Positions 1 to 64,000 of a DNA stretch of 64,000 nt are shown piece after piece. A model generated the notes under the pieces. It saw only the letters and a program-made list of their open reading frames with translations. It had not been told where the DNA came from and made no database searches. This DNA comes from Muribaculaceae bacterium. GTDB lineage: Bacteria; Bacteroidota; Bacteroidia; Bacteroidales; Muribaculaceae. The number at the start of each line of letters is the position of its first letter. Position 1 is the stretch's first letter. The DNA is taken from the NCBI GenBank assembly GCA_017427945.1, contig JAFRRT010000012.1:241109-305108 (forward strand), given 5' to 3'. The position numbers and the translations under genes are program-made.

Positions 1-864
1 GCGACGGCGCTCACGGTCATCATTGACCTGCACGAGGACGGGCTGTACCATCTGCGATACCGTGCTCGTCACCAGCGAGTTGGCCATCGTGTTCCACTTG
101 TTGGCCTGTGAGTAGTTGCCCACCGATGCCGATGGGAACAAGCGGCCGAAAATCACTGTCAGCACGTTATTGCTCACAGTGCCGATAATGGCGGTAATCA
201 GGACCTTATAGCTAAAGGAGAACATACGTTTCACCGGCTCGAAAGTGATGTGCAACGACGGCCACCAATGGGCGAAATAATAACGTCCAAAGCAGATGAC
301 AACGCTATACAGCACCTGCTGCGTCGCAAGGCTCCAATAGGAATAGCCCTTGTAAGCCATTATCACGCCGACCGTACCCGAAACCACAAGTGCGGTCAAC
401 GAGATGATGGCTTTCTCCTTCATCTTCAAGGCACGTACAAGTTTAGCATTGGGAGAAATGCCCACAGCCGAGAAAAAGAAGGAGATGAAGATAAAGCGCG
501 ACAAGCTTGTCAGGCATGGCTGATGGTAAAATTTGGCAATCAACGGGGCACAAAAGAACAATACCGTGTAAAGTATCACACTCATGATGACATTGAACCA
601 GAAGACCGAGTTATAATCCTCGTGCTTAATGTCCTTGACATTGATGAGTGCAACACCAAAACCGCTGTCCTGCAGGTTGCCGGCGATGAGTGTGAAGATG
701 GCGAGCATGGCCACGATGCCGTATTCGGCAGGCGAAAGCAGGCGCGCCAGGAAGATGCCGATAATCAGGTTGAGCAGTTGCATGCCGCCACTGCTCAGGA
801 TACCCCAAAAGAGTCCCTGGGCGGTCTTCTGCTTCAAACTCTGGTTATCGAACTGTTCACTCAT
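1..864 (-). CDS. Polysaccharide/lipopolysaccharide flippase, Wzx/MATE-like (partial, 3' end outside window)
   Basis: The reverse strand is open from ATG at 864 to the window edge (288 codons visible), so the C-terminal part is missing. The N-terminus contains a typical flippase opening (TAQGLFWGILSSGGMQLLN) followed by hydrophobic segments separated by short charged loops, including LARLLSPAEYGIVAM and an FWFNVIMSVILYTVLFF helix. This pattern is that of the oligosaccharide flippase families that move lipid-linked sugar units across the inner membrane. Its ATG overlaps the stop codon of the KdsC-like gene (ATGA at 864-861), so it is the third gene of a minus-strand envelope operon and probably translationally coupled. 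The substrate cannot be told from sequence; O-antigen or capsule repeat units are likely. Confidence 0.8.
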   Translation of the reverse strand, partial: MSEQFDNQSLKQKTAQGLFWGILSSGGMQLLNLIIGIFLARLLSPAEYGIVAMLAIFTLIAGNLQDSGFGVALINVKDIKHEDYNSVFWFNVIMSVILYTVLFFCAPLIAKFYHQPCLTSLSRFIFISFFFSAVGISPNAKLVRALKMKEKAIISLTALVVSGTVGVIMAYKGYSYWSLATQQVLYSVVICFGRYYFAHWWPSLHITFEPVKRMFSFSYKVLITAIIGTVSNNVLTVIFGRLFPSASVGNYSQANKWNTMANSLVTSTVSQMVQPVLVQVNDDRERRR

Positions 865-1391
865 TGGTTGCCTAATATCTGGTCAATCCACTCGCGCACA
901 CAGGCATCGCCGCCGCGTCGCTCAAGAATGTGTATTCCTGGAATCCCTTTAACCTTGTCACAAGCATCGGCAGGACAAGCTGCCCACTTCACTGCCGCAA
1001 GCAGATCATAGCAGTTCACATCGTCGCCCACATAGGCCACCTCCTGCAAGGTTATGCCCATCTCGTCACAGATTTCGTTTACGGCAGCCAGTTTGCCGCC
1101 ATCACGGGCACTCTGCTTGAGGAAGTCGAGCCCGAGCTTGCGGGCACGGTTCACGTTAATGGGAGTGTTCTCGCTGGTGACAATGCCCACCTTAACGCCA
1201 GTGCGCTGCAACATCTGCAAGCCCATGCCGTCACGGGTGTTGAACTTCTTGAACTCGGTGCCGTCAGAGCCATAATACATGCCGCCGTCGGTGAGTGTGC
1301 CGTCAACGTCGGTCAGGAAGAGACGGATGTCACTGACGCGCGGAATCTCGCCGTTGGCATTGCCGGTTTTCGTAGCGTGGTTTTCTTCCAT
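861..1391 (-). CDS. kdsC: KdsC-like HAD phosphatase (3-deoxy-ulosonate 8-/9-phosphate phosphatase)
   Basis: The 176-residue protein has the HAD motif I FLTDVDGTLTDG at about residues 26-37, motif II in GIVTSEN, and the motif III/IV region (K in the ARDGGK stretch, then YVGDDVND-like YVGDDVNCYD). It is capless and of the size of KdsC, which removes phosphate from Kdo-8-phosphate before CMP activation; Bacteroidetes relatives also act on KDN-9-phosphate. The gene lies one base downstream of the glycosyltransferase and overlaps the flippase start, so it belongs to envelope sugar synthesis. The exact ulosonate substrate is uncertain. Confidence 0.85.
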   Translation of the reverse strand: MEENHATKTGNANGEIPRVSDIRLFLTDVDGTLTDGGMYYGSDGTEFKKFNTRDGMGLQMLQRTGVKVGIVTSENTPINVNRARKLGLDFLKQSARDGGKLAAVNEICDEMGITLQEVAYVGDDVNCYDLLAAVKWAACPADACDKVKGIPGIHILERRGGDACVREWIDQILGNQ

Positions 1392-1392
1392 A

Positions 1393-2340
1393 TCATTTCA
1401 GGTATTGTTCGATGTGATAACGCGGGCGGTGTTTACTCTCGGTGTAGATGCGCCCGATGTAAGCGGCTATGACACTCAAGCACACCAGCAGGCATCCGCC
1501 GACAAACCAGATGGAGAGCATCAACGAAGCCCAACCCTGAACGCCGCGTCCCTGGCACAACGCCATGATAACATAGACCAGGATACCAAAGCTGATGAGC
1601 AAGAACAGCACGCCTAGAAAGAATATCAGTCGCAAGGGCCTGACGCTGAACGAGGTAATGCCATCTATCGCAAAAGAGAGCATCTTGCTCATCGGATACT
1701 TGCTCTCACCCGCCTTGCGTTCCAAACGGTCATAATAAACCGAGTCGGACTTATAGCCCATCAGCGGCACCAGGCCGCGCAGGAACAAATTGCGCTCCTC
1801 ATACATGCACAAGGTATCGACAGCACGACGGCTCATCAGCCTGCAATCGGCATGGTTATAGACCGACTTCACGCCCATGCGTGCCATAAACTTATAGAAT
1901 CCCTGAGCGGTATATCGTTTAAAGAACGAGTCTGCCTTGCGGTCGCGCCGCACACCATAGACCACATCATTGCCTGCATCAAATTTCTTGACCATCTCGG
2001 GGATGACGTTGATATCATCTTGCAAATCGGCGTCGATCGACACGGTCACGTCGGCATCGGCACGGGCTGTGTCAAGCCCTGCCATGAGGGCATTCTGGTG
2101 TCCAACGTTGCCCACCAGCTTGAGACCACGCACATGGGTGTCGCCCGCAGCATAACCCGCTATGAGTTCCCATGTCTGGTCAGCTGAGCCATCATCTACA
2201 TAAAGGATATAACTCCCCTCGGCCACCAGATTGTCACGCATCATGCCATCGAGCAATGCCCTCAACCGCTCATTGGTCTGCGGCAGGACCTCCTGCTCGT
2301 TATAACAAGGCACGACAATCGAAAGAATCGAATTTTTCAT
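1393..2340 (-). CDS. GT2 polyprenyl-phosphate glycosyltransferase, GtrB/DPM1-like
   Basis: This 315-residue protein starts with a GT-A fold: IVVPCYNEQEVLP at 8-20, YVDDGSADQTWE for nucleotide-sugar binding, and a DxD-type SIDADLQDD metal site. Two strong hydrophobic helices near the C-terminus (about 235-260 and 268-295) are the membrane anchor found in GtrB and related enzymes that transfer a sugar from a nucleotide donor to undecaprenyl phosphate on the cytoplasmic face. It is the first gene of the minus-strand operon with the KdsC-like phosphatase and the flippase and is preceded by a well-formed Bacteroidetes promoter at 2373-2404. The sugar transferred is unknown. Confidence 0.88.
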   Translation of the reverse strand: MKNSILSIVVPCYNEQEVLPQTNERLRALLDGMMRDNLVAEGSYILYVDDGSADQTWELIAGYAAGDTHVRGLKLVGNVGHQNALMAGLDTARADADVTVSIDADLQDDINVIPEMVKKFDAGNDVVYGVRRDRKADSFFKRYTAQGFYKFMARMGVKSVYNHADCRLMSRRAVDTLCMYEERNLFLRGLVPLMGYKSDSVYYDRLERKAGESKYPMSKMLSFAIDGITSFSVRPLRLIFFLGVLFLLISFGILVYVIMALCQGRGVQGWASLMLSIWFVGGCLLVCLSVIAAYIGRIYTESKHRPRYHIEQYLK

Positions 2341-2372
2341 ATTTCCACTATGGTCTGCTTGTGACCAATCTG

Positions 2373-2404
2373 CAAAGATACATTATTTAAACGTATTGTC
2401 CAAA
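2373..2404 (-). promoter_or_regulatory. Bacteroidetes-type promoter of the envelope sugar operon
   Basis: Read on the minus strand, TTTG (2404-2401) is followed after exactly 20 bases by TATCTTTG (2380-2373), matching the -33 TTTG and -7 TAnnTTTG consensus of the Bacteroidetes housekeeping sigma factor. It lies 33 bases upstream of the glycosyltransferase ATG. Confidence 0.75.
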
Positions 2405-2475
2405 CCAATTGTTACAAGCGCGGTATTTTTCTCTTGATTTACAAGAGCGATGGATGCGGAATGATATTTTTTTAT

Positions 2476-2483
2476 TATTTTTG
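2476..2483 (+). promoter_or_regulatory. -7 promoter element of the yicC-gmk-nadD run
   Basis: TATTTTTG followed by C matches TAnnTTTG and lies 30 bases upstream of the yicC ATG. No clear TTTG is seen at the -33 position, so only the -7 part is supported. Confidence 0.5.
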
Positions 2484-2513
2484 CAGGTTGAACAGATATA
2501 ACCTTATTTGACT

Positions 2514-3395
2514 ATGATACTTTCCATGACAGGGTTCGGCAAGGCCGTGAAAGTGTACAACAACAAAAAAATCACTGCCGAGGTCAAATCCTTAAATAGC
2601 AAGCAACTTGATTTTGGAGCCCGCACGCCCCTGAATCACCGTGAGATCGAGATGGAGCTGCGCAACCAGGTCTCGCATGCGTTAATGCGCGGCAAGATTG
2701 ACCTGTTTGTTTATTGCGAGCCCATCGAGGGCGCCACGACAGGTACCGTCAACATTCCCATGCTGCAACAATACAAAGCGCAAATCGAGGAGATGGCGGC
2801 GCAACTCAACATCCCGCAACCCGAGGACTGGTACGCCACACTGCTGCGAATGCCCGACGCCCTCAAGACCGACTCCAAATCGACTGAAGCCGACGAGGAA
2901 GAGCTGAAAGTCGTCAAGGAAGTGGTCGCACAAGCGACCGAAAAGCTGATTGCCTTCCGTCGCCAGGAAGGTGAAAGGCTGGCAACCTTCTTTGAGGAAA
3001 AGATTGCTGCCATCCAGGCCTTGCTCAACGAGGTACCGAAATATGAAGAGCCGCGCACTCAAAAAATCAAACAGCGCATCCTCGACTCGCTCGCCAAGCT
3101 CAAGGAAGTGGACTACGACAAGAACCGCTTTGAGCAGGAGCTGATTTACTATATCGAGAAACTCGACATCACTGAGGAGAAGATTCGCCTGCAGAACCAC
3201 CTGAAATACTTCCTCGACACCATGCACAGCGAGGAACCCGGCCAAGGCAAGAAGCTGGGCTTCATCAGTCAGGAAATCGGCCGCGAGGTGAACACCATGG
3301 GTTCCAAGGCTAACCAGGCCGACCTTCAGAACCTGGTGGTGCGCATGAAGGACCATCTGGAGCAAATCAAAGAACAGGTGCTTAATGTTTTGTAG
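2514..3395 (+). CDS. yicC: YicC/YloC family endoribonuclease
   Basis: The start is set at ATG 2514 because family members begin M-(I)-x-SMTGFG; here MILSMTGFGKA. An in-frame TTG six bases upstream adds only two residues. The 293-residue protein has the N-terminal YicC domain (SLNSKQLD, then RGKIDL) and the C-terminal DUF1732-type domain ending in KAN and V(R)MKDHLEQIKEQVLNV, with HSEEPGQGKKLGFISQE before it. Family members are metal-dependent RNases involved in RNA decay and stress. It sits 24 bases before gmk, the same pairing seen in many bacteria. Confidence 0.9.
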   Translation: MILSMTGFGKAVKVYNNKKITAEVKSLNSKQLDFGARTPLNHREIEMELRNQVSHALMRGKIDLFVYCEPIEGATTGTVNIPMLQQYKAQIEEMAAQLNIPQPEDWYATLLRMPDALKTDSKSTEADEEELKVVKEVVAQATEKLIAFRRQEGERLATFFEEKIAAIQALLNEVPKYEEPRTQKIKQRILDSLAKLKEVDYDKNRFEQELIYYIEKLDITEEKIRLQNHLKYFLDTMHSEEPGQGKKLGFISQEIGREVNTMGSKANQADLQNLVVRMKDHLEQIKEQVLNVL

Positions 3396-3419
3396 GCATC
3401 AGGTTAAGAAGTTAAGATT

Positions 3420-4019
3420 ATGGAAGAAGGGAAATTGATTATCATATCGGCGCCGTCAGGGTCTGGCAAATCGACCATCATCGGGCGCATCATGCAAGAC
3501 GAATCGCTGCGCCTGACGTTCTCGGTGTCGGCCACTACCCGACCCCGTCGCGGGCAGGAGGTGCATGGAGTGGACTACTACTACCTCACTCCCGAGGAGT
3601 TCAAGCAGATGATTGAAAACGATGAGCTGGTGGAATATCAGGAGGTATATGAGGGACGCTACTACGGCACACCCAAAAGCGAGGTGGAACGCATCACCGG
3701 CGAGGGGCGCAATGTGGTGCTCGACCTTGATGTGCTGGGCGGAGTGAATGTCAAGAAGATGTACGGCGACCGCGCTATCAGCATCTTCATTCAGCCCCCC
3801 AGTGTGGAAGTGCTGCGTGAACGCCTCATCAAGCGCGGCACCGACAGCATGGAGGACATCAAGAATCGCGTGGACAAAGCCGAATTCGAGATTTCCATCG
3901 GTCCGCAATTTGACCACACCGTCATAAACGATGACCTTGACACCGCTGTCAACGAGGTCCATGACCTCATCGTCAATTTCATATCTTCTCCCCGCAAAAA
4001 GAAAAAAACCTGCAAATAA
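3420..4019 (+). CDS. gmk: Guanylate kinase
   Basis: Guanylate kinase converts GMP and ATP to GDP and ADP in the cytoplasm. The 199-residue protein has the P-loop SAPSGSGKST at 10-19, the GMP-binding SATTRPRRGQEVHGVDYYYL segment split over residues 37-57, and the lid and DLDVLGG regions. Length is normal for the family. It follows yicC closely and is followed by nadD after 10 bases, so the three are probably one transcript. Confidence 0.96.
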   Translation: MEEGKLIIISAPSGSGKSTIIGRIMQDESLRLTFSVSATTRPRRGQEVHGVDYYYLTPEEFKQMIENDELVEYQEVYEGRYYGTPKSEVERITGEGRNVVLDLDVLGGVNVKKMYGDRAISIFIQPPSVEVLRERLIKRGTDSMEDIKNRVDKAEFEISIGPQFDHTVINDDLDTAVNEVHDLIVNFISSPRKKKKTCK

Positions 4020-4029
4020 ACTGTAAGCG

Positions 4030-4644
4030 ATGAGGATTGGGATATTTGGCGGGTCGTTCGACCCGATACATACAGGGCATGCAATTATCGCGCAGCACAT
4101 CATCAGCAGCGGCGCAGTGGACCAGTTGTGGTTCATGGTGTCGCCTGTCAATCCGCTGAAAGCCGATAAGCAGCGACAAGTGGCCGACACCGACCGGCTG
4201 CGTATGGTGGAGATGGTGTCACGACCGATGGAAGGCGTGGAGACGTCAGCATTTGAATTCACGATGCCCAAGCCATCCTACACTATCGACACACTTAACG
4301 CCCTGCAAGAGAAGTTCCCCAACGATGAGTTTTATCTGGTTATCGGCGGCGACAACTGGGAACTGTTCAACAAGTGGCGCAACAGCGAGGAAATCCTCGC
4401 CAAATACCATGTACTCATCTATCCCCGACTGGGTTACGAAGTTGTCATCCCCGCCGAACTTCAAGAACGAGTCATGCTGGTTGGCGCACCCATCATCGAA
4501 CTGTCTTCGACCGAGATACGCGAAAGACTCGCCAACGGCCTGAGCGCCCGCTATTACGTGCCTGATGAGGTGTTGGCCTATATCGAGCGAAAGAATTTAT
4601 ACTGCAAACAAGAGCAAAAAGATGGAGAAACTGACACCCAATGA
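4030..4644 (+). CDS. nadD: Nicotinate-nucleotide adenylyltransferase
   Basis: The protein transfers AMP to nicotinic acid mononucleotide in NAD synthesis. It opens with GIFGGSFDPIHTGH, the nucleotidyltransferase signature with the HxGH active site, and ends with the SSTEIRERL motif of the NadD/CoaD class. At 204 residues it is of usual length. Its last 23 bases overlap the start of the next gene, indicating translational coupling. Confidence 0.94.
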   Translation: MRIGIFGGSFDPIHTGHAIIAQHIISSGAVDQLWFMVSPVNPLKADKQRQVADTDRLRMVEMVSRPMEGVETSAFEFTMPKPSYTIDTLNALQEKFPNDEFYLVIGGDNWELFNKWRNSEEILAKYHVLIYPRLGYEVVIPAELQERVMLVGAPIIELSSTEIRERLANGLSARYYVPDEVLAYIERKNLYCKQEQKDGETDTQ

Positions 4645-5122
4645 GCTGGCGTTCGTCGCCCTTGCCAATGAGTATTGCCATGCGCTGGAGCACGCGCTGG
4701 ACTGTGAATCGCAAGAGGAGTTTGTCGCCCACATGCTCAAACTGCTGCCCCGCCTCTATATCACAGCCAACGACCTCGAAGAAGACCCGTTTGCCGAAGC
4801 TTACATCGAATCGGCGCTTGAAGAGGACGTCTATGACCTGGTGCGTGACCGTGTAGCGCGAATCATGGCCGAGGAGGACATCTACCTCGAAGTGTTTGTG
4901 GAAGATATGAAATACAGCGACACGCCCATATCGGCGTCAGTGTCAGAAAACCTTGCCGACCTTTATCAGGAGTTTTTCAACCTGGTACATTCAGTGCAGG
5001 AAGCGCTCACCGAGACACAACACGAGATGCTGTGCCAGTGCAAGACAAATTTCATCAACTACTGGAGCCAAACGCTGTGCAATGTGCTCAGGGCTTTGAA
5101 TGCAATGTATTATAGATATTAA
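4622..5122 (+). CDS. DUF5063 family protein
   Basis: The protein (166 residues from ATG 4622, MEKLTPNELAFVALANEYC) is acidic, apparently all-helical and soluble, with no signal peptide. It resembles the DUF5063 proteins found after nadD in Bacteroidales. Aromatic and acidic residues are spread evenly (YITANDLEEDPFAE, VYDLVRDRV). No catalytic motif is visible and the function is unknown. The upstream reading frame continues to 4565 inside nadD, but that part encodes an unlikely N-terminus. It probably shares the gmk-nadD transcript. Confidence 0.8.
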   Translation: MEKLTPNELAFVALANEYCHALEHALDCESQEEFVAHMLKLLPRLYITANDLEEDPFAEAYIESALEEDVYDLVRDRVARIMAEEDIYLEVFVEDMKYSDTPISASVSENLADLYQEFFNLVHSVQEALTETQHEMLCQCKTNFINYWSQTLCNVLRALNAMYYRY

Positions 5123-5147
5123 CAGTTAAATAAGAATAGATTTAAAA

Positions 5148-6449
5148 ATGAGCAAAACAAGTAACAAATACATCGACTCGCTGCTCCAGTTCCTGGATGA
5201 CAGTCCCTGCAACTTCCTGGCAGTGAACACCGTAAAGAAAGTACTGACAGCCAACGGCTTCAAGGAGAAGAAAATCGACGACAAGATGACCGCCAAAGCG
5301 GGTGAAAAGTTCTTCTTTACCAAGAATGACAGCGCCATCTTTGCCGTGCAGGTGGGCAAGAAGAAGCCAGCAGACACAGGCTTTAAGATTATCGCCGCCC
5401 ACAGCGACTCTCCCTGCTTCAGAATCAAACCCGCAAGCGAGATTCCCAGCGACGGCGGCATCCTGCGCTTGAACACCGAGGTCTATGGCGGCCCCATCCT
5501 CTACACATGGTTTGACCGTCCCCTGTCGTTGGCAGGCCGTGTACTGCTCAAGGGCAAGAGCCCTCTGCAGCCGGTGACCAAACTCATCAAGATTGACCGC
5601 CCGCTGATGTGTATCTCGCACCTTGCCATTCACTTCAACCGTGCCGTCAATGAGGGTAATCCCCTGTCGAAACAAAAAGACATGCTACCCATCATCGCCA
5701 AGATTAACCGCGACTTTGAATGGCAGAACATGCTGCTCAACCTCGTTGCCGATGAGTTGCAGGTTGATACCGACGACATCCTCGACTTTGACCTGATGCT
5801 CTATGACGTGAACAAGGCAAGTCTGTTCGGTTTGAACAATGAATTCATCTCGGCAGGACGTCTTGATGACCTGAGTATGGTCCATGCTGCCATCACTGCC
5901 ATTACCGAGGCTAAGGACAAAGACGCGACACTGGTAGCTGCCATTTTTGACAACGAGGAGACCGGCAGCGGCACCAAGCAGGGCGCCCACTCGCCTGTGC
6001 TGGGTAACATGTTGCTGAGGCTCGTCATGGCTTTGGGCGGCGACTTTGAGGACTTTGGCCGCGCCGTTCACCGCTCCTTCATGGTTTCGGCCGACAACGC
6101 CCACGCTTTCCATCCCAACTATCCCGAGAAATATGACCCGACCAACCATCCGTCGCTGGGTGGTGGCCCGTGCATCAAGGTAAATGCTAATTGCAAGTAC
6201 ATGAGCGACGCCCATTCGGCAGCTATCTTCAAGAGTCTGTGCGAGAAAGCCAAAGCTCCGTTCCAGTATTTCGTGAACCACAGCGACGTTGCCGGAGGCT
6301 CCACCCTGGGTAACATCCTTACCGGCCAGATGGATATTGAGGGCGTTGACGTGGGTAACCCCGTGCTGGCGATGCACTCGGTGCGCGAGACCGGCTCGGT
6401 GGACGATCATGTGAACATGATCAAGGTGATGAAGGAATTCTTCTCATGA
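5148..6449 (+). CDS. M18 family aminopeptidase
   Basis: This 433-residue protein belongs to the M18 (aspartyl aminopeptidase-like) dinuclear zinc exopeptidases. Visible family features are the first metal-binding HSDSPCFRIKP at about 84-94, SAGRLDDLSM (metal-bridging Asp), the catalytic FDNEETGSGTKQGAHSP segment, and the C-terminal MHSVRETGSVDD with the last His ligand. It has no signal peptide, so it acts on cytosolic peptides, probably trimming N-terminal acidic or neutral residues. It is a stand-alone housekeeping gene 25 bases after the DUF5063 gene. Confidence 0.92.
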   Translation: MSKTSNKYIDSLLQFLDDSPCNFLAVNTVKKVLTANGFKEKKIDDKMTAKAGEKFFFTKNDSAIFAVQVGKKKPADTGFKIIAAHSDSPCFRIKPASEIPSDGGILRLNTEVYGGPILYTWFDRPLSLAGRVLLKGKSPLQPVTKLIKIDRPLMCISHLAIHFNRAVNEGNPLSKQKDMLPIIAKINRDFEWQNMLLNLVADELQVDTDDILDFDLMLYDVNKASLFGLNNEFISAGRLDDLSMVHAAITAITEAKDKDATLVAAIFDNEETGSGTKQGAHSPVLGNMLLRLVMALGGDFEDFGRAVHRSFMVSADNAHAFHPNYPEKYDPTNHPSLGGGPCIKVNANCKYMSDAHSAAIFKSLCEKAKAPFQYFVNHSDVAGGSTLGNILTGQMDIEGVDVGNPVLAMHSVRETGSVDDHVNMIKVMKEFFS

Positions 6450-6489
6450 TTTAATGGCCGTGGCGCGCCACGGCATACAGGACAAGGCT

Positions 6490-8355
6490 ATGGTGAGTTA
6501 TTTGCAGGTGGAAGGCCTGAGCAAGGCGTTCGGGGTAGATGTGCTCTTTGAGGACATCACCTTTGGCATAGCCGAGGGCGAGAAAATCGGCCTTATCGCC
6601 AAGAATGGCACCGGCAAATCCACGCTGCTCGACATACTCGCCGGCATCGCTTCGCCCGACAGCGGCACGGTCATCTACCGCAACAACCTGCGCGTGGGCT
6701 ATCTGCCCCAGTTGCCCGACTTGGGCGACGCGCGTACCGTGCTTGACGCCTGCCTGCACGGCGATGATCCTCGCTCTGCAGCAATTAAAGCCTATGAGGA
6801 CGCTTTACTCAGCGGTGACAGCGAGGGCATGACAGCCGCCATTCAGGCAATGGACGCGACAAGGGCATGGGACTATGAGAACCACTTCAAGCAAATCCTC
6901 ACCCAGCTCAAAATCACCGATTACAACCAGCCGGTGAAAGAATTGAGCGGCGGACAAGTCAAGCGTGTGGCTTTGGCAAGACTGCTCATCGACGAGCCGC
7001 AGATGCTCATCCTTGACGAGCCCACCAACCACCTCGACATCGACATGATTGAGTGGCTGGAGAATTATCTGCAACGTAGCCGCGTGACCTTGCTTATGGT
7101 GACCCATGACCGCTACTTCCTGGACAACATCTGCAACCGCATCATGGAGATGGACCAGCAGAGCATCTTCACCTATGATGGTAACTACAACTACTATCTG
7201 GAAAAACGCGCCGAGCGCATTGAGGCACAGAACGCCCAGGTAGAGCGTGCCCGCAACCTGCTCCGCACCGAGCTGGACTGGATGCGCCGCCAACCACAGG
7301 CCCGCGCCCACAAGGCCCAGTACCGCATCGACGCTTTCTATGACCTGCAGGAGCGCGCCCAACAGCGGCACGATGACAGCGAAGTGGAACTGAACGTCAA
7401 AAGTGCTTACATAGGTAAGAAGATTTTCACCGCCCACCACGTGAGCAAGCGATACGGCGACAAGGTTATCCTTGATGACTTCAACTACACGTTTGCCCGT
7501 TACGAGAAATTGGGTATCGTGGGTGACAACGGCATCGGCAAGACCACGTTCATCAAGCTGCTGCTCGATGTCGTGAAACCCGACAGCGGTTACTTCGAGA
7601 TTGGAGAAACGGTCAAGTTTGCACATTACAGCCAGGAAGGCATCCAGTTTGATGAGGGTAAGCGTGTAATCGATGCCATCAGAGACATCGCCGAGTATAT
7701 CTACTTTGACGAAAAGCACCACTACACCGCCATGGCATGGCTGAACCATTTCCTGTTCGCGCCACAGGATCAGCTGAAGCCCATCTCGAAGCTGAGCGGC
7801 GGAGAACGGCGCAGGCTCTACCTGGCCATGGTGCTGATGACCAAGCCCAACTTCCTCATCCTCGATGAGCCGACCAACGACTTAGACATCTCCACCCTTG
7901 AGATTCTTGAGGAATACCTGTCTCAGTTCAACGGCTGCGTCATCATCGTGAGCCATGACCGCTTTTTCATGGACCGCACGGTGGACCACACCTTTGTGTT
8001 CACGGGCAACGGTCACGTTAAGGATTTCCCCGGCAACTACAGCGAATACCGTGCCTGGAAACAACGCCACGAACAAGAGGCGGCACAACTCGCCAAAGAG
8101 CAAGAGGCAGCAAAGCCCAAAGAGAACACATGGGCTAACCGCAACAACACGAAACGCCTCAGCTATAAGGAGCAGCGCGAACTGGAACAACTCAATGCCG
8201 ACATCGAAGCCCTCAATAAGGAGAAAGCCGAACTTGACGTCCTTTTCGCCAGCGGCGAGACGCTCAACGACGTCGCTGCCAAGGCTGCCCGCTACCAAGA
8301 GGTCAAGGACTTGCTCGACGAGAAAGAGCTGCGCTGGCTGGAGTTGTCGGAGTGA
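6490..8355 (+). CDS. ABC-F family ATPase
   Basis: I chose ATG 6490 (MVSYLQVEGLSKAFG) rather than 6454, because relatives begin with this short hydrophobic strand and the upstream codons are not typical. The 621-residue protein has two ABC cassettes without membrane segments: Walker A AKNGTGKST and DNGIGKTT, signatures LSGGQVKR and LSGGERRR, Walker B LILDEPTNHLD and LILDEPTNDLD. The linker between them is charged, and the C-terminus is a predicted coiled coil (about 540-621, rich in E/K/L). ABC-F proteins bind the ribosomal E site and rescue stalled or drug-bound ribosomes. Which subfamily this is cannot be decided here. Confidence 0.93.
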   Translation: MVSYLQVEGLSKAFGVDVLFEDITFGIAEGEKIGLIAKNGTGKSTLLDILAGIASPDSGTVIYRNNLRVGYLPQLPDLGDARTVLDACLHGDDPRSAAIKAYEDALLSGDSEGMTAAIQAMDATRAWDYENHFKQILTQLKITDYNQPVKELSGGQVKRVALARLLIDEPQMLILDEPTNHLDIDMIEWLENYLQRSRVTLLMVTHDRYFLDNICNRIMEMDQQSIFTYDGNYNYYLEKRAERIEAQNAQVERARNLLRTELDWMRRQPQARAHKAQYRIDAFYDLQERAQQRHDDSEVELNVKSAYIGKKIFTAHHVSKRYGDKVILDDFNYTFARYEKLGIVGDNGIGKTTFIKLLLDVVKPDSGYFEIGETVKFAHYSQEGIQFDEGKRVIDAIRDIAEYIYFDEKHHYTAMAWLNHFLFAPQDQLKPISKLSGGERRRLYLAMVLMTKPNFLILDEPTNDLDISTLEILEEYLSQFNGCVIIVSHDRFFMDRTVDHTFVFTGNGHVKDFPGNYSEYRAWKQRHEQEAAQLAKEQEAAKPKENTWANRNNTKRLSYKEQRELEQLNADIEALNKEKAELDVLFASGETLNDVAAKAARYQEVKDLLDEKELRWLELSE

Positions 8356-8424
8356 AGCTAATGCTGTGTTGTGTTGGTTGCGAATGAACTTTTAACTATT
8401 CTCTTTTAACTATTAACTATACAA

Positions 8425-9747
8425 ATGTACGGCCTGGTTGACTGCAATAACTTCTTTGTGTCGTGTGAGCGGGTGTTTGACCCTCGGCTCAACGGCAAGA
8501 AGGTTGTTGTCCTATCGAACAACGACGGTTGCGTCATCGCCCGCAGCAACGAGGCCAAAGCAGCCGGCATCCCCATGGGATGTCCTGCATTCAAAATCAA
8601 GGACCATACCGACCCGCGCGAGATTGTCCAGCTGTCGGCGCGCCACATCCTTTACCGCGACTTGTCGGACCGCGTGATGAGCATTTTGGGCAAGGAAGTT
8701 GAAAATCTTCAACAGTATTCGGTTGACGAGGCTTTCTTCGTCCTGCCTCACGAGGATGTGGAAACAAGCCATCGCATCATGGCCGGATTGGTCAAAAAGG
8801 TACGGCAATATGTGGGAATCCCGGTCAGCATAGGCTTTGCACCATCAAAAACGCTTGCCAAAGTGGCCAATCACATTGCCAAGCGCGACCGCCGTATCAC
8901 CGATGGCGTTTATTGGCTGGTGCGTCCCGAGGCCATTGACATCATCCTCAGGCGCACGCCTATCGAAGATGTGTGGGGAGTCGGCCGCCGACTCGCCTAC
9001 TCGTTGCAGTCGCGTGGCATCAAGACTGCTGCCGATTTCGTGAAGATGCCGCCGTCTTTGGTGCGTTCGCTCTACTCGGTGACACTGGAGCGCACCCAGC
9101 GTGAGCTTATGGGTCACGACTGCCAAATTGCCAATCCCGTCACCATCGCCCACAAGACTATCATGACGTCGCGCACTTTTGGAAAAGTGCTCACCAACCG
9201 CGACGAGATTGCCGACGCTGTAGTGTCGTTTGCTGAGAAGACCGCGCGCCAACTGCGCGGCGAGGGCAGCGTAGCAGGAAGCATCATGACCTACGTCAGG
9301 GGTGACCGCTTTCGCGAAGACCTGCCATACTATTCCAATTCCTGCCAGTTGCGGCTTGACACGCCCACCAACGACACGATGACCATCGTACGGCAAGCCC
9401 TCAACGCCCTGAACAATATCTGGCGCGACGGACTCGCCTACCGCAAGGCGGGCGTAATGGCACTCGACATTGAGCATGGTGGTGCCATACAACTTAGCTT
9501 GTTTGACCCCGATGACCACGGGAAACTGCGCCGACTAATGACAAGCATTGACGGCATCAACAACCAATACGGAAATCGAGCCGTAAAACTCGCTCCCGGC
9601 ATTCAACGCGGTGAGTGGGCACCAAATCAGAGCCACCTTAACGCCATCAGCAAAACGCTGCACTTCTACACCGGCATGATACTCTCAGACAACCTTGACT
9701 GTATCGACCAGGACTATGATCCGGAAGATGAGCAATCAACATCCTAA
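8425..9747 (+). CDS. umuC: Y-family DNA polymerase, UmuC-type
   Basis: The 440-residue protein has the Y-family catalytic motifs DCNNFFVSCERVF at 6-18, the NDGCVIARSNEAK finger region, YSVDEAFF with the second catalytic Asp-Glu pair, and the helix-hairpin-helix GVGRRLAYSLQSRGI. The C-terminal part continues to a SLFDPDD segment typical of UmuC rather than DinB. Its role is error-prone translesion synthesis. There is no umuD-like serine protease gene on either side, although UmuC normally needs UmuD'2. It ends at a strong bidirectional terminator. Confidence 0.93.
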   Translation: MYGLVDCNNFFVSCERVFDPRLNGKKVVVLSNNDGCVIARSNEAKAAGIPMGCPAFKIKDHTDPREIVQLSARHILYRDLSDRVMSILGKEVENLQQYSVDEAFFVLPHEDVETSHRIMAGLVKKVRQYVGIPVSIGFAPSKTLAKVANHIAKRDRRITDGVYWLVRPEAIDIILRRTPIEDVWGVGRRLAYSLQSRGIKTAADFVKMPPSLVRSLYSVTLERTQRELMGHDCQIANPVTIAHKTIMTSRTFGKVLTNRDEIADAVVSFAEKTARQLRGEGSVAGSIMTYVRGDRFREDLPYYSNSCQLRLDTPTNDTMTIVRQALNALNNIWRDGLAYRKAGVMALDIEHGGAIQLSLFDPDDHGKLRRLMTSIDGINNQYGNRAVKLAPGIQRGEWAPNQSHLNAISKTLHFYTGMILSDNLDCIDQDYDPEDEQSTS

Positions 9748-9748
9748 C

Positions 9749-9777
9749 AAAAAAGCGGGCTCTTCGGCCCGCTTTTT
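9749..9777. terminator. Bidirectional rho-independent terminator between umuC and the SIMPL gene
   Basis: An A-tract, the stem GCGGGC (9755-9760), a six-base loop TCTTCG, GCCCGC (9767-9772) and a T-tract form a symmetrical hairpin. It serves the convergent genes on both strands. Confidence 0.9.
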
Positions 9778-9800
9778 ATTGATGGTTAGTGATTTTCAAC

Positions 9801-10505
9801 TTAGTTCTTGAGGGAATAGGTGACGGTGGTGACAACACGCACTTTTTTGATCCAGGGTGTGTACATGTCACGATTCTCGATAGAGAACTGGCCCTGATCG
9901 GCGCTTACAATCTTGTTGAGTTTGCTGTGGGAATTCTTGGCAAACTGCTGTGCCGTCTTCTCAGCGTTCTCGATGGCTTCCTGCATCATCTTAGGCTTCA
10001 TCTCCTTGAAGGCGACAAACTCGTACTGCACCTGGTTGTCATAGCTGTCACCCACGATGGCAACACCCTCACGCAACAGGTCGCCCTGCTTGGCGATGAG
10101 AGCACGCACCTGGTCCACGTTCTTGCTGGTAACAGTAACCACCGAGGTCACGATGTAACGATAGGCCTTGTTGCCCGTATCATACTCACGGGCGTTCAGG
10201 TCGGCCACCTGCGGGGCGCCAGTGCTGATTTCGTCCTCCTTGATACCACCCTTGATGAGGAACGCCTTGATCTTTGACTGGGTGGCTCCAATGCGGTCAT
10301 AAAGACTCGGTAGGTCATTACCCAGCTCCTTTGAAACGATAGGCCATGTCACCTTGTCGGCCGGCACTTCCTGCTCGGCGAGACCCTTGACATTTACCTT
10401 GCGGTCCTTGCTGGCAAAGTCATCGATGCCAGCCTTGATAAACCAGCCCAGCGAGAATACGCTTAATGCAATCAGGGCTGCCGAAACAATCATTTTCTCT
10501 TTCAT
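9801..10505 (-). CDS. SIMPL domain (DUF541) exported protein
   Basis: The 234-residue protein has an N-terminal hydrophobic helix (IVSAALIALSVFSLGWFI, residues 6-23) that is a signal anchor or uncleaved signal peptide, then the SIMPL domain: KVNVKGLAEQEVPADKV, an ASQ-like TQSKIKAFLIKGGI helix, VTSVVTVTSKNVDQV, and the C-terminal beta strand MYTPWIKKVRVVTTVTYSL. SIMPL/BP26 proteins are periplasmic or surface-exposed and may form rings; a biochemical role is not established. The gene is monocistronic and convergent with umuC. Confidence 0.88.
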   Translation of the reverse strand: MKEKMIVSAALIALSVFSLGWFIKAGIDDFASKDRKVNVKGLAEQEVPADKVTWPIVSKELGNDLPSLYDRIGATQSKIKAFLIKGGIKEDEISTGAPQVADLNAREYDTGNKAYRYIVTSVVTVTSKNVDQVRALIAKQGDLLREGVAIVGDSYDNQVQYEFVAFKEMKPKMMQEAIENAEKTAQQFAKNSHSKLNKIVSADQGQFSIENRDMYTPWIKKVRVVTTVTYSLKN

Positions 10506-10664
10506 AATCGTAATTGATTGAATTTAGTTAAAAACTGAGTTGCATAGATAACTGCAAATATTGCGCCATATTGTGTGCTGAACGAAAAAAATTTCAACGA
10601 CCATTCAACAAGCGGATTCCATATACAACAAATTTGTGATTTTGCATGGTCGAAGAAATAAAAC

Positions 10665-10695
10665 TTGGGTGATTCAGAAAAAAGCATTACCTTTG
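10665..10695 (+). promoter_or_regulatory. Promoter of pta-ackA
   Basis: TACCTTTG (10688-10695) is a full -7 match, and TTGG (10665-10668), a weak -33 box, lies 19 bases upstream. The pta ATG follows 52 bases after the -7 box. The 242-base gap between the SIMPL gene and pta otherwise holds only AT-rich sequence. Confidence 0.6.
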
Positions 10696-10747
10696 TTGCA
10701 AAGAAACAATTACAATCTGTTATCCTAAAAATTACTGTCAAAGAAAC

Positions 10748-11758
10748 ATGGAACCATTGTTTGAGAAGCTGAAAAGCAACGCGATTGCCAAGCGGCAACG
10801 CATCGTTCTTCCCGAGAGTACCGAACCCCGCACCCTGACGGCTGCCGAGCGCATCATCGCTGACGGCATTGCTGACATTGTGCTGATTGGCGACAAGACC
10901 GAAATCCTTGCCAAAGCAGCCGAACTGGGGCTCAAGAACATCGACAAGGCTCAAGTGGTGAACCCCACCAATGCCGAGGAAGTAGAAAAATATGCACAGT
11001 TGTTCTATGAACTGCGCAAGGCTAAAGGCGTGACCATCGAAGACGCCCGCAAGAAGGTGCTCGACCCCTTGTATCTGGGTTGTCTGCTTATAAAGGCAGG
11101 TGATGCCGACGGACAGGTTGCCGGTGCGATGAATACAACGGGCAACGTGCTGCGTGCCGCCTTCCAGGTGCTCAAGACTGCTCCCGGCATCAGCACCGTG
11201 AGCGGCGCATTCCTGATGCTGTTGCCAGAGGGTTCTCCTTATGGCCATAACGGCGTGATGGTATTTGCCGACTGCGCCGTGGTTCCCGACCCCGACGCCC
11301 AGCAACTGGCACAGATTGCAGTAAGTGCCGACCGCACGGCCCGTGCCCTCGCCGAAATTGACGATCCCAAGATTGCCATGCTGAGTTTCTCGACCAAGGG
11401 CAGCGCCAAGCATGAACGTGTGGACAAAGTCATCGAAGCCACCCGACTGGCCAAGGAGATGAATCCCAACCTGAAAATTGACGGTGAATTACAGGCCGAC
11501 GCCGCCATCGTGCCCAGCGTGGGTGCCAGCAAGGCTCCGGGCAGCGATATCGCCGGTCATGCCAACGTGCTCGTATTCCCCGACCTGGGCGTTGGTAACA
11601 TCGCTTATAAACTGGTACAGCGCATTGCCGGTGCCAAGGCTGTAGGTCCCGTGCTGCAAGGTCTTGCCGCTCCTGTCAACGACCTGTCACGCGGCTGCAA
11701 CGAGGACGACATATACCGCACTGTCATTCTCACCTGCAATCAGGCAATCAATAGATAA
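10748..11758 (+). CDS. pta: Phosphate acetyltransferase
   Basis: Pta converts acetyl-CoA and phosphate to acetyl phosphate. The 336-residue protein is the short form (no N-terminal DRTGG/regulatory domains): RIVLPESTEPRTL near the N-terminus, the DPLYLGCLLIKAG and GAMNTTGNVLRAA segments, and the C-terminal NVLVFPDLGVGNIAYKLVQR with the active-site LSRGCN. It is followed after 53 bases by ackA, giving the acetate-forming, ATP-yielding branch of fermentation that fits an anaerobic gut bacterium. Confidence 0.96.
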   Translation: MEPLFEKLKSNAIAKRQRIVLPESTEPRTLTAAERIIADGIADIVLIGDKTEILAKAAELGLKNIDKAQVVNPTNAEEVEKYAQLFYELRKAKGVTIEDARKKVLDPLYLGCLLIKAGDADGQVAGAMNTTGNVLRAAFQVLKTAPGISTVSGAFLMLLPEGSPYGHNGVMVFADCAVVPDPDAQQLAQIAVSADRTARALAEIDDPKIAMLSFSTKGSAKHERVDKVIEATRLAKEMNPNLKIDGELQADAAIVPSVGASKAPGSDIAGHANVLVFPDLGVGNIAYKLVQRIAGAKAVGPVLQGLAAPVNDLSRGCNEDDIYRTVILTCNQAINR

Positions 11759-11811
11759 TTAGGTGTTAGCATTCACCTACAATCAAGGACAATTAACTTA
11801 AAACTCACAAT

Positions 11812-13026
11812 ATGAACATCTTAGTATTGAATTGCGGCAGCAGCTCTGCCAAGTACAAATTACTCGAGACCAAAGAGAACAAGACCCTTGCCGAGGGTGG
11901 TGTGGAAAAAATCGGTTTGCCTGACGGATTTATCAAACTCAAGTTTGATGACGGCAGCAAGAAAAACATCGACCTGGGCCTCACCGACCACAAGGGAGCC
12001 ATCAAGGCCATCCTCGATGCCCTTGTAAATCCCGAATATGGCTGCATCAAGGACCTGAAGGAAATTGACGCCGTGGGTCACCGCGTAGTGCATGGCGGCG
12101 AGAAGTTCAGCCGCAGCGTCCTCATTACCGAGGATGTCAAAGCCATGATTCGCGAGTGTTACGGCATCGCTCCGTTGCACAATCCCGTTAACATGGCAGG
12201 CATCGAGGCCATCGAGGCAGTATTGCCCAACGTGCCTCAGGTAGCTGTGTTTGACACCGCCTTCCACCAGACGATGCCTAAGTCAGCGTTTATGTATCCG
12301 CTGCCCATGGAGTATTATACCAACGACCATGTGCGCCGCTACGGCTTCCACGGTACGAGCCACCGTTTCATCACACAGCGCGTGTGTGAAATGCTGGGCA
12401 CAACGCCTGAGGGCAAGCGCATCATCTGCTGCCACATCGGCAACGGTGCCAGCATCAGCGCCATCAAGGACGGCAAGAGCATCGACACCACGATGGGCCT
12501 CACCCCCACCGAAGGCCTGATGATGGGTACCCGCTCGGGTGACGTTGACCCCGGTGCGCTGCTGTTCCTCATGGAGAAATACAACCTCTCGCCCAAGGAT
12601 ATGTTGAACATCATCAACAAGAAGAGCGGTGTGCTGGGCATCACCGGCTTGAGCAGCGACATGCGTGACGTCGTTGACGCTGCCGAGAAGGACAACAACG
12701 AGCGTGCCCAGTTAGCACTCGACATGTATGAGTTGCGCCTCATCAAGACCATCGGCGCCTATGTTGCCGAGCTGAACGGTGTTGACATCATCGCTTTCAC
12801 AGGCGGTGTCGGCGAAAACCAGTACCAGACCCGCAAACGTGTCTGCCGCCAGCTGTCTTACTTGGGCGTCAAGATTGACGAGGAATTGAACGACACGCTG
12901 TGGCGCGGCAAGGAAGGCGAAATCAGCCTGCCCGACAGCAAAGTCAAGGTAGTTGTGGTCCTCACCGACGAGGAATACATGATTGCCCATGATACAGAGG
13001 CTATCGTCGAGGGCCGCGAGCCTTAA
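11812..13026 (+). CDS. ackA: Acetate kinase
   Basis: AckA makes ATP from acetyl phosphate and ADP. The 404-residue protein has the ASKHA fold motifs NCGSSSAKYKLL at 6-17, GHRVVHGGEKF with the substrate Arg, FHGTSHRF, the phosphate loop CHIGNGASISAIKDG, and FTGGVGENQ near the C-terminus. Length is standard. It shares a transcript with pta and ends at a strong hairpin terminator. Confidence 0.97.
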   Translation: MNILVLNCGSSSAKYKLLETKENKTLAEGGVEKIGLPDGFIKLKFDDGSKKNIDLGLTDHKGAIKAILDALVNPEYGCIKDLKEIDAVGHRVVHGGEKFSRSVLITEDVKAMIRECYGIAPLHNPVNMAGIEAIEAVLPNVPQVAVFDTAFHQTMPKSAFMYPLPMEYYTNDHVRRYGFHGTSHRFITQRVCEMLGTTPEGKRIICCHIGNGASISAIKDGKSIDTTMGLTPTEGLMMGTRSGDVDPGALLFLMEKYNLSPKDMLNIINKKSGVLGITGLSSDMRDVVDAAEKDNNERAQLALDMYELRLIKTIGAYVAELNGVDIIAFTGGVGENQYQTRKRVCRQLSYLGVKIDEELNDTLWRGKEGEISLPDSKVKVVVVLTDEEYMIAHDTEAIVEGREP

Positions 13027-13046
13027 TCACGACGATAACATCAACT

Positions 13047-13085
13047 AAAACAGGAACACGGACTCTTTATCCGTGTTCCTGTTTT
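13047..13085. terminator. Bidirectional terminator after ackA
   Basis: A 16-base perfect stem (13047-13062 with 13070-13085) with a seven-base loop is flanked by A and T tracts on each side. It lies between convergent ackA and the acyltransferase gene and can stop transcription in both directions. Confidence 0.9.
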
Positions 13086-13104
13086 TTAGTCATCAAGATG
13101 ATTC

Positions 13105-14205
13105 TTAGCCTTTAGTTATCATTTTAGTTTTCAACTTGCGGTAAGTCCAGATGCCCAACAGCGGAACAATGGTGCCCACTATGGTATAGAGGACCCAAAA
13201 GAGATCGGTCGTGCTGTGCTCGTGTACAACCATGTGACAACCTATCTGCCCCCAGTCGAGATGATACCACCAGATTTTGAGAGCTGATACCAGCTTGAAG
13301 GAGATAATGTGAAAGACAAAGATGTAGAGTGTATTGTCTCCGCAATATACCAAGAAACGTTTCACAGTTCCATCATGACGATCAATCCATGATGCAATAG
13401 AGTGAACCATCAGGAAACCGATGGCACCCGTGATGGGCAACGTCGCCACAGTCTTGAGCTGTACTTTCAATCCCATGCCCTGGAAATCGAGCAAGGCTGC
13501 CCCAACCAGCAACGCCGCATAAACCAGTGTCAGCGCCCAATGTTCACGGATGCGAGTCTCGTAGCGGCGGTACAAGACGCCCAAACTAAAGAACAGCACA
13601 CCCCAACACTCGCGGATTCCTCCCTGAACAATGGTGATGATGTTCAGGTGATTGGCGACCTTGAACCAGGAAAAGCCTATTGCCAGCAGGGCAATTACAA
13701 TGGGTACCGTCTTGTGATTGAGCCACTTATGGCGATTGATGAGCAGCAAGTACAGAACAAGGAACACGATACTTGACACCAGCAACGCCCTGAAAAACCA
13801 GAATGCGCCTGCAAGAAACTCGTCATAACCGCCCATCGAGAAGATGATGTGGACAAGCCGCTGCCAAATGTGGAACCATGTGTAGGGATGTGTCACTCCC
13901 CCAGCCCAATTACCGTATTGCTCGTTGAGCAGACCAATCCTGAAGAAAAGGTTGTGGAATATCAGGAAGAAAAGGCTCCACTCGACAAAAGGCACATAAA
14001 GCCCTTGAAAACGCTTCTTGCAAAATGTCCAAGGGTCATTGAGGTACTTCTTGTCAAAGAAATAGCCTGCCGCAATAAAGAACACCGGCATGTGGAACAA
14101 GTAGATAAAGGTAATCAGCACCGAGGGCCCCTCGGTGTGTCCCGCACACATCAAGATGATGGCAATGGCCTTGCAGATCGACAGATTGGTATTGCGGCGT
14201 TTCAT
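13105..14205 (-). CDS. Membrane acyltransferase (acyltransferase_3 / fucose 4-O-acetylase-like)
   Basis: The 366-residue protein has about ten hydrophobic segments and starts with NLSICKAIAIILMCAGHTEGPS, where the His in the first-helix region is the family's conserved catalytic residue. LFHMPVFFIAAGYFF and RRYETRIREHW-like basic loops are also typical. Such proteins O-acetylate extracellular or lipid-linked glycans using acetyl-CoA at the inner membrane. Its ATG overlaps the stop codon of the GH9-deacetylase gene (ATGA at 14205-14202), so the two are translationally coupled. A joint role in making and editing an acetylated polysaccharide is inferred. Confidence 0.86.
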   Translation of the reverse strand: MKRRNTNLSICKAIAIILMCAGHTEGPSVLITFIYLFHMPVFFIAAGYFFDKKYLNDPWTFCKKRFQGLYVPFVEWSLFFLIFHNLFFRIGLLNEQYGNWAGGVTHPYTWFHIWQRLVHIIFSMGGYDEFLAGAFWFFRALLVSSIVFLVLYLLLINRHKWLNHKTVPIVIALLAIGFSWFKVANHLNIITIVQGGIRECWGVLFFSLGVLYRRYETRIREHWALTLVYAALLVGAALLDFQGMGLKVQLKTVATLPITGAIGFLMVHSIASWIDRHDGTVKRFLVYCGDNTLYIFVFHIISFKLVSALKIWWYHLDWGQIGCHMVVHEHSTTDLFWVLYTIVGTIVPLLGIWTYRKLKTKMITKG

Positions 14206-16721
14206 TCGTTACCTGTAATCACACTGAGTGGAACGAAAGTGTAACCTTTTTTCTTCAACGTCTTGATGAGGTCAGGCAGGCGGTCGTAGAATTTTTCTAT
14301 TCTGCGTTCATCGGTGCCGAAGTGTATCATCAGCAGATGGCCGTTGAGGGTCTTCTCCTTCTCGCAACGCATGATGCGGTCCCACAGCCACTTGTTGTCA
14401 CGGTAGGGGTTACCACCGGTAATGCCGGGATAGGTGTAGTCCATACAGCTCAAAGTGCCGGGTGAGAAATTGACCAACTGCAAACCTATCTCGCGGGCCC
14501 ACGCCGCCACAGTGGCGTTGTGCCACTCATAAGGCGGAATGAAGTAAGGTGCCTGCTGCGGAGTGATGCCGAAACGCTTCAATACCTCAAAACTCCTGAC
14601 GATATCGTCACGGAATTGTTCACGGGTAATCAGCAGTGAATCGCGCTTCTCCCACGCACAATATACCAAGTGTCCGTAGCTGTGGCTACCCACGTAATGT
14701 CCGTCGGCAATGAGTCGCTTAACCACATCAGGGTACATGTCAAAAAAGCGTCCTGTGAAGAAGAATGCTCCCTTGATGTCGTTCTTCTTGAGCGTGTTGA
14801 TGATGCGGTCAGCGCCGTCGGCACGGTCATCGGCAGTGAAGACAAGGCAAATCTGCTTTTTGGTGGCATCACCCCTGACAATAGCGCCCTCGTCCCACAT
14901 CATTTTTCCGCTGGCACCCCTACCCTCCATCTCATAGAACGAGAATGGGAAAGTCAACGAGGCGGTGCCGTCCATGGTGGGCTCATTGGTGCTGTAATCG
15001 TGGGTATTGTCATGATAAACCACGTCACCAGGCTGGAACATGTCATAGGTATTGCCCTCGATATTCAGCATGTCATCTGAAAGGTTCACGCCCTTGAGGC
15101 TGTTGAAGATGGTGGCATAGACAGGGCCATCGACGAGTCCTCCCGTGGGCATCCCCACACGCTCCATGACAAAGTTGCTGTGCGTGGCATGCGGATATGT
15201 TCCGCCACGAGGCAGTTCCACTATCATACTCGTGCCCCAGGGGTTACAGCCCAGCAGCCAGTCGCGCAAAGCCGCTTCCATTTCCTCAAACTGGCAGTCA
15301 CCTGTCAGCTGGCGGTACAAGATGCACTGGGTGAGCATCGCCGTGGTCAGGTTGTTGCTGCACCAGATGCCGGGCACACCCCACATGAAGGGATTACCCG
15401 TTTGTTCGGCACGCTGTTTGACGCGCTCGATGCCAGCCTTGATGTTGCGGACGAACTCAGCTTGCAGGCGCTTGTTACCGTTAGTCTCTTGGGCGATGCG
15501 CACGTGTCCCATGTTCATGAACGGATACCACTGGTAGTGACGCGCACTGTCGGCACCCATCCAGGGGGTGACCGGTTCGCGGCGACCATATTCTACGGCT
15601 TGGCTCAGGAACTCAGGATTTCCTGTCGCATGGTACAGTTCAATGGCACCTAACTCCATGTCATCCACCCAGTTGTCCTCCTCATAAATGTACGGCGACA
15701 CTACACTTACCGTCTGGGTGTTACCCGGCTTGTCAAGGCCCACCTGATAGGCATCGGCAGCCTTGGCTCCAATTTTGGCGGCAAACTCGGGATAATAAGG
15801 AGCCAACACTTGGGCACCCAGAGCGAAGTCGCTGGCATATTTGCCCGCTGTGCTTGCTGCGCCCATGGTGGCATTCATGTACTTGCCGCGCTGCTGCGGC
15901 TTGCCGTCGATAAAATAGACAGGACGTCCGTTGTTGGGTCCCCAACCATAGTCTGCAGGGTCATCCTTAGGCAGTTTCATGCCTATGTGGTCGCGGTCAT
16001 CGGCAATCTGGTTATAGAGTTCCCCTTTGGCGGGATTCATCTTGTCAAGCCACGTAAGGCCCCAGTAAATTTCATCAATGATATCTGGGATGCCATTGGC
16101 GCCCTCCAACCCGTTGGCCTGATAGTGGTCGCCGAAGGCCGTCGGACACTGCTGCCAAGCGAGCATCATCTGGTAGATGGCGTTGGCACTGGTGGTGGTG
16201 TATTGCAACAGGTCGGCTGCATCATGCCAGCCGCCGCGCACGTCGATGCGCTGGCCCTCTTTCTCGGGGTGATAACGCACATAAGCATCCTTAACATGGC
16301 AACTGTCGCGCTGGAACGGATTGAAACCGCACCGCTGCTGACGCATATAGTTGAGCACAAAGTCGGCGGTACCGTCCCACACGCGGTTGTTGATGGGGAA
16401 CACCGGTGATGAAACGCCGGCCGCCACGATGCGGTAAGAGCCCTCGGTACCGAAGTCGCTGAAGTCCAGACGGCATGTCGCCGCCATCTGTCCCCACGAC
16501 CCCATGTCGCGTGTGGCGGTCGAGCGATAAACCGTCTCACCAGTATAGGCGTCCACCAACTCAAACTCATGGATTGCCACTTTTTCCTGGCTCATAAATA
16601 CCGCTACTTTCTTGGCCTGCGGCAAGTAACCCAGTTGGTTGATGCGTATCCATCCAGAGGCATGAGCCATCATGCTGACCAATGCCAATAATGTCACAAA
16701 TGCAAACAGTCGTCGTTTCAT
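14202..16721 (-). CDS. Secreted GH9 glycoside hydrolase fused to NodB-type (CE4) polysaccharide deacetylase
   Basis: The 839-residue protein has a signal peptide (residues 1-21), a CelD_N-like Ig domain starting at WIRINQLGYLPQAKKVAV, a GH9 (alpha/alpha)6 catalytic domain with GGWHDAAD (D167 region, the catalytic Asp pair) and a YSTNEPTMDGTAS stretch carrying the expected acid Glu. From about residue 620 there is a separate NodB domain: TADDRADGADRI (D631, D632), SHSYGH as the His metal ligands, FIPPYEW in place of the usual RPPYG, and LLMIHFG. GH9 enzymes cleave beta-1,4-glucans; CE4 enzymes remove N- or O-acetyl groups. The missing Arg in motif 3 leaves the activity of the second domain uncertain. 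It overlaps the acyltransferase gene. Confidence 0.9.
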   Translation of the reverse strand: MKRRLFAFVTLLALVSMMAHASGWIRINQLGYLPQAKKVAVFMSQEKVAIHEFELVDAYTGETVYRSTATRDMGSWGQMAATCRLDFSDFGTEGSYRIVAAGVSSPVFPINNRVWDGTADFVLNYMRQQRCGFNPFQRDSCHVKDAYVRYHPEKEGQRIDVRGGWHDAADLLQYTTTSANAIYQMMLAWQQCPTAFGDHYQANGLEGANGIPDIIDEIYWGLTWLDKMNPAKGELYNQIADDRDHIGMKLPKDDPADYGWGPNNGRPVYFIDGKPQQRGKYMNATMGAASTAGKYASDFALGAQVLAPYYPEFAAKIGAKAADAYQVGLDKPGNTQTVSVVSPYIYEEDNWVDDMELGAIELYHATGNPEFLSQAVEYGRREPVTPWMGADSARHYQWYPFMNMGHVRIAQETNGNKRLQAEFVRNIKAGIERVKQRAEQTGNPFMWGVPGIWCSNNLTTAMLTQCILYRQLTGDCQFEEMEAALRDWLLGCNPWGTSMIVELPRGGTYPHATHSNFVMERVGMPTGGLVDGPVYATIFNSLKGVNLSDDMLNIEGNTYDMFQPGDVVYHDNTHDYSTNEPTMDGTASLTFPFSFYEMEGRGASGKMMWDEGAIVRGDATKKQICLVFTADDRADGADRIINTLKKNDIKGAFFFTGRFFDMYPDVVKRLIADGHYVGSHSYGHLVYCAWEKRDSLLITREQFRDDIVRSFEVLKRFGITPQQAPYFIPPYEWHNATVAAWAREIGLQLVNFSPGTLSCMDYTYPGITGGNPYRDNKWLWDRIMRCEKEKTLNGHLLMIHFGTDERRIEKFYDRLPDLIKTLKKKGYTFVPLSVITGNE

Positions 16722-16760
16722 ATTACCATGTCGGTGCGGGGCTTAATACCGCACTTGTCA

Positions 16761-16768
16761 CAAAGGTA
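16761..16768 (-). promoter_or_regulatory. -7 promoter element of the GH9-acyltransferase operon
   Basis: On the minus strand TACCTTTG (16768-16761) matches TAnnTTTG and lies 39 bases upstream of the GH9 ATG. The intergenic region 16722-16973 is thus divergent, with a second -7 box for the plus strand at 16914. No good -33 box is visible. Confidence 0.55.
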
Positions 16769-16913
16769 CAAAAAAAAGCTCAACCACGTCATTCTCGCTG
16801 CCAAAAAACATGACAAAAGCGACAAATCGCGTATAGAAAACTATTGCTTAATTGTTTTAAACAGTTTTCCATATTTTAAGATAAAAACACATTATCTATA
16901 TAAAAAAAAATTA

Positions 16914-16921
16914 TACCTTTG
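16914..16921 (+). promoter_or_regulatory. -7 promoter element of the partner-switch/NRPS operon
   Basis: TACCTTTG followed by CA is a full -7 match, preceded by a run of A/T bases. It lies 52 bases upstream of the phosphatase ATG. No other TAnnTTTG with a suitable position was seen in the short gaps of the six downstream genes. Confidence 0.6.
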
Positions 16922-16973
16922 CACAGTCTGTGAATAACAGTCCAGTGTTGATGTTTTTGGATAAAATCTAGAC

Positions 16974-19190
16974 ATGACGTTCAAGCATCTGTTCAACAAA
17001 CTAAATGGACGCAAATCCCGGCGGTACTTCGCAACGCTGGGCATTATTCTGCTTGCTGGTGCGCTCATCGAAGGTCTGTCGCTGCTTCAGTACCGATATG
17101 CCCACCGTCTTATTGAAAAAGAATTGGATTATCGCGCCGAGAGCGAATTGACCCTGAAGTCAGTTCGAGTGAGAAGCATGCTCAAGTCCAACGAGAAATT
17201 GGTTCGCAACTACATGTGGCTCATTCAGCGGCAGATACATCACACCGAGAATTTCTACAGCATCCTGCACCGCATTGTTGACACCAATGATGATGTAATG
17301 AGTTGCTTTGTGGCATTCGTCCCTGGCTATTATCCTGATCGTGAATACCTGTTTGAACCATGCGCCATACGTCGCGGCGACAGTATCGCCACCGTGCAGT
17401 TAGCGGGCGAAAAACACGACTATACCAAAAGGGAATTCTATGAGCAGGGCGTCCTGCATAACACAGCATGCTGGACCGACCCTTATCTTGATGCCGACGC
17501 CAGCGGCCGACAAGTCGTTACTTATTCAATGCCCCTGAGTGATGAGACAGGCAAGACTGCAGGCGTTTTCGGCATTGACTTGTCCACCCAGGGAATTATC
17601 GACACATTGAACACTCGCCATAACTACCCCTCGACGTTCTTCCTGCTGCTCACCGAGGACGGCCAACTTATCTCCCAACCCGACTCATCTCACACTCAAC
17701 AGAGTGATGTGGCCACTGTAGTGAACATGATTAACGACAGTACTTACGAACGGGAATCCAGCACAACAGGCCACAGCAAGATCATCACATTCAATGATAA
17801 GGAAAAGGGCACGGGCTACGCCTACTATGCGTTCATGAAAGGAAAACCCCACTGGCAAATAGTGATGGTTTGCTATGACGATGAAGTTTACGGACAATTG
17901 AAAAAAATGCAACGCAACATGCTGATAATGTTGCTGGCCGGTTTTACGCTGCTGGGATTCATTCTTTACCGCTTCAACTACAACATGCAACGCTTGAACA
18001 AGTCCAAGCTTATCAAAGAACGAACCGACAGCGAACTGCGCATTGCCCAAGGCATACAATCCAGGATGCTTCCCACTATAGGCATCCAGCGACCTGATGT
18101 GGATATCAACGGCAGACAAATGACAGCTCTTGAAGTGGGCGGTGACCTTTATGACTATATCATTCGTGATGAGAAGCTATACTTCTGTATCGGTGACGTG
18201 AGCGGCAAGGGCGTGCCCTCATCGCTAGTGATGGCTGTAGCCCACTCTCACTTCCGCAGCTATGCTCAACACGAGAGCAATCCCGCCCGCATCATGCAGA
18301 CATTTAATGAGGTCGCTTGCGAAGGTAACGAAAGCAATATGTTTGTAACACTGTTCATCGGCGTGCTGGACCTGCCCACCGGTCGCCTGCGCTATTGCAA
18401 TGCCGGTCACGATGCGCCGCTGATTATTGGTGACGACGTGCAACCGCTTGCCGTGAACGCCAACTTGCCTGTGGGTGTGTTCAGCGACATCAAGTATGGT
18501 CTGCAAGAGACCATGCTTCCCGCCAATGTGACACTATTGCTTTATACCGATGGACTGACCGAGACCGCAAACAGCGAACGTCACTTGTTCGGCTTGAAGA
18601 ACGTGACTGATACGGCTCAGAAGTGTATAGAACGAGGCCTTACATCTCCCGAGGCGCTAATGGACACCCTTCAAGAAGAAGCCACCCTGTTTGCCGACGG
18701 GGCACAACAGAGCGATGACCTGACAATGCTCGCTATCCATTACCACCGTCCTGTCGAGGCCATCACACTTGACGAGACAATTACCCTGAGCAATGACCTG
18801 AAACAGGTGCCCGAACTCAATGGTTTTGTCAAATCGGTAGGTGAGCGATTAAACCTTGACCCCTCTTTATCGTCACAGCTCATGTTGGCGGTCGAGGAAG
18901 CTGTCGTCAACGTGATGAGTTATGCCTACCCCATCGGCACCGAAGGCAAGATTCAGGTGGATGCCCGTGCAACTGAACAGAATCTGAAATTCATCATCAC
19001 CGATGAGGGCAAGGCGTTTGATCCGACGCAGGGCGGCAATGCCGATATCACGCTGGACGTCGAGGATCGTCCCATTGGCGGGCTTGGCATCCTGCTGGTG
19101 CAGTCACTGATGGACTCCATCAACTATGAGCGCGTTGACGGCAAGAACGTGCTTACACTTAAGAAAGACTATCATAAACAACATCTTTAA
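16974..19190 (+). CDS. Sensor PP2C (SpoIIE/RsbU-type) phosphatase fused to an RsbW-like anti-sigma kinase domain
   Basis: The 738-residue protein has an N-terminal membrane helix (about 21-42), a periplasmic dCache-like region (about 50-300; FYEQGVLHNTACWTDPYLDA, GKTAGVFGIDLSTQGI), a second helix (about 318-336), then a PP2C domain with all metal motifs present: EVGGDLYD (G389-D391), GDVSGKGVPSS, YTDGLTET, QSDDLTML. The last 140 residues are a GHKL kinase domain with EEAVVNVMSYAYP, DEGKAFDP and GGLGILLV boxes intact. One polypeptide thus carries both the phosphatase and the kinase of a partner-switching circuit; the STAS substrate is encoded 10 bases downstream. It would read a periplasmic signal. 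Confidence 0.9.
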   Translation: MTFKHLFNKLNGRKSRRYFATLGIILLAGALIEGLSLLQYRYAHRLIEKELDYRAESELTLKSVRVRSMLKSNEKLVRNYMWLIQRQIHHTENFYSILHRIVDTNDDVMSCFVAFVPGYYPDREYLFEPCAIRRGDSIATVQLAGEKHDYTKREFYEQGVLHNTACWTDPYLDADASGRQVVTYSMPLSDETGKTAGVFGIDLSTQGIIDTLNTRHNYPSTFFLLLTEDGQLISQPDSSHTQQSDVATVVNMINDSTYERESSTTGHSKIITFNDKEKGTGYAYYAFMKGKPHWQIVMVCYDDEVYGQLKKMQRNMLIMLLAGFTLLGFILYRFNYNMQRLNKSKLIKERTDSELRIAQGIQSRMLPTIGIQRPDVDINGRQMTALEVGGDLYDYIIRDEKLYFCIGDVSGKGVPSSLVMAVAHSHFRSYAQHESNPARIMQTFNEVACEGNESNMFVTLFIGVLDLPTGRLRYCNAGHDAPLIIGDDVQPLAVNANLPVGVFSDIKYGLQETMLPANVTLLLYTDGLTETANSERHLFGLKNVTDTAQKCIERGLTSPEALMDTLQEEATLFADGAQQSDDLTMLAIHYHRPVEAITLDETITLSNDLKQVPELNGFVKSVGERLNLDPSLSSQLMLAVEEAVVNVMSYAYPIGTEGKIQVDARATEQNLKFIITDEGKAFDPTQGGNADITLDVEDRPIGGLGILLVQSLMDSINYERVDGKNVLTLKKDYHKQHL

Positions 19191-19200
19191 TACATAAAAC

Positions 19201-19506
19201 ATGGAATCGATAATCCAAGAATTTGACAAGAACATCATCGTCACCATGAACGGCTCGCTCGATACCGCAGCAGCCATCGAAACTGAACAGACGCTGAAAC
19301 CCATCACCGCCGAGGAGGTGGACAAAGACATCGTGTTTGAATGCCAAGGGCTGGAGTACATTGCATCCAGCGGCCTACGCATCTTGCTCGACGTGCTCAA
19401 GAAGACCAAAGCCAAGGGTCATAAGGTCACGCTGAGCAACCTCAACGACGACATCAAGAACGTCTTTAAGATCACGGGGTTTATCAATCTGTTTGAGTTT
19501 GAGTAA
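19201..19506 (+). CDS. STAS-domain anti-sigma factor antagonist (SpoIIAA/RsbV-like)
   Basis: The 101-residue protein is a bare STAS domain: VTMNGSLDTAAA strand-helix, then LEYIASSGLRILLDVLK containing S56/S57 at the place of the Ser that is phosphorylated in SpoIIAA and RsbV. It is expected to be phosphorylated by the GHKL domain and dephosphorylated by the PP2C domain of the preceding gene product. It overlaps no gene and is followed by the barrel gene 7 bases later. No sigma factor is encoded nearby, so the final target is unknown. Confidence 0.9.
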   Translation: MESIIQEFDKNIIVTMNGSLDTAAAIETEQTLKPITAEEVDKDIVFECQGLEYIASSGLRILLDVLKKTKAKGHKVTLSNLNDDIKNVFKITGFINLFEFE

Positions 19507-19513
19507 TCACCCC

Positions 19514-20887
19514 ATGAGACTCAAACATAACAATTTCAGGCAATGGCTGCTGACAGTTCTCGCCGTGCCTGCGTTGCTGGCATCAGGACAGCCCGCTACT
19601 GACACGATTCCCGCACCGCAGAACCAGTTAAGCGTGGACCTGCAGTTTTTGGCACGTGGCGAGTCCCGATATGGAGGTCTGCCAGCAGTGCCCGTCATTG
19701 AGGACGATGATTACGAGATTGTAGAACCCGACAAAGTGCCGACTTCCAATTTCGTGCTCAGCCGCACACGACTGCCCATTAATTTCAAGCGCAACTGGCT
19801 TGAAGCACGTGTCAGCATGCAGCATTCCGGCGTGTGGGGACAGGCGGGAAAAGGAGCTTTTAACCTGCATGAGACCTGGGTGAAGATGACTTCACGGTTC
19901 GGTCTGTTCGGTCAGGTGGGCAGAGTTGCGTTGTCTTACGATGACGAACGCATCATCGGCACCGATGATTGGGCTATGACGTCACCATCCCACGATATCC
20001 TGCGACTGGGCTATGAAGGGCATGGCCACAAAGCCCACATTATTCTGGCTTATAACCAGAATGCCGAAGTGATGAACAGTGGCGGCTCTTATTATAGTAA
20101 CGGTGCTCAGCCCTACAAGACCATGCAAGTCGCGTGGTATCACTATGACCTGCCGCGATTCCCGCTAGGGGCGTCGTTGCTATTCATGAACATCGGCATG
20201 CAGAATGATGAGTCGCATTTCAACGGGATTGAAAAGACGATATTCCAGCACCTGTTAGGAACCTATTTGTCGTTCCACCCTAAGCGCTGGTTTGCCGAGG
20301 CCTCCTATTATCACCAGTTCGGCAAAAACGAGGATGGCATTAAAATCGATGCCTGGATGGCAAGTGCCAAGGTCTCCTTTAAGCCTGCTGACAATTACGC
20401 CTTCGCAGTAGGCTGTGATTATCTGAGCGGTGACAAGTATTTTGCCGTGCCTACAGGACACAACCTGGGTATGATTCATCATGATGTCATCAAGGGCTTC
20501 AGCACGGTTTATGGCTCTCACCATAAGTTCTATGGAGCCATGGACTTTTTCTATGTAAGCGCCTACCGTGACGGATTCACCCCCGGTCTTCAGAACACCT
20601 TTGCAGAAGCTATGTACAGCCCCATGAAAAATCTTGTCTGCAAGGCCAGTTATCATTATCTGGCTACTGCCACCAAACTTGATGATATGAATAGAGCCCT
20701 CGGCCACGAGGTGGAACTGCAGGCGAGTTATGCCTTTGCCAGCAATGTGAAGTTATCGCTCGGCGCCTCGTTCATGAAAGGAGGTGAGACCTTGGAGCGG
20801 CTGAAACGATCCACCAAAAAGAATGAAATGCGCTGGGGATGGATCTCGCTGAGTGTCAATCCTCGGATCCTATCTACTAAATGGTAA
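19514..20887 (+). CDS. Outer-membrane beta-barrel protein of unknown function
   Basis: The start at ATG 19514 (MRLKHNNFRQWLL...) gives a signal peptide ending near ALLASGQPA; a TTG start at 19493 would overlap the STAS gene. The mature protein is about 435 residues of alternating polar/hydrophobic strands with many aromatic residues (WLEARVSMQHSGVWGQ, GWISLSVNPRILSTKW at the C-terminus), typical of porin-like or alginate-export-like barrels. No TonB box, plug domain or SusC motifs are seen. It lies between the STAS gene and the NRPS gene with a 47-base gap to the latter and no terminator, suggesting that it handles the product or the signal at the outer membrane; this is inference. Confidence 0.72.
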   Translation: MRLKHNNFRQWLLTVLAVPALLASGQPATDTIPAPQNQLSVDLQFLARGESRYGGLPAVPVIEDDDYEIVEPDKVPTSNFVLSRTRLPINFKRNWLEARVSMQHSGVWGQAGKGAFNLHETWVKMTSRFGLFGQVGRVALSYDDERIIGTDDWAMTSPSHDILRLGYEGHGHKAHIILAYNQNAEVMNSGGSYYSNGAQPYKTMQVAWYHYDLPRFPLGASLLFMNIGMQNDESHFNGIEKTIFQHLLGTYLSFHPKRWFAEASYYHQFGKNEDGIKIDAWMASAKVSFKPADNYAFAVGCDYLSGDKYFAVPTGHNLGMIHHDVIKGFSTVYGSHHKFYGAMDFFYVSAYRDGFTPGLQNTFAEAMYSPMKNLVCKASYHYLATATKLDDMNRALGHEVELQASYAFASNVKLSLGASFMKGGETLERLKRSTKKNEMRWGWISLSVNPRILSTKW

Positions 20888-20934
20888 ATATAGTCCCAAG
20901 TATTAACGCCTACAATCCATAATAAAACAAGTAT

Positions 20935-23900
20935 ATGAAATCATCAGCACCCTTATTAACCTCACAATACGGTATCTATATAGAATGTGCGAACCACCGG
21001 GGAGAGCCATTTTATAATCTGCCTTATATTTATATACTGGACGGTTCATTGGACGGCCAACGGCTGCTTGACGCCATTGAGACGGCCTTCAAGGCCCACC
21101 CCACCCTGTTCACCCGCATCGCACTGAATGATAACGGCGAACCCATCCAGACGCTAGACATGGACAACGAACCCTGGTCACTCGCTGTTGAGGAAATTCA
21201 GGACATAGAGCAGGAGAAGCCGCGTCTGGTGGAGCCCTTCGACATCGACGGAGGACGCCTGTTCCACATCCATGTGATGCACGATAAAGACCACTATTAT
21301 CTGTTCCTGGACTATCACCATATCATCGTGGACGGCACCTCGATGCAGATTATGCTGCAAGACATCGACAAGGCCTACCGTGGTGAGCCCATTGTCCCCG
21401 AGGAGATGACCCTCATGGAGGTTGCAGAGGCTGAATCGCAGCTGCGCCAGACCGACACCTTGGATAAGGGCAGGCAATGGTATGCCCAAAACTATGACTG
21501 CGGCGACACTTTCACCCAGTTCATGCCTGACTTGGAGGAGCCCGAGCATCGTGAGGACCACCTGCAGCGCACTCTCTCGCTCGACATGGCGAAAGTAGAA
21601 GACTACTGCAAACTGAACGGCGTGTACAAGAGTACACTGTTCACTACTGCCTTTGCATTCTTGCTGGCCAAATTCAACAATGAGCCCGAATCGCTGTTCA
21701 CCACCGTATATAACGGCCGGCCCGACAAGCGTTTCTCCCATTCGGTGGGCATGACGGTAAAGACACTGCCGGTTTATGCCAAATTCACTCCCGACACTCG
21801 CGTGCTTGACCTGCTACAACAGGGCCAGGAGCAGATGAGCGGCTGTCGCCTGCATGAGGTATATACCTACAGCGATGTGATGACTGACTTGAACCTGCAA
21901 AGCAATGCCATGTTTGCATGGCACGGACAGTTGTTCGACAACGAAACGATGGGTGGCAAGCCCATGCAGACCGTCCGCATCGGCAACAGCACGCTTGATG
22001 CATCGTTTTATCTGAAAGTCTTTATCCAGGACGACAAAGTCCAAGCCAAGGCCGAATATAATTCCAACGAATACTCCAGCGATTTCATCGCTCAAATACT
22101 GGAGAGTTACGAGGCTGTGCTCGAGGAGTTCCTCGCCAAAGAATACTTGCGTGACATCGATATCGCCACTTCAAGCCAGGTTGCGACACTTGACAGTTTC
22201 AATCACAATGACATGGACTATGACGCCAGGCAGACTATCGTCTCGTTGTTCCGTCATCAAGCCCAGGCTACGCCCGACGCCATTGCTGCAGTCTATACCG
22301 ACAAGCGGTTCACCTATGCACAAGTGGACGAAATCAGCGACCGAATCGCGGCACATATCGCCAGCAAGGGTCTGGGCGCCGAAGATGTAGTATCGGTACT
22401 TATTCCCCGCAGCGAGTGGATGCCTATCGCCTCGCTGGGTGTGTTGAAAGCCGGTTGCGCTTACCAGCCGCTTGACCCCAGTTACCCCAAGGAACGCCTG
22501 AACTTCATGATGCAGGATGCCAGTGCCAAATTGTTGATTGCCGATGAGGAGCTGCGTCCCATCGTTGACGAATACCAGGGCGAAGTGTTGCTGACAAAGG
22601 ACATCATGAATTTGCCCGCTGCAACAGCTCCCGTGGTGGACATCAAGCCTGATCAGTTGTTCATCTTGCTCTATACCTCAGGCTCGACGGGCATTCCTAA
22701 GGGTTGCCAGTTGACGCAGGGTAACCTGGTGGCCTTTTGCAATTGGTATCAACGCTTTTATGACCTCAAACCCGAACACAATGTAGCCGCATACGCAAGC
22801 TATGGTTTCGATGCCTGCATGATGGATATGTATCCCGCTTTGACCTGCGGAGCTACTGTCCATATTGTCCCCGAAGAGCTTCGTCTGGACCTCATCGCTC
22901 TGAATGATTATTTCGAACAGAACGGTATCACCCACTCGTTCATGACGACCCAGGTGGGCTACCAGTTCGCCACAAGCATTGAGAACCACTCGCTGCTGTA
23001 CCTCTCGACGGGTGGTGAGAAATTGGCATCGCTGACTCCCCCACAGGGCTATAAGTTCTTCAACGTCTATGGCCCCACCGAGTGCACCATCTTCACCACC
23101 ACCTATCTGGTGGACAGGAAGATGAAGGAGATTCCCATCGGCAAGCCATTGGACAATATGCGCCTCTACATCGTTGACCAACAAGGCCATAGACTACCCG
23201 TGGGCGCCGCTGGAGAGTTATGGGTTGCAGGTCCTCAGGTGAGCCGCGGCTACCTGAACCGCCCTGAAAAGACTGCTGAAGTCTATATCGACAACCCCTT
23301 TACTACCGATGAGAAATATGCGCGCGTCTATCGCACGGGCGACATCGTGCGCTATCTGCCCTCGGGCGACATCCAGTTTGTGGGACGCCGAGACGGTCAG
23401 GTCAAGATTCGCGGTTTCCGCATCGAGCTGAAGGAGGTTGAGAGTATCATCCGTGAGTTCCCCGGCATCAAGGACGCCACAGTTCAGGCCTTTGACGAGG
23501 ATGGTGGCGGCAAGTTCATTGCTGCCTACATCGTGAGTGACGAAAAGGTGGACATCGAGGCACTCAACAACTTCATCCTTGACGAGAAACCGCCTTACAT
23601 GGTGCCTGCAGTGACAATGCAGATCGATGCCATACCCTTGAACCAGAACCAGAAGGTGAACAAGCGCGCCCTGCCCAAACCTGAGAAGAAGGCCGCTGCT
23701 ATCGAGGAGGCCAACGTGCCCATGAACGTGCTGGAGGAGCAACTGCACCAGATAGTCGCCGACATCGTCAATAATAAGGACTTTGGCGTAACCACCGTGC
23801 TGGGCTATGCTGGCTTGACTTCCATTTCGGCCATCAAACTGGCAGTACAGGTCAACAAGCGCTACGGTGTGACGCTCGACTCCAGAAGTCTGGTGAAGAC

Positions 23901-26900
23901 CGGCACAATCCAGACCATCGAGAACGAAATCCTCAAGATGATGCTTGCCGGCGGAAGCATTGAGACACAAAAAACTGAATCTGCACTACAAAAGGCGCGA
24001 ACCAGCGCTCCGCTGTCTTATGCCCAGACCGGTGTATATTTCGACTGCCTAAAGAATCCCGCCTCCACCATCTACAACATTCCTTATCTGCTCTCCTATC
24101 CCGAGGGTACCGACGCCAATCGTCTTGCCGATGCCGTCAAGCGTGTGATTGAGGCCCATCCCGAGCTGAGTGTACACTTCATGACCGAGGGCGACTCCAT
24201 CGTTCAGACAACCGATGACAGCGTTCCGGCCGAGGTGAACATGATTGAGATGAGCGAGGAAGAACTCGCAAAATACAAGAACGAGTTCGTGCGTCCCTTT
24301 AATCTGCAAAAGGCGCCGCTCTACCGCACCGAAGTGGTCAAGACACCCACAGGCGTCCACCTGTTGCTGGATGTTCACCACTTGGTATTTGACGGCGGCT
24401 CGGCCGACTTGCTCATCCGCCAAATCAATGCTGCCATCGAGGGTAAGGAGGTCGAGACTGAATCCTATAACTATCTGGACTTTGTCGCCGACCAACAGGC
24501 TGCTGAGGAGACTGACGCCTTCAAGGCTTCACAACAATTCTTTGCCGAGAAACTGCAGACCTGCGAGGGTGCCAGTGAAATTCCCGCCGACCTGCCCAAG
24601 AGTGACGAGCAAGGCTACATCGGTGAGGCTGTGTGTCCTGCCGATCTTGAAAAGGCTACGGCCTTCTGCCGTCAGCAGGAAATCACGCCCGCCCATCTGT
24701 TCCTGGGCGCCACGGCCTATGTCGTCTCACGCTACACCAACAACCGCGATGTCTATCTGTGCACCGTCAGCAGCGGCCGCAGCAACCTCAAGATTGCCGA
24801 CACCGTGGGCATGTTTGTCAATACCCTTGCATTAGGCATGAGTATCGACGACGTGACCGTCAGCGAATTCCTGAAGCATGCCAGCGACACGTTCGACCAG
24901 ACATTGCGGCACGAGGACTATCCCTTTGCACGCATCGCCACCGATTATGGTTTCCGTCCTGCCATTGCCTACGCCTATCAGGTTGGCGTGCTTTCACAAT
25001 ACACCGTAAACGGCAAGCCCATACATCAAGAATTACTTGAACTTAATGCACCCAAGTTCAAGATTAACATCAAGATAGAAACGCGCGGAGTTGTCGTTCA
25101 ATATGACGATTCGATTTACAGTGAGCGCATTGGTCAAGGCTTGGCCGAGAGCATCGTTGCTGTTGCCAACAGGATGATGGGACAACCTCAGGCACGCTTG
25201 CGCCAGTTGTCCATCGTGAGTGAAAACCAAGAGGAGGAATTGAGCCACCTGCGCCAGACGGCGACGGGTGACGCGCCCTTCACGTTCTTGCATGAGTGCA
25301 TCGGCCACTTCGCCCAAACACAACCCGACCACGAAGCGCTGGTTGCCGTGGATGCCAAGTTCACTTATAAAGAGATGCACGAAGTCACCACCCGCATTGC
25401 CGCAGCGCTGCAAAGTCGTGGAGTGCAGGCGCGAGACCGTGTAGCCCTGCTCTTGCCTCGCACCAGCAGACTCATACTGGCCCTCTTCGGTGTACTGAAG
25501 TCGGGTGCCGCCTACATCCCCTGCGACCCGGAATATCCCGCCGACCGCGTGAAACTCATTCTCGAGGACAGCGAGGCACGCTACATCATCACAACCGCCG
25601 ACCGCATGGACACTGTTCCTGCCGATAAGGCCATCAATGTGGAGGACCTGATTGCAGCAAATGATGAGTATCATGCTCCTGACATCACACCCGAAGACCT
25701 TGCCTACCTGATTTATACCAGCGGTTCGACAGGCCGTCCCAAGGGCGTGATGCTGCACCACCGCGGCATCTGCAATTATCTGTACGGCCATCCCGCCAAT
25801 GTGTTTGCCAACGGCGTGATGACCGATGCCAAACGCATCATGAGCGTGACGACCATCTCGTTTGATGCCGCCCTGCAGGACATCGGTACCGCCTTCTTCA
25901 ACGGCAAGACGCTTGTCGTCGCCACCGAGGAACAGGCAAACAACCCGCTTGACCTGGCCCGTCTCATCAACGAGGAACACGTCAACATGGTGTCGGGCAC
26001 GCCGTCACGCTGGATGACGTGGTTGACGAGTGAGGACTTCTGCGATGCCATCAGCCGCATCAACATTGTGCGCGCCGGTGGCGAGAAATTCTCCGACCAG
26101 TTGCTTGGACAAATCCGTAAGGTCACCAAAGCCCGCATCTTCAACTGCTACGGACCCACCGAGATTACCGTGGCATCGAACAACAAGGAACTGACTCATG
26201 CCGACATGGTAACCGTAGGCAAGCCGCAGCTCAATGTTGTCGAATACATCGTTGACCAGGACGGCAACGAGTTGCCCGTGGGTGTTGTCGGTGAATTGTA
26301 TATCGGCGGACGCGGTGTAGCCCATGGCTACAACAACCTGGACGAGATGACACGCGAACGCTTTGTGGATTACCACGGCACACGCATCTACAAGTCGGGC
26401 GACTACGCCAAGTGGCTGCCCGATGGCGATGTTGTCATCCTGGGACGCACCGACCACCAAATCAAGCTGCGCGGCCTGCGCATCGAATTGGGCGAAATCG
26501 AGAACGTGATGCTTAAGGTCGAGGGCCTGAAGAAAGTGGTTATTCTCATCCGCAAAATCAACGACAAGGAGCACTTGTGCGCCTACTATACCGCCGACCG
26601 TGAGATTGCACCCGACGCACTCAAGGCCGAGATTTCCAAGAGCCTGACGCAGTACATGGTACCTACGGCTTATCTACAACTCAAGGAGATGCCCATGACA
26701 CCTAACGGCAAGACCGACGTCAAGGCATTGCCCGAGCCTGAACTGGCCATCACTTCAGCTTATGTGGAGCCTGCCAATGATACGGAGCGCACATTCTGCG
26801 ACATCTTTGCAGGCATCCTGCAAATGGACAAGGTGGGCGCGACCGACAACTTCTTTGAGTTGGGCGGCACTTCGCTTGTTGTGACGCGTGTCATCATCGA

Positions 26901-28185
26901 GGCCGACAAAGCCGGAATACATGTGGCCTATGGCGACGTTTTCGCCAACCCTACGCCTCGCAAGCTGGCGCGCCTGATTACAGGTGACAGTGGCAACGAA
27001 GGTGATGATGAGGTGACCGGATTTGACTACACAGCCATCAACAACCTGCTGCAAAAGAACACGTTGACAGCCTTCCGTCAAGGTGAGTTCCAGCAGTTAG
27101 GCGACGTATTGCTGACAGGTGCCACGGGTTATCTGGGCATCCACATCCTGCGCGAACTGATTGACTCGGATGCACGCAACATCTACTGCCTCGTTCGCGG
27201 CAAGAATCAGGAGGCTGCCGAGGGCCGCCTGCGCACCCTGCTGTTCTACTATTTCTCTGATGCATTCAAGGACCTGTTCGGCAAACGCCTGCACATCGTT
27301 CTCGGTGACGTGACAAGCGACTTCGGCGAGGGCTTGAAAGTCGATACGGTCTTCAACTGCGCTGCCATCGTGAAACACTTCAGCGAAGGCACTGAAATCG
27401 AGGACGTGAACATCGGTGGAGCGCAGCGCTGTGTGGACTACTGCATCAAAACAGGCGCCAAACTCATACATGTCTCTACAGCGAGCACGCGTGGCCTGTG
27501 GGCCGGCGAGGCTAAGAATGACATCTTCACCGAGCAACGGCTTTACATGGGCCAGTACCTGGGCAACAAGTACATCTACTCCAAGTTCATGGCCGAGCGA
27601 CTGATACTGAATGCAGTGGCCCTGCATGGATTGAATGCCAAAATCATGCGCGTGGGAAATCTCGCCGCCCGTTCGACCGACGGCGAATTCCAGGCCAACT
27701 TTGCCACCAACTCGTTCATGGGGCGCATCAAGGTCTATAACATGCTGGGATGCTGTCCTTACAGTGTACGCAACAAGCGCGTCGAGTTCTCGCCCATCAA
27801 CGAGGTGGCGCACGCTATCGTGCTGTTGAGCTCCACACCCAAGGATTGTACCGTTTTCCATCCCTACAACATCCATGGTCAGTTCCTGGGCGATGTGCTG
27901 ATGGGACTGATCAGTGTGGGAGACGGCGTGCGCTTCGTCGAGCAGGAAGAGTTCGATGAAGCGATGGAACGCGCCAAGGAAGACCCGCAGATGGCCAAAC
28001 AGATGGCGTCACTGCTCGCCTATCAGGACATGGCGCATGGACAGAAGACCACCGACGTCAGCCGCGACAACGATTACACGACTCAGATGCTGTACCGTTT
28101 GGGCTTTGCATGGTCGCCCACCTCATGGGACTATGTGGAGCGCATGTTGACGGCCATCGGTTCACTAGGTTTCTTTGATATGTGA
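20935..28185 (+). CDS. Two-module NRPS, C-A-T-C-A-T-R, with terminal thioester reductase
   Basis: The 2416-residue protein has domains in this order: C1 (about 1-430, HHIIVDG with H128, H129, D133); A1 (about 445-930, YTSGSTGIPKG near 580, NVYGPTE, GFRIELKEVE); T1 with the Ser at 963 in GLTSISAIKL; C2 (about 1010-1430, HHLVFDGG with H1148, H1149, D1153); A2 (about 1450-1940, YTSGSTGRPKG near 1594, NCYGPTE); T2 with FFELGGTS (S1980); R (about 2040-2416, TGATGYLG near 2061-2068 for NAD(P)H, Tyr2213 and Lys2217 as catalytic pair). A leading C domain implies that the first residue is N-acylated. Reductive release gives an aldehyde or alcohol. Similar C-A-T-C-A-T-R lines of gut bacteria make dipeptide aldehydes and pyrazinones. 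A MATE pump and PPTase follow directly. Confidence 0.95.
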   Translation: MKSSAPLLTSQYGIYIECANHRGEPFYNLPYIYILDGSLDGQRLLDAIETAFKAHPTLFTRIALNDNGEPIQTLDMDNEPWSLAVEEIQDIEQEKPRLVEPFDIDGGRLFHIHVMHDKDHYYLFLDYHHIIVDGTSMQIMLQDIDKAYRGEPIVPEEMTLMEVAEAESQLRQTDTLDKGRQWYAQNYDCGDTFTQFMPDLEEPEHREDHLQRTLSLDMAKVEDYCKLNGVYKSTLFTTAFAFLLAKFNNEPESLFTTVYNGRPDKRFSHSVGMTVKTLPVYAKFTPDTRVLDLLQQGQEQMSGCRLHEVYTYSDVMTDLNLQSNAMFAWHGQLFDNETMGGKPMQTVRIGNSTLDASFYLKVFIQDDKVQAKAEYNSNEYSSDFIAQILESYEAVLEEFLAKEYLRDIDIATSSQVATLDSFNHNDMDYDARQTIVSLFRHQAQATPDAIAAVYTDKRFTYAQVDEISDRIAAHIASKGLGAEDVVSVLIPRSEWMPIASLGVLKAGCAYQPLDPSYPKERLNFMMQDASAKLLIADEELRPIVDEYQGEVLLTKDIMNLPAATAPVVDIKPDQLFILLYTSGSTGIPKGCQLTQGNLVAFCNWYQRFYDLKPEHNVAAYASYGFDACMMDMYPALTCGATVHIVPEELRLDLIALNDYFEQNGITHSFMTTQVGYQFATSIENHSLLYLSTGGEKLASLTPPQGYKFFNVYGPTECTIFTTTYLVDRKMKEIPIGKPLDNMRLYIVDQQGHRLPVGAAGELWVAGPQVSRGYLNRPEKTAEVYIDNPFTTDEKYARVYRTGDIVRYLPSGDIQFVGRRDGQVKIRGFRIELKEVESIIREFPGIKDATVQAFDEDGGGKFIAAYIVSDEKVDIEALNNFILDEKPPYMVPAVTMQIDAIPLNQNQKVNKRALPKPEKKAAAIEEANVPMNVLEEQLHQIVADIVNNKDFGVTTVLGYAGLTSISAIKLAVQVNKRYGVTLDSRSLVKTGTIQTIENEILKMMLAGGSIETQKTESALQKARTSAPLSYAQTGVYFDCLKNPASTIYNIPYLLSYPEGTDANRLADAVKRVIEAHPELSVHFMTEGDSIVQTTDDSVPAEVNMIEMSEEELAKYKNEFVRPFNLQKAPLYRTEVVKTPTGVHLLLDVHHLVFDGGSADLLIRQINAAIEGKEVETESYNYLDFVADQQAAEETDAFKASQQFFAEKLQTCEGASEIPADLPKSDEQGYIGEAVCPADLEKATAFCRQQEITPAHLFLGATAYVVSRYTNNRDVYLCTVSSGRSNLKIADTVGMFVNTLALGMSIDDVTVSEFLKHASDTFDQTLRHEDYPFARIATDYGFRPAIAYAYQVGVLSQYTVNGKPIHQELLELNAPKFKINIKIETRGVVVQYDDSIYSERIGQGLAESIVAVANRMMGQPQARLRQLSIVSENQEEELSHLRQTATGDAPFTFLHECIGHFAQTQPDHEALVAVDAKFTYKEMHEVTTRIAAALQSRGVQARDRVALLLPRTSRLILALFGVLKSGAAYIPCDPEYPADRVKLILEDSEARYIITTADRMDTVPADKAINVEDLIAANDEYHAPDITPEDLAYLIYTSGSTGRPKGVMLHHRGICNYLYGHPANVFANGVMTDAKRIMSVTTISFDAALQDIGTAFFNGKTLVVATEEQANNPLDLARLINEEHVNMVSGTPSRWMTWLTSEDFCDAISRINIVRAGGEKFSDQLLGQIRKVTKARIFNCYGPTEITVASNNKELTHADMVTVGKPQLNVVEYIVDQDGNELPVGVVGELYIGGRGVAHGYNNLDEMTRERFVDYHGTRIYKSGDYAKWLPDGDVVILGRTDHQIKLRGLRIELGEIENVMLKVEGLKKVVILIRKINDKEHLCAYYTADREIAPDALKAEISKSLTQYMVPTAYLQLKEMPMTPNGKTDVKALPEPELAITSAYVEPANDTERTFCDIFAGILQMDKVGATDNFFELGGTSLVVTRVIIEADKAGIHVAYGDVFANPTPRKLARLITGDSGNEGDDEVTGFDYTAINNLLQKNTLTAFRQGEFQQLGDVLLTGATGYLGIHILRELIDSDARNIYCLVRGKNQEAAEGRLRTLLFYYFSDAFKDLFGKRLHIVLGDVTSDFGEGLKVDTVFNCAAIVKHFSEGTEIEDVNIGGAQRCVDYCIKTGAKLIHVSTASTRGLWAGEAKNDIFTEQRLYMGQYLGNKYIYSKFMAERLILNAVALHGLNAKIMRVGNLAARSTDGEFQANFATNSFMGRIKVYNMLGCCPYSVRNKRVEFSPINEVAHAIVLLSSTPKDCTVFHPYNIHGQFLGDVLMGLISVGDGVRFVEQEEFDEAMERAKEDPQMAKQMASLLAYQDMAHGQKTTDVSRDNDYTTQMLYRLGFAWSPTSWDYVERMLTAIGSLGFFDM

Positions 28186-28195
28186 TTATAAAGTC

Positions 28196-29530
28196 ATGCA
28201 ACTGCAAGATAACGACATCACCAAACAGTTTTACCGCTATTTGTGGGCCTACATCCTGGTAGCCCTTTCGGGCTGTCTGGGTAATGTGGTTGACGGCATC
28301 ATCGTGGGCAACCTCATCAGCGAGGACGGCGTGAGTGCCATCAACCTGTCCAAGCCCATCAACCAGTTCATCTTCACCCTGCATCTGCTCATCAATGCGG
28401 GTGCGGGAATGTTGGTGGCCTATGCCCTGGGGCAGAAAAAGATTGACGACGCACGACGTTTCTTCACCCGCGCATTGACGCTGAGCCTGGGGCTGGGACT
28501 GCTGCTCGCGATTGTCGGCGGATTGATGTTCCCGCACCAGACAGCGCGCCTGCTGTGCAGCAACGAGCAGATTCTGCCGTTGGCACAGGACTACATGCAG
28601 GTGCTGCTCATCGGCAACCCGGCCTTCATCCTCATGTGGGGCTTATCGACAATGGTGGGCGTTGACGGCAGTCCACGGCTTGTGTCGCTGGCTGTCATCA
28701 TCGACAATGTGGTCAATTTGTGTCTGGACATCGTGTTCATCCAATGGTTCGGCTGGGGCATCACGGGTTCATCGGCAGCGACTGTGGTGGGACACCTTGT
28801 GGGTATCGCCATCTTGCTTAGCCATTGGCGCAAACCCGAAAACAGGCGCTTGGTGCCTGTCTTTTCGACCGATGGGCTTGCTGCCTCGTTGAAACGGATT
28901 ATATCACAGGGAGCGCCGTTGGCAGTGGCCTCCATCTGCCTGACGTTGCTCCTGCTCAGTGCCAATACCATCGTGCTCTCGACAACGGGACGCACCGGTA
29001 TCTTCGTATTCGCTTTGTGCATGAACCTGCTGCAGGTCTATAACCTCTTCCTGTCGGGCACTTGCCAGACGCTGCAGTCACTTGGTGCCATCCAGGTAGG
29101 GAAAGGCAATGATGAAGGCGTGCGCGCAGTCATCAAGCGGGCTTTCCGCTTCATTACCACAGCAATGGTTATCACCTGTATGCTCGTGTGGATATTCCCC
29201 CAGGGCATTGCTCGCCTGTTTGGCTGTGACGAACCAGACATGCTGGCCCAAAGCACCAATGCCCTTCGCGTGTTTGCATTGAGTTTCATACCCTTCTGCT
29301 ACATCTATGTGCTGATGATTGTCTACAAGCTGTACAGTCAACATCGCATGGCACTGTTCATCTCGTTTGCGTTGTCGCTCACGGTTATCCCCGTGCTGTG
29401 GCTCATGGCGCGACTGCTGCCGCAATACATCTGGCACAGTTACCTAATCGCCTACTTGATTGAAGCGATCATCATCTTCGCAATGCACAAGGGACGGAAC
29501 ATCCAGTTCCAATTAGCCCCTAAGAATTAA
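28196..29530 (+). CDS. MATE family efflux transporter
   Basis: From ATG 28196 (MQLQDNDITKQFYRYLW) the protein has 444 residues and about twelve hydrophobic segments in two similar halves. NVVDGIIVGNLISEDGVSAINLSKP at the first helices and MLVAYALGQKK are typical of the Na+/H+-coupled multidrug and toxic compound extrusion family. A TTG 21 bases upstream lies inside the NRPS gene and is less likely. The gap to the NRPS stop is only 10 bases, so it is co-transcribed; export of the NRPS product across the inner membrane is the natural inference. Confidence 0.9.
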   Translation: MQLQDNDITKQFYRYLWAYILVALSGCLGNVVDGIIVGNLISEDGVSAINLSKPINQFIFTLHLLINAGAGMLVAYALGQKKIDDARRFFTRALTLSLGLGLLLAIVGGLMFPHQTARLLCSNEQILPLAQDYMQVLLIGNPAFILMWGLSTMVGVDGSPRLVSLAVIIDNVVNLCLDIVFIQWFGWGITGSSAATVVGHLVGIAILLSHWRKPENRRLVPVFSTDGLAASLKRIISQGAPLAVASICLTLLLLSANTIVLSTTGRTGIFVFALCMNLLQVYNLFLSGTCQTLQSLGAIQVGKGNDEGVRAVIKRAFRFITTAMVITCMLVWIFPQGIARLFGCDEPDMLAQSTNALRVFALSFIPFCYIYVLMIVYKLYSQHRMALFISFALSLTVIPVLWLMARLLPQYIWHSYLIAYLIEAIIIFAMHKGRNIQFQLAPKN

Positions 29531-29547
29531 TCGCCGACAGTCAAAGG

Positions 29548-30126
29548 ATGGTTTACATTGACGAGAACATCTGGGACTTTGACCTGCAGCAGGCATTGGA
29601 ACAAGTCAGCGCACAACGGCGTGAATATGCCCTGCGTTATCGCCATGAGCGTGACCAGCGCCTGTGTATTGCTGCCTATCGCCTGCTCATGAGGGCCATG
29701 AAACTGGAATATGGCATCGACGAAGCTCCTGAGTTCATCTATGACGAGAACGGCAAACCGTTGCTCAAAGGATACCCCGACATCCACTTCAGCCTGAGCC
29801 ACTGCCATGAGGCAGTGGCCTGTGCTGTGAGTGACCATCCCGTCGGGATTGATATTGAGACCACCGAACACTACAGCATCGAGGTGGCACGCAGAGTGAT
29901 GAACGACGACGAAATCAGGCAAATCGAAGCATCAGCCCAACCAGAAGTCACCTTCACCCAGTTGTGGACCAAGAAAGAGAGCCTGTTCAAACTCACGGGC
30001 GACGATCTTGACGGCAACACGGCACAAATGCTCGATAAGGCCGACAATTACCGTTTCGAAACCGTCATCCATCCCCGCTACATCTACACCGTCTGCTCCA
30101 CCACCACACCCGACAAAAAGCACTGA
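29548..30126 (+). CDS. 4'-phosphopantetheinyl transferase, Sfp-type
   Basis: This 192-residue enzyme would load the phosphopantetheine arm of CoA onto the Ser of the NRPS T domains. Family motifs are present in order: HFSLSHC at about 80-86, VGIDIETTE at about 97-105 with the Mg2+-binding Asp/Glu, and WTKKESLFKLTG at about 139-150. Length fits the shorter Sfp/AcpT class. It begins 17 bases after the MATE gene and completes the biosynthetic operon, so it is probably dedicated to it, though it could also serve other carrier proteins. Confidence 0.93.
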   Translation: MVYIDENIWDFDLQQALEQVSAQRREYALRYRHERDQRLCIAAYRLLMRAMKLEYGIDEAPEFIYDENGKPLLKGYPDIHFSLSHCHEAVACAVSDHPVGIDIETTEHYSIEVARRVMNDDEIRQIEASAQPEVTFTQLWTKKESLFKLTGDDLDGNTAQMLDKADNYRFETVIHPRYIYTVCSTTTPDKKH

Positions 30127-30321
30127 CACTGAAGCAGTAACCCTTAGGTTCCTTATCTGTTGCTCTTATTTAGAATGTTGCTCCCATTTACCCAAAGACT
30201 TCCTTTTTTTGGGAAAACAATAGTTGGACTGGACAAGATTTCGATAACCTGCTCTCGTTCGGCAAAATTCAAACAAGTTTGATATTGCGCTCATTTAATC
30301 GCAGATTTGGGAAATAAGTGT

Positions 30322-30329
30322 TACTTTTG
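30322..30329 (+). promoter_or_regulatory. -7 promoter element of the fatty acid transporter gene
   Basis: TACTTTTG followed by C matches TAnnTTTG and lies 36 bases upstream of the ATG at 30366. This supports the ATG and argues against the earlier in-frame start at 30318, which would lie upstream of the transcription start. The 239-base gap 30127-30365 otherwise shows no gene and no clear terminator. Confidence 0.6.
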
Positions 30330-30365
30330 CGGCATCAAATTAAAACGAAAACTTTATTAAATAAT

Positions 30366-31712
30366 ATGATTAAATTCTGCGTGCGATTAGTGCAACGTTG
30401 GTTGCCAGAACCTTTTATATTTGCCATACTGCTCACCTTCGTGGCAGCGTTGGTAGCTATGCCATTGTGCCATCAGACACCCCTCGAGGTGATTGAGCAC
30501 TGGGGTGGCGGCGTATGGAATTTGTTGGCGTTTGCCATGCAGATGGCTTTAGTTCTTGTTTGTGGCTCGACCTTAGCTGCTGCACCGGTTGTCAAACGAG
30601 CCATCGATGCAATGGCTCGCGTGCCCCAGAGTGCTCCCGCTGCAATAGCCCTTGTGACTGTCGTTTCGGCATTATCCTGCTGGCTCAACTGGGGCTTTGG
30701 TCTTATTGTGGGAGTCATCTTCGCCAAAGCAATAGCGCGTCAGCGTTCTGATGTCGACTATCGACTTCTTATCGCATCGGCTTACAGTGGCTTCGTCGTG
30801 TGGCATGCCGGTATCTCCGGCTCCATCCCTCTTACAATGGCCACCCCCGGCGAAGCGCTCGCAATGGCTACTGATGGTGCGCTGACTGAGCCTGTGCCAT
30901 TGGGACAGACCATCTTCGTCTGGCACAATCTGGTGACTGTGCTGTTTGTAATCATCGGCATTACTGTCGCCAACACCTTGATGCACCCCAAGCAAGGCAT
31001 CCTCACCATCGACCCCGCGCTCCTAAAGGATGAAGAACATATCGCGACCGTCATTTCATCCACGGACAAGACACCGGCACAGCGGCTCGAGCAAAGCAAA
31101 TTACTCTCGTGGCTCGTGGCACTGATGCTTGTGGCCTATCTCGTGATTCATATCGCCATGCACGGTGCCGGTTTAGACCTGGGTGGAGTAATCATGATAT
31201 TCCTTGCGTTGGGACTTATGCTGCATCCCACACCAGTCGACTACGTGCGAGCCTTCGGAAAAGCAAGCACTGGTGCTTCAGGCATCATATTGCAGTTCCC
31301 CCTCTATGCCGGCATCATGGGCATCATTACAGGCATCGGCGTCAGCGGCATCAGCTTGGGAGGCGTCATGGCCGAAGCATGTATCCGAATCAGCAATCCC
31401 GTTACCTATCCGTTGCTCACCTTCCTTTGTGCCGCAGTGCTCAACATGTTTGTGCCAAGTGGCGGCGGTCATTGGGCTGTGCAGGCACCGGTTATGTTCA
31501 CCGCCGGTGCCAACCTCGGTGTGGACCCAGGCTTGACAGGTATGGCCATTTCATGGGGCGACGCATGGACCAATCTTATACAACCATTCTGGGCGCTTCC
31601 GGCCCTGGCTATTGCTCGCCTTGACGCGAAGGATATCATGGGCTACTGCCTCATCGATCTTCTCGTCACCGGTGTCATTATCTGCGCCGGCTTGTTGATT
31701 TGGGCAATGTAG
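30366..31712 (+). CDS. Short-chain fatty acid transporter, AtoE family
   Basis: The 448-residue protein has about twelve hydrophobic segments and family features such as MIKFCVRLVQRWLPEPFIFAILLTF at the start (read in two parts, residues 1-13 and 14-25), WNLLAFAMQMALVLVCG, NWGFGLIVGVIFAK, HAGISGSIPL and PSGGGHWAVQAPVM near the C-terminus. AtoE-type proteins carry butyrate or related short-chain acids across the inner membrane. It has its own promoter and terminator and is thus separate from the NRPS operon. Confidence 0.9.
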   Translation: MIKFCVRLVQRWLPEPFIFAILLTFVAALVAMPLCHQTPLEVIEHWGGGVWNLLAFAMQMALVLVCGSTLAAAPVVKRAIDAMARVPQSAPAAIALVTVVSALSCWLNWGFGLIVGVIFAKAIARQRSDVDYRLLIASAYSGFVVWHAGISGSIPLTMATPGEALAMATDGALTEPVPLGQTIFVWHNLVTVLFVIIGITVANTLMHPKQGILTIDPALLKDEEHIATVISSTDKTPAQRLEQSKLLSWLVALMLVAYLVIHIAMHGAGLDLGGVIMIFLALGLMLHPTPVDYVRAFGKASTGASGIILQFPLYAGIMGIITGIGVSGISLGGVMAEACIRISNPVTYPLLTFLCAAVLNMFVPSGGGHWAVQAPVMFTAGANLGVDPGLTGMAISWGDAWTNLIQPFWALPALAIARLDAKDIMGYCLIDLLVTGVIICAGLLIWAM

Positions 31713-31740
31713 AGGAGCACGTTGACCTATGCTTTCAAAT

Positions 31741-31775
31741 AGCCGGGCGGTATGACACCATGCGCCCGGCTTTAT
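31741..31775 (+). terminator. Terminator after the AtoE-like gene
   Basis: The stem AGCCGGGCG (31741-31749) pairs with CGCCCGGCT (31763-31771) and is followed by a short T-rich run. It lies 29 bases after the stop codon. Confidence 0.75.
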
Positions 31776-31911
31776 TATATGTTATCATTGGCGAAAGATA
31801 ACTCACCAAAAAATCGCCAAAAATACGCCAAAAACAAAGAGAACGAAAAAGAAAAAGCAACAAACCGTCTTATTATCAGTTTATTGCGCATAATCTACAA
31901 ATAAAAACTTG

Positions 31912-31983
31912 TGAACCCGTGGGGAGTCGAACCCCAATCGAAGGAACCGGAATCCTTTATTCTATCCATTGAACTACGGGTCC
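31912..31983 (-). tRNA. tRNA-Arg (anticodon CCG)
   Basis: On the minus strand the 72-base sequence folds as a cloverleaf: acceptor GGACCCG with CGGGTTC (one G-T pair), D arm GTTCAATGGATAGAAT, anticodon stem AAGGA/TCCTT with loop TTCCGGT, so the anticodon is CCG (codon CGG). The T arm is TGGGG-TTCGACT-CCCCA. The discriminator is A and CCA is not encoded. Confidence 0.93.
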
Positions 31984-32012
31984 AAAAAGGTACATTTACC
32001 GGAAATGCGGGG

Positions 32013-32044
32013 CAAAATTACGCCATTTTTTGTAACTTTGCAAC
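32013..32044 (-). promoter_or_regulatory. Promoter of tRNA-Arg(CCG)
   Basis: On the minus strand TAATTTTG (32020-32013) is a full -7 match 29 bases upstream of the tRNA 5' end. A GTTG box at 32044-32041, one base off TTTG, sits 20 bases further up. Its spacer contains the ung -7 box on the other strand. Confidence 0.55.
32033..32040 (+). promoter_or_regulatory. -7 promoter element of ung
   Basis: TAACTTTG followed by CA matches TAnnTTTG and lies 27 bases upstream of the ung ATG at 32068. It fixes the ung start at 32068 rather than at the in-frame start codon at 31969 inside the tRNA gene. Confidence 0.6.
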
Positions 32045-32067
32045 AGATAACCTACAAAAGTAAGATT

Positions 32068-32733
32068 ATGACAGTTCGCATCGAACCCTCGTGGAACCGC
32101 GTGCTTGCCGAGGAATGGGAAGCTCCGTATTTCAAGCAGTTGACCGACTTTGTGAGGCAGGAATATGCATCGCGTCAGGTGTTCCCGCCTGGCCGGCAAA
32201 TATTTGCCGCATTTGACGCGGCACCCTATGACAAGGTCAAGGTAGTAATCCTTGGTCAGGACCCCTATCACGGCGTGGGACAGGCCAACGGACTGTGCTT
32301 CAGCGTTAATGAGGGCGTGGAGATGCCGCCGTCGCTGGTGAACATCTTCAAGGAGGTGCATGACGACGTGGGGACGCCGATGCCTGCCAACGGTGACTTG
32401 TCGCGATGGGCACGCCAGGGCGTGCTGCTATTGAACGCGACCTTGACGGTGCAGGCCCACCAGCCGCTGTCGCATCAGGGCAAGGGATGGGAGTTGTTTA
32501 CCGACCATGTCATCGCACATCTTGCCTCAGGGCGCGAGCATCTGGTGTTCATGCTCTGGGGGGCTTACGCCAAACGTAAGGGGGCTTTCATTGACCGCAC
32601 ACGGCACCTGGTGCTCACGGCAGCCCACCCGTCGCCGTTGTCGGCCAACCGTGGCGGTTTCTTTGGCTGCCACCACTTCTCGCGTGCCAACGACTACCTT
32701 GTCCAGCACGGCCTCTCCCCCATAAATTGGTAA
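32068..32733 (+). CDS. ung: Uracil-DNA glycosylase, family 1
   Basis: Ung removes uracil from DNA as the first step of base excision repair. From ATG 32068 (MTVRIEPSWNRVLAEEW) the protein has 221 residues, the usual length. The water-activating loop is VVILGQDPYHGVGQANGLCFS, read in residues 57-76, with catalytic Asp in GQDPYH; LLLNATLTV with the uracil-binding Asn and HPSPLSANRG with the DNA-intercalation loop follow. Confidence 0.96.
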   Translation: MTVRIEPSWNRVLAEEWEAPYFKQLTDFVRQEYASRQVFPPGRQIFAAFDAAPYDKVKVVILGQDPYHGVGQANGLCFSVNEGVEMPPSLVNIFKEVHDDVGTPMPANGDLSRWARQGVLLLNATLTVQAHQPLSHQGKGWELFTDHVIAHLASGREHLVFMLWGAYAKRKGAFIDRTRHLVLTAAHPSPLSANRGGFFGCHHFSRANDYLVQHGLSPINW

Positions 32734-32816
32734 ACGTCCACGGTGCATTTGGAACAATTAATGAAAAAGTGTCACAAAAAATCACGATTTTTTAGTGCCA
32801 ATTCAAAAAATGGTTG

Positions 32817-32824
32817 TATCTTTG
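32817..32824 (+). promoter_or_regulatory. -7 promoter element of rpsO
   Basis: TATCTTTG followed by CA is a full -7 match, 37 bases upstream of the rpsO ATG. No clear TTTG is seen 19-21 bases upstream; a TTTA lies 22 bases before it. Confidence 0.6.
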
Positions 32825-32861
32825 CACCGCTTTTACGAAATATTTTTAAAAACTTATTGTA

Positions 32862-33137
32862 ATGTACTTAGATTCAGAGAAAAAGAAAGAGATCTTTGGC
32901 ACTTACGGCAAAAGCAATACTGACACTGGTTCCCCCGAGGCCCAGATAGCATTATTCTCATACCGTATTGCCCACTTGACCGAGCACTTGAAGGTCAACA
33001 AGAAGGATCATACGACTCAACGTGCACTTAAGATGCTGGTAGGTAAGCGCCGCAAATTGCTCGATTACCTGATGCGCAAGGACATCAACCGTTACCGCGC
33101 CCTCATCGCCAAGAAGGAGCTGGGTATCCGCAAGTAA
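32862..33137 (+). CDS. rpsO: 30S ribosomal protein S15
   Basis: S15 binds 16S rRNA early in assembly of the small subunit platform. The 91-residue protein has the signature parts SNTDTGSPEAQIALFSYRI (residues 18-36), LTEHLKVNKKDHTTQRAL and KRRKLLDYL. It is monocistronic, with its own promoter and a strong terminator 35 bases after the stop. Confidence 0.97.
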   Translation: MYLDSEKKKEIFGTYGKSNTDTGSPEAQIALFSYRIAHLTEHLKVNKKDHTTQRALKMLVGKRRKLLDYLMRKDINRYRALIAKKELGIRK

Positions 33138-33172
33138 TCCTTCCAGAGCACGAGAAAACAATCCTCAAACAT

Positions 33173-33216
33173 GGACACCGCCGCTACACAAGTAGCGACG
33201 GTGTCCTGCTTTTTTC
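33173..33216 (+). terminator. Terminator after rpsO
   Basis: A long stem GGACACCG-C-CGCT pairs with AGCG-A-CGGTGTCC around an eight-base loop and is followed by a run of Ts. It is a classic rho-independent terminator. Confidence 0.88.
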
Positions 33217-33315
33217 AGTAAGCATTGGCGGGCACTATCACCCCGTTTACATATTTTGAAACGCCCCACAAAGAAAAAACTGCCAACAGATGAATAAAAA
33301 GTAACAACTTTTGAT

Positions 33316-33323
33316 TATCTTTG
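33316..33323 (+). promoter_or_regulatory. -7 promoter element of the ROK kinase gene
   Basis: TATCTTTG followed by CC matches the -7 consensus 52 bases upstream of the ATG. The -33 region is not recognisable. Confidence 0.55.
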
Positions 33324-33375
33324 CCATTCCAGAATTAAACATTTATTATCAACCTATAAAAACGAGAAAGAAATT

Positions 33376-34338
33376 ATGGCTAAACCATTTGTTATCGGTA
33401 TCGACATGGGCGGCACTAACACCGTCTTTGGCATTGTGGACGCTCGAGGAACGGTTATCGCGAGCGGCTCGATCAAGACTGCTAAACACAGCGACTTCAA
33501 CGACTACATCGATGAGCTCCACACTGAGCTCACCCGCCTGATGCAGGACAATGATGCTGTGGACAAAATCCAAGGTATCGGCATCGGCGCCCCCAACGGC
33601 AACTACTACACCGGCCTGATTGACCAGGCTCCGAACCTGCCTTGGCCGACTCCCATTCCCCTGGCCGACATGGTTACCAAGAAATTCGGCATCCCTTGCC
33701 TAATTACCAATGACGCCAACGCAGCCGCCATCGGCGAGATGACCTATGGTGTGGCCCGCGGCATGAAGGATTTCATCATGATTACGCTGGGCACCGGTGT
33801 GGGCAGCGGTATCGTGGTAAACGGTCAGATGGTGTATGGCCACGACGGCTTTGCAGGTGAGCTGGGACACGTTATCGTAAAGCGCACCAACGGCCGCGTG
33901 TGCGGCTGCGGACGCACGGGCTGCCTGGAGGCTTACTGCTCGGCAACGGGTGTGGCACGCACAGCACGCGAGTTCCTGGAGCTGCGCAACGAACCCTCAA
34001 AACTGCGTGAATATGACATCGAGGCCATCACGAGCAAGGACGTGTATGACTGCGCCATCGCAGGCGACAACCTGGCAAAGGAAATCTTCAACTACACTGG
34101 CACCATCCTGGGCGAGGCCCTGGCCGACTTCACCAACTTCTCGAGCCCTGAGGCATTTGTGCTGTTCGGTGGCCTGACCAAGAGTGGCGACCTGATTATG
34201 AATCCAGTGAAAGAGGCCTTTGACCGCAACGTGCTGGGCATTTACAAGGGCAAGGTGAAAATCCTCATCAGTGAGCTCAAGGAGAGCGACGCCGCCGTGC
34301 TTGGCGCCAGCGCTCTGGGTTGGGAAGTAAAGGAGTAA
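33376..34338 (+). CDS. ROK family sugar kinase, probable glucokinase
   Basis: The 320-residue protein has the ATP-binding GIDMGGTNTVFGIVD at 8-22, TNDANAAAIGEMTYG with the catalytic Asp, ITLGTGVGSGIVVNG, the ExGH sugar/zinc motif AGELGHVIV and the zinc-binding GRVCGCGRTGCLEAY. It lacks the N-terminal DNA-binding domain of ROK repressors, so it is an enzyme. Bacteroidales glucokinases are of this type, but other hexoses or N-acetylated sugars are possible substrates. A small lipoprotein gene follows after about 20 bases. Confidence 0.9.
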   Translation: MAKPFVIGIDMGGTNTVFGIVDARGTVIASGSIKTAKHSDFNDYIDELHTELTRLMQDNDAVDKIQGIGIGAPNGNYYTGLIDQAPNLPWPTPIPLADMVTKKFGIPCLITNDANAAAIGEMTYGVARGMKDFIMITLGTGVGSGIVVNGQMVYGHDGFAGELGHVIVKRTNGRVCGCGRTGCLEAYCSATGVARTAREFLELRNEPSKLREYDIEAITSKDVYDCAIAGDNLAKEIFNYTGTILGEALADFTNFSSPEAFVLFGGLTKSGDLIMNPVKEAFDRNVLGIYKGKVKILISELKESDAAVLGASALGWEVKE

Positions 34339-34360
34339 CATCGTAACCGCCATGATGACG

Positions 34361-34705
34361 ATGAAACGATTCATGGGTGGCGTGATATTGGTTGCCACCT
34401 GCTGCATGTTCCTGTTCTCGTGCAACGAGAAGCCCAAGAGCTACCGTATTGTGACGGTGATGACCGACGGCAATGAAGCGGTCGAGAAAATCACGGCAAA
34501 GAATGACACCGACGCCGCACTCCAGTACGTCGGTCGTCTGGAAAAGATGATCGCCGACGCCGCCAGTGGCGCTGCGACCAACGATTTCAAGGCCATGTAT
34601 ATCATTTCGCCTGACGGTGACACGCTCAACACCAACGAGGACCTGATGACAGCCGTTCTGAACCCCGAGCCGATAGAGATGGCTGATATTGACAGCATCC
34701 CTTGA
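34361..34705 (+). CDS. Small predicted lipoprotein, hypothetical
   Basis: The protein (114 residues from ATG 34361; in-frame ATGs at 34352 and 34355 are possible) has a lipoprotein signal peptide: basic MKRF, a hydrophobic stretch and a lipobox ending LFSC, so it is expected to be lipid-anchored. The rest is a short soluble domain (YRIVTVMTDGNEAVEKITAK, MYIISPDGDTLNTNED). I do not recognise a family. It follows the ROK kinase gene closely and probably shares its transcript. Confidence 0.65.
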   Translation: MKRFMGGVILVATCCMFLFSCNEKPKSYRIVTVMTDGNEAVEKITAKNDTDAALQYVGRLEKMIADAASGAATNDFKAMYIISPDGDTLNTNEDLMTAVLNPEPIEMADIDSIP

Positions 34706-34744
34706 CGAAATGAGGTAAACAGAGGGCTAAACGATCCCTAAACA

Positions 34745-34782
34745 CAACAAACCCCGCAACCATGATGGTGCGGGGTTTGTTG
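34745..34782. terminator. Bidirectional terminator between the lipoprotein gene and rplQ
   Basis: A perfect 14-base stem (34745-34758 with 34769-34782) with an internal CCA/TGG extension and a small loop. Convergent genes lie on both sides; for the minus strand it closes the whole ribosomal supercluster. Confidence 0.88.
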
Positions 34783-34809
34783 CAATTTATTGCTATACAG
34801 CAGCAGTGT

Positions 34810-35316
34810 TTACTCTTCAGTCTTGGGAGCCTCTTCGGCCTTAGGTGCCTCCTCGGCAGCGGGAGCGGCTGCAGCGGGAGCAGCAGCTTTCTTGCGGCTG
34901 CGACGGGTCGACTTCTTGGTAGCGGCCTTCTCCTGACCCTTAGCCTCGAGCATAGCCTCGTTAAAGTCCACAAGCTCAATGAAGCAAGTCTTGGCGTTAT
35001 CGCCCAGACGGTTACCGAGTTTGAGGATGCGGGTGTATCCACCGGGACGGTCGGCGATCTTAGCGGCGACGGTCGAGTAGAGTTCCTTAACGGCCTCCTT
35101 GTTCTGGAGGTGCTTGAATACCAGACGGCGTGAAGCGGTGGTGTCGTCCTTAGCCCTGTTGATGAGGGGCTCGGCATACACGCGCAGGGCCTTGGCCTTA
35201 GCGAGGGTCGTGATAATGCGCTTGTGCATGATGAGCGAGATGGTCATGTTGGCCAACATGGCATCACGATGGGCGCTCTTACGGCTCAGATGGTTGAATT
35301 TCTTGTTATGTCTCAT
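34810..35316 (-). CDS. rplQ: 50S ribosomal protein L17 with long C-terminal tail
   Basis: The first 120 residues are a normal L17 ([54 protein letters not shown]). From about residue 127 a low-complexity tail follows, first basic ([12 protein letters not shown]), then Ala/Pro/Glu-rich to residue 168. L17 lies near the peptide exit tunnel. It is the last gene of the supercluster, six bases after rpoA, as in the alpha operon of other bacteria. Confidence 0.96.
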
Positions 35317-35322
35317 CGTTTT

Positions 35323-36315
35323 TTACTCTTTTTCTAATTTGTATTTAGTGATATCCATGCCAAAGTGCAGATTAAGCGTTGCCAACAGCTCCTCAAGCTC
35401 GCTCAGTGACTTCTTACCGAAGTTGCGGAACTTGAGCAGGTCGGTCTTGTTGAAGACCACAAGTTCTCCAAGGGTCTCAACGTTAGCCGACTTCAGGCAG
35501 TTAAGAGCGCGTACTGACAGGTCCATGTCAAGAAGCTTGGTCTTGAGCAGCTGACGCATCTTGAGTACTTCCTCGTCAAACTCCTCGTTGGCGTTGTCCT
35601 CGGTATTGTCGAGAACGATTTCGCGGTCGGTGAAGAGCTGGAAGTGCTGAATCAGGATTTCGGCAGCGCCCTTGAGGGCGTCCTTGGGATGGATGGAGCC
35701 ATCGGTAGTGATTTCGATGATGAGCTTCTCGTAGTCGGTCTTTTGCTCGACACGGAAGTTCTCGACAACGGTCTTCACGTTAAGGATGGGCGTGTAGATT
35801 GAGTCGATGGCAATCACGTCGATGGGGTCGTTGGCGTTCTTGTTCTCCTCGGCCGAGAGGTATCCCCTACCCTTGTTGATCGAGAGTTCGATCTGGAAGC
35901 TGTTTTCGGGATTGATGTGGCAAATCTCGAGCTCGGGGTTCAGCACTTCAAAAGCGCTGAGCACCTTGGCGATATCGCCAGCCTTGAAGACGCTTTGACC
36001 TGAAACCTTGACAACGGCCTTCTCGGTGTCGGTGTCCTCGACGATGCGTTTCAGGCGCACTTTCTTGAGGTTGAGGATGATGTTGGTGACATCTTCCCTG
36101 ACGCCGGGGATTGTGGCAAACTCGTGCTTCACTCCGTCGATGCGGATGCTGCAGAATGCAAAGCCTTCAAGTCCAGAGAGCAGGATGCGGCGCAGAGCGT
36201 TACCGATCGTGACACCGTAGCCGGGCTCCAGAGGCCTGAACTCAAACCTACCGAATGAGTTGTCGGCTTCCAACATTAAGACTTTGTCGGGTTTCTGGAA
36301 TGCTAAAATAGCCAT
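35323..36315 (-). CDS. rpoA: DNA-directed RNA polymerase subunit alpha
   Basis: The 330-residue protein has the alpha-NTD dimerisation part ([25 protein letters not shown], read in two parts, residues 24-48) and the alpha-CTD with two helix-hairpin-helix motifs ([20 protein letters not shown] and [16 protein letters not shown]), which contacts promoter DNA and activators. Its place between rpsD and rplQ is the classic alpha operon order. Confidence 0.98.
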
Positions 36316-36326
36316 GGATATAATTT

Positions 36327-36935
36327 TTACTGTTTAGAATACAACTCGACGATCAACTGTTCCTTGATGTTCTCAGGAATGTCTTCACGAACGGGCATGT
36401 GCAGGAGCTTGCCTCCCTTGATGCTCTCATCCCATTCGATCCAGGGATACTTGCTGTGGTTGAAACCTGCAAGAGCGTCTTGAATGACCTCAAGCGATTT
36501 GGATTTCTCACGAACAGCAACTACCTGACCCTCACCAACCGAGTATGAAGGGATGTTGACAACCTTGCCGTCAACAGTGATGTGGCGGTGAAGAACGAGC
36601 TGACGTGCAGCAGCACGCGTGGGGGCAATGCCCAGGCGGTAAACCATGTTGTCGAGCCTAGCCTCGAGCAATTGCAGGAGGACCTCACCCGTAACGCCCT
36701 TCATGCGTGAAGCCTTGTTGAAGAGGTTGCGGAACTGACGCTCGAGGACGCCATAGGTATACTTAGCTTTCTGTTTTTCGCGAAGCTGCGTGCCGTACTC
36801 CGACATTTTGCGGCGACGGTTAGTGCCGTGCTGACCCGGTGGGTAATTCTTCTTCTCGAAGTACTTGTCTTCACCGAAGATGGGTTCACCCAGTTTGCGG
36901 GCAATCTTAGTTTTTGGACCGGTGTATCTAGCCAT
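36327..36935 (-). CDS. rpsD: 30S ribosomal protein S4
   Basis: The 202-residue protein has the S4 N-terminal domain ([23 protein letters not shown]) and the S4 RNA-binding motif ([24 protein letters not shown] at 93-116, read in two parts). S4 starts 16S rRNA assembly and is the translational repressor of the alpha operon in several bacteria. A 179-base leader with competing hairpins lies upstream. The tail [11 protein letters not shown] is normal. Confidence 0.97.
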
Positions 36936-36972
36936 AGTCTTTCTTTAAATATAAATTAACATTGTGAATTGG

Positions 36973-37023
36973 AATCGCTTCAGTGCAGCCGCGATTGCAG
37001 AGAGGTCGTCAAAAATGCAATCC
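36973..37023 (-). promoter_or_regulatory. Candidate leader with mutually exclusive hairpins upstream of rpsD
   Basis: In the 179-base gap before rpsD (36936-37114) three segments occur on the minus strand: A GGATTGCA (37023-37016), B TGCAATCGC (36999-36991) and C GCGATT (36978-36973). A can pair with B over seven bases, and B with C over six, but not both at once. This is the layout of an attenuator or protein-responsive leader. Such a long gap is unusual in this operon. Autoregulation by S4 is inference. Confidence 0.4.
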
Positions 37024-37114
37024 ATTCACTGATAGAGATTCGCGAAAAATTTGTTGTTACTAAAAACCGTTTTTAAACAGTGTTTTGTTTGTGAAAGGGA
37101 AGCGCCTAACAGGT

Positions 37115-37504
37115 TTAGACCCTTCTTCTCTTGGGAGGACGGCAACCGTTGTGGGGCAACGGAGTGACATCGATGATCTCGGTAACTGCTATGCCAGCGC
37201 CATGGATGGTGCGGATAGCTGACTCACGGCCATTACCAGGACCCTTGACATAGGCCTTGACCTTGCGCAAACCCAGGTCGTAAGCGACCTTGGCGCAGTC
37301 CTCAGCAGCCATCTGGGCAGCGTAGGGCGTGTTCTTCTTAGAACCACGGAAACCCATCTTGCCGGCCGATGACCACGAGATGACCTGTCCCTCACCATTG
37401 GCGAGGCACACAATGATGTTGTTGAATGAAGAATGAACGTGCAATTGACCGATACCGTCAACGCGTACGACTCTCTTCTTAGCTGCGACTGTCTTTTTAG
37501 CCAT
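37115..37504 (-). CDS. rpsK: 30S ribosomal protein S11
   Basis: The 129-residue protein has [20 protein letters not shown] near the N-terminus, the [20 protein letters not shown] core and the C-terminal [18 protein letters not shown] that contacts the 16S rRNA platform. It follows rpsM after 12 bases. Confidence 0.98.
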
Positions 37505-37516
37505 AATTCAATAATG

Positions 37517-37897
37517 TTATTTAGTAGCTTTCTTCTTGTTAGCAACAGTTTTCTTGCGTCCCTTGCGGGTACGGGCGTTGTTCTTGGTGCTCTGACCGCG
37601 AACAGGGAGACCGTTGCGGTGACGGATGCCACGGTAGCAACCGATGTCCATCAATCGCTTGATGTTCATCTGCACCTCGCTGCGCAGGTCACCTTCCACT
37701 TTATATTCGTTACCGATGACTTCACGAACGGCTGCTGCCTCGGCATCGGTCCAATCCTTCACGCGGGTGTTCTCATCAACACCAGCCTTCTTGAGGATTG
37801 TAGCGGCTGAGCTGCGCCCGATACCAAAGATGTAGGTCAAGGCGATAACGCCGCGCTTGTTTTGGGGAATATCAACCCCGACAATTCTTACTGCCAT
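37517..37897 (-). CDS. rpsM: 30S ribosomal protein S13
   Basis: The 126-residue protein has [33 protein letters not shown] (helix-hairpin-helix) and [20 protein letters not shown], with a basic C-terminus that reaches the decoding site. It is the first gene after rpmJ and has its own -7 promoter element upstream. Confidence 0.98.
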
Positions 37898-37919
37898 ATA
37901 TTAAAACTTAATTTTTTTG

Positions 37920-37927
37920 CAAAGTTA
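37920..37927 (-). promoter_or_regulatory. Internal -7 promoter element before rpsM
   Basis: On the minus strand TAACTTTG followed by CA (37927-37920) is a full -7 match 22 bases upstream of the rpsM ATG, in the gap between rpmJ and rpsM. It suggests that the alpha operon part can be transcribed on its own. No -33 box is visible because that region is the end of rpmJ. Confidence 0.5.
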
Positions 37928-37936
37928 ATACTTTTT

Positions 37937-38053
37937 TTATCCCTGACGCTGTTTGAACTTGGGATTTTTTTTGTTGATCACATACAGGCGCCCTTTGCGA
38001 CGTACAATCTTGCAGTCCTCGTTGCGCTTTTTGATAGATGCTCTAACTTTCAT
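37937..38053 (-). CDS. rpmJ: 50S ribosomal protein L36 (zinc-free form)
   Basis: A 38-codon reading frame from ATG 38053 encodes [20 protein letters not shown] and ends NPKFKQRQG, clearly L36. Of the usual Cys11, Cys14, Cys27, His33 zinc ligands only Cys14 remains (Asn11, Asn27, Phe33), so this is the C-minus type. It lies between infA and rpsM as expected. Confidence 0.95.
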
Positions 38054-38071
38054 AGTTGTATCTTTGTTTTG

Positions 38072-38290
38072 TTATTTGTATCTAAATGAGATTCTTCCTT
38101 TGGACAAATCATAGGGGGACATCTCCACTCTCACCTTGTCACCAGGCAGGATTTTGATGTAGTGCATACGCATCTTTCCGCTGATGTGCGCGGTGATCTG
38201 GTGTCCGTTTTCGAGCTCGACACGGAACATCGCATTGGAAAGCGCCTCGACGATTGTGCCGTCTAATTCTATTGCTGTCTGTTTTGCCAT
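38072..38290 (-). CDS. infA: Translation initiation factor IF-1
   Basis: The 72-residue OB-fold protein ([51 protein letters not shown]) binds the ribosomal A site during initiation. It lies between map and rpmJ, the normal order in Bacteroidetes. Confidence 0.98.
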
Positions 38291-38343
38291 ATAAAATCGT
38301 TTTAACGTTAATTTGTTGCCTATAAAAAGTTTATTTGTTTCAA

Positions 38344-39129
38344 TCAGATGAACCTGTCACCCAGTACTTCCTTGATACCGTCAAACGAAGACAGGATGTC
38401 GGGCTTGCCATGATGAATGGCAATGGAGTGTTCATAGTGAGCGCTGGGCTTGCGGTCGCGGGTGCGGGTTGTCCATCCGTCGCGCTCGGTGATGATGTTC
38501 TTGCCACCCAAGTTGATCATGGGCTCGATGGCAATCGTCATGCCGTTGCGCAGCAGGGGGCCCGTTCCACGTCGGCCGAAGTTGGGCACCTCGGGATCCT
38601 CATGTAGTTTACGCCCCACTCCATGTCCGCACATCTCGCGCACAACACTGTAGTTGCGACGCTCGCAATACTGCTGGATGGCGTTGGAGATGTCGCCGAT
38701 GCGGTTACCGGGCACGGCATGCTCGATGCCCACATAGAGCGACTCCTTGGTGGTGCGCAACAGTTGCAGGGTTTCTTCGGCCACCTCACCCACACAGAAG
38801 GTGTAGGTACTGTCGCCGTTGAACCCCTCGGGGGTGACGGCACCGCAATCACATGACACGATGTCGCCATCCTCGAGCACGTAGTTCGACGGGATGCCAT
38901 GCACGACGACCTCATTGACCGAGGTGCAAAGCGTTGCGGGAAAGCCGTACAGCCCTTTGAAACCGGGCGTGCAGCCTTGAGAACGGATATACTCTTCAGC
39001 GATTTGGTCAAGACGACGCGTGGTCACGCCGGGAGCGACCCACTTGGCCACCTCGGCCAGTGCGCCTGCCACGACCTGATTAGCCCTGCGCAGCATCTCG
39101 ATCTCCTCGTCTGTTTTGAGATATATCAT
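38344..39129 (-). CDS. map: Methionine aminopeptidase, type I
   Basis: The 261-residue M24 enzyme removes the initiator Met from new proteins. Metal ligands are visible in [20 protein letters not shown] (two Asp), [18 protein letters not shown] (His), AIEPM (Glu) and the C-terminal EHSIAIHHG region. It has no N-terminal extension. It stands between secY and infA, 38 bases after secY. Confidence 0.97.
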
Positions 39130-39167
39130 AGTGTGATTGAAATTCCTTTTAAAGGCGTTAACGTCAT

Positions 39168-40511
39168 TTAGCGGTTACGACCTTTGAGCTTACCAGACTT
39201 CATCAGACCATCATAGTGGTGCATCATCAAGTGAGTCTCGATCTGCTGCAGGGTGTCAAGAACGACACCGACAGTGATGAGCAGCGATGTACCACCAAAG
39301 AACTGGGCAAACTGTTGGTTGATGCCGAAGTAGCGGGCAAATGCCGGCAGGATGGCAACGATACCAAGGAAGATTGAACCCGGCAAGGTAATGCGCGACA
39401 TGATCGAGTCAAGATACTCGGCAGTCTTCTTACCCGGCTTGATGCCAGGAATGAAGCCGCTGTTCTTCTTCATCTCCTCGGCCATCTGAGTGGGACGCAC
39501 GGTGATGGCGGTGTAGAAGTAGGTGAAGGCGACAATCATGAGGAAGTAGATCACATTGTACAAGAGGCCGTTCATATCGCCAAAGTTGCGTGCAATCCAG
39601 CCACCGATGCCAGAGGCGTCCTGACGGGCACCAAAACCGGCGAGGGTGATGGGGATGAACATCAAAGCCTGGGCGAAGATGATAGGCATCACGTTAGCGG
39701 CATTGACCTTGAGGGGGATGTACTGGCGAGCACCACCATACTGCTTGTTGCCGACGATGCGCTTGGCATACTGCACGGGCACCTTGCGGGTACCCTGGGT
39801 GAGCATGACAGCACCAGCGGTAACTGCGAACAGGATGACGATCTCTACAAGGAACATCACCAGACCACCTTGAGCGGTGTTCAGTCGGCCAGTGAACTCT
39901 TGAACGATGGCACCCGGGAAACGAGCCAGGATACCAACCAAGATGATAAGGGAGATACCGTTACCAATACCCTTGTCGGTGATCTTCTCACCGAGCCACA
40001 TGATCAACATGGCACCGGCGGTGAGCACGATTGACAGATAAATCAACATCGGCACGTTGTTCATGATGTTGGCATGTCCACCGGCTGCATTCACCTGATA
40101 CTGGAGGTTGGCCAGATAAGCGGGAGCTTGGAACAAGAGGATGATAACTGTCAAGTAGCGGGTGTACTGGTTGAGCTTCATGCGGCCACTCTCACCCTCA
40201 CGCTGCATCTTCTGGAAGCTGGGTACTACCATACCCATGAGCTGGATAACAATCGAAGCGGTGATATAGGGCATGATACCCAACGCGAAGATTGAAGCCT
40301 GGCCGAATGCACCGCCCGAGAACATATCGAGCAGCTGCATCAGACCGCCACTGGTGAAGTTACGCATGGCCTCAAGGTCGGCGGGGTTGATTCCCGGCAG
40401 CACCACATGGCATCCAAAGCGATAAATCACGATGAACAGGAACGTGGTGATGAGACGCTTGCGCAGGTCCTCAATCTTCCAGATGTTCTTTAATGTTTCA
40501 ATGAGTTTCAT
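39168..40511 (-). CDS. secY: Preprotein translocase subunit SecY
   Basis: The 447-residue protein has ten hydrophobic segments and forms the channel of the Sec translocon in the inner membrane. Typical parts are FGQASIFALGIMPYITASIV (plug and helix 2 region), MWLGEKITDKGIGNGISLII, and EEMKKNSGFIPGIKPGKKTAEYL before the last helices. It follows rplO after seven bases, as in the spc operon. Confidence 0.98.
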   Translation of the reverse strand: MKLIETLKNIWKIEDLRKRLITTFLFIVIYRFGCHVVLPGINPADLEAMRNFTSGGLMQLLDMFSGGAFGQASIFALGIMPYITASIVIQLMGMVVPSFQKMQREGESGRMKLNQYTRYLTVIILLFQAPAYLANLQYQVNAAGGHANIMNNVPMLIYLSIVLTAGAMLIMWLGEKITDKGIGNGISLIILVGILARFPGAIVQEFTGRLNTAQGGLVMFLVEIVILFAVTAGAVMLTQGTRKVPVQYAKRIVGNKQYGGARQYIPLKVNAANVMPIIFAQALMFIPITLAGFGARQDASGIGGWIARNFGDMNGLLYNVIYFLMIVAFTYFYTAITVRPTQMAEEMKKNSGFIPGIKPGKKTAEYLDSIMSRITLPGSIFLGIVAILPAFARYFGINQQFAQFFGGTSLLITVGVVLDTLQQIETHLMMHHYDGLMKSGKLKGRNR

Positions 40512-40518
40512 TGTCCGA

Positions 40519-40965
40519 TTAGAGTTTTACGATTGAGCCACCGGCAGCGGTGATGATTTCCTCAGCCTTCTTTGAGAAAGCATGGGCTTCAACCTCAAGC
40601 TTGTGGCTGAGCTTACCCTGACCCAAAATTTTAACAAGTTGGTTCTTACGCACCATACCAGCCTTCAGGAGGTCGGCAACGGTGATTTTTTCGAGGCCAT
40701 TCTTCTCGGCGAGAGCCTCAAGCACAGCAACGTTGATGGCCTTGTACTCCACACGGTTGATGTTCTTGAAACCACCCTTGGGGACACGGCGCTGGAGAGG
40801 CATCTGGCCGCCTTCGAAGCCGACCTTCTGCTTGTAACCCGAGCGCGACTTTGCACCCTTGTGACCACGAGTCGATGTACCGCCCTTGCCCGAACCGGGA
40901 CCGCGGCCAATGCGACGTTTCTTCTTATTTGAACCTACAGCAGGTTTTAAATCATGTAATTCCAT
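40519..40965 (-). CDS. rplO: 50S ribosomal protein L15
   Basis: The 148-residue protein has the glycine/basic N-terminus (KKRRIGRGPGSGKGGTSTRG, KGAKSRSGYK, FEGGQMPLQRRVPKGGF) and the C-terminal globular part with VEAHAFSKKAEEIITAAGG. It is a late assembly protein of the large subunit. Confidence 0.98.
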   Translation of the reverse strand: MELHDLKPAVGSNKKKRRIGRGPGSGKGGTSTRGHKGAKSRSGYKQKVGFEGGQMPLQRRVPKGGFKNINRVEYKAINVAVLEALAEKNGLEKITVADLLKAGMVRKNQLVKILGQGKLSHKLEVEAHAFSKKAEEIITAAGGSIVKL

Positions 40966-40996
40966 AATGTTGTTTTCTTGTTTGTGATGTTAAGAA

Positions 40997-41179
40997 TTAA
41001 TCAACATTGGTGACTTCCACCAGATGACGAACAGCGTTTACCATACCCAGAACCTGAGGGGTAGCCTCGAGGGTGACGCTGTGGTTCAGTTTCCTGAGTC
41101 CCAGAGCATCGAGGGTCCTTTTTTGACGAGCCGGACGATTGATGCGGCTTTTCACTTGCTTAATCTGAATCTTAGCCAT
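40997..41179 (-). CDS. rpmD: 50S ribosomal protein L30
   Basis: The 60-residue protein has IKQVKSRINRPARQKRTLDA and LRKLNHSVTLEATPQVLGMV, the full single-domain L30. It lies between rpsE and rplO. Confidence 0.97.
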   Translation of the reverse strand: MAKIQIKQVKSRINRPARQKRTLDALGLRKLNHSVTLEATPQVLGMVNAVRHLVEVTNVD

Positions 41180-41194
41180 AACTTGTAAACAAAA

Positions 41195-41713
41195 TTAGCC
41201 GTTAAACACCTTGTCCACAGTAACGCCACGATAGTGAGCCACGGTAGCCGGGCTGCGCATCTCGTCGAGAGCCTTGATAGTAGCCTTCACCAGGTTGTGA
41301 GGGTTGCTTGAGCCCTTGGACTTGCAAATAACATCGGTAACGCCTACGGTCTCGAAGACGGCACGCATAGCACCACCAGCCTTCACACCGGTACCGGTGC
41401 TGGCGGGTTTCATGATGATGCGGCTACCGCCAAACTTGGCGACTACCTCGTGAGGGATGGTACCCTTGTGAACGGGGACCTTGATCAGGTTCTTCTTTGC
41501 CATCTCGGTGCCCTTGCTGATTGCGGTGGTGACCTCATTGGCCTTACCCAAACCGTAACCAATAACACCGTTACCGTCGCCAACTACTACGATGGCGGCG
41601 AAAGTGAAGGTGCGACCACCCTTGGTAACCTTGGTGGTGCGGTTGATGGCAACCAGACGCTCCTTTAATTCGGCGTCGGCAGCGATCTTAACTCTATTAT
41701 TTTTCTTCAGCAT
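41195..41713 (-). CDS. rpsE: 30S ribosomal protein S5
   Basis: The 172-residue protein has the double-stranded RNA-binding-like N-terminal domain ([39 protein letters not shown]) and the C-terminal [19 protein letters not shown] with [15 protein letters not shown]5 supports decoding accuracy and mRNA entry. Confidence 0.98.
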
Positions 41714-41724
41714 GATGTTGTTTC

Positions 41725-42066
41725 TTAAAATTTAAGTCCGCCTTTGCGTGCGCCGTCGGCCAACGATTTAACTCTACCATGGAACAGGAAGCCATTGCGG
41801 TCAAACACAACGGTGTTGATGCCAGCCTCGATGGCTTTCTTGGCAACGGCCTCGCCCACCTTAGCGGCGATCTCGCTCTTGTTGCCCTCGGTGATTCCCT
41901 GTGAGGAAGCCGAAACGAGGGTATTGCCAGCGATGTCGTCGATGACCTGGGCATAAATTTGCTTATTGCTGCGGAAGACACACAGCCTGGGGCGCTCCGG
42001 GGTGCCACTGATGCGACCGCGGATGCGGGCCTTGATCTTGTTTCTTCTATCAGTTTTGGATTTCAT
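41725..42066 (-). CDS. rplR: 50S ribosomal protein L18
   Basis: The 113-residue protein has [39 protein letters not shown] and the C-terminal [21 protein letters not shown]18 binds 5S rRNA in the central protuberance. A weak AAAGGA stretch lies before its ATG. Confidence 0.98.
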
Positions 42067-42086
42067 ATCGTTTCCTTTCTACTTAA

Positions 42087-42641
42087 TTATTTGGCAGCTG
42101 CCGTTTTACCAGACTTACGGCGAATAACCTCGCCAACAAACTTAACACCTTTACCCTTGTAAGGTTCGGGCTTGCGGAAGGAGCGGATCTTGGCACAGAT
42201 TTGTCCCAGGAGCTGCTTGTCGCACGATTCGAGGGTGATGAGCGGGTTCTTGTTACGCTCGGTCACGGCGTTTACCGTTACCTCGGGCGGCATCTTCAAG
42301 TAGATGGCGTGTGAGTAACCGAGTGCGAGTTCAAGCACCTGACCATTGCTGGTAGCGCGGTAACCAACGCCGACAATTTCCAATTCTTTCTTGAAACCCT
42401 CGCTCACGCCAACAACCATGTTGTTGATCAGGGCGCGGTACAGACCGTGCTGAGCGCGTGACTCACGCTCGTCGTTGGGGCGGGTCACCTTGATTTCATT
42501 GTCCTCGACCTCTACCGTGATGTTGGGGTTCAGGGTCTGCTTGAGCTCACCCTTAGGGCCCTTGACGGTGAGGACGTTGTCCTTTTGTTCAACAGTTACG
42601 CCAGCGGGGATGGCGATGTGCAATTTACCAATTCTTGACAT
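42087..42641 (-). CDS. rplF: 50S ribosomal protein L6
   Basis: The 184-residue protein has two L6 repeats; the second ends with RKPEPYKGKGVKFVGEVIRR, the diagnostic signature. It starts 15 bases after rpsH. A GGAGG sequence directly after the rpsH stop is unusual for this phylum. Confidence 0.98.
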   Translation of the reverse strand: MSRIGKLHIAIPAGVTVEQKDNVLTVKGPKGELKQTLNPNITVEVEDNEIKVTRPNDERESRAQHGLYRALINNMVVGVSEGFKKELEIVGVGYRATSNGQVLELALGYSHAIYLKMPPEVTVNAVTERNKNPLITLESCDKQLLGQICAKIRSFRKPEPYKGKGVKFVGEVIRRKSGKTAAAK

Positions 42642-42650
42642 AGCTCTGCT

Positions 42651-42655
42651 CCTCC
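42651..42655 (-). promoter_or_regulatory. Shine-Dalgarno-type site before rplF
   Basis: GGAGG (42655-42651) lies one base after the rpsH stop codon and nine bases before the rplF ATG. Nearly all other genes here have A/T-rich leaders without such a site. Confidence 0.6.
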
Positions 42656-42656
42656 A

Positions 42657-43058
42657 TTAATAAACGTAACACAAAACTTCGCCACCAATCTTCTGGTTCT
42701 TGGCTTCCTTGTTGGTCATGATGCCCTTGGAAGTCGAGATGATGGCAATACCTAAACCATTGAGCACGCGGGGCATGTCCTTGTAGCCAGTGTACTGGCG
42801 CAGGCCGGGCCTTGACACGCGTGTGAGGCACTGGATGGCGCTAACGTGGTCCACGTTGTCATACTTGAGCGCAATCTTGATAGTGCCACGGGGAGAGTTC
42901 TCTTCCTCGACGAACTTGTAGTTCAGGATGTAACCCTGGTCGAAGAGGATCTTGGTGATCTCCTTTTTGAGCTTGGAAGAAGGGATTTCAACGACACGGT
43001 GCTGTGCCTTGATCGCATTCCTCAATCTAGTCAGATAATCTGCAATAGGATCTGTCAT
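42657..43058 (-). CDS. rpsH: 30S ribosomal protein S8
   Basis: The 133-residue protein has DPIADYLTRLRNAIKAQHRV at the start and the C-terminal GLGIAIISTSKGIMTNKEAK, the S8 signature. S8 binds the central domain of 16S rRNA and represses the spc operon in enterobacteria. The 82-base gap before it has a small hairpin. Confidence 0.98.
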   Translation of the reverse strand: MTDPIADYLTRLRNAIKAQHRVVEIPSSKLKKEITKILFDQGYILNYKFVEEENSPRGTIKIALKYDNVDHVSAIQCLTRVSRPGLRQYTGYKDMPRVLNGLGIAIISTSKGIMTNKEAKNQKIGGEVLCYVY

Positions 43059-43077
43059 TGTTTTAAACTTGTTTAAA

Positions 43078-43099
43078 TTGATTCGACGTTGTCGAACAA
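43078..43099 (-). repeat. Small hairpin in the rpsN-rpsH gap
   Basis: TTCGAC (43082-43087), a three-base loop and GTCGAA (43091-43096) form a perfect stem, extended by TTG/CAA with one bulged A. It lies 19 bases upstream of the rpsH ATG, in an otherwise AT-rich 82-base gap. No function is established; a site for S8 feedback is possible. Confidence 0.4.
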
Positions 43100-43140
43100 T
43101 ATTTAATACTTATTGTTTCTAAAAGATAATGTTGGTTGAA

Positions 43141-43410
43141 TCACCAGCTGGCTTTGCGCACACCGGGAATCAAGCCGTTTGATGCCATCTCACGGAAGTT
43201 GATGCGGGAGATGCCGAACTGACGCATGTAGCCCTTGGGACGGCCTGACATCTTGCAGATGTTGTGCAGGCGCACGGGAGATGCGTTGCGGGGCAGCTTT
43301 TGCAGTGCCTCATAGTCACCGGCCTTCTTGAGCTCAGCACGCTTGGCGGCATACTTAGCGACGAGGCGCTCACGCTTAGCCTGGCGGGCTTTCATTGATT
43401 CTTTTGCCAT
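43141..43410 (-). CDS. rpsN: 30S ribosomal protein S14 (zinc-free form)
   Basis: The 89-residue protein is the long, C-minus S14 without CxxC pairs. [20 protein letters not shown] and the C-terminal [18 protein letters not shown] are diagnostic. It lies between rplE and rpsH. Confidence 0.98.
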
Positions 43411-43424
43411 AATTTAACTCTGGA

Positions 43425-43967
43425 TTATTTGTTGTTAAACGGGATTCCGAATTCCTTGAGCAGGGCATATCCTTCCTCGTCGGTCTTGGCGGTGGTGACG
43501 AAGGTGATGTTCATACCGGTCATCTTGGTCACGTTGTCGATGTTGATCTCGGGGAAAATGATCTGCTCAGTAACGCCAACAGTGTAGTTGCCGCGTCCAT
43601 CGAGCTTGCCGTTAACACCCTTGAAGTCGCGGATACGCGGCAGGGCGATGCGGATGAAACGCTCCATGAACTCGTACATGCGGTCACGACGCAGGGTCAC
43701 GCGAACGCCGATAGGCATTTTCTTGCGCACCTTGAAGTTGGAGATATCCTTCTTCGACAGCGTCTGCACGGCCTTCTGGCCGGTGATTGCGGTAAGTTCG
43801 TTGATAGCGGTCTCGATGATCTTCTTGTCCTGGGTTGCGTCACCCAGACCCTCGTTGAGGACGATCTTCACCAGACGCGGAATCTGCATCGGGGTGCTGT
43901 AGTTGAATTGCTTCATCAAAGCGGGAGCAATCTTCTCGTCATATTGTTTCTTCAGCGTGGTACTCAT
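43425..43967 (-). CDS. rplE: 50S ribosomal protein L5
   Basis: The 180-residue protein has MQIPRLVKIVLNEGLGDATQ, KKDISNFKVRKKMPIGVRVT and LPRIRDFKGVN, the L5 signatures. It binds 5S rRNA and P-site tRNA. Its ATG overlaps the rplX stop (TAATG), indicating coupled translation, and a GAGGAG stretch inside the end of rplX lies eight to nine bases upstream. Confidence 0.98.
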   Translation of the reverse strand: MSTTLKKQYDEKIAPALMKQFNYSTPMQIPRLVKIVLNEGLGDATQDKKIIETAINELTAITGQKAVQTLSKKDISNFKVRKKMPIGVRVTLRRDRMYEFMERFIRIALPRIRDFKGVNGKLDGRGNYTVGVTEQIIFPEINIDNVTKMTGMNITFVTTAKTDEEGYALLKEFGIPFNNK

Positions 43968-44296
43968 TACTTAATCTCCTCTCCAGATTTTTTAGAATAA
44001 CGAACTTTCTTACCGTCCTCATCAAACCTGAATCCCACGCGGGTGGGCTTGGGGTCGCGACCACTCTTGGGGTCAACGACAGCAATATTGCTCAGGTGGA
44101 TGGGGGCTTCCTTCTTGATGATGCCGCCCTGGGGGGCCTTGGCATTGGGCTTCGTGCTCTTTGACACGATGTTGACACCCTCGACGATGGCCTTGCCCTC
44201 CTTGTGGAGAACCTCGAGCACGCGTCCGGTCTTACCCTTGTCGTCGCCGGCGAGGACATAGACGGTGTCACCTTTCTTGATTTTTAACGTAGCCAT
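43967..44296 (-). CDS. rplX: 50S ribosomal protein L24
   Basis: The 109-residue protein has the KOW motif ([20 protein letters not shown] at 6-25) and [21 protein letters not shown]24 is an assembly initiator near the exit tunnel. The stop codon overlaps the rplE start. Confidence 0.98.
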
Positions 44297-44326
44297 ATAT
44301 TGTTTATTGCTATTTTAAAATTGTGA

Positions 44327-44692
44327 TTAAAGAACCTCGGGAGCCAGGGAAACGATCTTCATGTTGGTGGCACGCAGCTCACGGGCTACGGGGCCGAAGA
44401 TGCGCGTTCCGCGCAGCTCACCGGTATTAGTAAGCAATACACAGGCGTTGTCGTCGAAGCGGATGTAGGAACCGTCCTGACGGCGGATTTCCTTGCTGGT
44501 GCGCACAACGACTGCCCTCGAAACGGTACCCTTCTTCACCTCCGAAGCAGGGATAGCCTTCTTGACGGTGACAACGATGATGTCACCCACCGAAGCATAA
44601 CGACGACCGGAACCACCCAGCACCTTGATGCAGAGGACTTCCTTGGCACCGCTATTGTCGGCAACTGTCAATCTACTTTCAGTCTGTATCAT
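44327..44692 (-). CDS. rplN: 50S ribosomal protein L14
   Basis: The 121-residue protein has [20 protein letters not shown], the basic [20 protein letters not shown] and the C-terminal [20 protein letters not shown]. It is a standard L14. Confidence 0.98.
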
Positions 44693-44698
44693 AATTCT

Positions 44699-44959
44699 TT
44701 ACTTGGCTTTTTCGATGATTTCTACTAACCTCCACCTCTTGGTCTTGCTCAACGGGCGGGTCTCCATCAGGCGAACGGTGTCACCAATGTTGCACTCGTT
44801 GTTCTCGTCATGAGCGTGGTACTTCTTCGTCTTGTTGACGAACTTGCCATAGATTGGGTGTTTCTCCTTCCACTTGATGGTCACAGTGATGGTCTTGTCA
44901 CCCTTGTTGCTGGAAACAACCCCAATTCTCTCTTTTCTTAAATTACGCTTTTTTTCCAT
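44699..44959 (-). CDS. rpsQ: 30S ribosomal protein S17
   Basis: The 86-residue OB-fold protein has [20 protein letters not shown] and [20 protein letters not shown], the S17 signature. It sits between rpmC and rplN. Confidence 0.98.
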
Positions 44960-44976
44960 TGTTTTGGTTGTTGGGA

Positions 44977-45174
44977 TTATTTGTTCTTGAGTTCGCGTGC
45001 GCGGATTTCAGTTTTCAGACGCGCGATCAGTTTCCTGTCAAGCGTGATCTTGGCCGGATTATCGAGCGGGGAAATCGTGTGCTGGATCTTCTCCTGAACA
45101 TACTCCTTCTGGACTTGGTCGAGACGATCCTGCAATTCCTTATCGGTTAATTCCTTGATATTTTCCTTTTTCAT
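44977..45174 (-). CDS. rpmC: 50S ribosomal protein L29
   Basis: The 65-residue two-helix protein ([36 protein letters not shown]) lies at the exit tunnel and helps bind trigger factor and SRP. It is in the normal place between rplP and rpsQ. Confidence 0.97.
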
Positions 45175-45188
45175 TATTCGGTCAGATA

Positions 45189-45620
45189 TTAAACGAGTTG
45201 AGTGGGATCATAGTCGCGGCGAACGACAAACTTAGTAGCCACGGGGAGCTTCTGTGCGGCGAGGCGCAGGGCTTCCTTAGCGATTTCATAGCTCACACCG
45301 TCGACCTCGATGAGGATGCGACCGGGATGAACGGGAGCGACGTAACCTGCTACATCACCTTTACCTTTACCCATGCGGACATCGGCAGGCTTGCGGGTGT
45401 AGGGCTTGTCGGGGAAAATGCGCAGCCAGATCTGTCCCTGGCGCTGCATGTAACGTGTCACGGCGACACGGGCGGCCTCGATTTGGCGAGCGGTGATCCA
45501 CTTGCTCTCCAGGGTCTTGATTCCGAAGGAACCAAAGGCGAGCTGATTGCCACGCTTGCTATATTGGCGAGGATGTCCGTCACTGGGACGACGATATCTT
45601 AATCTCTTAGGTTGTAACAT
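45189..45620 (-). CDS. rplP: 50S ribosomal protein L16
   Basis: The 143-residue protein has [20 protein letters not shown]-type N-terminus, [20 protein letters not shown] and [14 protein letters not shown], the L16 signatures. It contacts the A-site tRNA elbow region. Confidence 0.98.
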
Positions 45621-45672
45621 TTTAAATTTCGTTTTTTAAAGTCACACTTCAAGTTACTGGTTGCGACTGGGT

Positions 45673-46419
45673 TTAACGATTGTTGTTTCTCTTGCCCCCA
45701 CGGAAACCGCGACGCTCGCCGCGCTCTCCACCGCGAGAACCGCCACCGCGGCGCTCACCGGCATTGTTGGCAAAGTTAGGTGCCAAATCACGCTTGCCAT
45801 AGACCTCGCCACGGCAGATCCAAACCTTGACACCGATCACACCAACCTTGGTGTGAGCAGGAACCAGAGCGTAGTCAATATCGGCACGCAGGGTATGGAG
45901 AGGCGTACGGCCTTCCTTGAACATCTCGCTGCGGCGCATCTCGGCACCGTTGAGACGACCCTTGACTTGGATCTTGATGCCCTCGGCACCCATGCGCATG
46001 GTGCTGGCGATAGCCATCTTCACGGCACGGCGATAGGCGATCTTGCCCTCGATCTGGTGAGCGACGTTAGCAGCAACGAGCTGTGCATCGAGCTCGGGGC
46101 GCTTAACCTCGTGGATATTGATTTGAACGTCCTTGTTGGTGAGCTTGATGAGCTCCTGCTTGAGGACCTCCACCTCAGAACCCTGCCTACCGATGATGAT
46201 ACCGGGGCGAGCGGTGCAGATGGTGATGGTGACGAGCTTGAGCGTGCGCTCAATGACGATGCGTGCGACACTGGCCTTAGCAAGACGCTCGTTGAGATAC
46301 TTGCGGATCTTGTCATCCTCTACCAGTGTATCTCCATATTTGCGGCCACCAAACCAGTTGGAATCCCAACCGCGAATGATGCCTAAACGGTTACTGATTG
46401 GATTTACTTTCTGTCCCAT
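45673..46419 (-). CDS. rpsC: 30S ribosomal protein S3 with RGG-like C-terminal tail
   Basis: The core (residues 1-210) has the KH domain ([20 protein letters not shown]) and the C-terminal S3 domain ([33 protein letters not shown]). After about residue 216 there is a 32-residue Gly/Arg-rich tail with repeated RGG and ERRG units, longer and more ordered than in typical S3. S3 lines the mRNA entry channel, so the tail may touch incoming mRNA; that is inference. Confidence 0.97.
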
Positions 46420-46425
46420 TTCGTT

Positions 46426-46833
46426 TTATGCGTCTTTTTCTTTGTTAATAGTGTCCACGTAGATGGTCACGTGGTTAGAACGTTTGCGGATACGGTAGCC
46501 GCGGCCCTGAGGAGCCGGGCGCAGGCGCTTGAGCATCGGAGCTGCATCAACCGTGATGGTCTTGATAAAGAGCTCTCCGCTCTCGGCCTTCTTGCCATTC
46601 TTCTGTTCCCAGTTGCTGATAGCCGACTTGAGCAGCTTCTCGACGTCAACGGCAGCCTGCTTGTTTGAGTAATGCAGGAGACCGAGTGCCTTGAAGACTT
46701 CTACGCCGCGAACCATATCGGCCACGAGACGCATCTTGCGGGGCGAGCTGGGAATGTTGCGCAACTTAGCGAAGGAGTCGCTGCGGCGAGCTTCCTTGTG
46801 CAAGTTTGCTGATTCTCTTTTTCTTTTACCCAT
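46426..46833 (-). CDS. rplV: 50S ribosomal protein L22
   Basis: The 135-residue protein has [33 protein letters not shown] and the tunnel loop [20 protein letters not shown], whose tip narrows the peptide exit tunnel. It lies between rpsS and rpsC. Confidence 0.98.
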
Positions 46834-46882
46834 TGTATTTAATTCTTTGTTTGTTCTTTAAACTTAAATAATCCCGGGCCCA

Positions 46883-47152
46883 TTATTTCTTGTTGTTGCC
46901 GCTGTGTCCACGGAAGGTGCGCGTCGGGGCGAACTCACCCAGCTTGTGGCCTACCATGTTCTCGGTAACATAGACGGGAATAAACTTGTTGCCATTGTGA
47001 ACGGCAAAGGTGTGTCCCACGAATTCGGGAGCGATCATCGATGCGCGCGACCAGGTCTTGATCACACTCTTCTTTCCGCTCTCATTCATGGCGTCAACCT
47101 TTTTCTCCAGTTTCACACTGATGTAAGGGCCTTTTTTTAATGAACGACTCAT
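46883..47152 (-). CDS. rpsS: 30S ribosomal protein S19
   Basis: The 89-residue protein has [39 protein letters not shown] and [18 protein letters not shown], a complete S19. It binds the 16S head with S13. Confidence 0.98.
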
Positions 47153-47173
47153 AATTAATCGAATTTAATCAAA

Positions 47174-47998
47174 TTACTTCTTTCTTCTTTCAATGATGTA
47201 CTTCGAAGACTGCTTCTTAGGTGCACGGGTCTTCAAGCCCTTAGCATACAAACCGTTGCGGTTACGGGGATGTCCACCACTCTGGCGGCCCTCACCACCA
47301 CCCATGGGGTGGTCAACGGGGTTCATCACGACACCACGGTTGTGGGGGCGGCGACCCAGCCAGCGGGAACGACCGGCCTTACCGGACTGCTCCAGCGCGT
47401 GGTCACTGTTACCAACCACACCTACGGTAGCCTTGCATGCAGCAAGGACTTTGCGTGTCTCACCCGAAGGTAATTTGATGATTGCGTAGGTACCCTCGCG
47501 GCTGGTGAGCTGGGCGAAGGTGCCGGCTGCACGTGCCATAGCGGCACCCTGACCGGGACGCAATTCGATGTTGTGAATTAAAGTACCAACAGGAATCTTG
47601 CTCAGTGGAAGCGCGTTTCCCACTTCGGGGGCCACGTTCTCACCGCTCTCGATCGTTGCACCCACCTCAAGTCCGTTGGGAGCAATGATGTAAGCTTTGT
47701 AGCCGTCTGCGTAGTAAAGCAGGGCGATGCGAGCCGAACGGTTGGGATCGTACTCGATGGCTTTAACTACTGCCGGCACACCGTCTTTGTTCCTCTTGAA
47801 GTCAACCAGGCGCAGTTTGCGCTTGTGGCCTCCACCACGATAGCGGGCGGTGAGGTGACCCTCGTTGTTGCGACCGCCGGTGGAACGCTTGCCGACCGTA
47901 AGAGACTTTTCTGGTGTACGCTTGGTTACGTCGTCAAATACACCAATAATTTTGTGTCTTTGCCCCGGTGTTGTGGGCTTCAATTTTCTTACTGCCAT
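47174..47998 (-). CDS. rplB: 50S ribosomal protein L2
   Basis: The 274-residue protein has the family signature [20 protein letters not shown] near the C-terminus with the conserved His next to the peptidyl transferase centre, and [20 protein letters not shown] near the N-terminus. It follows rplW by six bases. Confidence 0.98.
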
Positions 47999-48004
47999 TT
48001 TTTA

Positions 48005-48298
48005 TTATAAATTACTATAGAAATCAATAGTTTGTCCTTCGGCAACAGTGACGATGGCCTTCTTGAAAGCCACGGTCTTGCCCTTGATGATACCGCTCTT
48101 GGTGTAGCGCTGCTTGTTCTTGCCGCCATAGTTCATGGTGCTCACGTCAATGACCTTGACATCATAGAGCTTCTCGATGGCGTCCTTGATCTGATACTTG
48201 TTGGCATCGGGGGATACCTTGAAAGTATAGCGGTTTCCCTTCTCAGAGATAGCGTTGGCCTTCTCGGTCACAACGGGAATGATTTGAATGTTCTCCAT
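48005..48298 (-). CDS. rplW: 50S ribosomal protein L23
   Basis: From ATG 48298 (MENIQIIPVVTEKANAISEK) the protein has 97 residues. It has NRYTFKVSPDANKYQIKDAI and the C-terminal KKAIVTVAEGQTIDF; L23 is the docking site for trigger factor and SRP. A TTG two codons upstream is not needed, because GGAGG lies seven bases before the ATG. Confidence 0.96.
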   Translation of the reverse strand: MENIQIIPVVTEKANAISEKGNRYTFKVSPDANKYQIKDAIEKLYDVKVIDVSTMNYGGKNKQRYTKSGIIKGKTVAFKKAIVTVAEGQTIDFYSNL

Positions 48299-48305
48299 TG
48301 TCAAT

Positions 48306-48310
48306 CCTCC
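48306..48310 (-). promoter_or_regulatory. Shine-Dalgarno-type site before rplW
   Basis: TAAGGAGG combines the rplD stop codon with a perfect GGAGG (48310-48306), seven bases before the rplW ATG. It decides the ATG at 48298 as the start and is one of only two strong sites noticed in the window. Confidence 0.65.
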
Positions 48311-48937
48311 TTACTTTAAGTTGTTGAGCGCATCAACCGAGCTCTCGGTAACGAGAATCATGCGGTTGTCAAGCACGCGGTAGGTATTGATGTCGCTGGC
48401 GGTCACCACGCTTGCGGTGGGCACGTTGCGGAGCGACAGATACAGGTTGGGCTCTTGTCCGGCGAGGACGAGCAGCAACTTCTGACCCTCGAGCTTGAGG
48501 TTGCGGGTAATGTTCACGAATTCCTTGGTCTTGGGGGCGTCGAACTTGATGTCCTCGATGACCATGATCTGGTTGTTCTGGGCCTTGTAGGTCAGCGCCG
48601 AGCGGCGAGCCAGGGCCTTCACCTTCTTGTTCAGCTTGAAGCTGTAGTTGCGGGGACGGGGACCAAATACGCGGCCACCACCATGGAACAGCGGAGACTT
48701 GATGTCACCGTGACGGGCACCGCCGCCACCTTTCTGGCGACCAAGCTTCTTGGTCGAGCCAGCGATTTCACTTCTCTCTTTAGCCTTGTGGGTACCCTGG
48801 CGCTGGTTGGCCAAGTACTGCTTAACATCGAGATAAACGGCATGCTCGTTAGGCTCGGCGATGGCGAAAATCTCGTCGTTAAGGGTCACCTTGCGACCGG
48901 TGTCCTCACCCTTGATGTTATAAACTGCGAGTTCCAT
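48311..48937 (-). CDS. rplD: 50S ribosomal protein L4
   Basis: From ATG 48937 ([20 protein letters not shown]) the protein has 208 residues. It has the GTRxxKxRxE-type tunnel loop region ([40 protein letters not shown]) and [20 protein letters not shown]. The longer frame to 48952 adds five unlikely residues. Confidence 0.96.
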
Positions 48938-48941
48938 TCTC

Positions 48942-49559
48942 TTACATTTCAATAATTACGATTGAACCTTTGCTGCCCGGTACAGAGCCTTTCACCATGA
49001 GAAGATTGTTCTCGGGCAATACTTTAATCACTTGCAGGTTTTGAGCGGTGCAGCGCACGTTGCCCATCTGGCCGGCCATACGCATGCCCTTGAAAACCTT
49101 GGCGGGATAGGAGCAGGCACCAATGGAACCGGGAGCGCGCTGACGGTCGTCCTGACCGTGAGTGGTCTGACCCACGCCGCCGAAGCCGTGACGCTTAACG
49201 ACGCCCTGGAAGCCTTTACCCTTTGTCGTGCCGATAACATCAACAAATTCAACGTCACTGAACATCTCGACGGTGATCTCGTCACCAGCCTTGTGCTCTC
49301 CATTAAATCCTTTGAACTCGGCCAAGAATCTTTGCGGTTTCACTCCAGCTTTCTTGAAGTGGCCGACCATGGGCTTGGAGGTGTGCTTGTCGTTCTTCTC
49401 GACAAAACCCAGCTGCAAAGCCTCGTAACCGTCACTTTCAACAGTCTTCACCTGAGTGACAACGCAAGGACCTACTTCGATAACAGTGCACGGCACGTTC
49501 TTGCCGTCGGCACTGAAAACGGATGTCATTCCGATTTTCTTTCCTAATAATCCTGGCAT
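48942..49559 (-). CDS. rplC: 50S ribosomal protein L3
   Basis: The 205-residue protein has [36 protein letters not shown] with the [20 protein letters not shown] signature and the Gln that is methylated in other bacteria in the same loop. L3 starts large subunit assembly and reaches the peptidyl transferase centre. Confidence 0.98.
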
Positions 49560-49625
49560 TTCTCTTGAAATTTTAATTACTGTTTGTTAATGCTGTTAAT
49601 TTTACTCGTTGTTCAATCTCTTGTA

Positions 49626-49931
49626 CTACACCTTGATCTCCACTTCAACTCCGCTGGGCAACTCAAGCTTCATCAGAGCGTCTACAGTCTTTGCGGTAGA
49701 GCTGTAGATATCGATGAGACGCTTGAAGGAAGCCAGCTGGAACTGCTCGCGGGACTTCTTGTTAACAAAAGTCGAACGGTTCACGGTGAAGATGCGCTTG
49801 TGGGTGGGCAGAGGGATGGGACCGCTCACTACAGCGCCAGTGCTCTTCACTGTGCGCACGATCTTCTCGGCCGACTTGTCAACCAAGTTGTGATCGTAGC
49901 TCTTCAATTTAATTCTAATCTTCTGACTCAT
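49626..49931 (-). CDS. rpsJ: 30S ribosomal protein S10
   Basis: From ATG 49931 ([20 protein letters not shown]) the protein has 101 residues and the signature [20 protein letters not shown]. The 18 extra residues of the longer frame are not like S10. It starts the S10 part of the cluster directly after fusA; no tuf gene lies between. Confidence 0.97.
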
Positions 49932-49954
49932 ATTATTAATAATGTGAAATTGTA

Positions 49955-52081
49955 TTATTGCAATAATTCGACGTGTCCTAAACATTCACCCAGCACCTTC
50001 AGGGCGATGGGGGTTGCCACGGGGGCGTAGTGGGAGAACGACATGGTGCTCGTGGCACGGCCGCTGGTAATGTTGCGCAGGGCGGTGACATAGCCGAACA
50101 TCTCGGCGAGCGGGGTGCTGGCCTTGACGATGCGGGCACCGCTGCGGGCACTCTCCATGCCCTCGACGATGGCACGACGCCTGTTCAGGTCGGCGATGAC
50201 GTCACCCATGTTCTCCTCGGGGGTCACCACTTCGAGCTTCATCATCGGCTCGAGCAGTACGGGGCGTGCGCTGCGGCAGGCACTGCGGTAGGCCTGCATG
50301 GCACACAGCTCAAAGCTCAGCGTGTCGCTGTCCACGGGGTGGTAGCTGCCGTCGAGGACGGTCACCTTGAGGCTCTGCAGGGGGAATCCTGCCAGCACAC
50401 CGCTGTGCATTGCGGTCTTGAAGCCCTTCTCGATGCTGGGGATGAACTCCTTGGGAATGTTACCACCCTTAACATCGTTGATGAACTGCAAGGTGCCTTC
50501 AAAGTCCTCGTCAACAGGCTCCACGCGGCACTCGATGTCGGCGAACTTGCCGTGGCCACCGGTCTGCTTCTTGAAGACCTCACGCACCGTTGCGGGCTGT
50601 GAGATAGCCTCCTTGTAGGTAACCTGGGGACGACCCTGGTTGCACTCGACCTTGAACTCGCGGCGCAGACGGTCGAGGATGATGTCCAGATGAAGCTCAC
50701 CCATACCGCGGATGATGGTCTGGCCAGTCTCCTCGTTGCTCTCGACCTGGAAGGTGGGATCCTCTTCGGCAAGCTTTGCCAGGCCCACTGCCATGCGGTC
50801 GAGGTCGTTCTGCGTCTTGGGCTCAACAGCGATACCAATCACGGGCTCAGGAAAATCCATAGCCTCGAGAACAACGGCGGTCTCGGCGCTGCTGCACAGC
50901 GTATCGCCGGTGTGCACGTCCTTGAAGCCCACTCCCGCGCCGATGTCACCGCAACCAATCACCTCCATGGGGTTCTGGCGGTTGCTGTGCATCTGGAACA
51001 AGCGGGAAACGCGCTCCTTGTGGCCAGTGCGCACGTTGTAGACCTGACTGCCGGCATCGAACTGACCCGAATAGACGCGGAAGAACACCAGGCGGCCCAC
51101 ATAGGGGTCGGTAGCGATCTTGAACACCAGCGCGCACAAGGGCTCCTCAAAGAGGGGCTTGCGGGTCACCACCTTGTCGGGATTGCCGGGAGCCACACCG
51201 CTCACCTCGCCTGCGTCGGCGGGGCTGGGCAGATAGGCACACACGGCGTCGAGCAGCGTCTGCACACCCTTGTTCTTGAAAGAACTGCCGCACAACACGG
51301 GAACCATGTCGCGGTTCAGGGTAGCCTTGCGCATTGCGCTCTTGATCTCGTCGATGGTGATCGACTCGGGGTCCTCGAAATACTTGGCCATGAACTCGTC
51401 ATCAAACTCGGCGAGCTGCTCCAACATCTTGTCGCGGTACTCACGTGCCTCGTCCACCATGTCGGCGGGAATGTCGGCGGTCTCGTATTCGGCGCCCAGC
51501 GTCTCGTCGTGCCAGTAAAGCGCCTTCATCGTAATCAGGTCAACGACGCCCTTGAAGTTCTCTTCGGCTCCGATGGGCAACTGAATGGGACACGGATTGG
51601 CACCCAGCACCTCGCGAATTTGACGTACCACGTCAAGGAAGTTGCATCCCACGCGATCCATCTTGTTCACATAGGCGATGCGAGGCACCTCATACTTGTC
51701 GGCCTGACGCCACACCGTCTCGCTCTGGGGCTCTACGCCGCCCACAGCGCAGAAGGTGGCGATAGCGCCATCCAGCACGCGCAGCGAGCGCTCCACCTCA
51801 ACGGTGAAGTCCACATGCCCCGGAGTGTCAATCAGATTGACCTTGTACTTGTTACCGTCATAGTTCCAGAACGTGGTGGTAGCGGCGCTGGTGATGGTGA
51901 TACCCCTCTCCTGCTCCTGCTCCATCCAGTCCATGGTAGCGGTACCCTCATGAACCTCACCCATCTTGTGAGTCAGGCCCGTATAGTACAATATACGCTC
52001 CGATGTGGTGGTCTTGCCGGCATCGATGTGTGCCATGATGCCGATGTTACGTGTATATTTCAGTTGTGCGTCGGTGCCCAT
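49955..52081 (-). CDS. fusA: Elongation factor G
   Basis: The 708-residue GTPase drives translocation. Motifs are G1 [15 protein letters not shown] at 17-31, the effector region [12 protein letters not shown]3 [12 protein letters not shown]4 YVNKMDRVG, and domains II-V end with [20 protein letters not shown]. It is the translational EF-G type by position and sequence. It lies between rpsG and rpsJ. Confidence 0.97.
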
Positions 52082-52104
52082 TGTTTAGTTCACGTCGTCG
52101 CTAA

Positions 52105-52581
52105 TCAGAATCTGAAGTGAGCAAATGCGCGGTTAGCCTCGGCCATGCGGTGCATGTCCTCTTTGCGCTTGAACGCGCCACCCTGCTCGTTATAAGCGTC
52201 CATGATTTCAGCAGCCAGCTTGTCGGCCATGGTCTTGCCGCCACGCTTGCGTGCGAAAATAATCATGTTCTTCATCGAAACCGACTCTTTGCGGTCGGGG
52301 CGGATTTCGGTAGGCACCTGGAAGGTTGCGCCACCAACACGGCGGGACTTCACCTCCACTTGGGGAGTAATCTTCTCCAAAGCTGCTTTCCAGATCTCGA
52401 GAGGGGTTTTCTCTTCACTGGCCATCTTCTGGCCCACGAGGTCGAGAGCGCTGTAGAAGATACGGTAAGACGTGTTCTTCTTACCGTCGTACATGAGGTG
52501 GTTGACGAACTTAGTTACGCGAACGTCACCGAACTTGGGATCGGGAAGGATGATCCTCTTTTTTGGCTTAGCCTTTCTCAT
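52105..52581 (-). CDS. rpsG: 30S ribosomal protein S7
   Basis: The 158-residue protein has [20 protein letters not shown], the [20 protein letters not shown] signature and NRAFAHFRF at the C-terminus. S7 starts assembly of the 30S head. A 180-base gap separates it from rpsL. Confidence 0.98.
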
Positions 52582-52761
52582 TTTTTAAACACAGTTGTAG
52601 TTTTAAGTCTGCTTGGTTGTCTTTTGCTTTGTTCTTCAACGCCCGCCGCTGCGGCGCGTTTACTCAACCAAATGTCCAATCCAATAAAACTGAAAACTAA
52701 GTTTGAAATTAATTTTACTTCTTTGAATTGTTTAGTAAGTTAGGGCCGGATGCGTCACGGC

Positions 52762-53142
52762 TTATTTTTTCTTCTTGGGACGCTTGGCACCGTACTTGCT
52801 GCGGCGCTGGGTGCGGCCTTCAACACCGGCGGTGTCGAGGGTGCCGCGGATGATGTGGTAGCGTACACCGGGAAGGTCTTTGACACGACCGCCACGAACC
52901 ATGACGATCGAGTGCTCCTGAAGGTTGTGGCCCTCACCAGGGATGTAGGAGTTCACCTCCTTGCCGTTGGTCAAGCGGACACGGGCAACCTTGCGCATAG
53001 CCGAGTTCGGCTTCTTAGGCGTGGTCGTGTAAACACGAACACACACACCGCGACGCTGAGGACATGAGTCCAGAGCGGGCGATTTGCTGGTCGATTCCAG
53101 CGCAGTGCGGCCTTTTCTTACTAATTGCTGAATAGTAGGCAT
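52762..53142 (-). CDS. rpsL: 30S ribosomal protein S12
   Basis: The 126-residue protein has [20 protein letters not shown], the decoding loops [18 protein letters not shown] and [15 protein letters not shown], where streptomycin-resistance changes occur in other bacteria (the Lys of TTPKKPNS is wild type here). It is the first gene of the supercluster, with its promoter at 53275-53306. Confidence 0.98.
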
Positions 53143-53274
53143 CTTACGTTTGTTAGTTTTAATTAATTTGACAAAAATTTTTCAGTTTGCTCCCTTGCGA
53201 AAATCGCCATTAAACACCCACACAATCAAGCGTTTAGAGGTCATTTTCCGGCCAATCGGCGCAAAAAAGCGTTG

Positions 53275-53306
53275 CAAAATTAGGCATTTTTCCGCTAACA
53301 GCCAAA
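53275..53306 (-). promoter_or_regulatory. Promoter of the rpsL-rplQ supercluster
   Basis: On the minus strand TTTG (53306-53303) is followed after exactly 20 bases by TAATTTTG (53282-53275), a full match to both Bacteroidetes boxes. It would give an untranslated leader of about 125 bases before rpsL and could drive the whole translation cluster. Confidence 0.75.
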
Positions 53307-53690
53307 TATTTAGGTATTTTTCTATATATATAATGTAAAAGTGCAATCGCCTGTTTATCAACAAGATAGACGTAAAACCGCCTGTTTCAGGCAGTTTCAG
53401 CTTCGCAGATTCACAAAAATTTAACATTATTTAGCATATTTTAGCCAAATATCGAGGCAAAATAAGACAAAAACGCCTCCGAATCAGCTCCACACCCTAC
53501 CCTTATCGGCAGCATGAAAACGACACTACAAACCGCCGAAATCAACATACACATTATATATATTATATAGGACCCGTAGAGAACTCGTTTTTGGGTGTTC
53601 CTATTTCGTGACTGCCCACCACCGAGACACCCAAACCGGCACAAATGGACAATTTAGGCCCCGTAACGATGAGGAAAGCCGATTTTTTGA

Positions 53691-53698
53691 TACATTTG
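53691..53698 (+). promoter_or_regulatory. -7 promoter element of the small membrane protein gene
   Basis: TACATTTG followed by CA matches TAnnTTTG and lies 28 bases upstream of the ATG at 53727. No -33 box is clear. Confidence 0.5.
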
Positions 53699-53726
53699 CA
53701 GCACGAAACTAATCAAACGAACGATT

Positions 53727-54224
53727 ATGACACAGATTGCCCAAATTATCCTCCTGGCCGCAGGACTGTTCGACTTCCTCGTGATACTTTGGCACGACGT
53801 GCTGACGCTGCAAGAGTGCAGCTTTGACAACACCGATTACAGCAAACTGCTGAAAGACAGCAGCGAATTCACTTCGCCCAAGCGCCTGATAGGGCTTGCG
53901 GTACTTTTAGGACTGTGCACCAACATGGCCATGATGTCATGGATTGTGGTGCTCATCCTTGCCGCCGTGCTGATCATCCAAGGCGTGGAGATCCTCATTC
54001 GCGAGCACGGCAAACGGCCAAAAGCCACCAAGCGCGCCAAGCACATTTACGTCGCAGTAATTATACTCGCAGTCCTCGTCCTCGCGGTTGCAACAGCCTG
54101 CCTCTACTACCGCGGCGGGGCGACCGACGCATACCGCGGCACGGCGTTGCTGGAGCTTCTGATTCTCATCGGCTCCCCCTTCCTCACCAAGGCAATAAAC
54201 GGGCTTTTCGGGAGTCAAGAATAG
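53727..54224 (+). CDS. Small integral membrane protein, hypothetical
   Basis: The 165-residue protein has four hydrophobic stretches: IAQIILLAAGLFDFLVIL (4-21), LIGLAVLLGLCTNMAMM and IVVLILAAVLIIQGVEIL (about 54-88), IYVAVIILAVLVLAVATACL (about 107-126), then TALLELLILIGSPFL near the end, with a basic cytoplasmic-type loop (HGKRPKATKRAKH) between. I do not recognise a family. It is alone, with its own -7 box. Convergent aat lies downstream. Confidence 0.65.
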   Translation: MTQIAQIILLAAGLFDFLVILWHDVLTLQECSFDNTDYSKLLKDSSEFTSPKRLIGLAVLLGLCTNMAMMSWIVVLILAAVLIIQGVEILIREHGKRPKATKRAKHIYVAVIILAVLVLAVATACLYYRGGATDAYRGTALLELLILIGSPFLTKAINGLFGSQE

Positions 54225-54328
54225 GCATTTTTCAGACAGCCGGAAATAAAGGAGAGTTTTTAAAGTAACACTTTATGTTGCCACAATTACCAAACATAAT
54301 CAATTACTTTAAATATATAAATATAATT

Positions 54329-54361
54329 AATTTTGTTGCAGCTAATTAGTGCAACAAAATT
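54329..54361. terminator. 12-base perfect inverted repeat, probable bidirectional terminator
   Basis: AATTTTGTTGCA (54329-54340) is repeated in inverse at 54350-54361 around a nine-base AT loop. The stem begins and ends with A/T tracts, so it could end transcription on both strands between the membrane protein gene and convergent aat. A protein-binding site is an alternative reading. Confidence 0.5.
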
Positions 54362-54391
54362 TCATGAAATCAAAATCAAGTTAAAGAATTT

Positions 54392-55120
54392 TTAGAAAAA
54401 TTGATTTTCCACGTCATTTTGGTCGTTTTCGGGCTCTTTTTCGTCCTGTTCAAGAAGACGTTTCATGGCTCCTGGATTAAGGATTTCCAGGTACTCTTCA
54501 TAGGGGATAAAACGGCCGCCGAGTGACCGCAGATGATTTGTCTCAAGCTGGCAATCTATCATCTGGCCGCCTATGCGCTGCATGAATTGCGCTAAATGAA
54601 TCAAGGCAAGTTTTGACGTGTTGGGCTCCTGCGAGAACATGCTCTCGCCTATGAAGCAACTGCCCATGACAACGCCATAGAGACCTCCTGCCAGTTCGTT
54701 TTTCTCGTTCCACACCTCAACACTCGAGGCATAGCCGGCATGAAAAAGGTCGGTGTAGGCACGCTTGATATCTTCTCCCAGCCAAGCCCCATTGAGGTAA
54801 TAGCGTCCGCCTACCTTACTGCAGCCCTCGATAACGCCCTCAAAATCACGGTTAAACGTCATGTGGTAGCGGCCTTTGTTCATCAGTGTGCGCATGGAGT
54901 GTGATATGTGCACTTCGTCAGGGAAAATCACAAAGCGCTGCATGGGGCAATACCATGCAGGATAAGGCCAGTCACGGAAGGAGTACCACGGGAAAATGCC
55001 ATAGCTGTAGGCCAGCAGCAAGCGTTCCTGGCTCAAGTCGCCGCCTACTGCCAGCAATCCGTCCTCCTCACCCAGTCTGGGATCGGGAAAAACGATATCT
55101 TCAGTCAGCTCATAAACCAT
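54392..55120 (-). CDS. aat: Leucyl/phenylalanyl-tRNA-protein transferase
   Basis: Aat attaches Leu or Phe to N-terminal Arg/Lys of proteins, turning them into ClpS-ClpA substrates. The 242-residue protein has VFPDPRLGEEDGLLAVGGDL, AYSYGIFPWY, the WSP-like WYCPMQRFVIFPDEVHISHS segment, GAWLGEDIKRAYTDLFHAG-type core (YxxLHxxG with F for L) and GSCFIGESMFS. The C-terminus is acidic. It begins three bases after clpA stops, so the two are co-transcribed. Confidence 0.95.
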   Translation of the reverse strand: MVYELTEDIVFPDPRLGEEDGLLAVGGDLSQERLLLAYSYGIFPWYSFRDWPYPAWYCPMQRFVIFPDEVHISHSMRTLMNKGRYHMTFNRDFEGVIEGCSKVGGRYYLNGAWLGEDIKRAYTDLFHAGYASSVEVWNEKNELAGGLYGVVMGSCFIGESMFSQEPNTSKLALIHLAQFMQRIGGQMIDCQLETNHLRSLGGRFIPYEEYLEILNPGAMKRLLEQDEKEPENDQNDVENQFF

Positions 55121-55123
55121 GGC

Positions 55124-57370
55124 TTACTCTTCCTCCAACACATCTACCACACACTCGCCGCCCTGCTTAAGCGGCCCAAACAAAATCTCACGCACAAGTC
55201 TGGTCTTGAGGCGATTGTGAATAACACGGTCCATCTCACGAGCACCGTATTCCTGGCTGTAGCCTTCCTGCAGCAGTTGCTCACGCGCTTTGTCGCCAAG
55301 GCGCAGGGTAACGTTCTTGGCAGTGAGCATTGTCTGCAATTCACGCAGCTTCTTGTCCAGAATCATTTCAGCCATTGTGCGGTCCATGTCGTTAAACACG
55401 ACTATGGACGACAGGCGGTTGATGAACTCGGGCTTGAACGTCTTCTTCACCTGCTTGAGCATTGCTTGTCCTGCGGTGACGGTAGAAGCGAAGCCCACCG
55501 ACGCCTGATGGGCGAACTGCGCCCCTGCATTGCTGGTCATGATGAGCACCACGTTGCGGAAGACAGCCTTGCGGCCCTTATTATCGCTCAAGGTGCCGTA
55601 GTCCATCACCTGCAGCAACAGGTTGAATATATCGTCATGCGCCTTTTCTATCTCATCGAGCAGCAGCACACAGTCAGGGTGTTTGCGCACCGCATCGGTC
55701 AGCAAGCCGCCGTCGTCATAGCCCACATATCCAGCAGGAGAGCCTATGAGTTTGGCAACGGTGTGCTTCTCGACATATTCACTCATGTCGAAGCGCACCA
55801 ATTCCACGCCTAACTCACGGGCGAGGACACGTGCGACCTCGGTCTTTCCCACTCCAGTGGGACCAACAAACAGCAAAGAAGCCAGCGGCTTGTTCTCGTC
55901 GATGAGACCAGCCTTGGACATCTGCACTGCCTCGACAACCTGTTTCACAGCCTCATCCTGTCCGTAAATATTGTTCTTGACACGCTGCTCCAGCGACTCC
56001 AGTTTGTCATTGTCCTGCTCATCGAGCGTCAATGAGTCAACCTTGGCGACACGAGCCAGCACATTGGCAATGAGGGCCTTGTCAACACGGCGCTCCTCAT
56101 CATTCTCACGATTCATCTGCACCCATGCACCAGCCTCGTCAATCAAGTCGATGGCCTTATCGGGCAAGAAACGGTCGGTGATATGTCGAGCACTGCCCTT
56201 GACGGCAAATTCCAGAGCATCATCATCATATTTGACATGATGGAACTCCTCATAGCCTTCCTTGAGCATTTGAATGATTTTCAGCGTCTCATCGATGCTG
56301 GGTTCGTCGATGGGCACCTGCTGGAAACGCCTCATCAGACCCTTGTTGCGCATGATGTAGCGATTATATTCCTCATAGGTAGTCGCCCCGATAAAGCGCA
56401 CTCGCCCACCCTCAAGATAAGGCTTGAGCAGATTGCTGGCATCCATCGAGCCTTCACCAGTCTGTCCGGCGCCGACGATGTTGTGAATCTCGTCGATATA
56501 GAGGATGGCACCCGATTCGGCGGCAATGCCTTTCATAACCGTCTTGAGGCGCTTCTCAAACTCGCCCCTGAATTGTGTACCGGCTATCAGTGAGCCCAAG
56601 TCCAGCATATAGATTTTCACGCCCTGCAAGGATTCAGGTACTTGGCCATCCTCGATGCGCTGAGCGAGGCCATAAACAATGGCCGTCTTGCCCACGCCGG
56701 GTTCGCCGATGTGCAGGGGATTGTTCTTGTCTTTGCGGCACAGCACCTGGATGGTGCGTTCCAACTCTTGTTCACGGCCAATAAGCGGATTATGGTCTGC
56801 CAAATGTTCGTTGATGCACAACACGAAATCACGCCACGAGCCGGTGACCTGACGGGCATCGACCGGAGAGTCAGTGGCAATCATTTCGTCTCCTTCCACG
56901 GCATCGCCTTCGCCATCAGGATTAGAATCCATACGGTAAGCATCTGTCAGTCGCTTGAAAAACCTGTCCTTATCGTCATTGACAAGCGCCTTGAAACAAT
57001 TGGCAGCAAATGAGTCCTTTAGTTGGGATAGAGCACTGAATAATTGCGGTACATCGGCCTCGTCGAGAGTGTTCTGCTCACACTCACGCTCCATTTGATT
57101 CATGAGCAAGCCATACTGATGCGAGGCAAACATCTCGCGTTGATTCTCATCTTCGGCAAAGCGTTCCTGACGCTCAATGTAATCACGCAGCTGCTGTTTC
57201 ACCTCCTCGATGGGCAAGTCAAGCACACTGGATCCCAGAACGGCAACGACAACAGTGTCACCCAATGACGCAAGCAGCAGATGCTCTGGCGTCACCAACT
57301 TGTTCCTGCACGTGTCGGCCAAAATCATTGCCGAGGTCAAGATATTCTCAAGAGCAGTTGAAATTTCCAC
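55124..57370 (-). CDS. clpA: ATP-dependent Clp protease ATP-binding subunit ClpA
   Basis: The 748-residue protein has a Clp N-domain ([14 protein letters not shown]), AAA1 with Walker [10 protein letters not shown] and [21 protein letters not shown]2 with [26 protein letters not shown] and the sensor region FKPEFINRL. It lacks the coiled-coil middle domain of ClpB. The SVGF sequence before the FKPEF helix fits the ClpP-binding loop (IGF/L in others). It unfolds N-degron proteins for ClpP. clpS precedes it by 32 bases. Confidence 0.95.
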
Positions 57371-57402
57371 GTTATTCTATTTATCTTAATGATGATTGAT
57401 AA

Positions 57403-57723
57403 TTAATCGGGCTCACAGGTGATATTCAGCGGGAAGCCCTCTTGGCGGGCCATGGCAGTAGCCAGCGAGGTCTTGGTCATCGCCACATCATAACTATACA
57501 CACCCACGACAGCCTGTCCCTCGCGATGCACTTTCATCATGAGCGCCACCGCCACGTCAGCAGGCTTTGAGAAAACCTGCTGCAACACATGGGTGACAAA
57601 CTCCATCGTCGTGAAATCGTCGTTGTGGAAAATCACCTTATATTGTCGAGGCTCCTCAATCAGGATTTTATCGCGCACCGCAGTACCGGTACCAGTGCCT
57701 GTTTGCTTGTTATTGTCTGCCAT
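57403..57723 (-). CDS. clpS: ATP-dependent Clp protease adaptor ClpS
   Basis: From ATG 57723 (MADNNKQTG) the protein has 106 residues with a flexible Gly/Thr-rich N-terminal arm followed by YKVIFHNDDFTTMEFVTHVL, the N-degron binding pocket, and KVHREGQAVVGVYSYDVA. An upstream ATG at 57750 would begin at or before the transcription start predicted from the -7 box at 57752. ClpS brings proteins with N-terminal Leu, Phe, Trp or Tyr to ClpA. Confidence 0.94.
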   Translation of the reverse strand: MADNNKQTGTGTGTAVRDKILIEEPRQYKVIFHNDDFTTMEFVTHVLQQVFSKPADVAVALMMKVHREGQAVVGVYSYDVAMTKTSLATAMARQEGFPLNITCEPD

Positions 57724-57751
57724 GCCTATTGATATTTGCTTATTACTCACA

Positions 57752-57783
57752 CAAAATTACTCAATATTTCGAAATCACGCAAA
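57752..57783 (-). promoter_or_regulatory. Promoter of clpS-clpA-aat
   Basis: On the minus strand TTTG (57783-57780) is followed after 20 bases by TAATTTTG (57759-57752), a full two-box match. It supports the shorter clpS start. Confidence 0.75.
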
Positions 57784-57909
57784 AACCATGCCATTGTCAT
57801 GCACCATGCGACATGTGATCGCAGCCCTGCCATAGAGTCCGACAAGTGCCAAAAAGTGCGATAACACACTTTTGGCGCGAAATGGTGACTCTAATTCATA
57901 AAAAACCAC

Positions 57910-57917
57910 TAAATTTG
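57910..57917 (+). promoter_or_regulatory. Possible -7 promoter element at the start of the pseudo-hybrid regulator gene
   Basis: TAAATTTG followed by C matches TAnnTTTG but lies only six bases before the best ATG (57924), which would give a leaderless or nearly leaderless message. The match may be chance. Confidence 0.35.
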
Positions 57918-57923
57918 CGGGGA

Positions 57924-60773
57924 ATGAGCAGAAAAAATGACATACGACGCCTGACACATTTCTTTTGTCACTCACTTCTGGCCGTTGTTCTGTTAGCCGC
58001 AAGCCATCTGCCGATGATGGGCGAAACGGTCGACTCGTTGTATGTTATCTTCATGAATGCCCCGCAAAACCAAAAGGTCGAGACGGCCAACACGATTTTC
58101 ATGACATTGTTCCAGAGGCAGGACATTGATACCCTTATTCAGTTTGACAAGACCGACAAAGCCATGATGATCGAGGCGAAACTGCATCAGGAAATGGCTA
58201 ACTTCTACTTCGACAAAGGTCTTTATGCCCCCTCTCTTGAAGCCGGCAAACGTGCCGAGGGCCTGCTTGCATCCATCAATGACGACATGATAAAATGCGA
58301 TGTGCTGGGCACTATCGCCAACGCCCACTTCAGGCTCGGCAACTATGAAGAAGCCCTCGACAAGCTGCTTGAGACCTATCGCTTGGACAAGAAGATAGGC
58401 GACAAAGCATTCATCAGTTCCGACCTCAACTCGCTCGCCGCCATTTATCTTACCATTGAGCAACCTGCTCAAGGCATCAAGTACATCAATGAGGCGATAG
58501 CTATAGAGCGCGAGCTGAAACGCAACGGCCACCTTGCTATCAGGCTGGGAATGGCATCTGAACTCTATCTTCTCAATCATGAGCCCGACAAAGCCATGGC
58601 TGCCATCAACGAGGCGTACAACATCGACCGCAAAGACGGCCGAAACGATAAAGCCGCCGTCCGCCTGGTCCAAAAGGCAGCCGTCTTAGAAGACATGTCA
58701 CGGCTGGATGAGGCGCTGGACTGCCTGCAGAAAGCCTTACCAGCGCTCGAAAAAGCCAATGTCACCTACTCGCTCGCGGTAGCCTACAACCACATGGGAA
58801 ACGTCTATGAAAAGTTGGGCAACCTGCAAAATGCTGCCGACTGCTTCAAGAAAGCTCTTGAGCAAAGCATTAAGTGCGGTTCTCCCATGACCGAGTGCAA
58901 GGCAGAATACGGCCTGTGGCTAACTACGCGTGAAGCCAACCCCAATGTGGCACTGATTCACTTGGAACGCTACACAGCGCTCAACGATTCGATGCATAAC
59001 CGCATCAAGATGGCTCAGTTGCATTTAATGGGCACCGATCCACTGCAAGATGAGCCGAACGACATGAGCAACAACAGCGGCAACATCAGCAAGCGCATGT
59101 TATGGTGTGGCGCATTATTGATTGCTGCGCTGATTGCCGCATTGGCAGCCTCCTTCTATGCCTGGCGTCGCAACAAGAGCGCCCTGACAATGCAACGGCA
59201 AGCCCAAAACATGAGGTCTCATTTCCTTGCCAACATCAGCAACGCGCTTCAAAACCCGTTGACCGTAGTGATGAGTGCAGGCCAATACCTGCTTGAAGGG
59301 AAGAGGGCCAGCGTCGATGAGAACAGGAAAACCGGCGAGATGATTGTCCAGCACGGCAATAACATGCTGCAGCTCATTAACCAATTGCTCGACATCGATA
59401 AAGCGAGAACCGCCATTGACCAACCCGAGCTCAAGCAGGGTGACATTGCCATGTTCATACGCATGCTTGTAGAGAACCATGCCGAAGAGGCCAGGAACAA
59501 GAAAGTCATTCTGGAATTCAAATGTCCGTTGAATGAAATCATCGTGATATTCCTGCCTGATTATATCCGCAAGATTGCCCACAGCCTCATTGAGAACGCC
59601 ATCAAGTTCACACCAAGCATGGGCAGCGTGACTGTGGCACTTGACAAGATTGATGACGAAAATCTCAAGCTCACTGTAAAAGATACCGGCCGAGGCATAC
59701 CTGTTGAAGAACGTGAGCGCATCTTTGAACCTTTCACGCAGTCTGAGAACGGTGACGACGGCCTCGTTACAGGGGTGAGCCTGTCGCTCGTAAAACAACT
59801 GGTGATGTTCATGAACGGAACCATTGACGTTGACAGTGAACTGAACCATGGCACCACCTTTACGATAGTGTTCCCTGTCAAATCTCCCGAATATGACGTG
59901 AGAGGCATACATGAAGACGGCCACAGTCTCGCAGAAAGGCGCATTCAACCAACTGGCACTAAAAAGCAGGGCCTGCCCCTCGTACTGGTGGTGGAGAATA
60001 ATGAGGACGTGGCATTCTTCATTGGCAGCCTCTTGCAAAACGATTATGAACTGCGATTTGCGCACGATGGGCAAGAGGCCCTCAACAACGCACAAGAGCT
60101 GGTGCCCGCCCTTGTTATCACCAACATCATGATGCCCGTGATGGACGGGAAAACGCTTATTGGACAACTGCGCGCCAGCCAGTCCCTAAACCATATACCC
60201 ATCATTGCATTGACATCAGACTTCAGTGAGCAGGAAAGACTCTCATGCATTGAAGCCGGTGCCGATGTCGTGCTTGTCAAGCCGTTCAATTCAACCGAAC
60301 TGAAACTTCAAACCCGTCACTTGATTGAGCAACGCTCCAAGCTACGCGAGCAATTGGTAAGGACAGGCAGCAGTAGCATCGACAATGAGAAGCCCAAAAC
60401 GGTATTGGCCAAAGACGACAAGGAATTCCTCAACCGTCTCATCGACATCATCCACGCCCAGATGGCCAAAGATGACATCGACATCGACCACATCGCTGCA
60501 GCCATGTCACTTAGTCCTAAACAGCTACGCATGCGCGTACAGTCTATCACAGGCATGAGGCCGGCAAACTATGTCTTACAGGTAAGGCTGAACTATGCCC
60601 GACGGCTGATTGCCAATGACAGCCTCACGCTGACAACCATTGCCAGCAAGTGCGGATTTCAGACACTTTCACATTTCTCCAAGGCATTCAAGCAACAGTT
60701 CGGGATGAGTCCCATTCAGTACCGCAAGTACCAGGACGATCCCAGCCGCTTACAATCAAACAATACCCCATAA
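57924..60773 (+). CDS. Hybrid two-component system-like regulator with Asn at both phosphoacceptor sites
   Basis: From ATG 57924 (949 residues) the protein has a signal peptide or first membrane helix (about 14-30), TPR-type repeats in the periplasm (about 60-360; DVLGTIANAHFRLGNYEEAL, YNHMGNVYEKLGNLQNAADC), a membrane helix (about 392-412), a HisKA-like helix where NISNALQNPLT replaces NISHELRTPLT (Asn440 for His), a GHKL ATPase domain with NAIKF and DTGRGIP intact but a weak last glycine box (TGVSLSLVK), a receiver domain with ITNIMMPVMDG (Asn734 for Asp) but the Thr and Lys kept, and a C-terminal AraC-type DNA-binding domain (about 835-945). It cannot use the usual His-Asp relay. An upstream in-frame start at 57846 would precede the signal peptide by 26 residues. 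Confidence 0.9.
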   Translation: MSRKNDIRRLTHFFCHSLLAVVLLAASHLPMMGETVDSLYVIFMNAPQNQKVETANTIFMTLFQRQDIDTLIQFDKTDKAMMIEAKLHQEMANFYFDKGLYAPSLEAGKRAEGLLASINDDMIKCDVLGTIANAHFRLGNYEEALDKLLETYRLDKKIGDKAFISSDLNSLAAIYLTIEQPAQGIKYINEAIAIERELKRNGHLAIRLGMASELYLLNHEPDKAMAAINEAYNIDRKDGRNDKAAVRLVQKAAVLEDMSRLDEALDCLQKALPALEKANVTYSLAVAYNHMGNVYEKLGNLQNAADCFKKALEQSIKCGSPMTECKAEYGLWLTTREANPNVALIHLERYTALNDSMHNRIKMAQLHLMGTDPLQDEPNDMSNNSGNISKRMLWCGALLIAALIAALAASFYAWRRNKSALTMQRQAQNMRSHFLANISNALQNPLTVVMSAGQYLLEGKRASVDENRKTGEMIVQHGNNMLQLINQLLDIDKARTAIDQPELKQGDIAMFIRMLVENHAEEARNKKVILEFKCPLNEIIVIFLPDYIRKIAHSLIENAIKFTPSMGSVTVALDKIDDENLKLTVKDTGRGIPVEERERIFEPFTQSENGDDGLVTGVSLSLVKQLVMFMNGTIDVDSELNHGTTFTIVFPVKSPEYDVRGIHEDGHSLAERRIQPTGTKKQGLPLVLVVENNEDVAFFIGSLLQNDYELRFAHDGQEALNNAQELVPALVITNIMMPVMDGKTLIGQLRASQSLNHIPIIALTSDFSEQERLSCIEAGADVVLVKPFNSTELKLQTRHLIEQRSKLREQLVRTGSSSIDNEKPKTVLAKDDKEFLNRLIDIIHAQMAKDDIDIDHIAAAMSLSPKQLRMRVQSITGMRPANYVLQVRLNYARRLIANDSLTLTTIASKCGFQTLSHFSKAFKQQFGMSPIQYRKYQDDPSRLQSNNTP

Positions 60774-60788
60774 CCCCTTTACCACATC

Positions 60789-60980
60789 ATGATACCCCAA
60801 AAAGAACAAGACAAGACATACCGGCCTGATGACAGGTTCATTCAAGCCGAAAAGATGATAAGCCAGGCTATCGCCAGCATGGGCAGTGACAACCATGTCG
60901 AGTATGGTTCGACAATCGAGCGCAACACCACTCCATCAAAATGGAAGAGATGGCTAAACCATATGCTGAGATTGCGCTAA
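60789..60980 (+). CDS. Small hypothetical protein after the regulator
   Basis: A 63-codon frame begins 15 bases after the regulator stop. The protein is polar with a basic, Trp-containing C-terminus (SKWKRWLNHMLRLR) that could form an amphipathic helix, and has no signal peptide. I do not recognise a family. Its position and spacing suggest co-transcription, but its reality as a gene is not proven. Confidence 0.4.
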   Translation: MIPQKEQDKTYRPDDRFIQAEKMISQAIASMGSDNHVEYGSTIERNTTPSKWKRWLNHMLRLR

Positions 60981-61036
60981 AACGGCGTTTCATGTGTTTT
61001 TTCTTTAAAGAAAGGCTCTATATTAAACACTTTTTG

Positions 61037-61044
61037 TACCTTTG
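61037..61044 (+). promoter_or_regulatory. -7 promoter element of the SGNH hydrolase-M13 peptidase genes
   Basis: TACCTTTG is a full -7 match, 30 bases upstream of the ATG at 61075. No TTTG is seen at the -33 position. Confidence 0.55.
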
Positions 61045-61074
61045 GACAATCTAAAAACTTAAAACCACTGAACG

Positions 61075-61761
61075 ATGAAACGTTTCATTTTCATTGCTAT
61101 GATGTTATGGAATATGATATTCGGCCATGAAGCCATTGCCCAGGATTGGGCCAACAAAGCTCAATATGCCAGAGCCAACGCCGAACTGATGGCAAGCCCT
61201 GCCGATGCTCAGCGAGTGGTGATGATGGGAAATTCCATCACCGAGTTCTGGTATGATACACATCCTGACTTCTTTGCTGATAATCATTTGGTGGGACGCG
61301 GTATCAGCGGGCAAGTCTCGAGCCAGATGCTTGCTCGGTTCCGCCAAGATGTCATCAATCTGAATCCTCGAGTAGTCGTCATTAACTGCGGCACCAATGA
61401 TATTGCCGAGAACAATGGCCCATACGATGAAGACATCACGATGGACAATATCGTGTCGATGGCCGAACTTGCCATCTTCAACGGCATCACGGTGGTGCTG
61501 ACTTCGGTGCTGCCTTGCGACAGATTTTGCTGGAATCCGTCACTCAAGGACGTTTCTGCCAAAATACAATCGCTCAACTTACGCATCATCGGACTGGCCG
61601 AAACGCTCTCAGCGACATATATCGACTACTACAATCTCATGGTATTTGATGACAGCGGAGCCATGAATCCGGCATTCACCGACGATGGCGTTCACCCCAA
61701 TGTCTATGGATATGAGGTGATGGAGCGCCTGCTGGTCGAAAGACTGAAAACAGTAAGATAA
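61075..61761 (+). CDS. Secreted SGNH/GDSL family hydrolase
   Basis: The 228-residue protein has a signal peptide (MKRFIFIAMMLWNMIFGHEAIAQ, cut near residue 23; read here only as positions 1-23), then block I MMGNSITEF with Ser54, block II GRGISGQ, block III CGTNDIAE with Asn108, and block V DGVHPN with Asp204 and His207. All four catalytic blocks are intact, so it is an active esterase or lipase-like enzyme in the periplasm or outside, probably deacetylating a glycan. An M13 peptidase gene follows after 31 bases. Confidence 0.9.
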   Translation: MKRFIFIAMMLWNMIFGHEAIAQDWANKAQYARANAELMASPADAQRVVMMGNSITEFWYDTHPDFFADNHLVGRGISGQVSSQMLARFRQDVINLNPRVVVINCGTNDIAENNGPYDEDITMDNIVSMAELAIFNGITVVLTSVLPCDRFCWNPSLKDVSAKIQSLNLRIIGLAETLSATYIDYYNLMVFDDSGAMNPAFTDDGVHPNVYGYEVMERLLVERLKTVR

Positions 61762-61792
61762 ATAACAACCAAATAATCATTAAACCACTATT

Positions 61793-63805
61793 ATGAGAAA
61801 AATCAGTTTTTTATTTATGATGCTCATCACTCTGGCAGCGGTAGCTGGCAACAATGTCAAAGCCGTTGACCGTGCTAATCTGGACCCGTCAGTTGAGCCC
61901 GGAGAGAACTTCTACCGCTATGCCTGTGGCGGCTGGATGCTTGCCAATCCGCTGGACCCGCAGTATGCGCGTTTCGGCACGTTTGACCAGTTGCGCGAGA
62001 ACAGTCTCGACCAGGTTAAGCAAATCGTCACCAACTTGGGTACCAACCACGCTCGCGGCACCATCAAGCAAAAAGTCGGTGACCTCTATGCGTTAGGTAT
62101 GGACAGCGTGCGCCTCAACAACGAGGGAGCAGCACCGCTCAATGAATATATCACTCTCATCAAGTCGCTCTCTCGCGACCAGTTCATGGGCGCTATCGCC
62201 GACCAGCACAAGGGCATTGGAGCGCCTTTCTTCAACTCAGCTGTTATGGCCGACCTGAAGGACTCCAATACCAACTTGTTCTACCTCACGCAGGATGGAC
62301 TGGGCATGGGCGACCGTGACTACTACCTTGACAACGACGCAAACACCGTCAAGGTGCGTAACGCCTACATCAACTATATCCAGCAGATTTTCCAACTCAT
62401 AGGCTTCAACAAGGGCAATGCCAAAAAGGCCGCCAAGCATGTGATGGAAATCGAAACCGCACTGGCTCAAGTGGCCATGACACGTGAAGAGACACGCGAC
62501 TACAGCAAGCTCTACAACGTGATGAGCCTGGACCAGCTGCGTGCTGACTACCCCAACATGGACTGGGGCCAGTACTTCGCTACCCTCGACATCAACGATA
62601 TTGACAAGGTGTGCGTTTTCCAGCCCAAGTCGCTGGCTAAAGTAAACGAGATGATGAAGTCGCTCAAGTTAGATGAGATTAAGGAATACCTTATCTTCAA
62701 GTATGCCGACGCAGCATCCCCCTACTTGAGTGACGCCTTTGCCGATGCGAACTTTGACATGTACAGCCGTGCTATGAGCGGCAAACAGGTAAAAATGCCG
62801 CGCTGGAAACACTCTCTCGAAGTGCCCAACACACTTTTAGGCGAGGCTGTTGGTCAACTCTATGTTGAGAAATACTTCCCTGCCGACTCCAAGAAGAAGA
62901 TGCAGCAGCTGGTGGACAACCTCAAGAGGGCTTTGGGTGAGCACATTGCCACCCTGTCGTGGATGAGTCCCAAGACCAAGGTCAACGCACTGGTGAAGCT
63001 CAACAGCTTTACTGTAAAGATCGGTTACCCTGACAAATGGCGCGACTACAGCGCTCTCGATATCGACCCGGACAAGAGTTACTGGGAGAATATACTTGCT
63101 GCCCGTCGTTTCCAGGCAGAATATGAGTACGACCAGTTGAATAAGCCCGTTGACAAGGAACGCTGGTTTATGACACCTCAAACGGTCAATGCCTACTACG
63201 AGCCTTCAAGCAACGAGATTTGCTTCCCCGCAGGCATCCTGCAGGCTCCCTATTTTGATCCCGATGCCGACGATGCGTGCAACTACGGCGCCATTGGTGT
63301 GGTAATCGGCCATGAGATGACCCACGGCTTTGATGACCAGGGCCGCAACTTTGACCAAAACGGTAACATGGTGGACTGGTGGACTGCCGAGGACGCTGCC
63401 AAGTTCCAGGAACTTGCCAACAAATTGGGAGCGCAATACAGTGCTGAGATAATTGCTGATGACGTTCATGCCAACGGTCAATTCACTATGGGCGAGAACA
63501 TCGCCGACCATGGCGGATTGCGCGTAGCCTACAGTGCCTTCAAGAATACCGAGCAAGGTAAAGGCGACAAGATGATTGACGGCTTTACTCCCGACCAACG
63601 CTTCTTCCTGAGCTATGCCAACGTGTGGGCAAACAACATCACCAAGGAGGAGATGCTGCGCCGCACCAAGGTCGATCCTCACAGTTTGGGCGTTAACCGT
63701 GTGAATGTAGCCATTCGCAACCTGGAAGAATTCTTTAATGCTTTCAACATCCAGCCCGAAATGAAGATGTGGCGCGATCCAGCCGACCGTGTCATCATCT
63801 GGTAA
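61793..63805 (+). CDS. M13 family zinc metallopeptidase (neprilysin/PepO-like), exported
   Basis: The 670-residue protein has a signal peptide (residues 1-19 to 23) and the M13 N-terminal domain (DPSVEPGENFYRYACGGWML in the first 45 residues). The catalytic domain has GHEMTHGFDDQG with zinc ligands His507 and His511 and catalytic Glu508, and the third ligand Glu568 in GENIADHGGL. The C-terminus ends W like other members, needed for folding. It cleaves oligopeptides in the periplasm or at the surface. It ends before a strong terminator and shares the promoter of the SGNH gene. Confidence 0.96.
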   Translation: MRKISFLFMMLITLAAVAGNNVKAVDRANLDPSVEPGENFYRYACGGWMLANPLDPQYARFGTFDQLRENSLDQVKQIVTNLGTNHARGTIKQKVGDLYALGMDSVRLNNEGAAPLNEYITLIKSLSRDQFMGAIADQHKGIGAPFFNSAVMADLKDSNTNLFYLTQDGLGMGDRDYYLDNDANTVKVRNAYINYIQQIFQLIGFNKGNAKKAAKHVMEIETALAQVAMTREETRDYSKLYNVMSLDQLRADYPNMDWGQYFATLDINDIDKVCVFQPKSLAKVNEMMKSLKLDEIKEYLIFKYADAASPYLSDAFADANFDMYSRAMSGKQVKMPRWKHSLEVPNTLLGEAVGQLYVEKYFPADSKKKMQQLVDNLKRALGEHIATLSWMSPKTKVNALVKLNSFTVKIGYPDKWRDYSALDIDPDKSYWENILAARRFQAEYEYDQLNKPVDKERWFMTPQTVNAYYEPSSNEICFPAGILQAPYFDPDADDACNYGAIGVVIGHEMTHGFDDQGRNFDQNGNMVDWWTAEDAAKFQELANKLGAQYSAEIIADDVHANGQFTMGENIADHGGLRVAYSAFKNTEQGKGDKMIDGFTPDQRFFLSYANVWANNITKEEMLRRTKVDPHSLGVNRVNVAIRNLEEFFNAFNIQPEMKMWRDPADRVIIW

Positions 63806-63826
63806 CAGAATACAAGAACTGAACTC

Positions 63827-63863
63827 AAAGAAGGCTGCGTCGTAAAACGCAGCCTTCTTTCTT
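63827..63863 (+). terminator. Terminator after the M13 peptidase gene
   Basis: A 14-base perfect stem (63827-63840 with 63847-63860), six-base loop and a T-rich run form a strong rho-independent terminator. Confidence 0.9.
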
Positions 63864-63886
63864 TATTGCTCTTCAAGAGCTATGAT

Positions 63887-63928
63887 ACAAAAAACGAGAG
63901 GCGACATCATTGCTGACATCACCTCTCT
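63887..63928 (-). terminator. Terminator of the rRNA operon with GCAA tetraloop
   Basis: On the minus strand GAGAGGTGATGTCA pairs with TGATGTCGCCTCTC (14 pairs, three of them G-T) around a GCAA loop of the GNRA type and is followed by a run of Ts (63894-63888). It lies a few bases after the 5S rRNA end. Confidence 0.85.
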
Positions 63929-63931
63929 TAG

Positions 63932-64000
63932 GGGGCGGTTACCTACTCTCCCACTTTCGCAGTACCATCGGCGTGGTGAGGCTTAACTTCTCTGTTCGGA
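63932..64000 (-). rRNA. rrf: 5S ribosomal RNA (partial, 5' end outside window)
   Basis: The minus strand reads CCGAACAGAGAAGTTAAGCC at its visible start and GATGGTACTGCGAAAGTGGG followed by AGAGTAGGTAACCGCC at the end, the conserved 3' half of 5S rRNA. The exact 3' base is approximate. The rest of the rRNA operon lies beyond the window. Confidence 0.93.

Follow-up and report, generated by a model that had tools for sequence, protein, structure and literature searches.

A conserved six-gene system of Muribaculaceae in which a partner switch may serve a nonribosomal peptide pathway

The window analysed here is a stretch of 64,000 nucleotides from a Muribaculaceae bacterium (contig JAFRRT010000012.1). 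According to the ORF list and the Pfam matches, six ORFs lie end to end on its plus strand from position 16974 to 30126, with a promoter box ahead of them.

16914..16921, plus strand: -7 promoter box of the TAnnTTTG type, TACCTTTG, upstream of the first gene
16974..19190, plus strand: sensor/switch protein in the membrane, PP2C phosphatase and GHKL serine kinase, 738 aa (ORF, Pfam)
19201..19506, plus strand: STAS-domain protein with acceptor serine Ser56, 101 aa (ORF, Pfam)
19514..20887, plus strand: outer-membrane barrel of the AlgE/OprD fold, 457 aa (ORF, weak Pfam match to Alginate_exp, fold comparison)
20935..28185, plus strand: two-module nonribosomal peptide synthetase (NRPS), C-A-T-C-A-T-reductase, 2416 aa (ORF, Pfam, NCBIfam)
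28196..29530, plus strand: MATE-family exporter, 444 aa (ORF, Pfam MatE)
29548..30126, plus strand: 4'-phosphopantetheinyl transferase (PPTase), 192 aa (ORF, Pfam ACPS)

The gaps computed from the ORF coordinates are 10, 7, 47, 10 and 17 bases in order. An earlier, sequence-only reading of this DNA had described the same-strand run with these gaps and a -7 box ahead of it; the coordinates and domains agree with that description, and the box was found at its place. The start of the barrel ORF was taken as ATG 19514 (the longest ORF begins at TTG 19493) and that of the MATE ORF as ATG 28196 (longest ORF from TTG 28175).

The TAnnTTTG box is presumably of the housekeeping promoter type. In 35 of 60 loci, such a box lies no more than 110 bases ahead of the homologue of the first gene, while its reverse complement was found there in 6/60 loci and permuted forms in 2-5/60; the box before the first gene is enriched over chance. 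Before the MATE gene, the permuted control ATnnTTTG occurs in 22/54 loci, but box controls are not neutral at this place because the upstream bases are coding. The gene after the predicted operon has a separate -7 box, TACTTTTG, at 30322. A weak terminator-like hairpin exists at 17938-17955, within the first gene. Since the terminator scan as a whole is at chance level (19 found versus 16.3 +/- 3.9 in shuffles), the absence of an internal terminator is at most compatible with the data.

The first gene encodes a PDC/dCache sensor (residues ~40-312) between two hydrophobic stretches (20-38 and 316-334), followed by a SpoIIE-type PP2C domain (~350-592; PF07228, 9.5e-46) and an RsbW-type GHKL serine kinase domain, HATPase_c_2 (~598-736; PF13581, 4.4e-26). 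The metal-binding aspartates of the PP2C domain are kept in nearly all aligned rows (D391 63/64, D408 64/64, D526 63/64, D582 63/63), and the N and G boxes of the kinase (N646, D677, G679, G702, G703, G705) are present in 61/61 rows holding the domain. The second gene encodes a single-domain STAS protein (PF01740, 9.2e-17), whose acceptor serine S56 is found in 71/71 rows with a letter at that position and the neighbouring S57 in 69/71. Judged by their sequences, the phosphatase, kinase and STAS protein qualify as a predicted partner-switching module in the broad sense. The window genome has one STAS domain and one RsbW-type kinase domain over the cut-off. Fold comparison backs the assignments of the sensor and PP2C folds; the sensor fold is similar to that of domains which bind amino acids, amines and other small ligands. 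Positions R153 and F155, which I take to be the amino-acid motif of dCache domains, vary (15/64 and 40/64 rows, respectively).

The Pfam order of the NRPS is C-A-PCP-C-A-PCP-NAD_binding_4. Its modules are intact, with the active-site H and D and the carrier S in 77/77 rows, and the terminal reductase has the TGxxGxxG and YxxxK motifs, with Y and K in 77/77 rows; the closest relatives of the reductase are 6vtj and AusA. From the C-A-T-C-A-T-R architecture, the product is predicted to be a peptide aldehyde or alcohol. The best NCBIfam matches of the NRPS system are AusA and AusB, both far below the cut-off (NF047350 for AusA, 1151.7 versus 2500 bits; AusB, 70.6 versus 225). When the A-domain pockets were aligned by eye, with numbering assumed from PheA, they read DAMSSGVIF for A1 and DAQSRGCVA for A2. 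This A2 code recurs in 43/77 rows; the remaining rows have other types, and 25 rows show a gap at one position of the pocket. A putative acyl starter is suggested by the extra N-terminal C domain and by PaaK-like ligases in four loci (L003, L017, L063, L133). The third gene encodes a barrel whose fold, no guide to export versus uptake, is common to AlgE and OprD/Occ channels, with only 8-15% sequence identity over the matches; its sequence profile gave nothing significant against solved structures (best E 0.88).

Is this arrangement found in other genomes? I compared the best 80 of 332 loci and searched 247 genomes of the family, an even sample of a larger group in which related species are not independent. 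The two data sets are not independent either, because they partly overlap (L055 lies in G207 and L076 in G203). The hosts are gut bacteria that have not been cultured, and many come from ruminants. Thirty genomes have a full-length NRPS, a set defined after the search result by large matches over most of the query, with G156, G164 and weaker matches excluded. All 30 have matches to the STAS protein and the phosphatase/kinase, while STAS is lacking in 213 of the 217 genomes without a full-length NRPS. By coordinates transferred manually, as in the co-occurrence and barrel-neighbour tallies, the distance from the NRPS is at most 5 kb for STAS in 28/30 genomes and at most 10 kb for PP2C in 28/30. 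Among 60 loci with 8 kb upstream, 55 have STAS and 54 have the switch protein or its kinase part (50 and 4, respectively). The six-gene order, with intervening genes allowed, is kept in 17/49 homologous loci with sufficient flank. Thus, the order is conserved beyond this genome; its absence elsewhere would have refuted the sequence-only reading. On the NRPS tree, gene order changes at least 16 times, versus 4 changes in STAS presence and 5 in PP2C presence. A one-off arrangement of one genome is ruled out by the co-occurrence, the shared order and the linkage through rearrangements; the six-gene set is a conserved system. A search for relatives outside the order covered 345 genomes of the phylum; apart from the window's own genome, it gave four partial matches (29-30%).

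That the switch is inherited together with the peptide factory suggests that it controls the factory, and on this sequence evidence it probably serves the NRPS pathway. Some observations count against such a pathway switch. Four of the 60 loci (L073, L080, L081, L082) have neither STAS nor PP2C nearby; three of these genomes encode a 46-47% identical sensor elsewhere, and the fourth (G887) has only 34% matches. Related PP2C/STAS pairs adjoin other genes in other Bacteroidales. With a partial correlation of 0.61, the STAS distances track the PP2C domain, and co-evolution with STAS is not clear for any NRPS domain (R 0.16, C1 0.14, others at most 0.03). Nor does the divergence of the sensor track the A2 pocket class. 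The switch might govern something else, such as an envelope or nutrient response, and merely share a promoter with the NRPS genes, as similar modules without an NRPS in other Bacteroidales and the abundance of PP2C matches in some genomes (34 in G883, 21 in G885) could indicate. This is highly improbable given the near-absence of STAS from family genomes without the NRPS and a linkage that survived the order changes counted above; moreover, two genomes of the window's own genus (G095, G173) lack the NRPS, STAS, PP2C and barrel together.

In 13 genomes the system is split (G101, G135, G146, G154, G880-G886, G888, G889; tallied by eye). G887, with its weak matches, was left out of this set, as were G203 and G156 because contig ends explain the separation there. 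In the split genomes, the barrel adjoins the sensor-phosphatase in 8 and STAS lies with the NRPS in 7; in some, the kinase is also left with the NRPS beside STAS. In G881 and G884, each side of the split has its own STAS gene, and G883 has a second NRPS adjoining STAS and PP2C (L190). In 3/13, STAS is on the phosphatase side away from the NRPS, which counts against a pathway switch. The pattern hints at an input half (barrel and sensor-phosphatase) and an output half (STAS and NRPS). These genomes can serve as a naturally occurring dissection of a partner switch into its two halves. The barrel had been proposed as the outer-membrane passage of the product; its usual place beside the sensor-phosphatase hints instead at the input side.

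The product itself had also been proposed as a possible signal. In such a self-sensing loop, product that has been secreted, or a degraded form of it, would re-enter via the barrel, bind the dCache domain and feed back on synthesis, which is compatible either with a switch acting within the pathway or with an output encoded elsewhere. The barrel is restricted to genomes with the system (26/247), its fold is that of known channels, and its neighbour in the split genomes is most often the sensor. On the other hand, a barrel match at E 1e-15 is missing from 6/30 NRPS genomes, the sensor resembles domains for other small ligands as well, and the divergence of the sensor does not track the A2 pocket class. 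The last comparison, one indirect test, gave the proposal no support, and I regard the loop as improbable.

What could the output of the switch be? The sequence-only reading had left sigma factors or other targets open. The parts of the switch are present as it stated, whereas a target of the sigma-B/F type is unlikely, no such factor having been found in the window genome (96% complete). Nine proteins of this genome have sigma region 2; the one Sigma70_r3 match shares its frame with the best Sigma70_r2 match, and this factor is therefore probably the primary one. In addition, I clustered 1160 ORFs, module genes among them, from the window and the best 80 of the 332 loci. With Pfam run on one representative per scanned cluster (smaller clusters in part, cluster c15 outside the scan), neither a conserved regulator nor a self-resistance gene was found among the recurrent neighbours. 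Apart from the six module families, the clusters present in at least five loci comprise two of ORFs antisense to STAS (11 and 9 loci), one antisense to the PPTase (5 loci) and one of fragments of the switch protein (7 loci), together with BipA (8), a short-chain dehydrogenase (6) and a TonB-dependent receptor (5); cluster c17 (4 loci) has no Pfam match. A classical sigma output is thus unlikely.

In a broader form of output in trans, the kinase domain or STAS would bind either a sigma factor, whether the primary factor or one of ~8 ECF-like factors, or a transcription factor whose gene lies elsewhere, and would thereby control how the operon or other genes are transcribed. Classical partner switches do act on sigma factors, the nine region-2 proteins offer candidates, and at L157, a locus of one other genome, an AraC-type regulator comes after a PP2C-STAS pair. 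It is nevertheless somewhat unlikely, with a single, probably primary region-3 factor, no regulator among the recurrent neighbours and a front promoter box that I take to be of the housekeeping type.

Since the partner-switch set is specifically tied to the NRPS, the most economical interpretation is that a periplasmic signal controls the pathway, and this part of the earlier proposal is retained without the barrel as product passage. A periplasmic ligand would shift the sensor between kinase and phosphatase states, the state of the sensor would set the phosphorylation of STAS Ser56, and one form of STAS would turn product formation on or off. The barrel may let the ligand in or have some other role for the sensor, and the MATE pump would export the product. 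I put the probability of this reading at about 0.55, without specifying which part of the pathway is the target. Direct binding of STAS within the pathway would be the likeliest route, because neither a sigma-B/F-type factor nor a regulator among the recurrent neighbours was found and STAS more often stays with the NRPS when the system is split. The first candidate is the NRPS, by analogy with SiaC acting on SiaD; that it is the direct target is possible, if doubtful. The fullest version, in which STAS binding gates the assembly line post-translationally while channel and sensor form an input half that possibly reads the product, is unlikely.

Studies of how biosynthetic clusters are controlled usually look to transcription factors. 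In this system, a serine-phosphorylation switch with a periplasmic sensor is the only control element that was found to be conserved, and post-translational control of a peptide factory is therefore directly testable. The data suggest an NRPS pathway with a partner switch of its own, a form of control that was not found described: the literature searched gave no description of the six-gene composition and no paper on partner switches in biosynthesis in Bacteroidota. I also know of no partner switch in aureusimine or ruminopeptin-type clusters. A rumen survey counts 934 NRPS clusters in Bacteroidaceae (PMC8241843), and the sensor ligand and the state of Ser56 may provide a handle for activating NRPS clusters that are silent in rumen Bacteroidales.

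How does the system compare with known ones? As in AusA and ruminopeptin-type pathways, a two-module NRPS with a reductase end is accompanied by a PPTase; unlike them, it has an additional N-terminal condensation domain. Gut bacteria make dipeptide aldehydes (PMC12327764). The RsbU/RsbV/RsbW and SpoIIE/SpoIIAA/SpoIIAB switches and Rv1364c act on sigma-B/F-type factors, the kind of target not found in the window genome. The indigoidine synthase IgiD is an NRPS. In Vogesella indigofera, according to PMC12826045, an RsbW-like domain of TciK/TciR affects the production of indigoidine by IgiD. TciK/TciR is a two-component system with a REC-RsbW protein, and its authors report the absence of an RsbV homologue (PMC12826045). 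In SypE of Vibrio fischeri, opposing PP2C and RsbW-like kinase domains set the phosphorylation of the STAS protein SypA at Ser56 (PMC8256260 and PMC12826045). The present system likewise combines PP2C and an RsbW-like kinase in one protein with a STAS Ser56, but SypE has a response-regulator receiver domain instead of a periplasmic sensor, and its output is biofilm formation. In SiaABCD of Pseudomonas aeruginosa, the PP2C protein SiaA and the kinase SiaB, which act with SiaC and the diguanylate cyclase SiaD, are separate, whereas phosphatase and kinase are usually fused here; the target there is a c-di-GMP enzyme, while the linked enzyme here is an NRPS, a candidate target. If direct gating by STAS were true, this would be, to my knowledge, the first NRPS regulated in the way SiaC regulates a diguanylate cyclase.

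The six ORFs within 16914..30126 have the order, strand and gaps that the sequence-only reading had described. With Pfam and NCBIfam, the products of the operon were identified as a sensor/PP2C/GHKL kinase protein (the switch protein), a STAS protein, a barrel, a C-A-T-C-A-T-R NRPS, a MATE transporter and a PPTase. The -7 box TACCTTTG is at 16914, ahead of the first gene. The surroundings include the following features.

14202-16721, minus strand: GH9 cellulase with a CelD_N domain, fused to a polysaccharide deacetylase domain; upstream of the operon
30318-31712, plus strand: short-chain fatty acid transporter, downstream of the operon; it has a -7 box of its own at 30322
31911-31983, minus strand: tRNA-Arg, beyond the short-chain fatty acid transporter

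An acyltransferase gene also lies upstream on the strand opposite to the operon. It, the GH9/deacetylase gene and the fatty acid transporter gene look unrelated to the operon.

Is this gene set shared by other Bacteroidales? With the NRPS protein as the query against one genome per species, 332 relatives were found, and the best 80 of the 332 were taken as loci; their record titles name uncultured Bacteroidales, many from ruminant samples. Sixty loci have 8 kb or more of upstream sequence. Of these, 55 contain a STAS gene, 50 a complete switch protein (four more its kinase part alone) and 44 a barrel. In the 49 of them that also had 4 kb downstream, a MATE gene was found in 39 and a PPTase gene in 18. 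The six-gene order, which the earlier reading had proposed to search for, is present in 17 of these 49 loci, intervening genes allowed. Module content is better preserved than module order: the NRPS tree calls for no fewer than 16 changes of order (47 loci), against four changes of presence for STAS, five for PP2C and nine for the barrel (55 loci), and five for MATE (47 loci). In 4/60 loci, neither STAS nor PP2C is near the NRPS, and one such genome has only weak matches elsewhere. As a whole, the six-gene observation is confirmed, and it is stronger than had been claimed.

The commonest neighbours from outside the module are ORFs antisense to STAS (11 and 9 loci) and BipA (8 loci). A sodium:neurotransmitter-type symporter (HMM scans on L074 only) lies between STAS and NRPS in three loci (L061:8662-9993, L069:8617-9969 and L074:8628-9956) and upstream of the switch in another (L056:3566-6330, +). 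A PaaK/F390-synthetase-like adenylating enzyme, possibly the supplier of an acyl or aryl starter, adjoins the NRPS at L003:17266-18612, in L017 and L063 (+; members of the neighbour-ORF group c18) and at L133:7990-9333 (+).

The association was also evident in whole genomes. Among 247 sampled Muribaculaceae genomes, 30 have a full-length NRPS, a set chosen after the scores were seen. A PP2C match is present in 40/247 and STAS in 34/247, each including 30/30 with the full-length NRPS; since the sampled species are related, the Fisher values (2.3e-30 for PP2C-NRPS, 1.3e-34 for STAS-NRPS) illustrate strength only. The NRPS lies within 10 kb of PP2C in 28/30 genomes and within 5 kb of STAS in 28/30. 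Four genomes have STAS without a full-length NRPS (G156 and G164, with partial NRPS matches, G004 and G144), and these four and G007, G035, G092, G119, G155 and G246 are the ten that have PP2C without it. The barrel is present in 26/247 genomes; PP2C occurs in every one of these, the full NRPS in 24 and a partial one in two. The barrel is absent from 6/30 full-length-NRPS genomes. G095 and G173, in the genus of the window genome, are without NRPS, STAS, PP2C and barrel. Switch-protein matches are expanded to 34 in G883 (the genome of locus L070) and 21 in G885 (that of L073). Among 295 genomes of the order outside the family, six NRPS relatives were found at 1e-150. Of the four that were checked for a switch, G509 and G498 have it adjoining the NRPS, and G339 and G297 have none in the retrieved stretch; the other two, G248 and G475, are partial NRPS matches without the reductase.

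In the 110 bases ahead of the switch gene, 35/60 loci carry the motif TAnnTTTG, compared with 6/60 for its reverse complement and 2-5/60 for permuted forms. It is rarer before the barrel (3/52), NRPS (6/74), MATE (1/54), STAS (7/44) and PPTase (5/16) genes. Of the seven loci with a box before STAS, six have no module gene directly ahead of STAS (L032, L011, L022, L058, L060 and L021). This placement fits a single transcript that would start at the front gene; the PPTase boxes, and a few before the barrel and the NRPS, may mark internal starts.

Both the NRPS pathway and the switch are expected to be functional, judging from their active sites. The PP2C aspartates are conserved in 63-64 of 64 aligned switch proteins, the tested kinase N- and G-box residues are complete in 61/61 rows with the kinase domain, and the STAS acceptor serine is present in 71/71 rows with a letter. 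In the NRPS, the C-domain histidine and aspartate, carrier serines and reductase Tyr and Lys are conserved in 76-77 of 77 rows. STAS Cys48 (window about 19342-19344) is likewise invariant (71/71 rows with a letter). In 40 loci, the NRPS domain C1 (window about 20935-22194) diverges faster than C2, A1 or R, with a mean distance of 0.39 versus 0.26 for C2, 0.19 for A1 and 0.17 for R. Co-variation of STAS with any NRPS domain gave no clear signal, and sensor divergence does not track the A2 pocket class (the type of pocket residues in the second A domain).

The main new observation came from 13 split genomes, read by eye, in which at least 5 kb separates the sensor-phosphatase from the NRPS, or the two are on different contigs, and contig ends are not responsible. 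The barrel and the sensor-phosphatase are no more than 1 kb apart in eight (G135, G146, G880, G881, G882, G884, G885 and G886); the barrel adjoins the NRPS in one (G888) and was not seen in four. STAS is with the NRPS in seven (G101, G135, G880, G881, G882, G884 and G886), with the phosphatase only in three (G146, G154 and G885) and near neither in three (G883, G888 and G889). Three of the split genomes (G882, G884 and G886) encode the kinase domain on its own, next to STAS on the NRPS side, and a phosphatase without the kinase domain sits with the barrel. Locus L057 has the kinase and the phosphatase as two genes side by side. These arrangements separate the system into two halves: the barrel and the sensor-phosphatase form the input, and the kinase, STAS and the NRPS the output. 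The earlier interpretation is supported in part, the partner switch being likely a dedicated control of the NRPS pathway. Counting against that reading are the loci without a nearby switch gene, the NRPS genomes that lack a barrel, the want of a clear STAS co-variation signal, the sensor divergence that does not track the A2 pocket class, and G339 and G297, outside the family, with no switch in the retrieved stretch. Because split genomes put the barrel in the input half, it is doubtful that it only exports the product, and its role is to be reconsidered.

What does the switch act on? The window genome yields a single STAS match and, over the cut-off, a single RsbW-type kinase match, with a second falling short of it. 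Nine of its sigma factors match region 2 and one matches region 3, and an output of the sigma-B/F type is therefore unlikely. The primary sigma factor or an ECF factor is a possible target. Elsewhere in Bacteroidales, the PP2C/STAS neighbours vary: there is an APH-like kinase with STAS fused to it, LuxE/LuxC, a protein that weakly resembles a nucleotide cyclase, a regulator of the AraC type and an ABC transporter of the amino-acid type. The PP2C/STAS set looks like a plug-in module whose partner is encoded next door. The STAS-APH-like fusions (TIGR02172 region; Pfam/NCBIfam call on L116 only) are at L116:11454-12641 (+), L117:7865-9058 (-), L151:11248-12495 (-) and L185 from 5556 (+); they adjoin a second PP2C/kinase sensor and may be partner switches acting on the attached enzyme. 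Similar-looking proteins of about 216 aa lie 3′ of PP2C or PP2C-STAS at L163:3792-4439 (+), L165:5790-6434 (-), L167:10359-11006 (+) and L168:209-892 (-), the cyclase likeness being found in L168 only (E 3.2e-4, below the cut-off). PP2C-STAS is followed by an AraC-type regulator at L157:8223-9118 (-), and by LuxE and LuxC/AMP-binding genes or a PaaK-like ligase at L115:7749-14211 (+) and L162:147-1968 (-).

A tree was built from a selection of 55 switch proteins; its long branches make exact numbers of changes unsafe. The NRPS-linked label needs six changes on it, at least four of them forced by starred branches, so the link to the NRPS either arose more than once or was repeatedly lost. A distant example, L154, has the order NRPS-STAS-PP2C-PPTase (NRPS 32% and switch 27% identical).

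In the literature searched, a description of a system with this composition was not found; the comparison drew on PMC8241843, PMC12327764, PMC8256260, PMC7647112, PMC8457831 and PMC12826045. According to the last, an RsbW-like domain, that of Vogesella TciR, can affect indigoidine production without RsbV. The original aldehyde papers are Guo 2017 and Schneider and Balskus 2018, as cited in PMC12327764. The NRPS is excluded as AusA by the cut-off, and the switch as a sigma-B/F system by gene content. The systems whose working most resembles that of the window switch are SiaABCD and SypE/SypA, and the synthetases most like the window NRPS are those of the aureusimine and ruminopeptin types.
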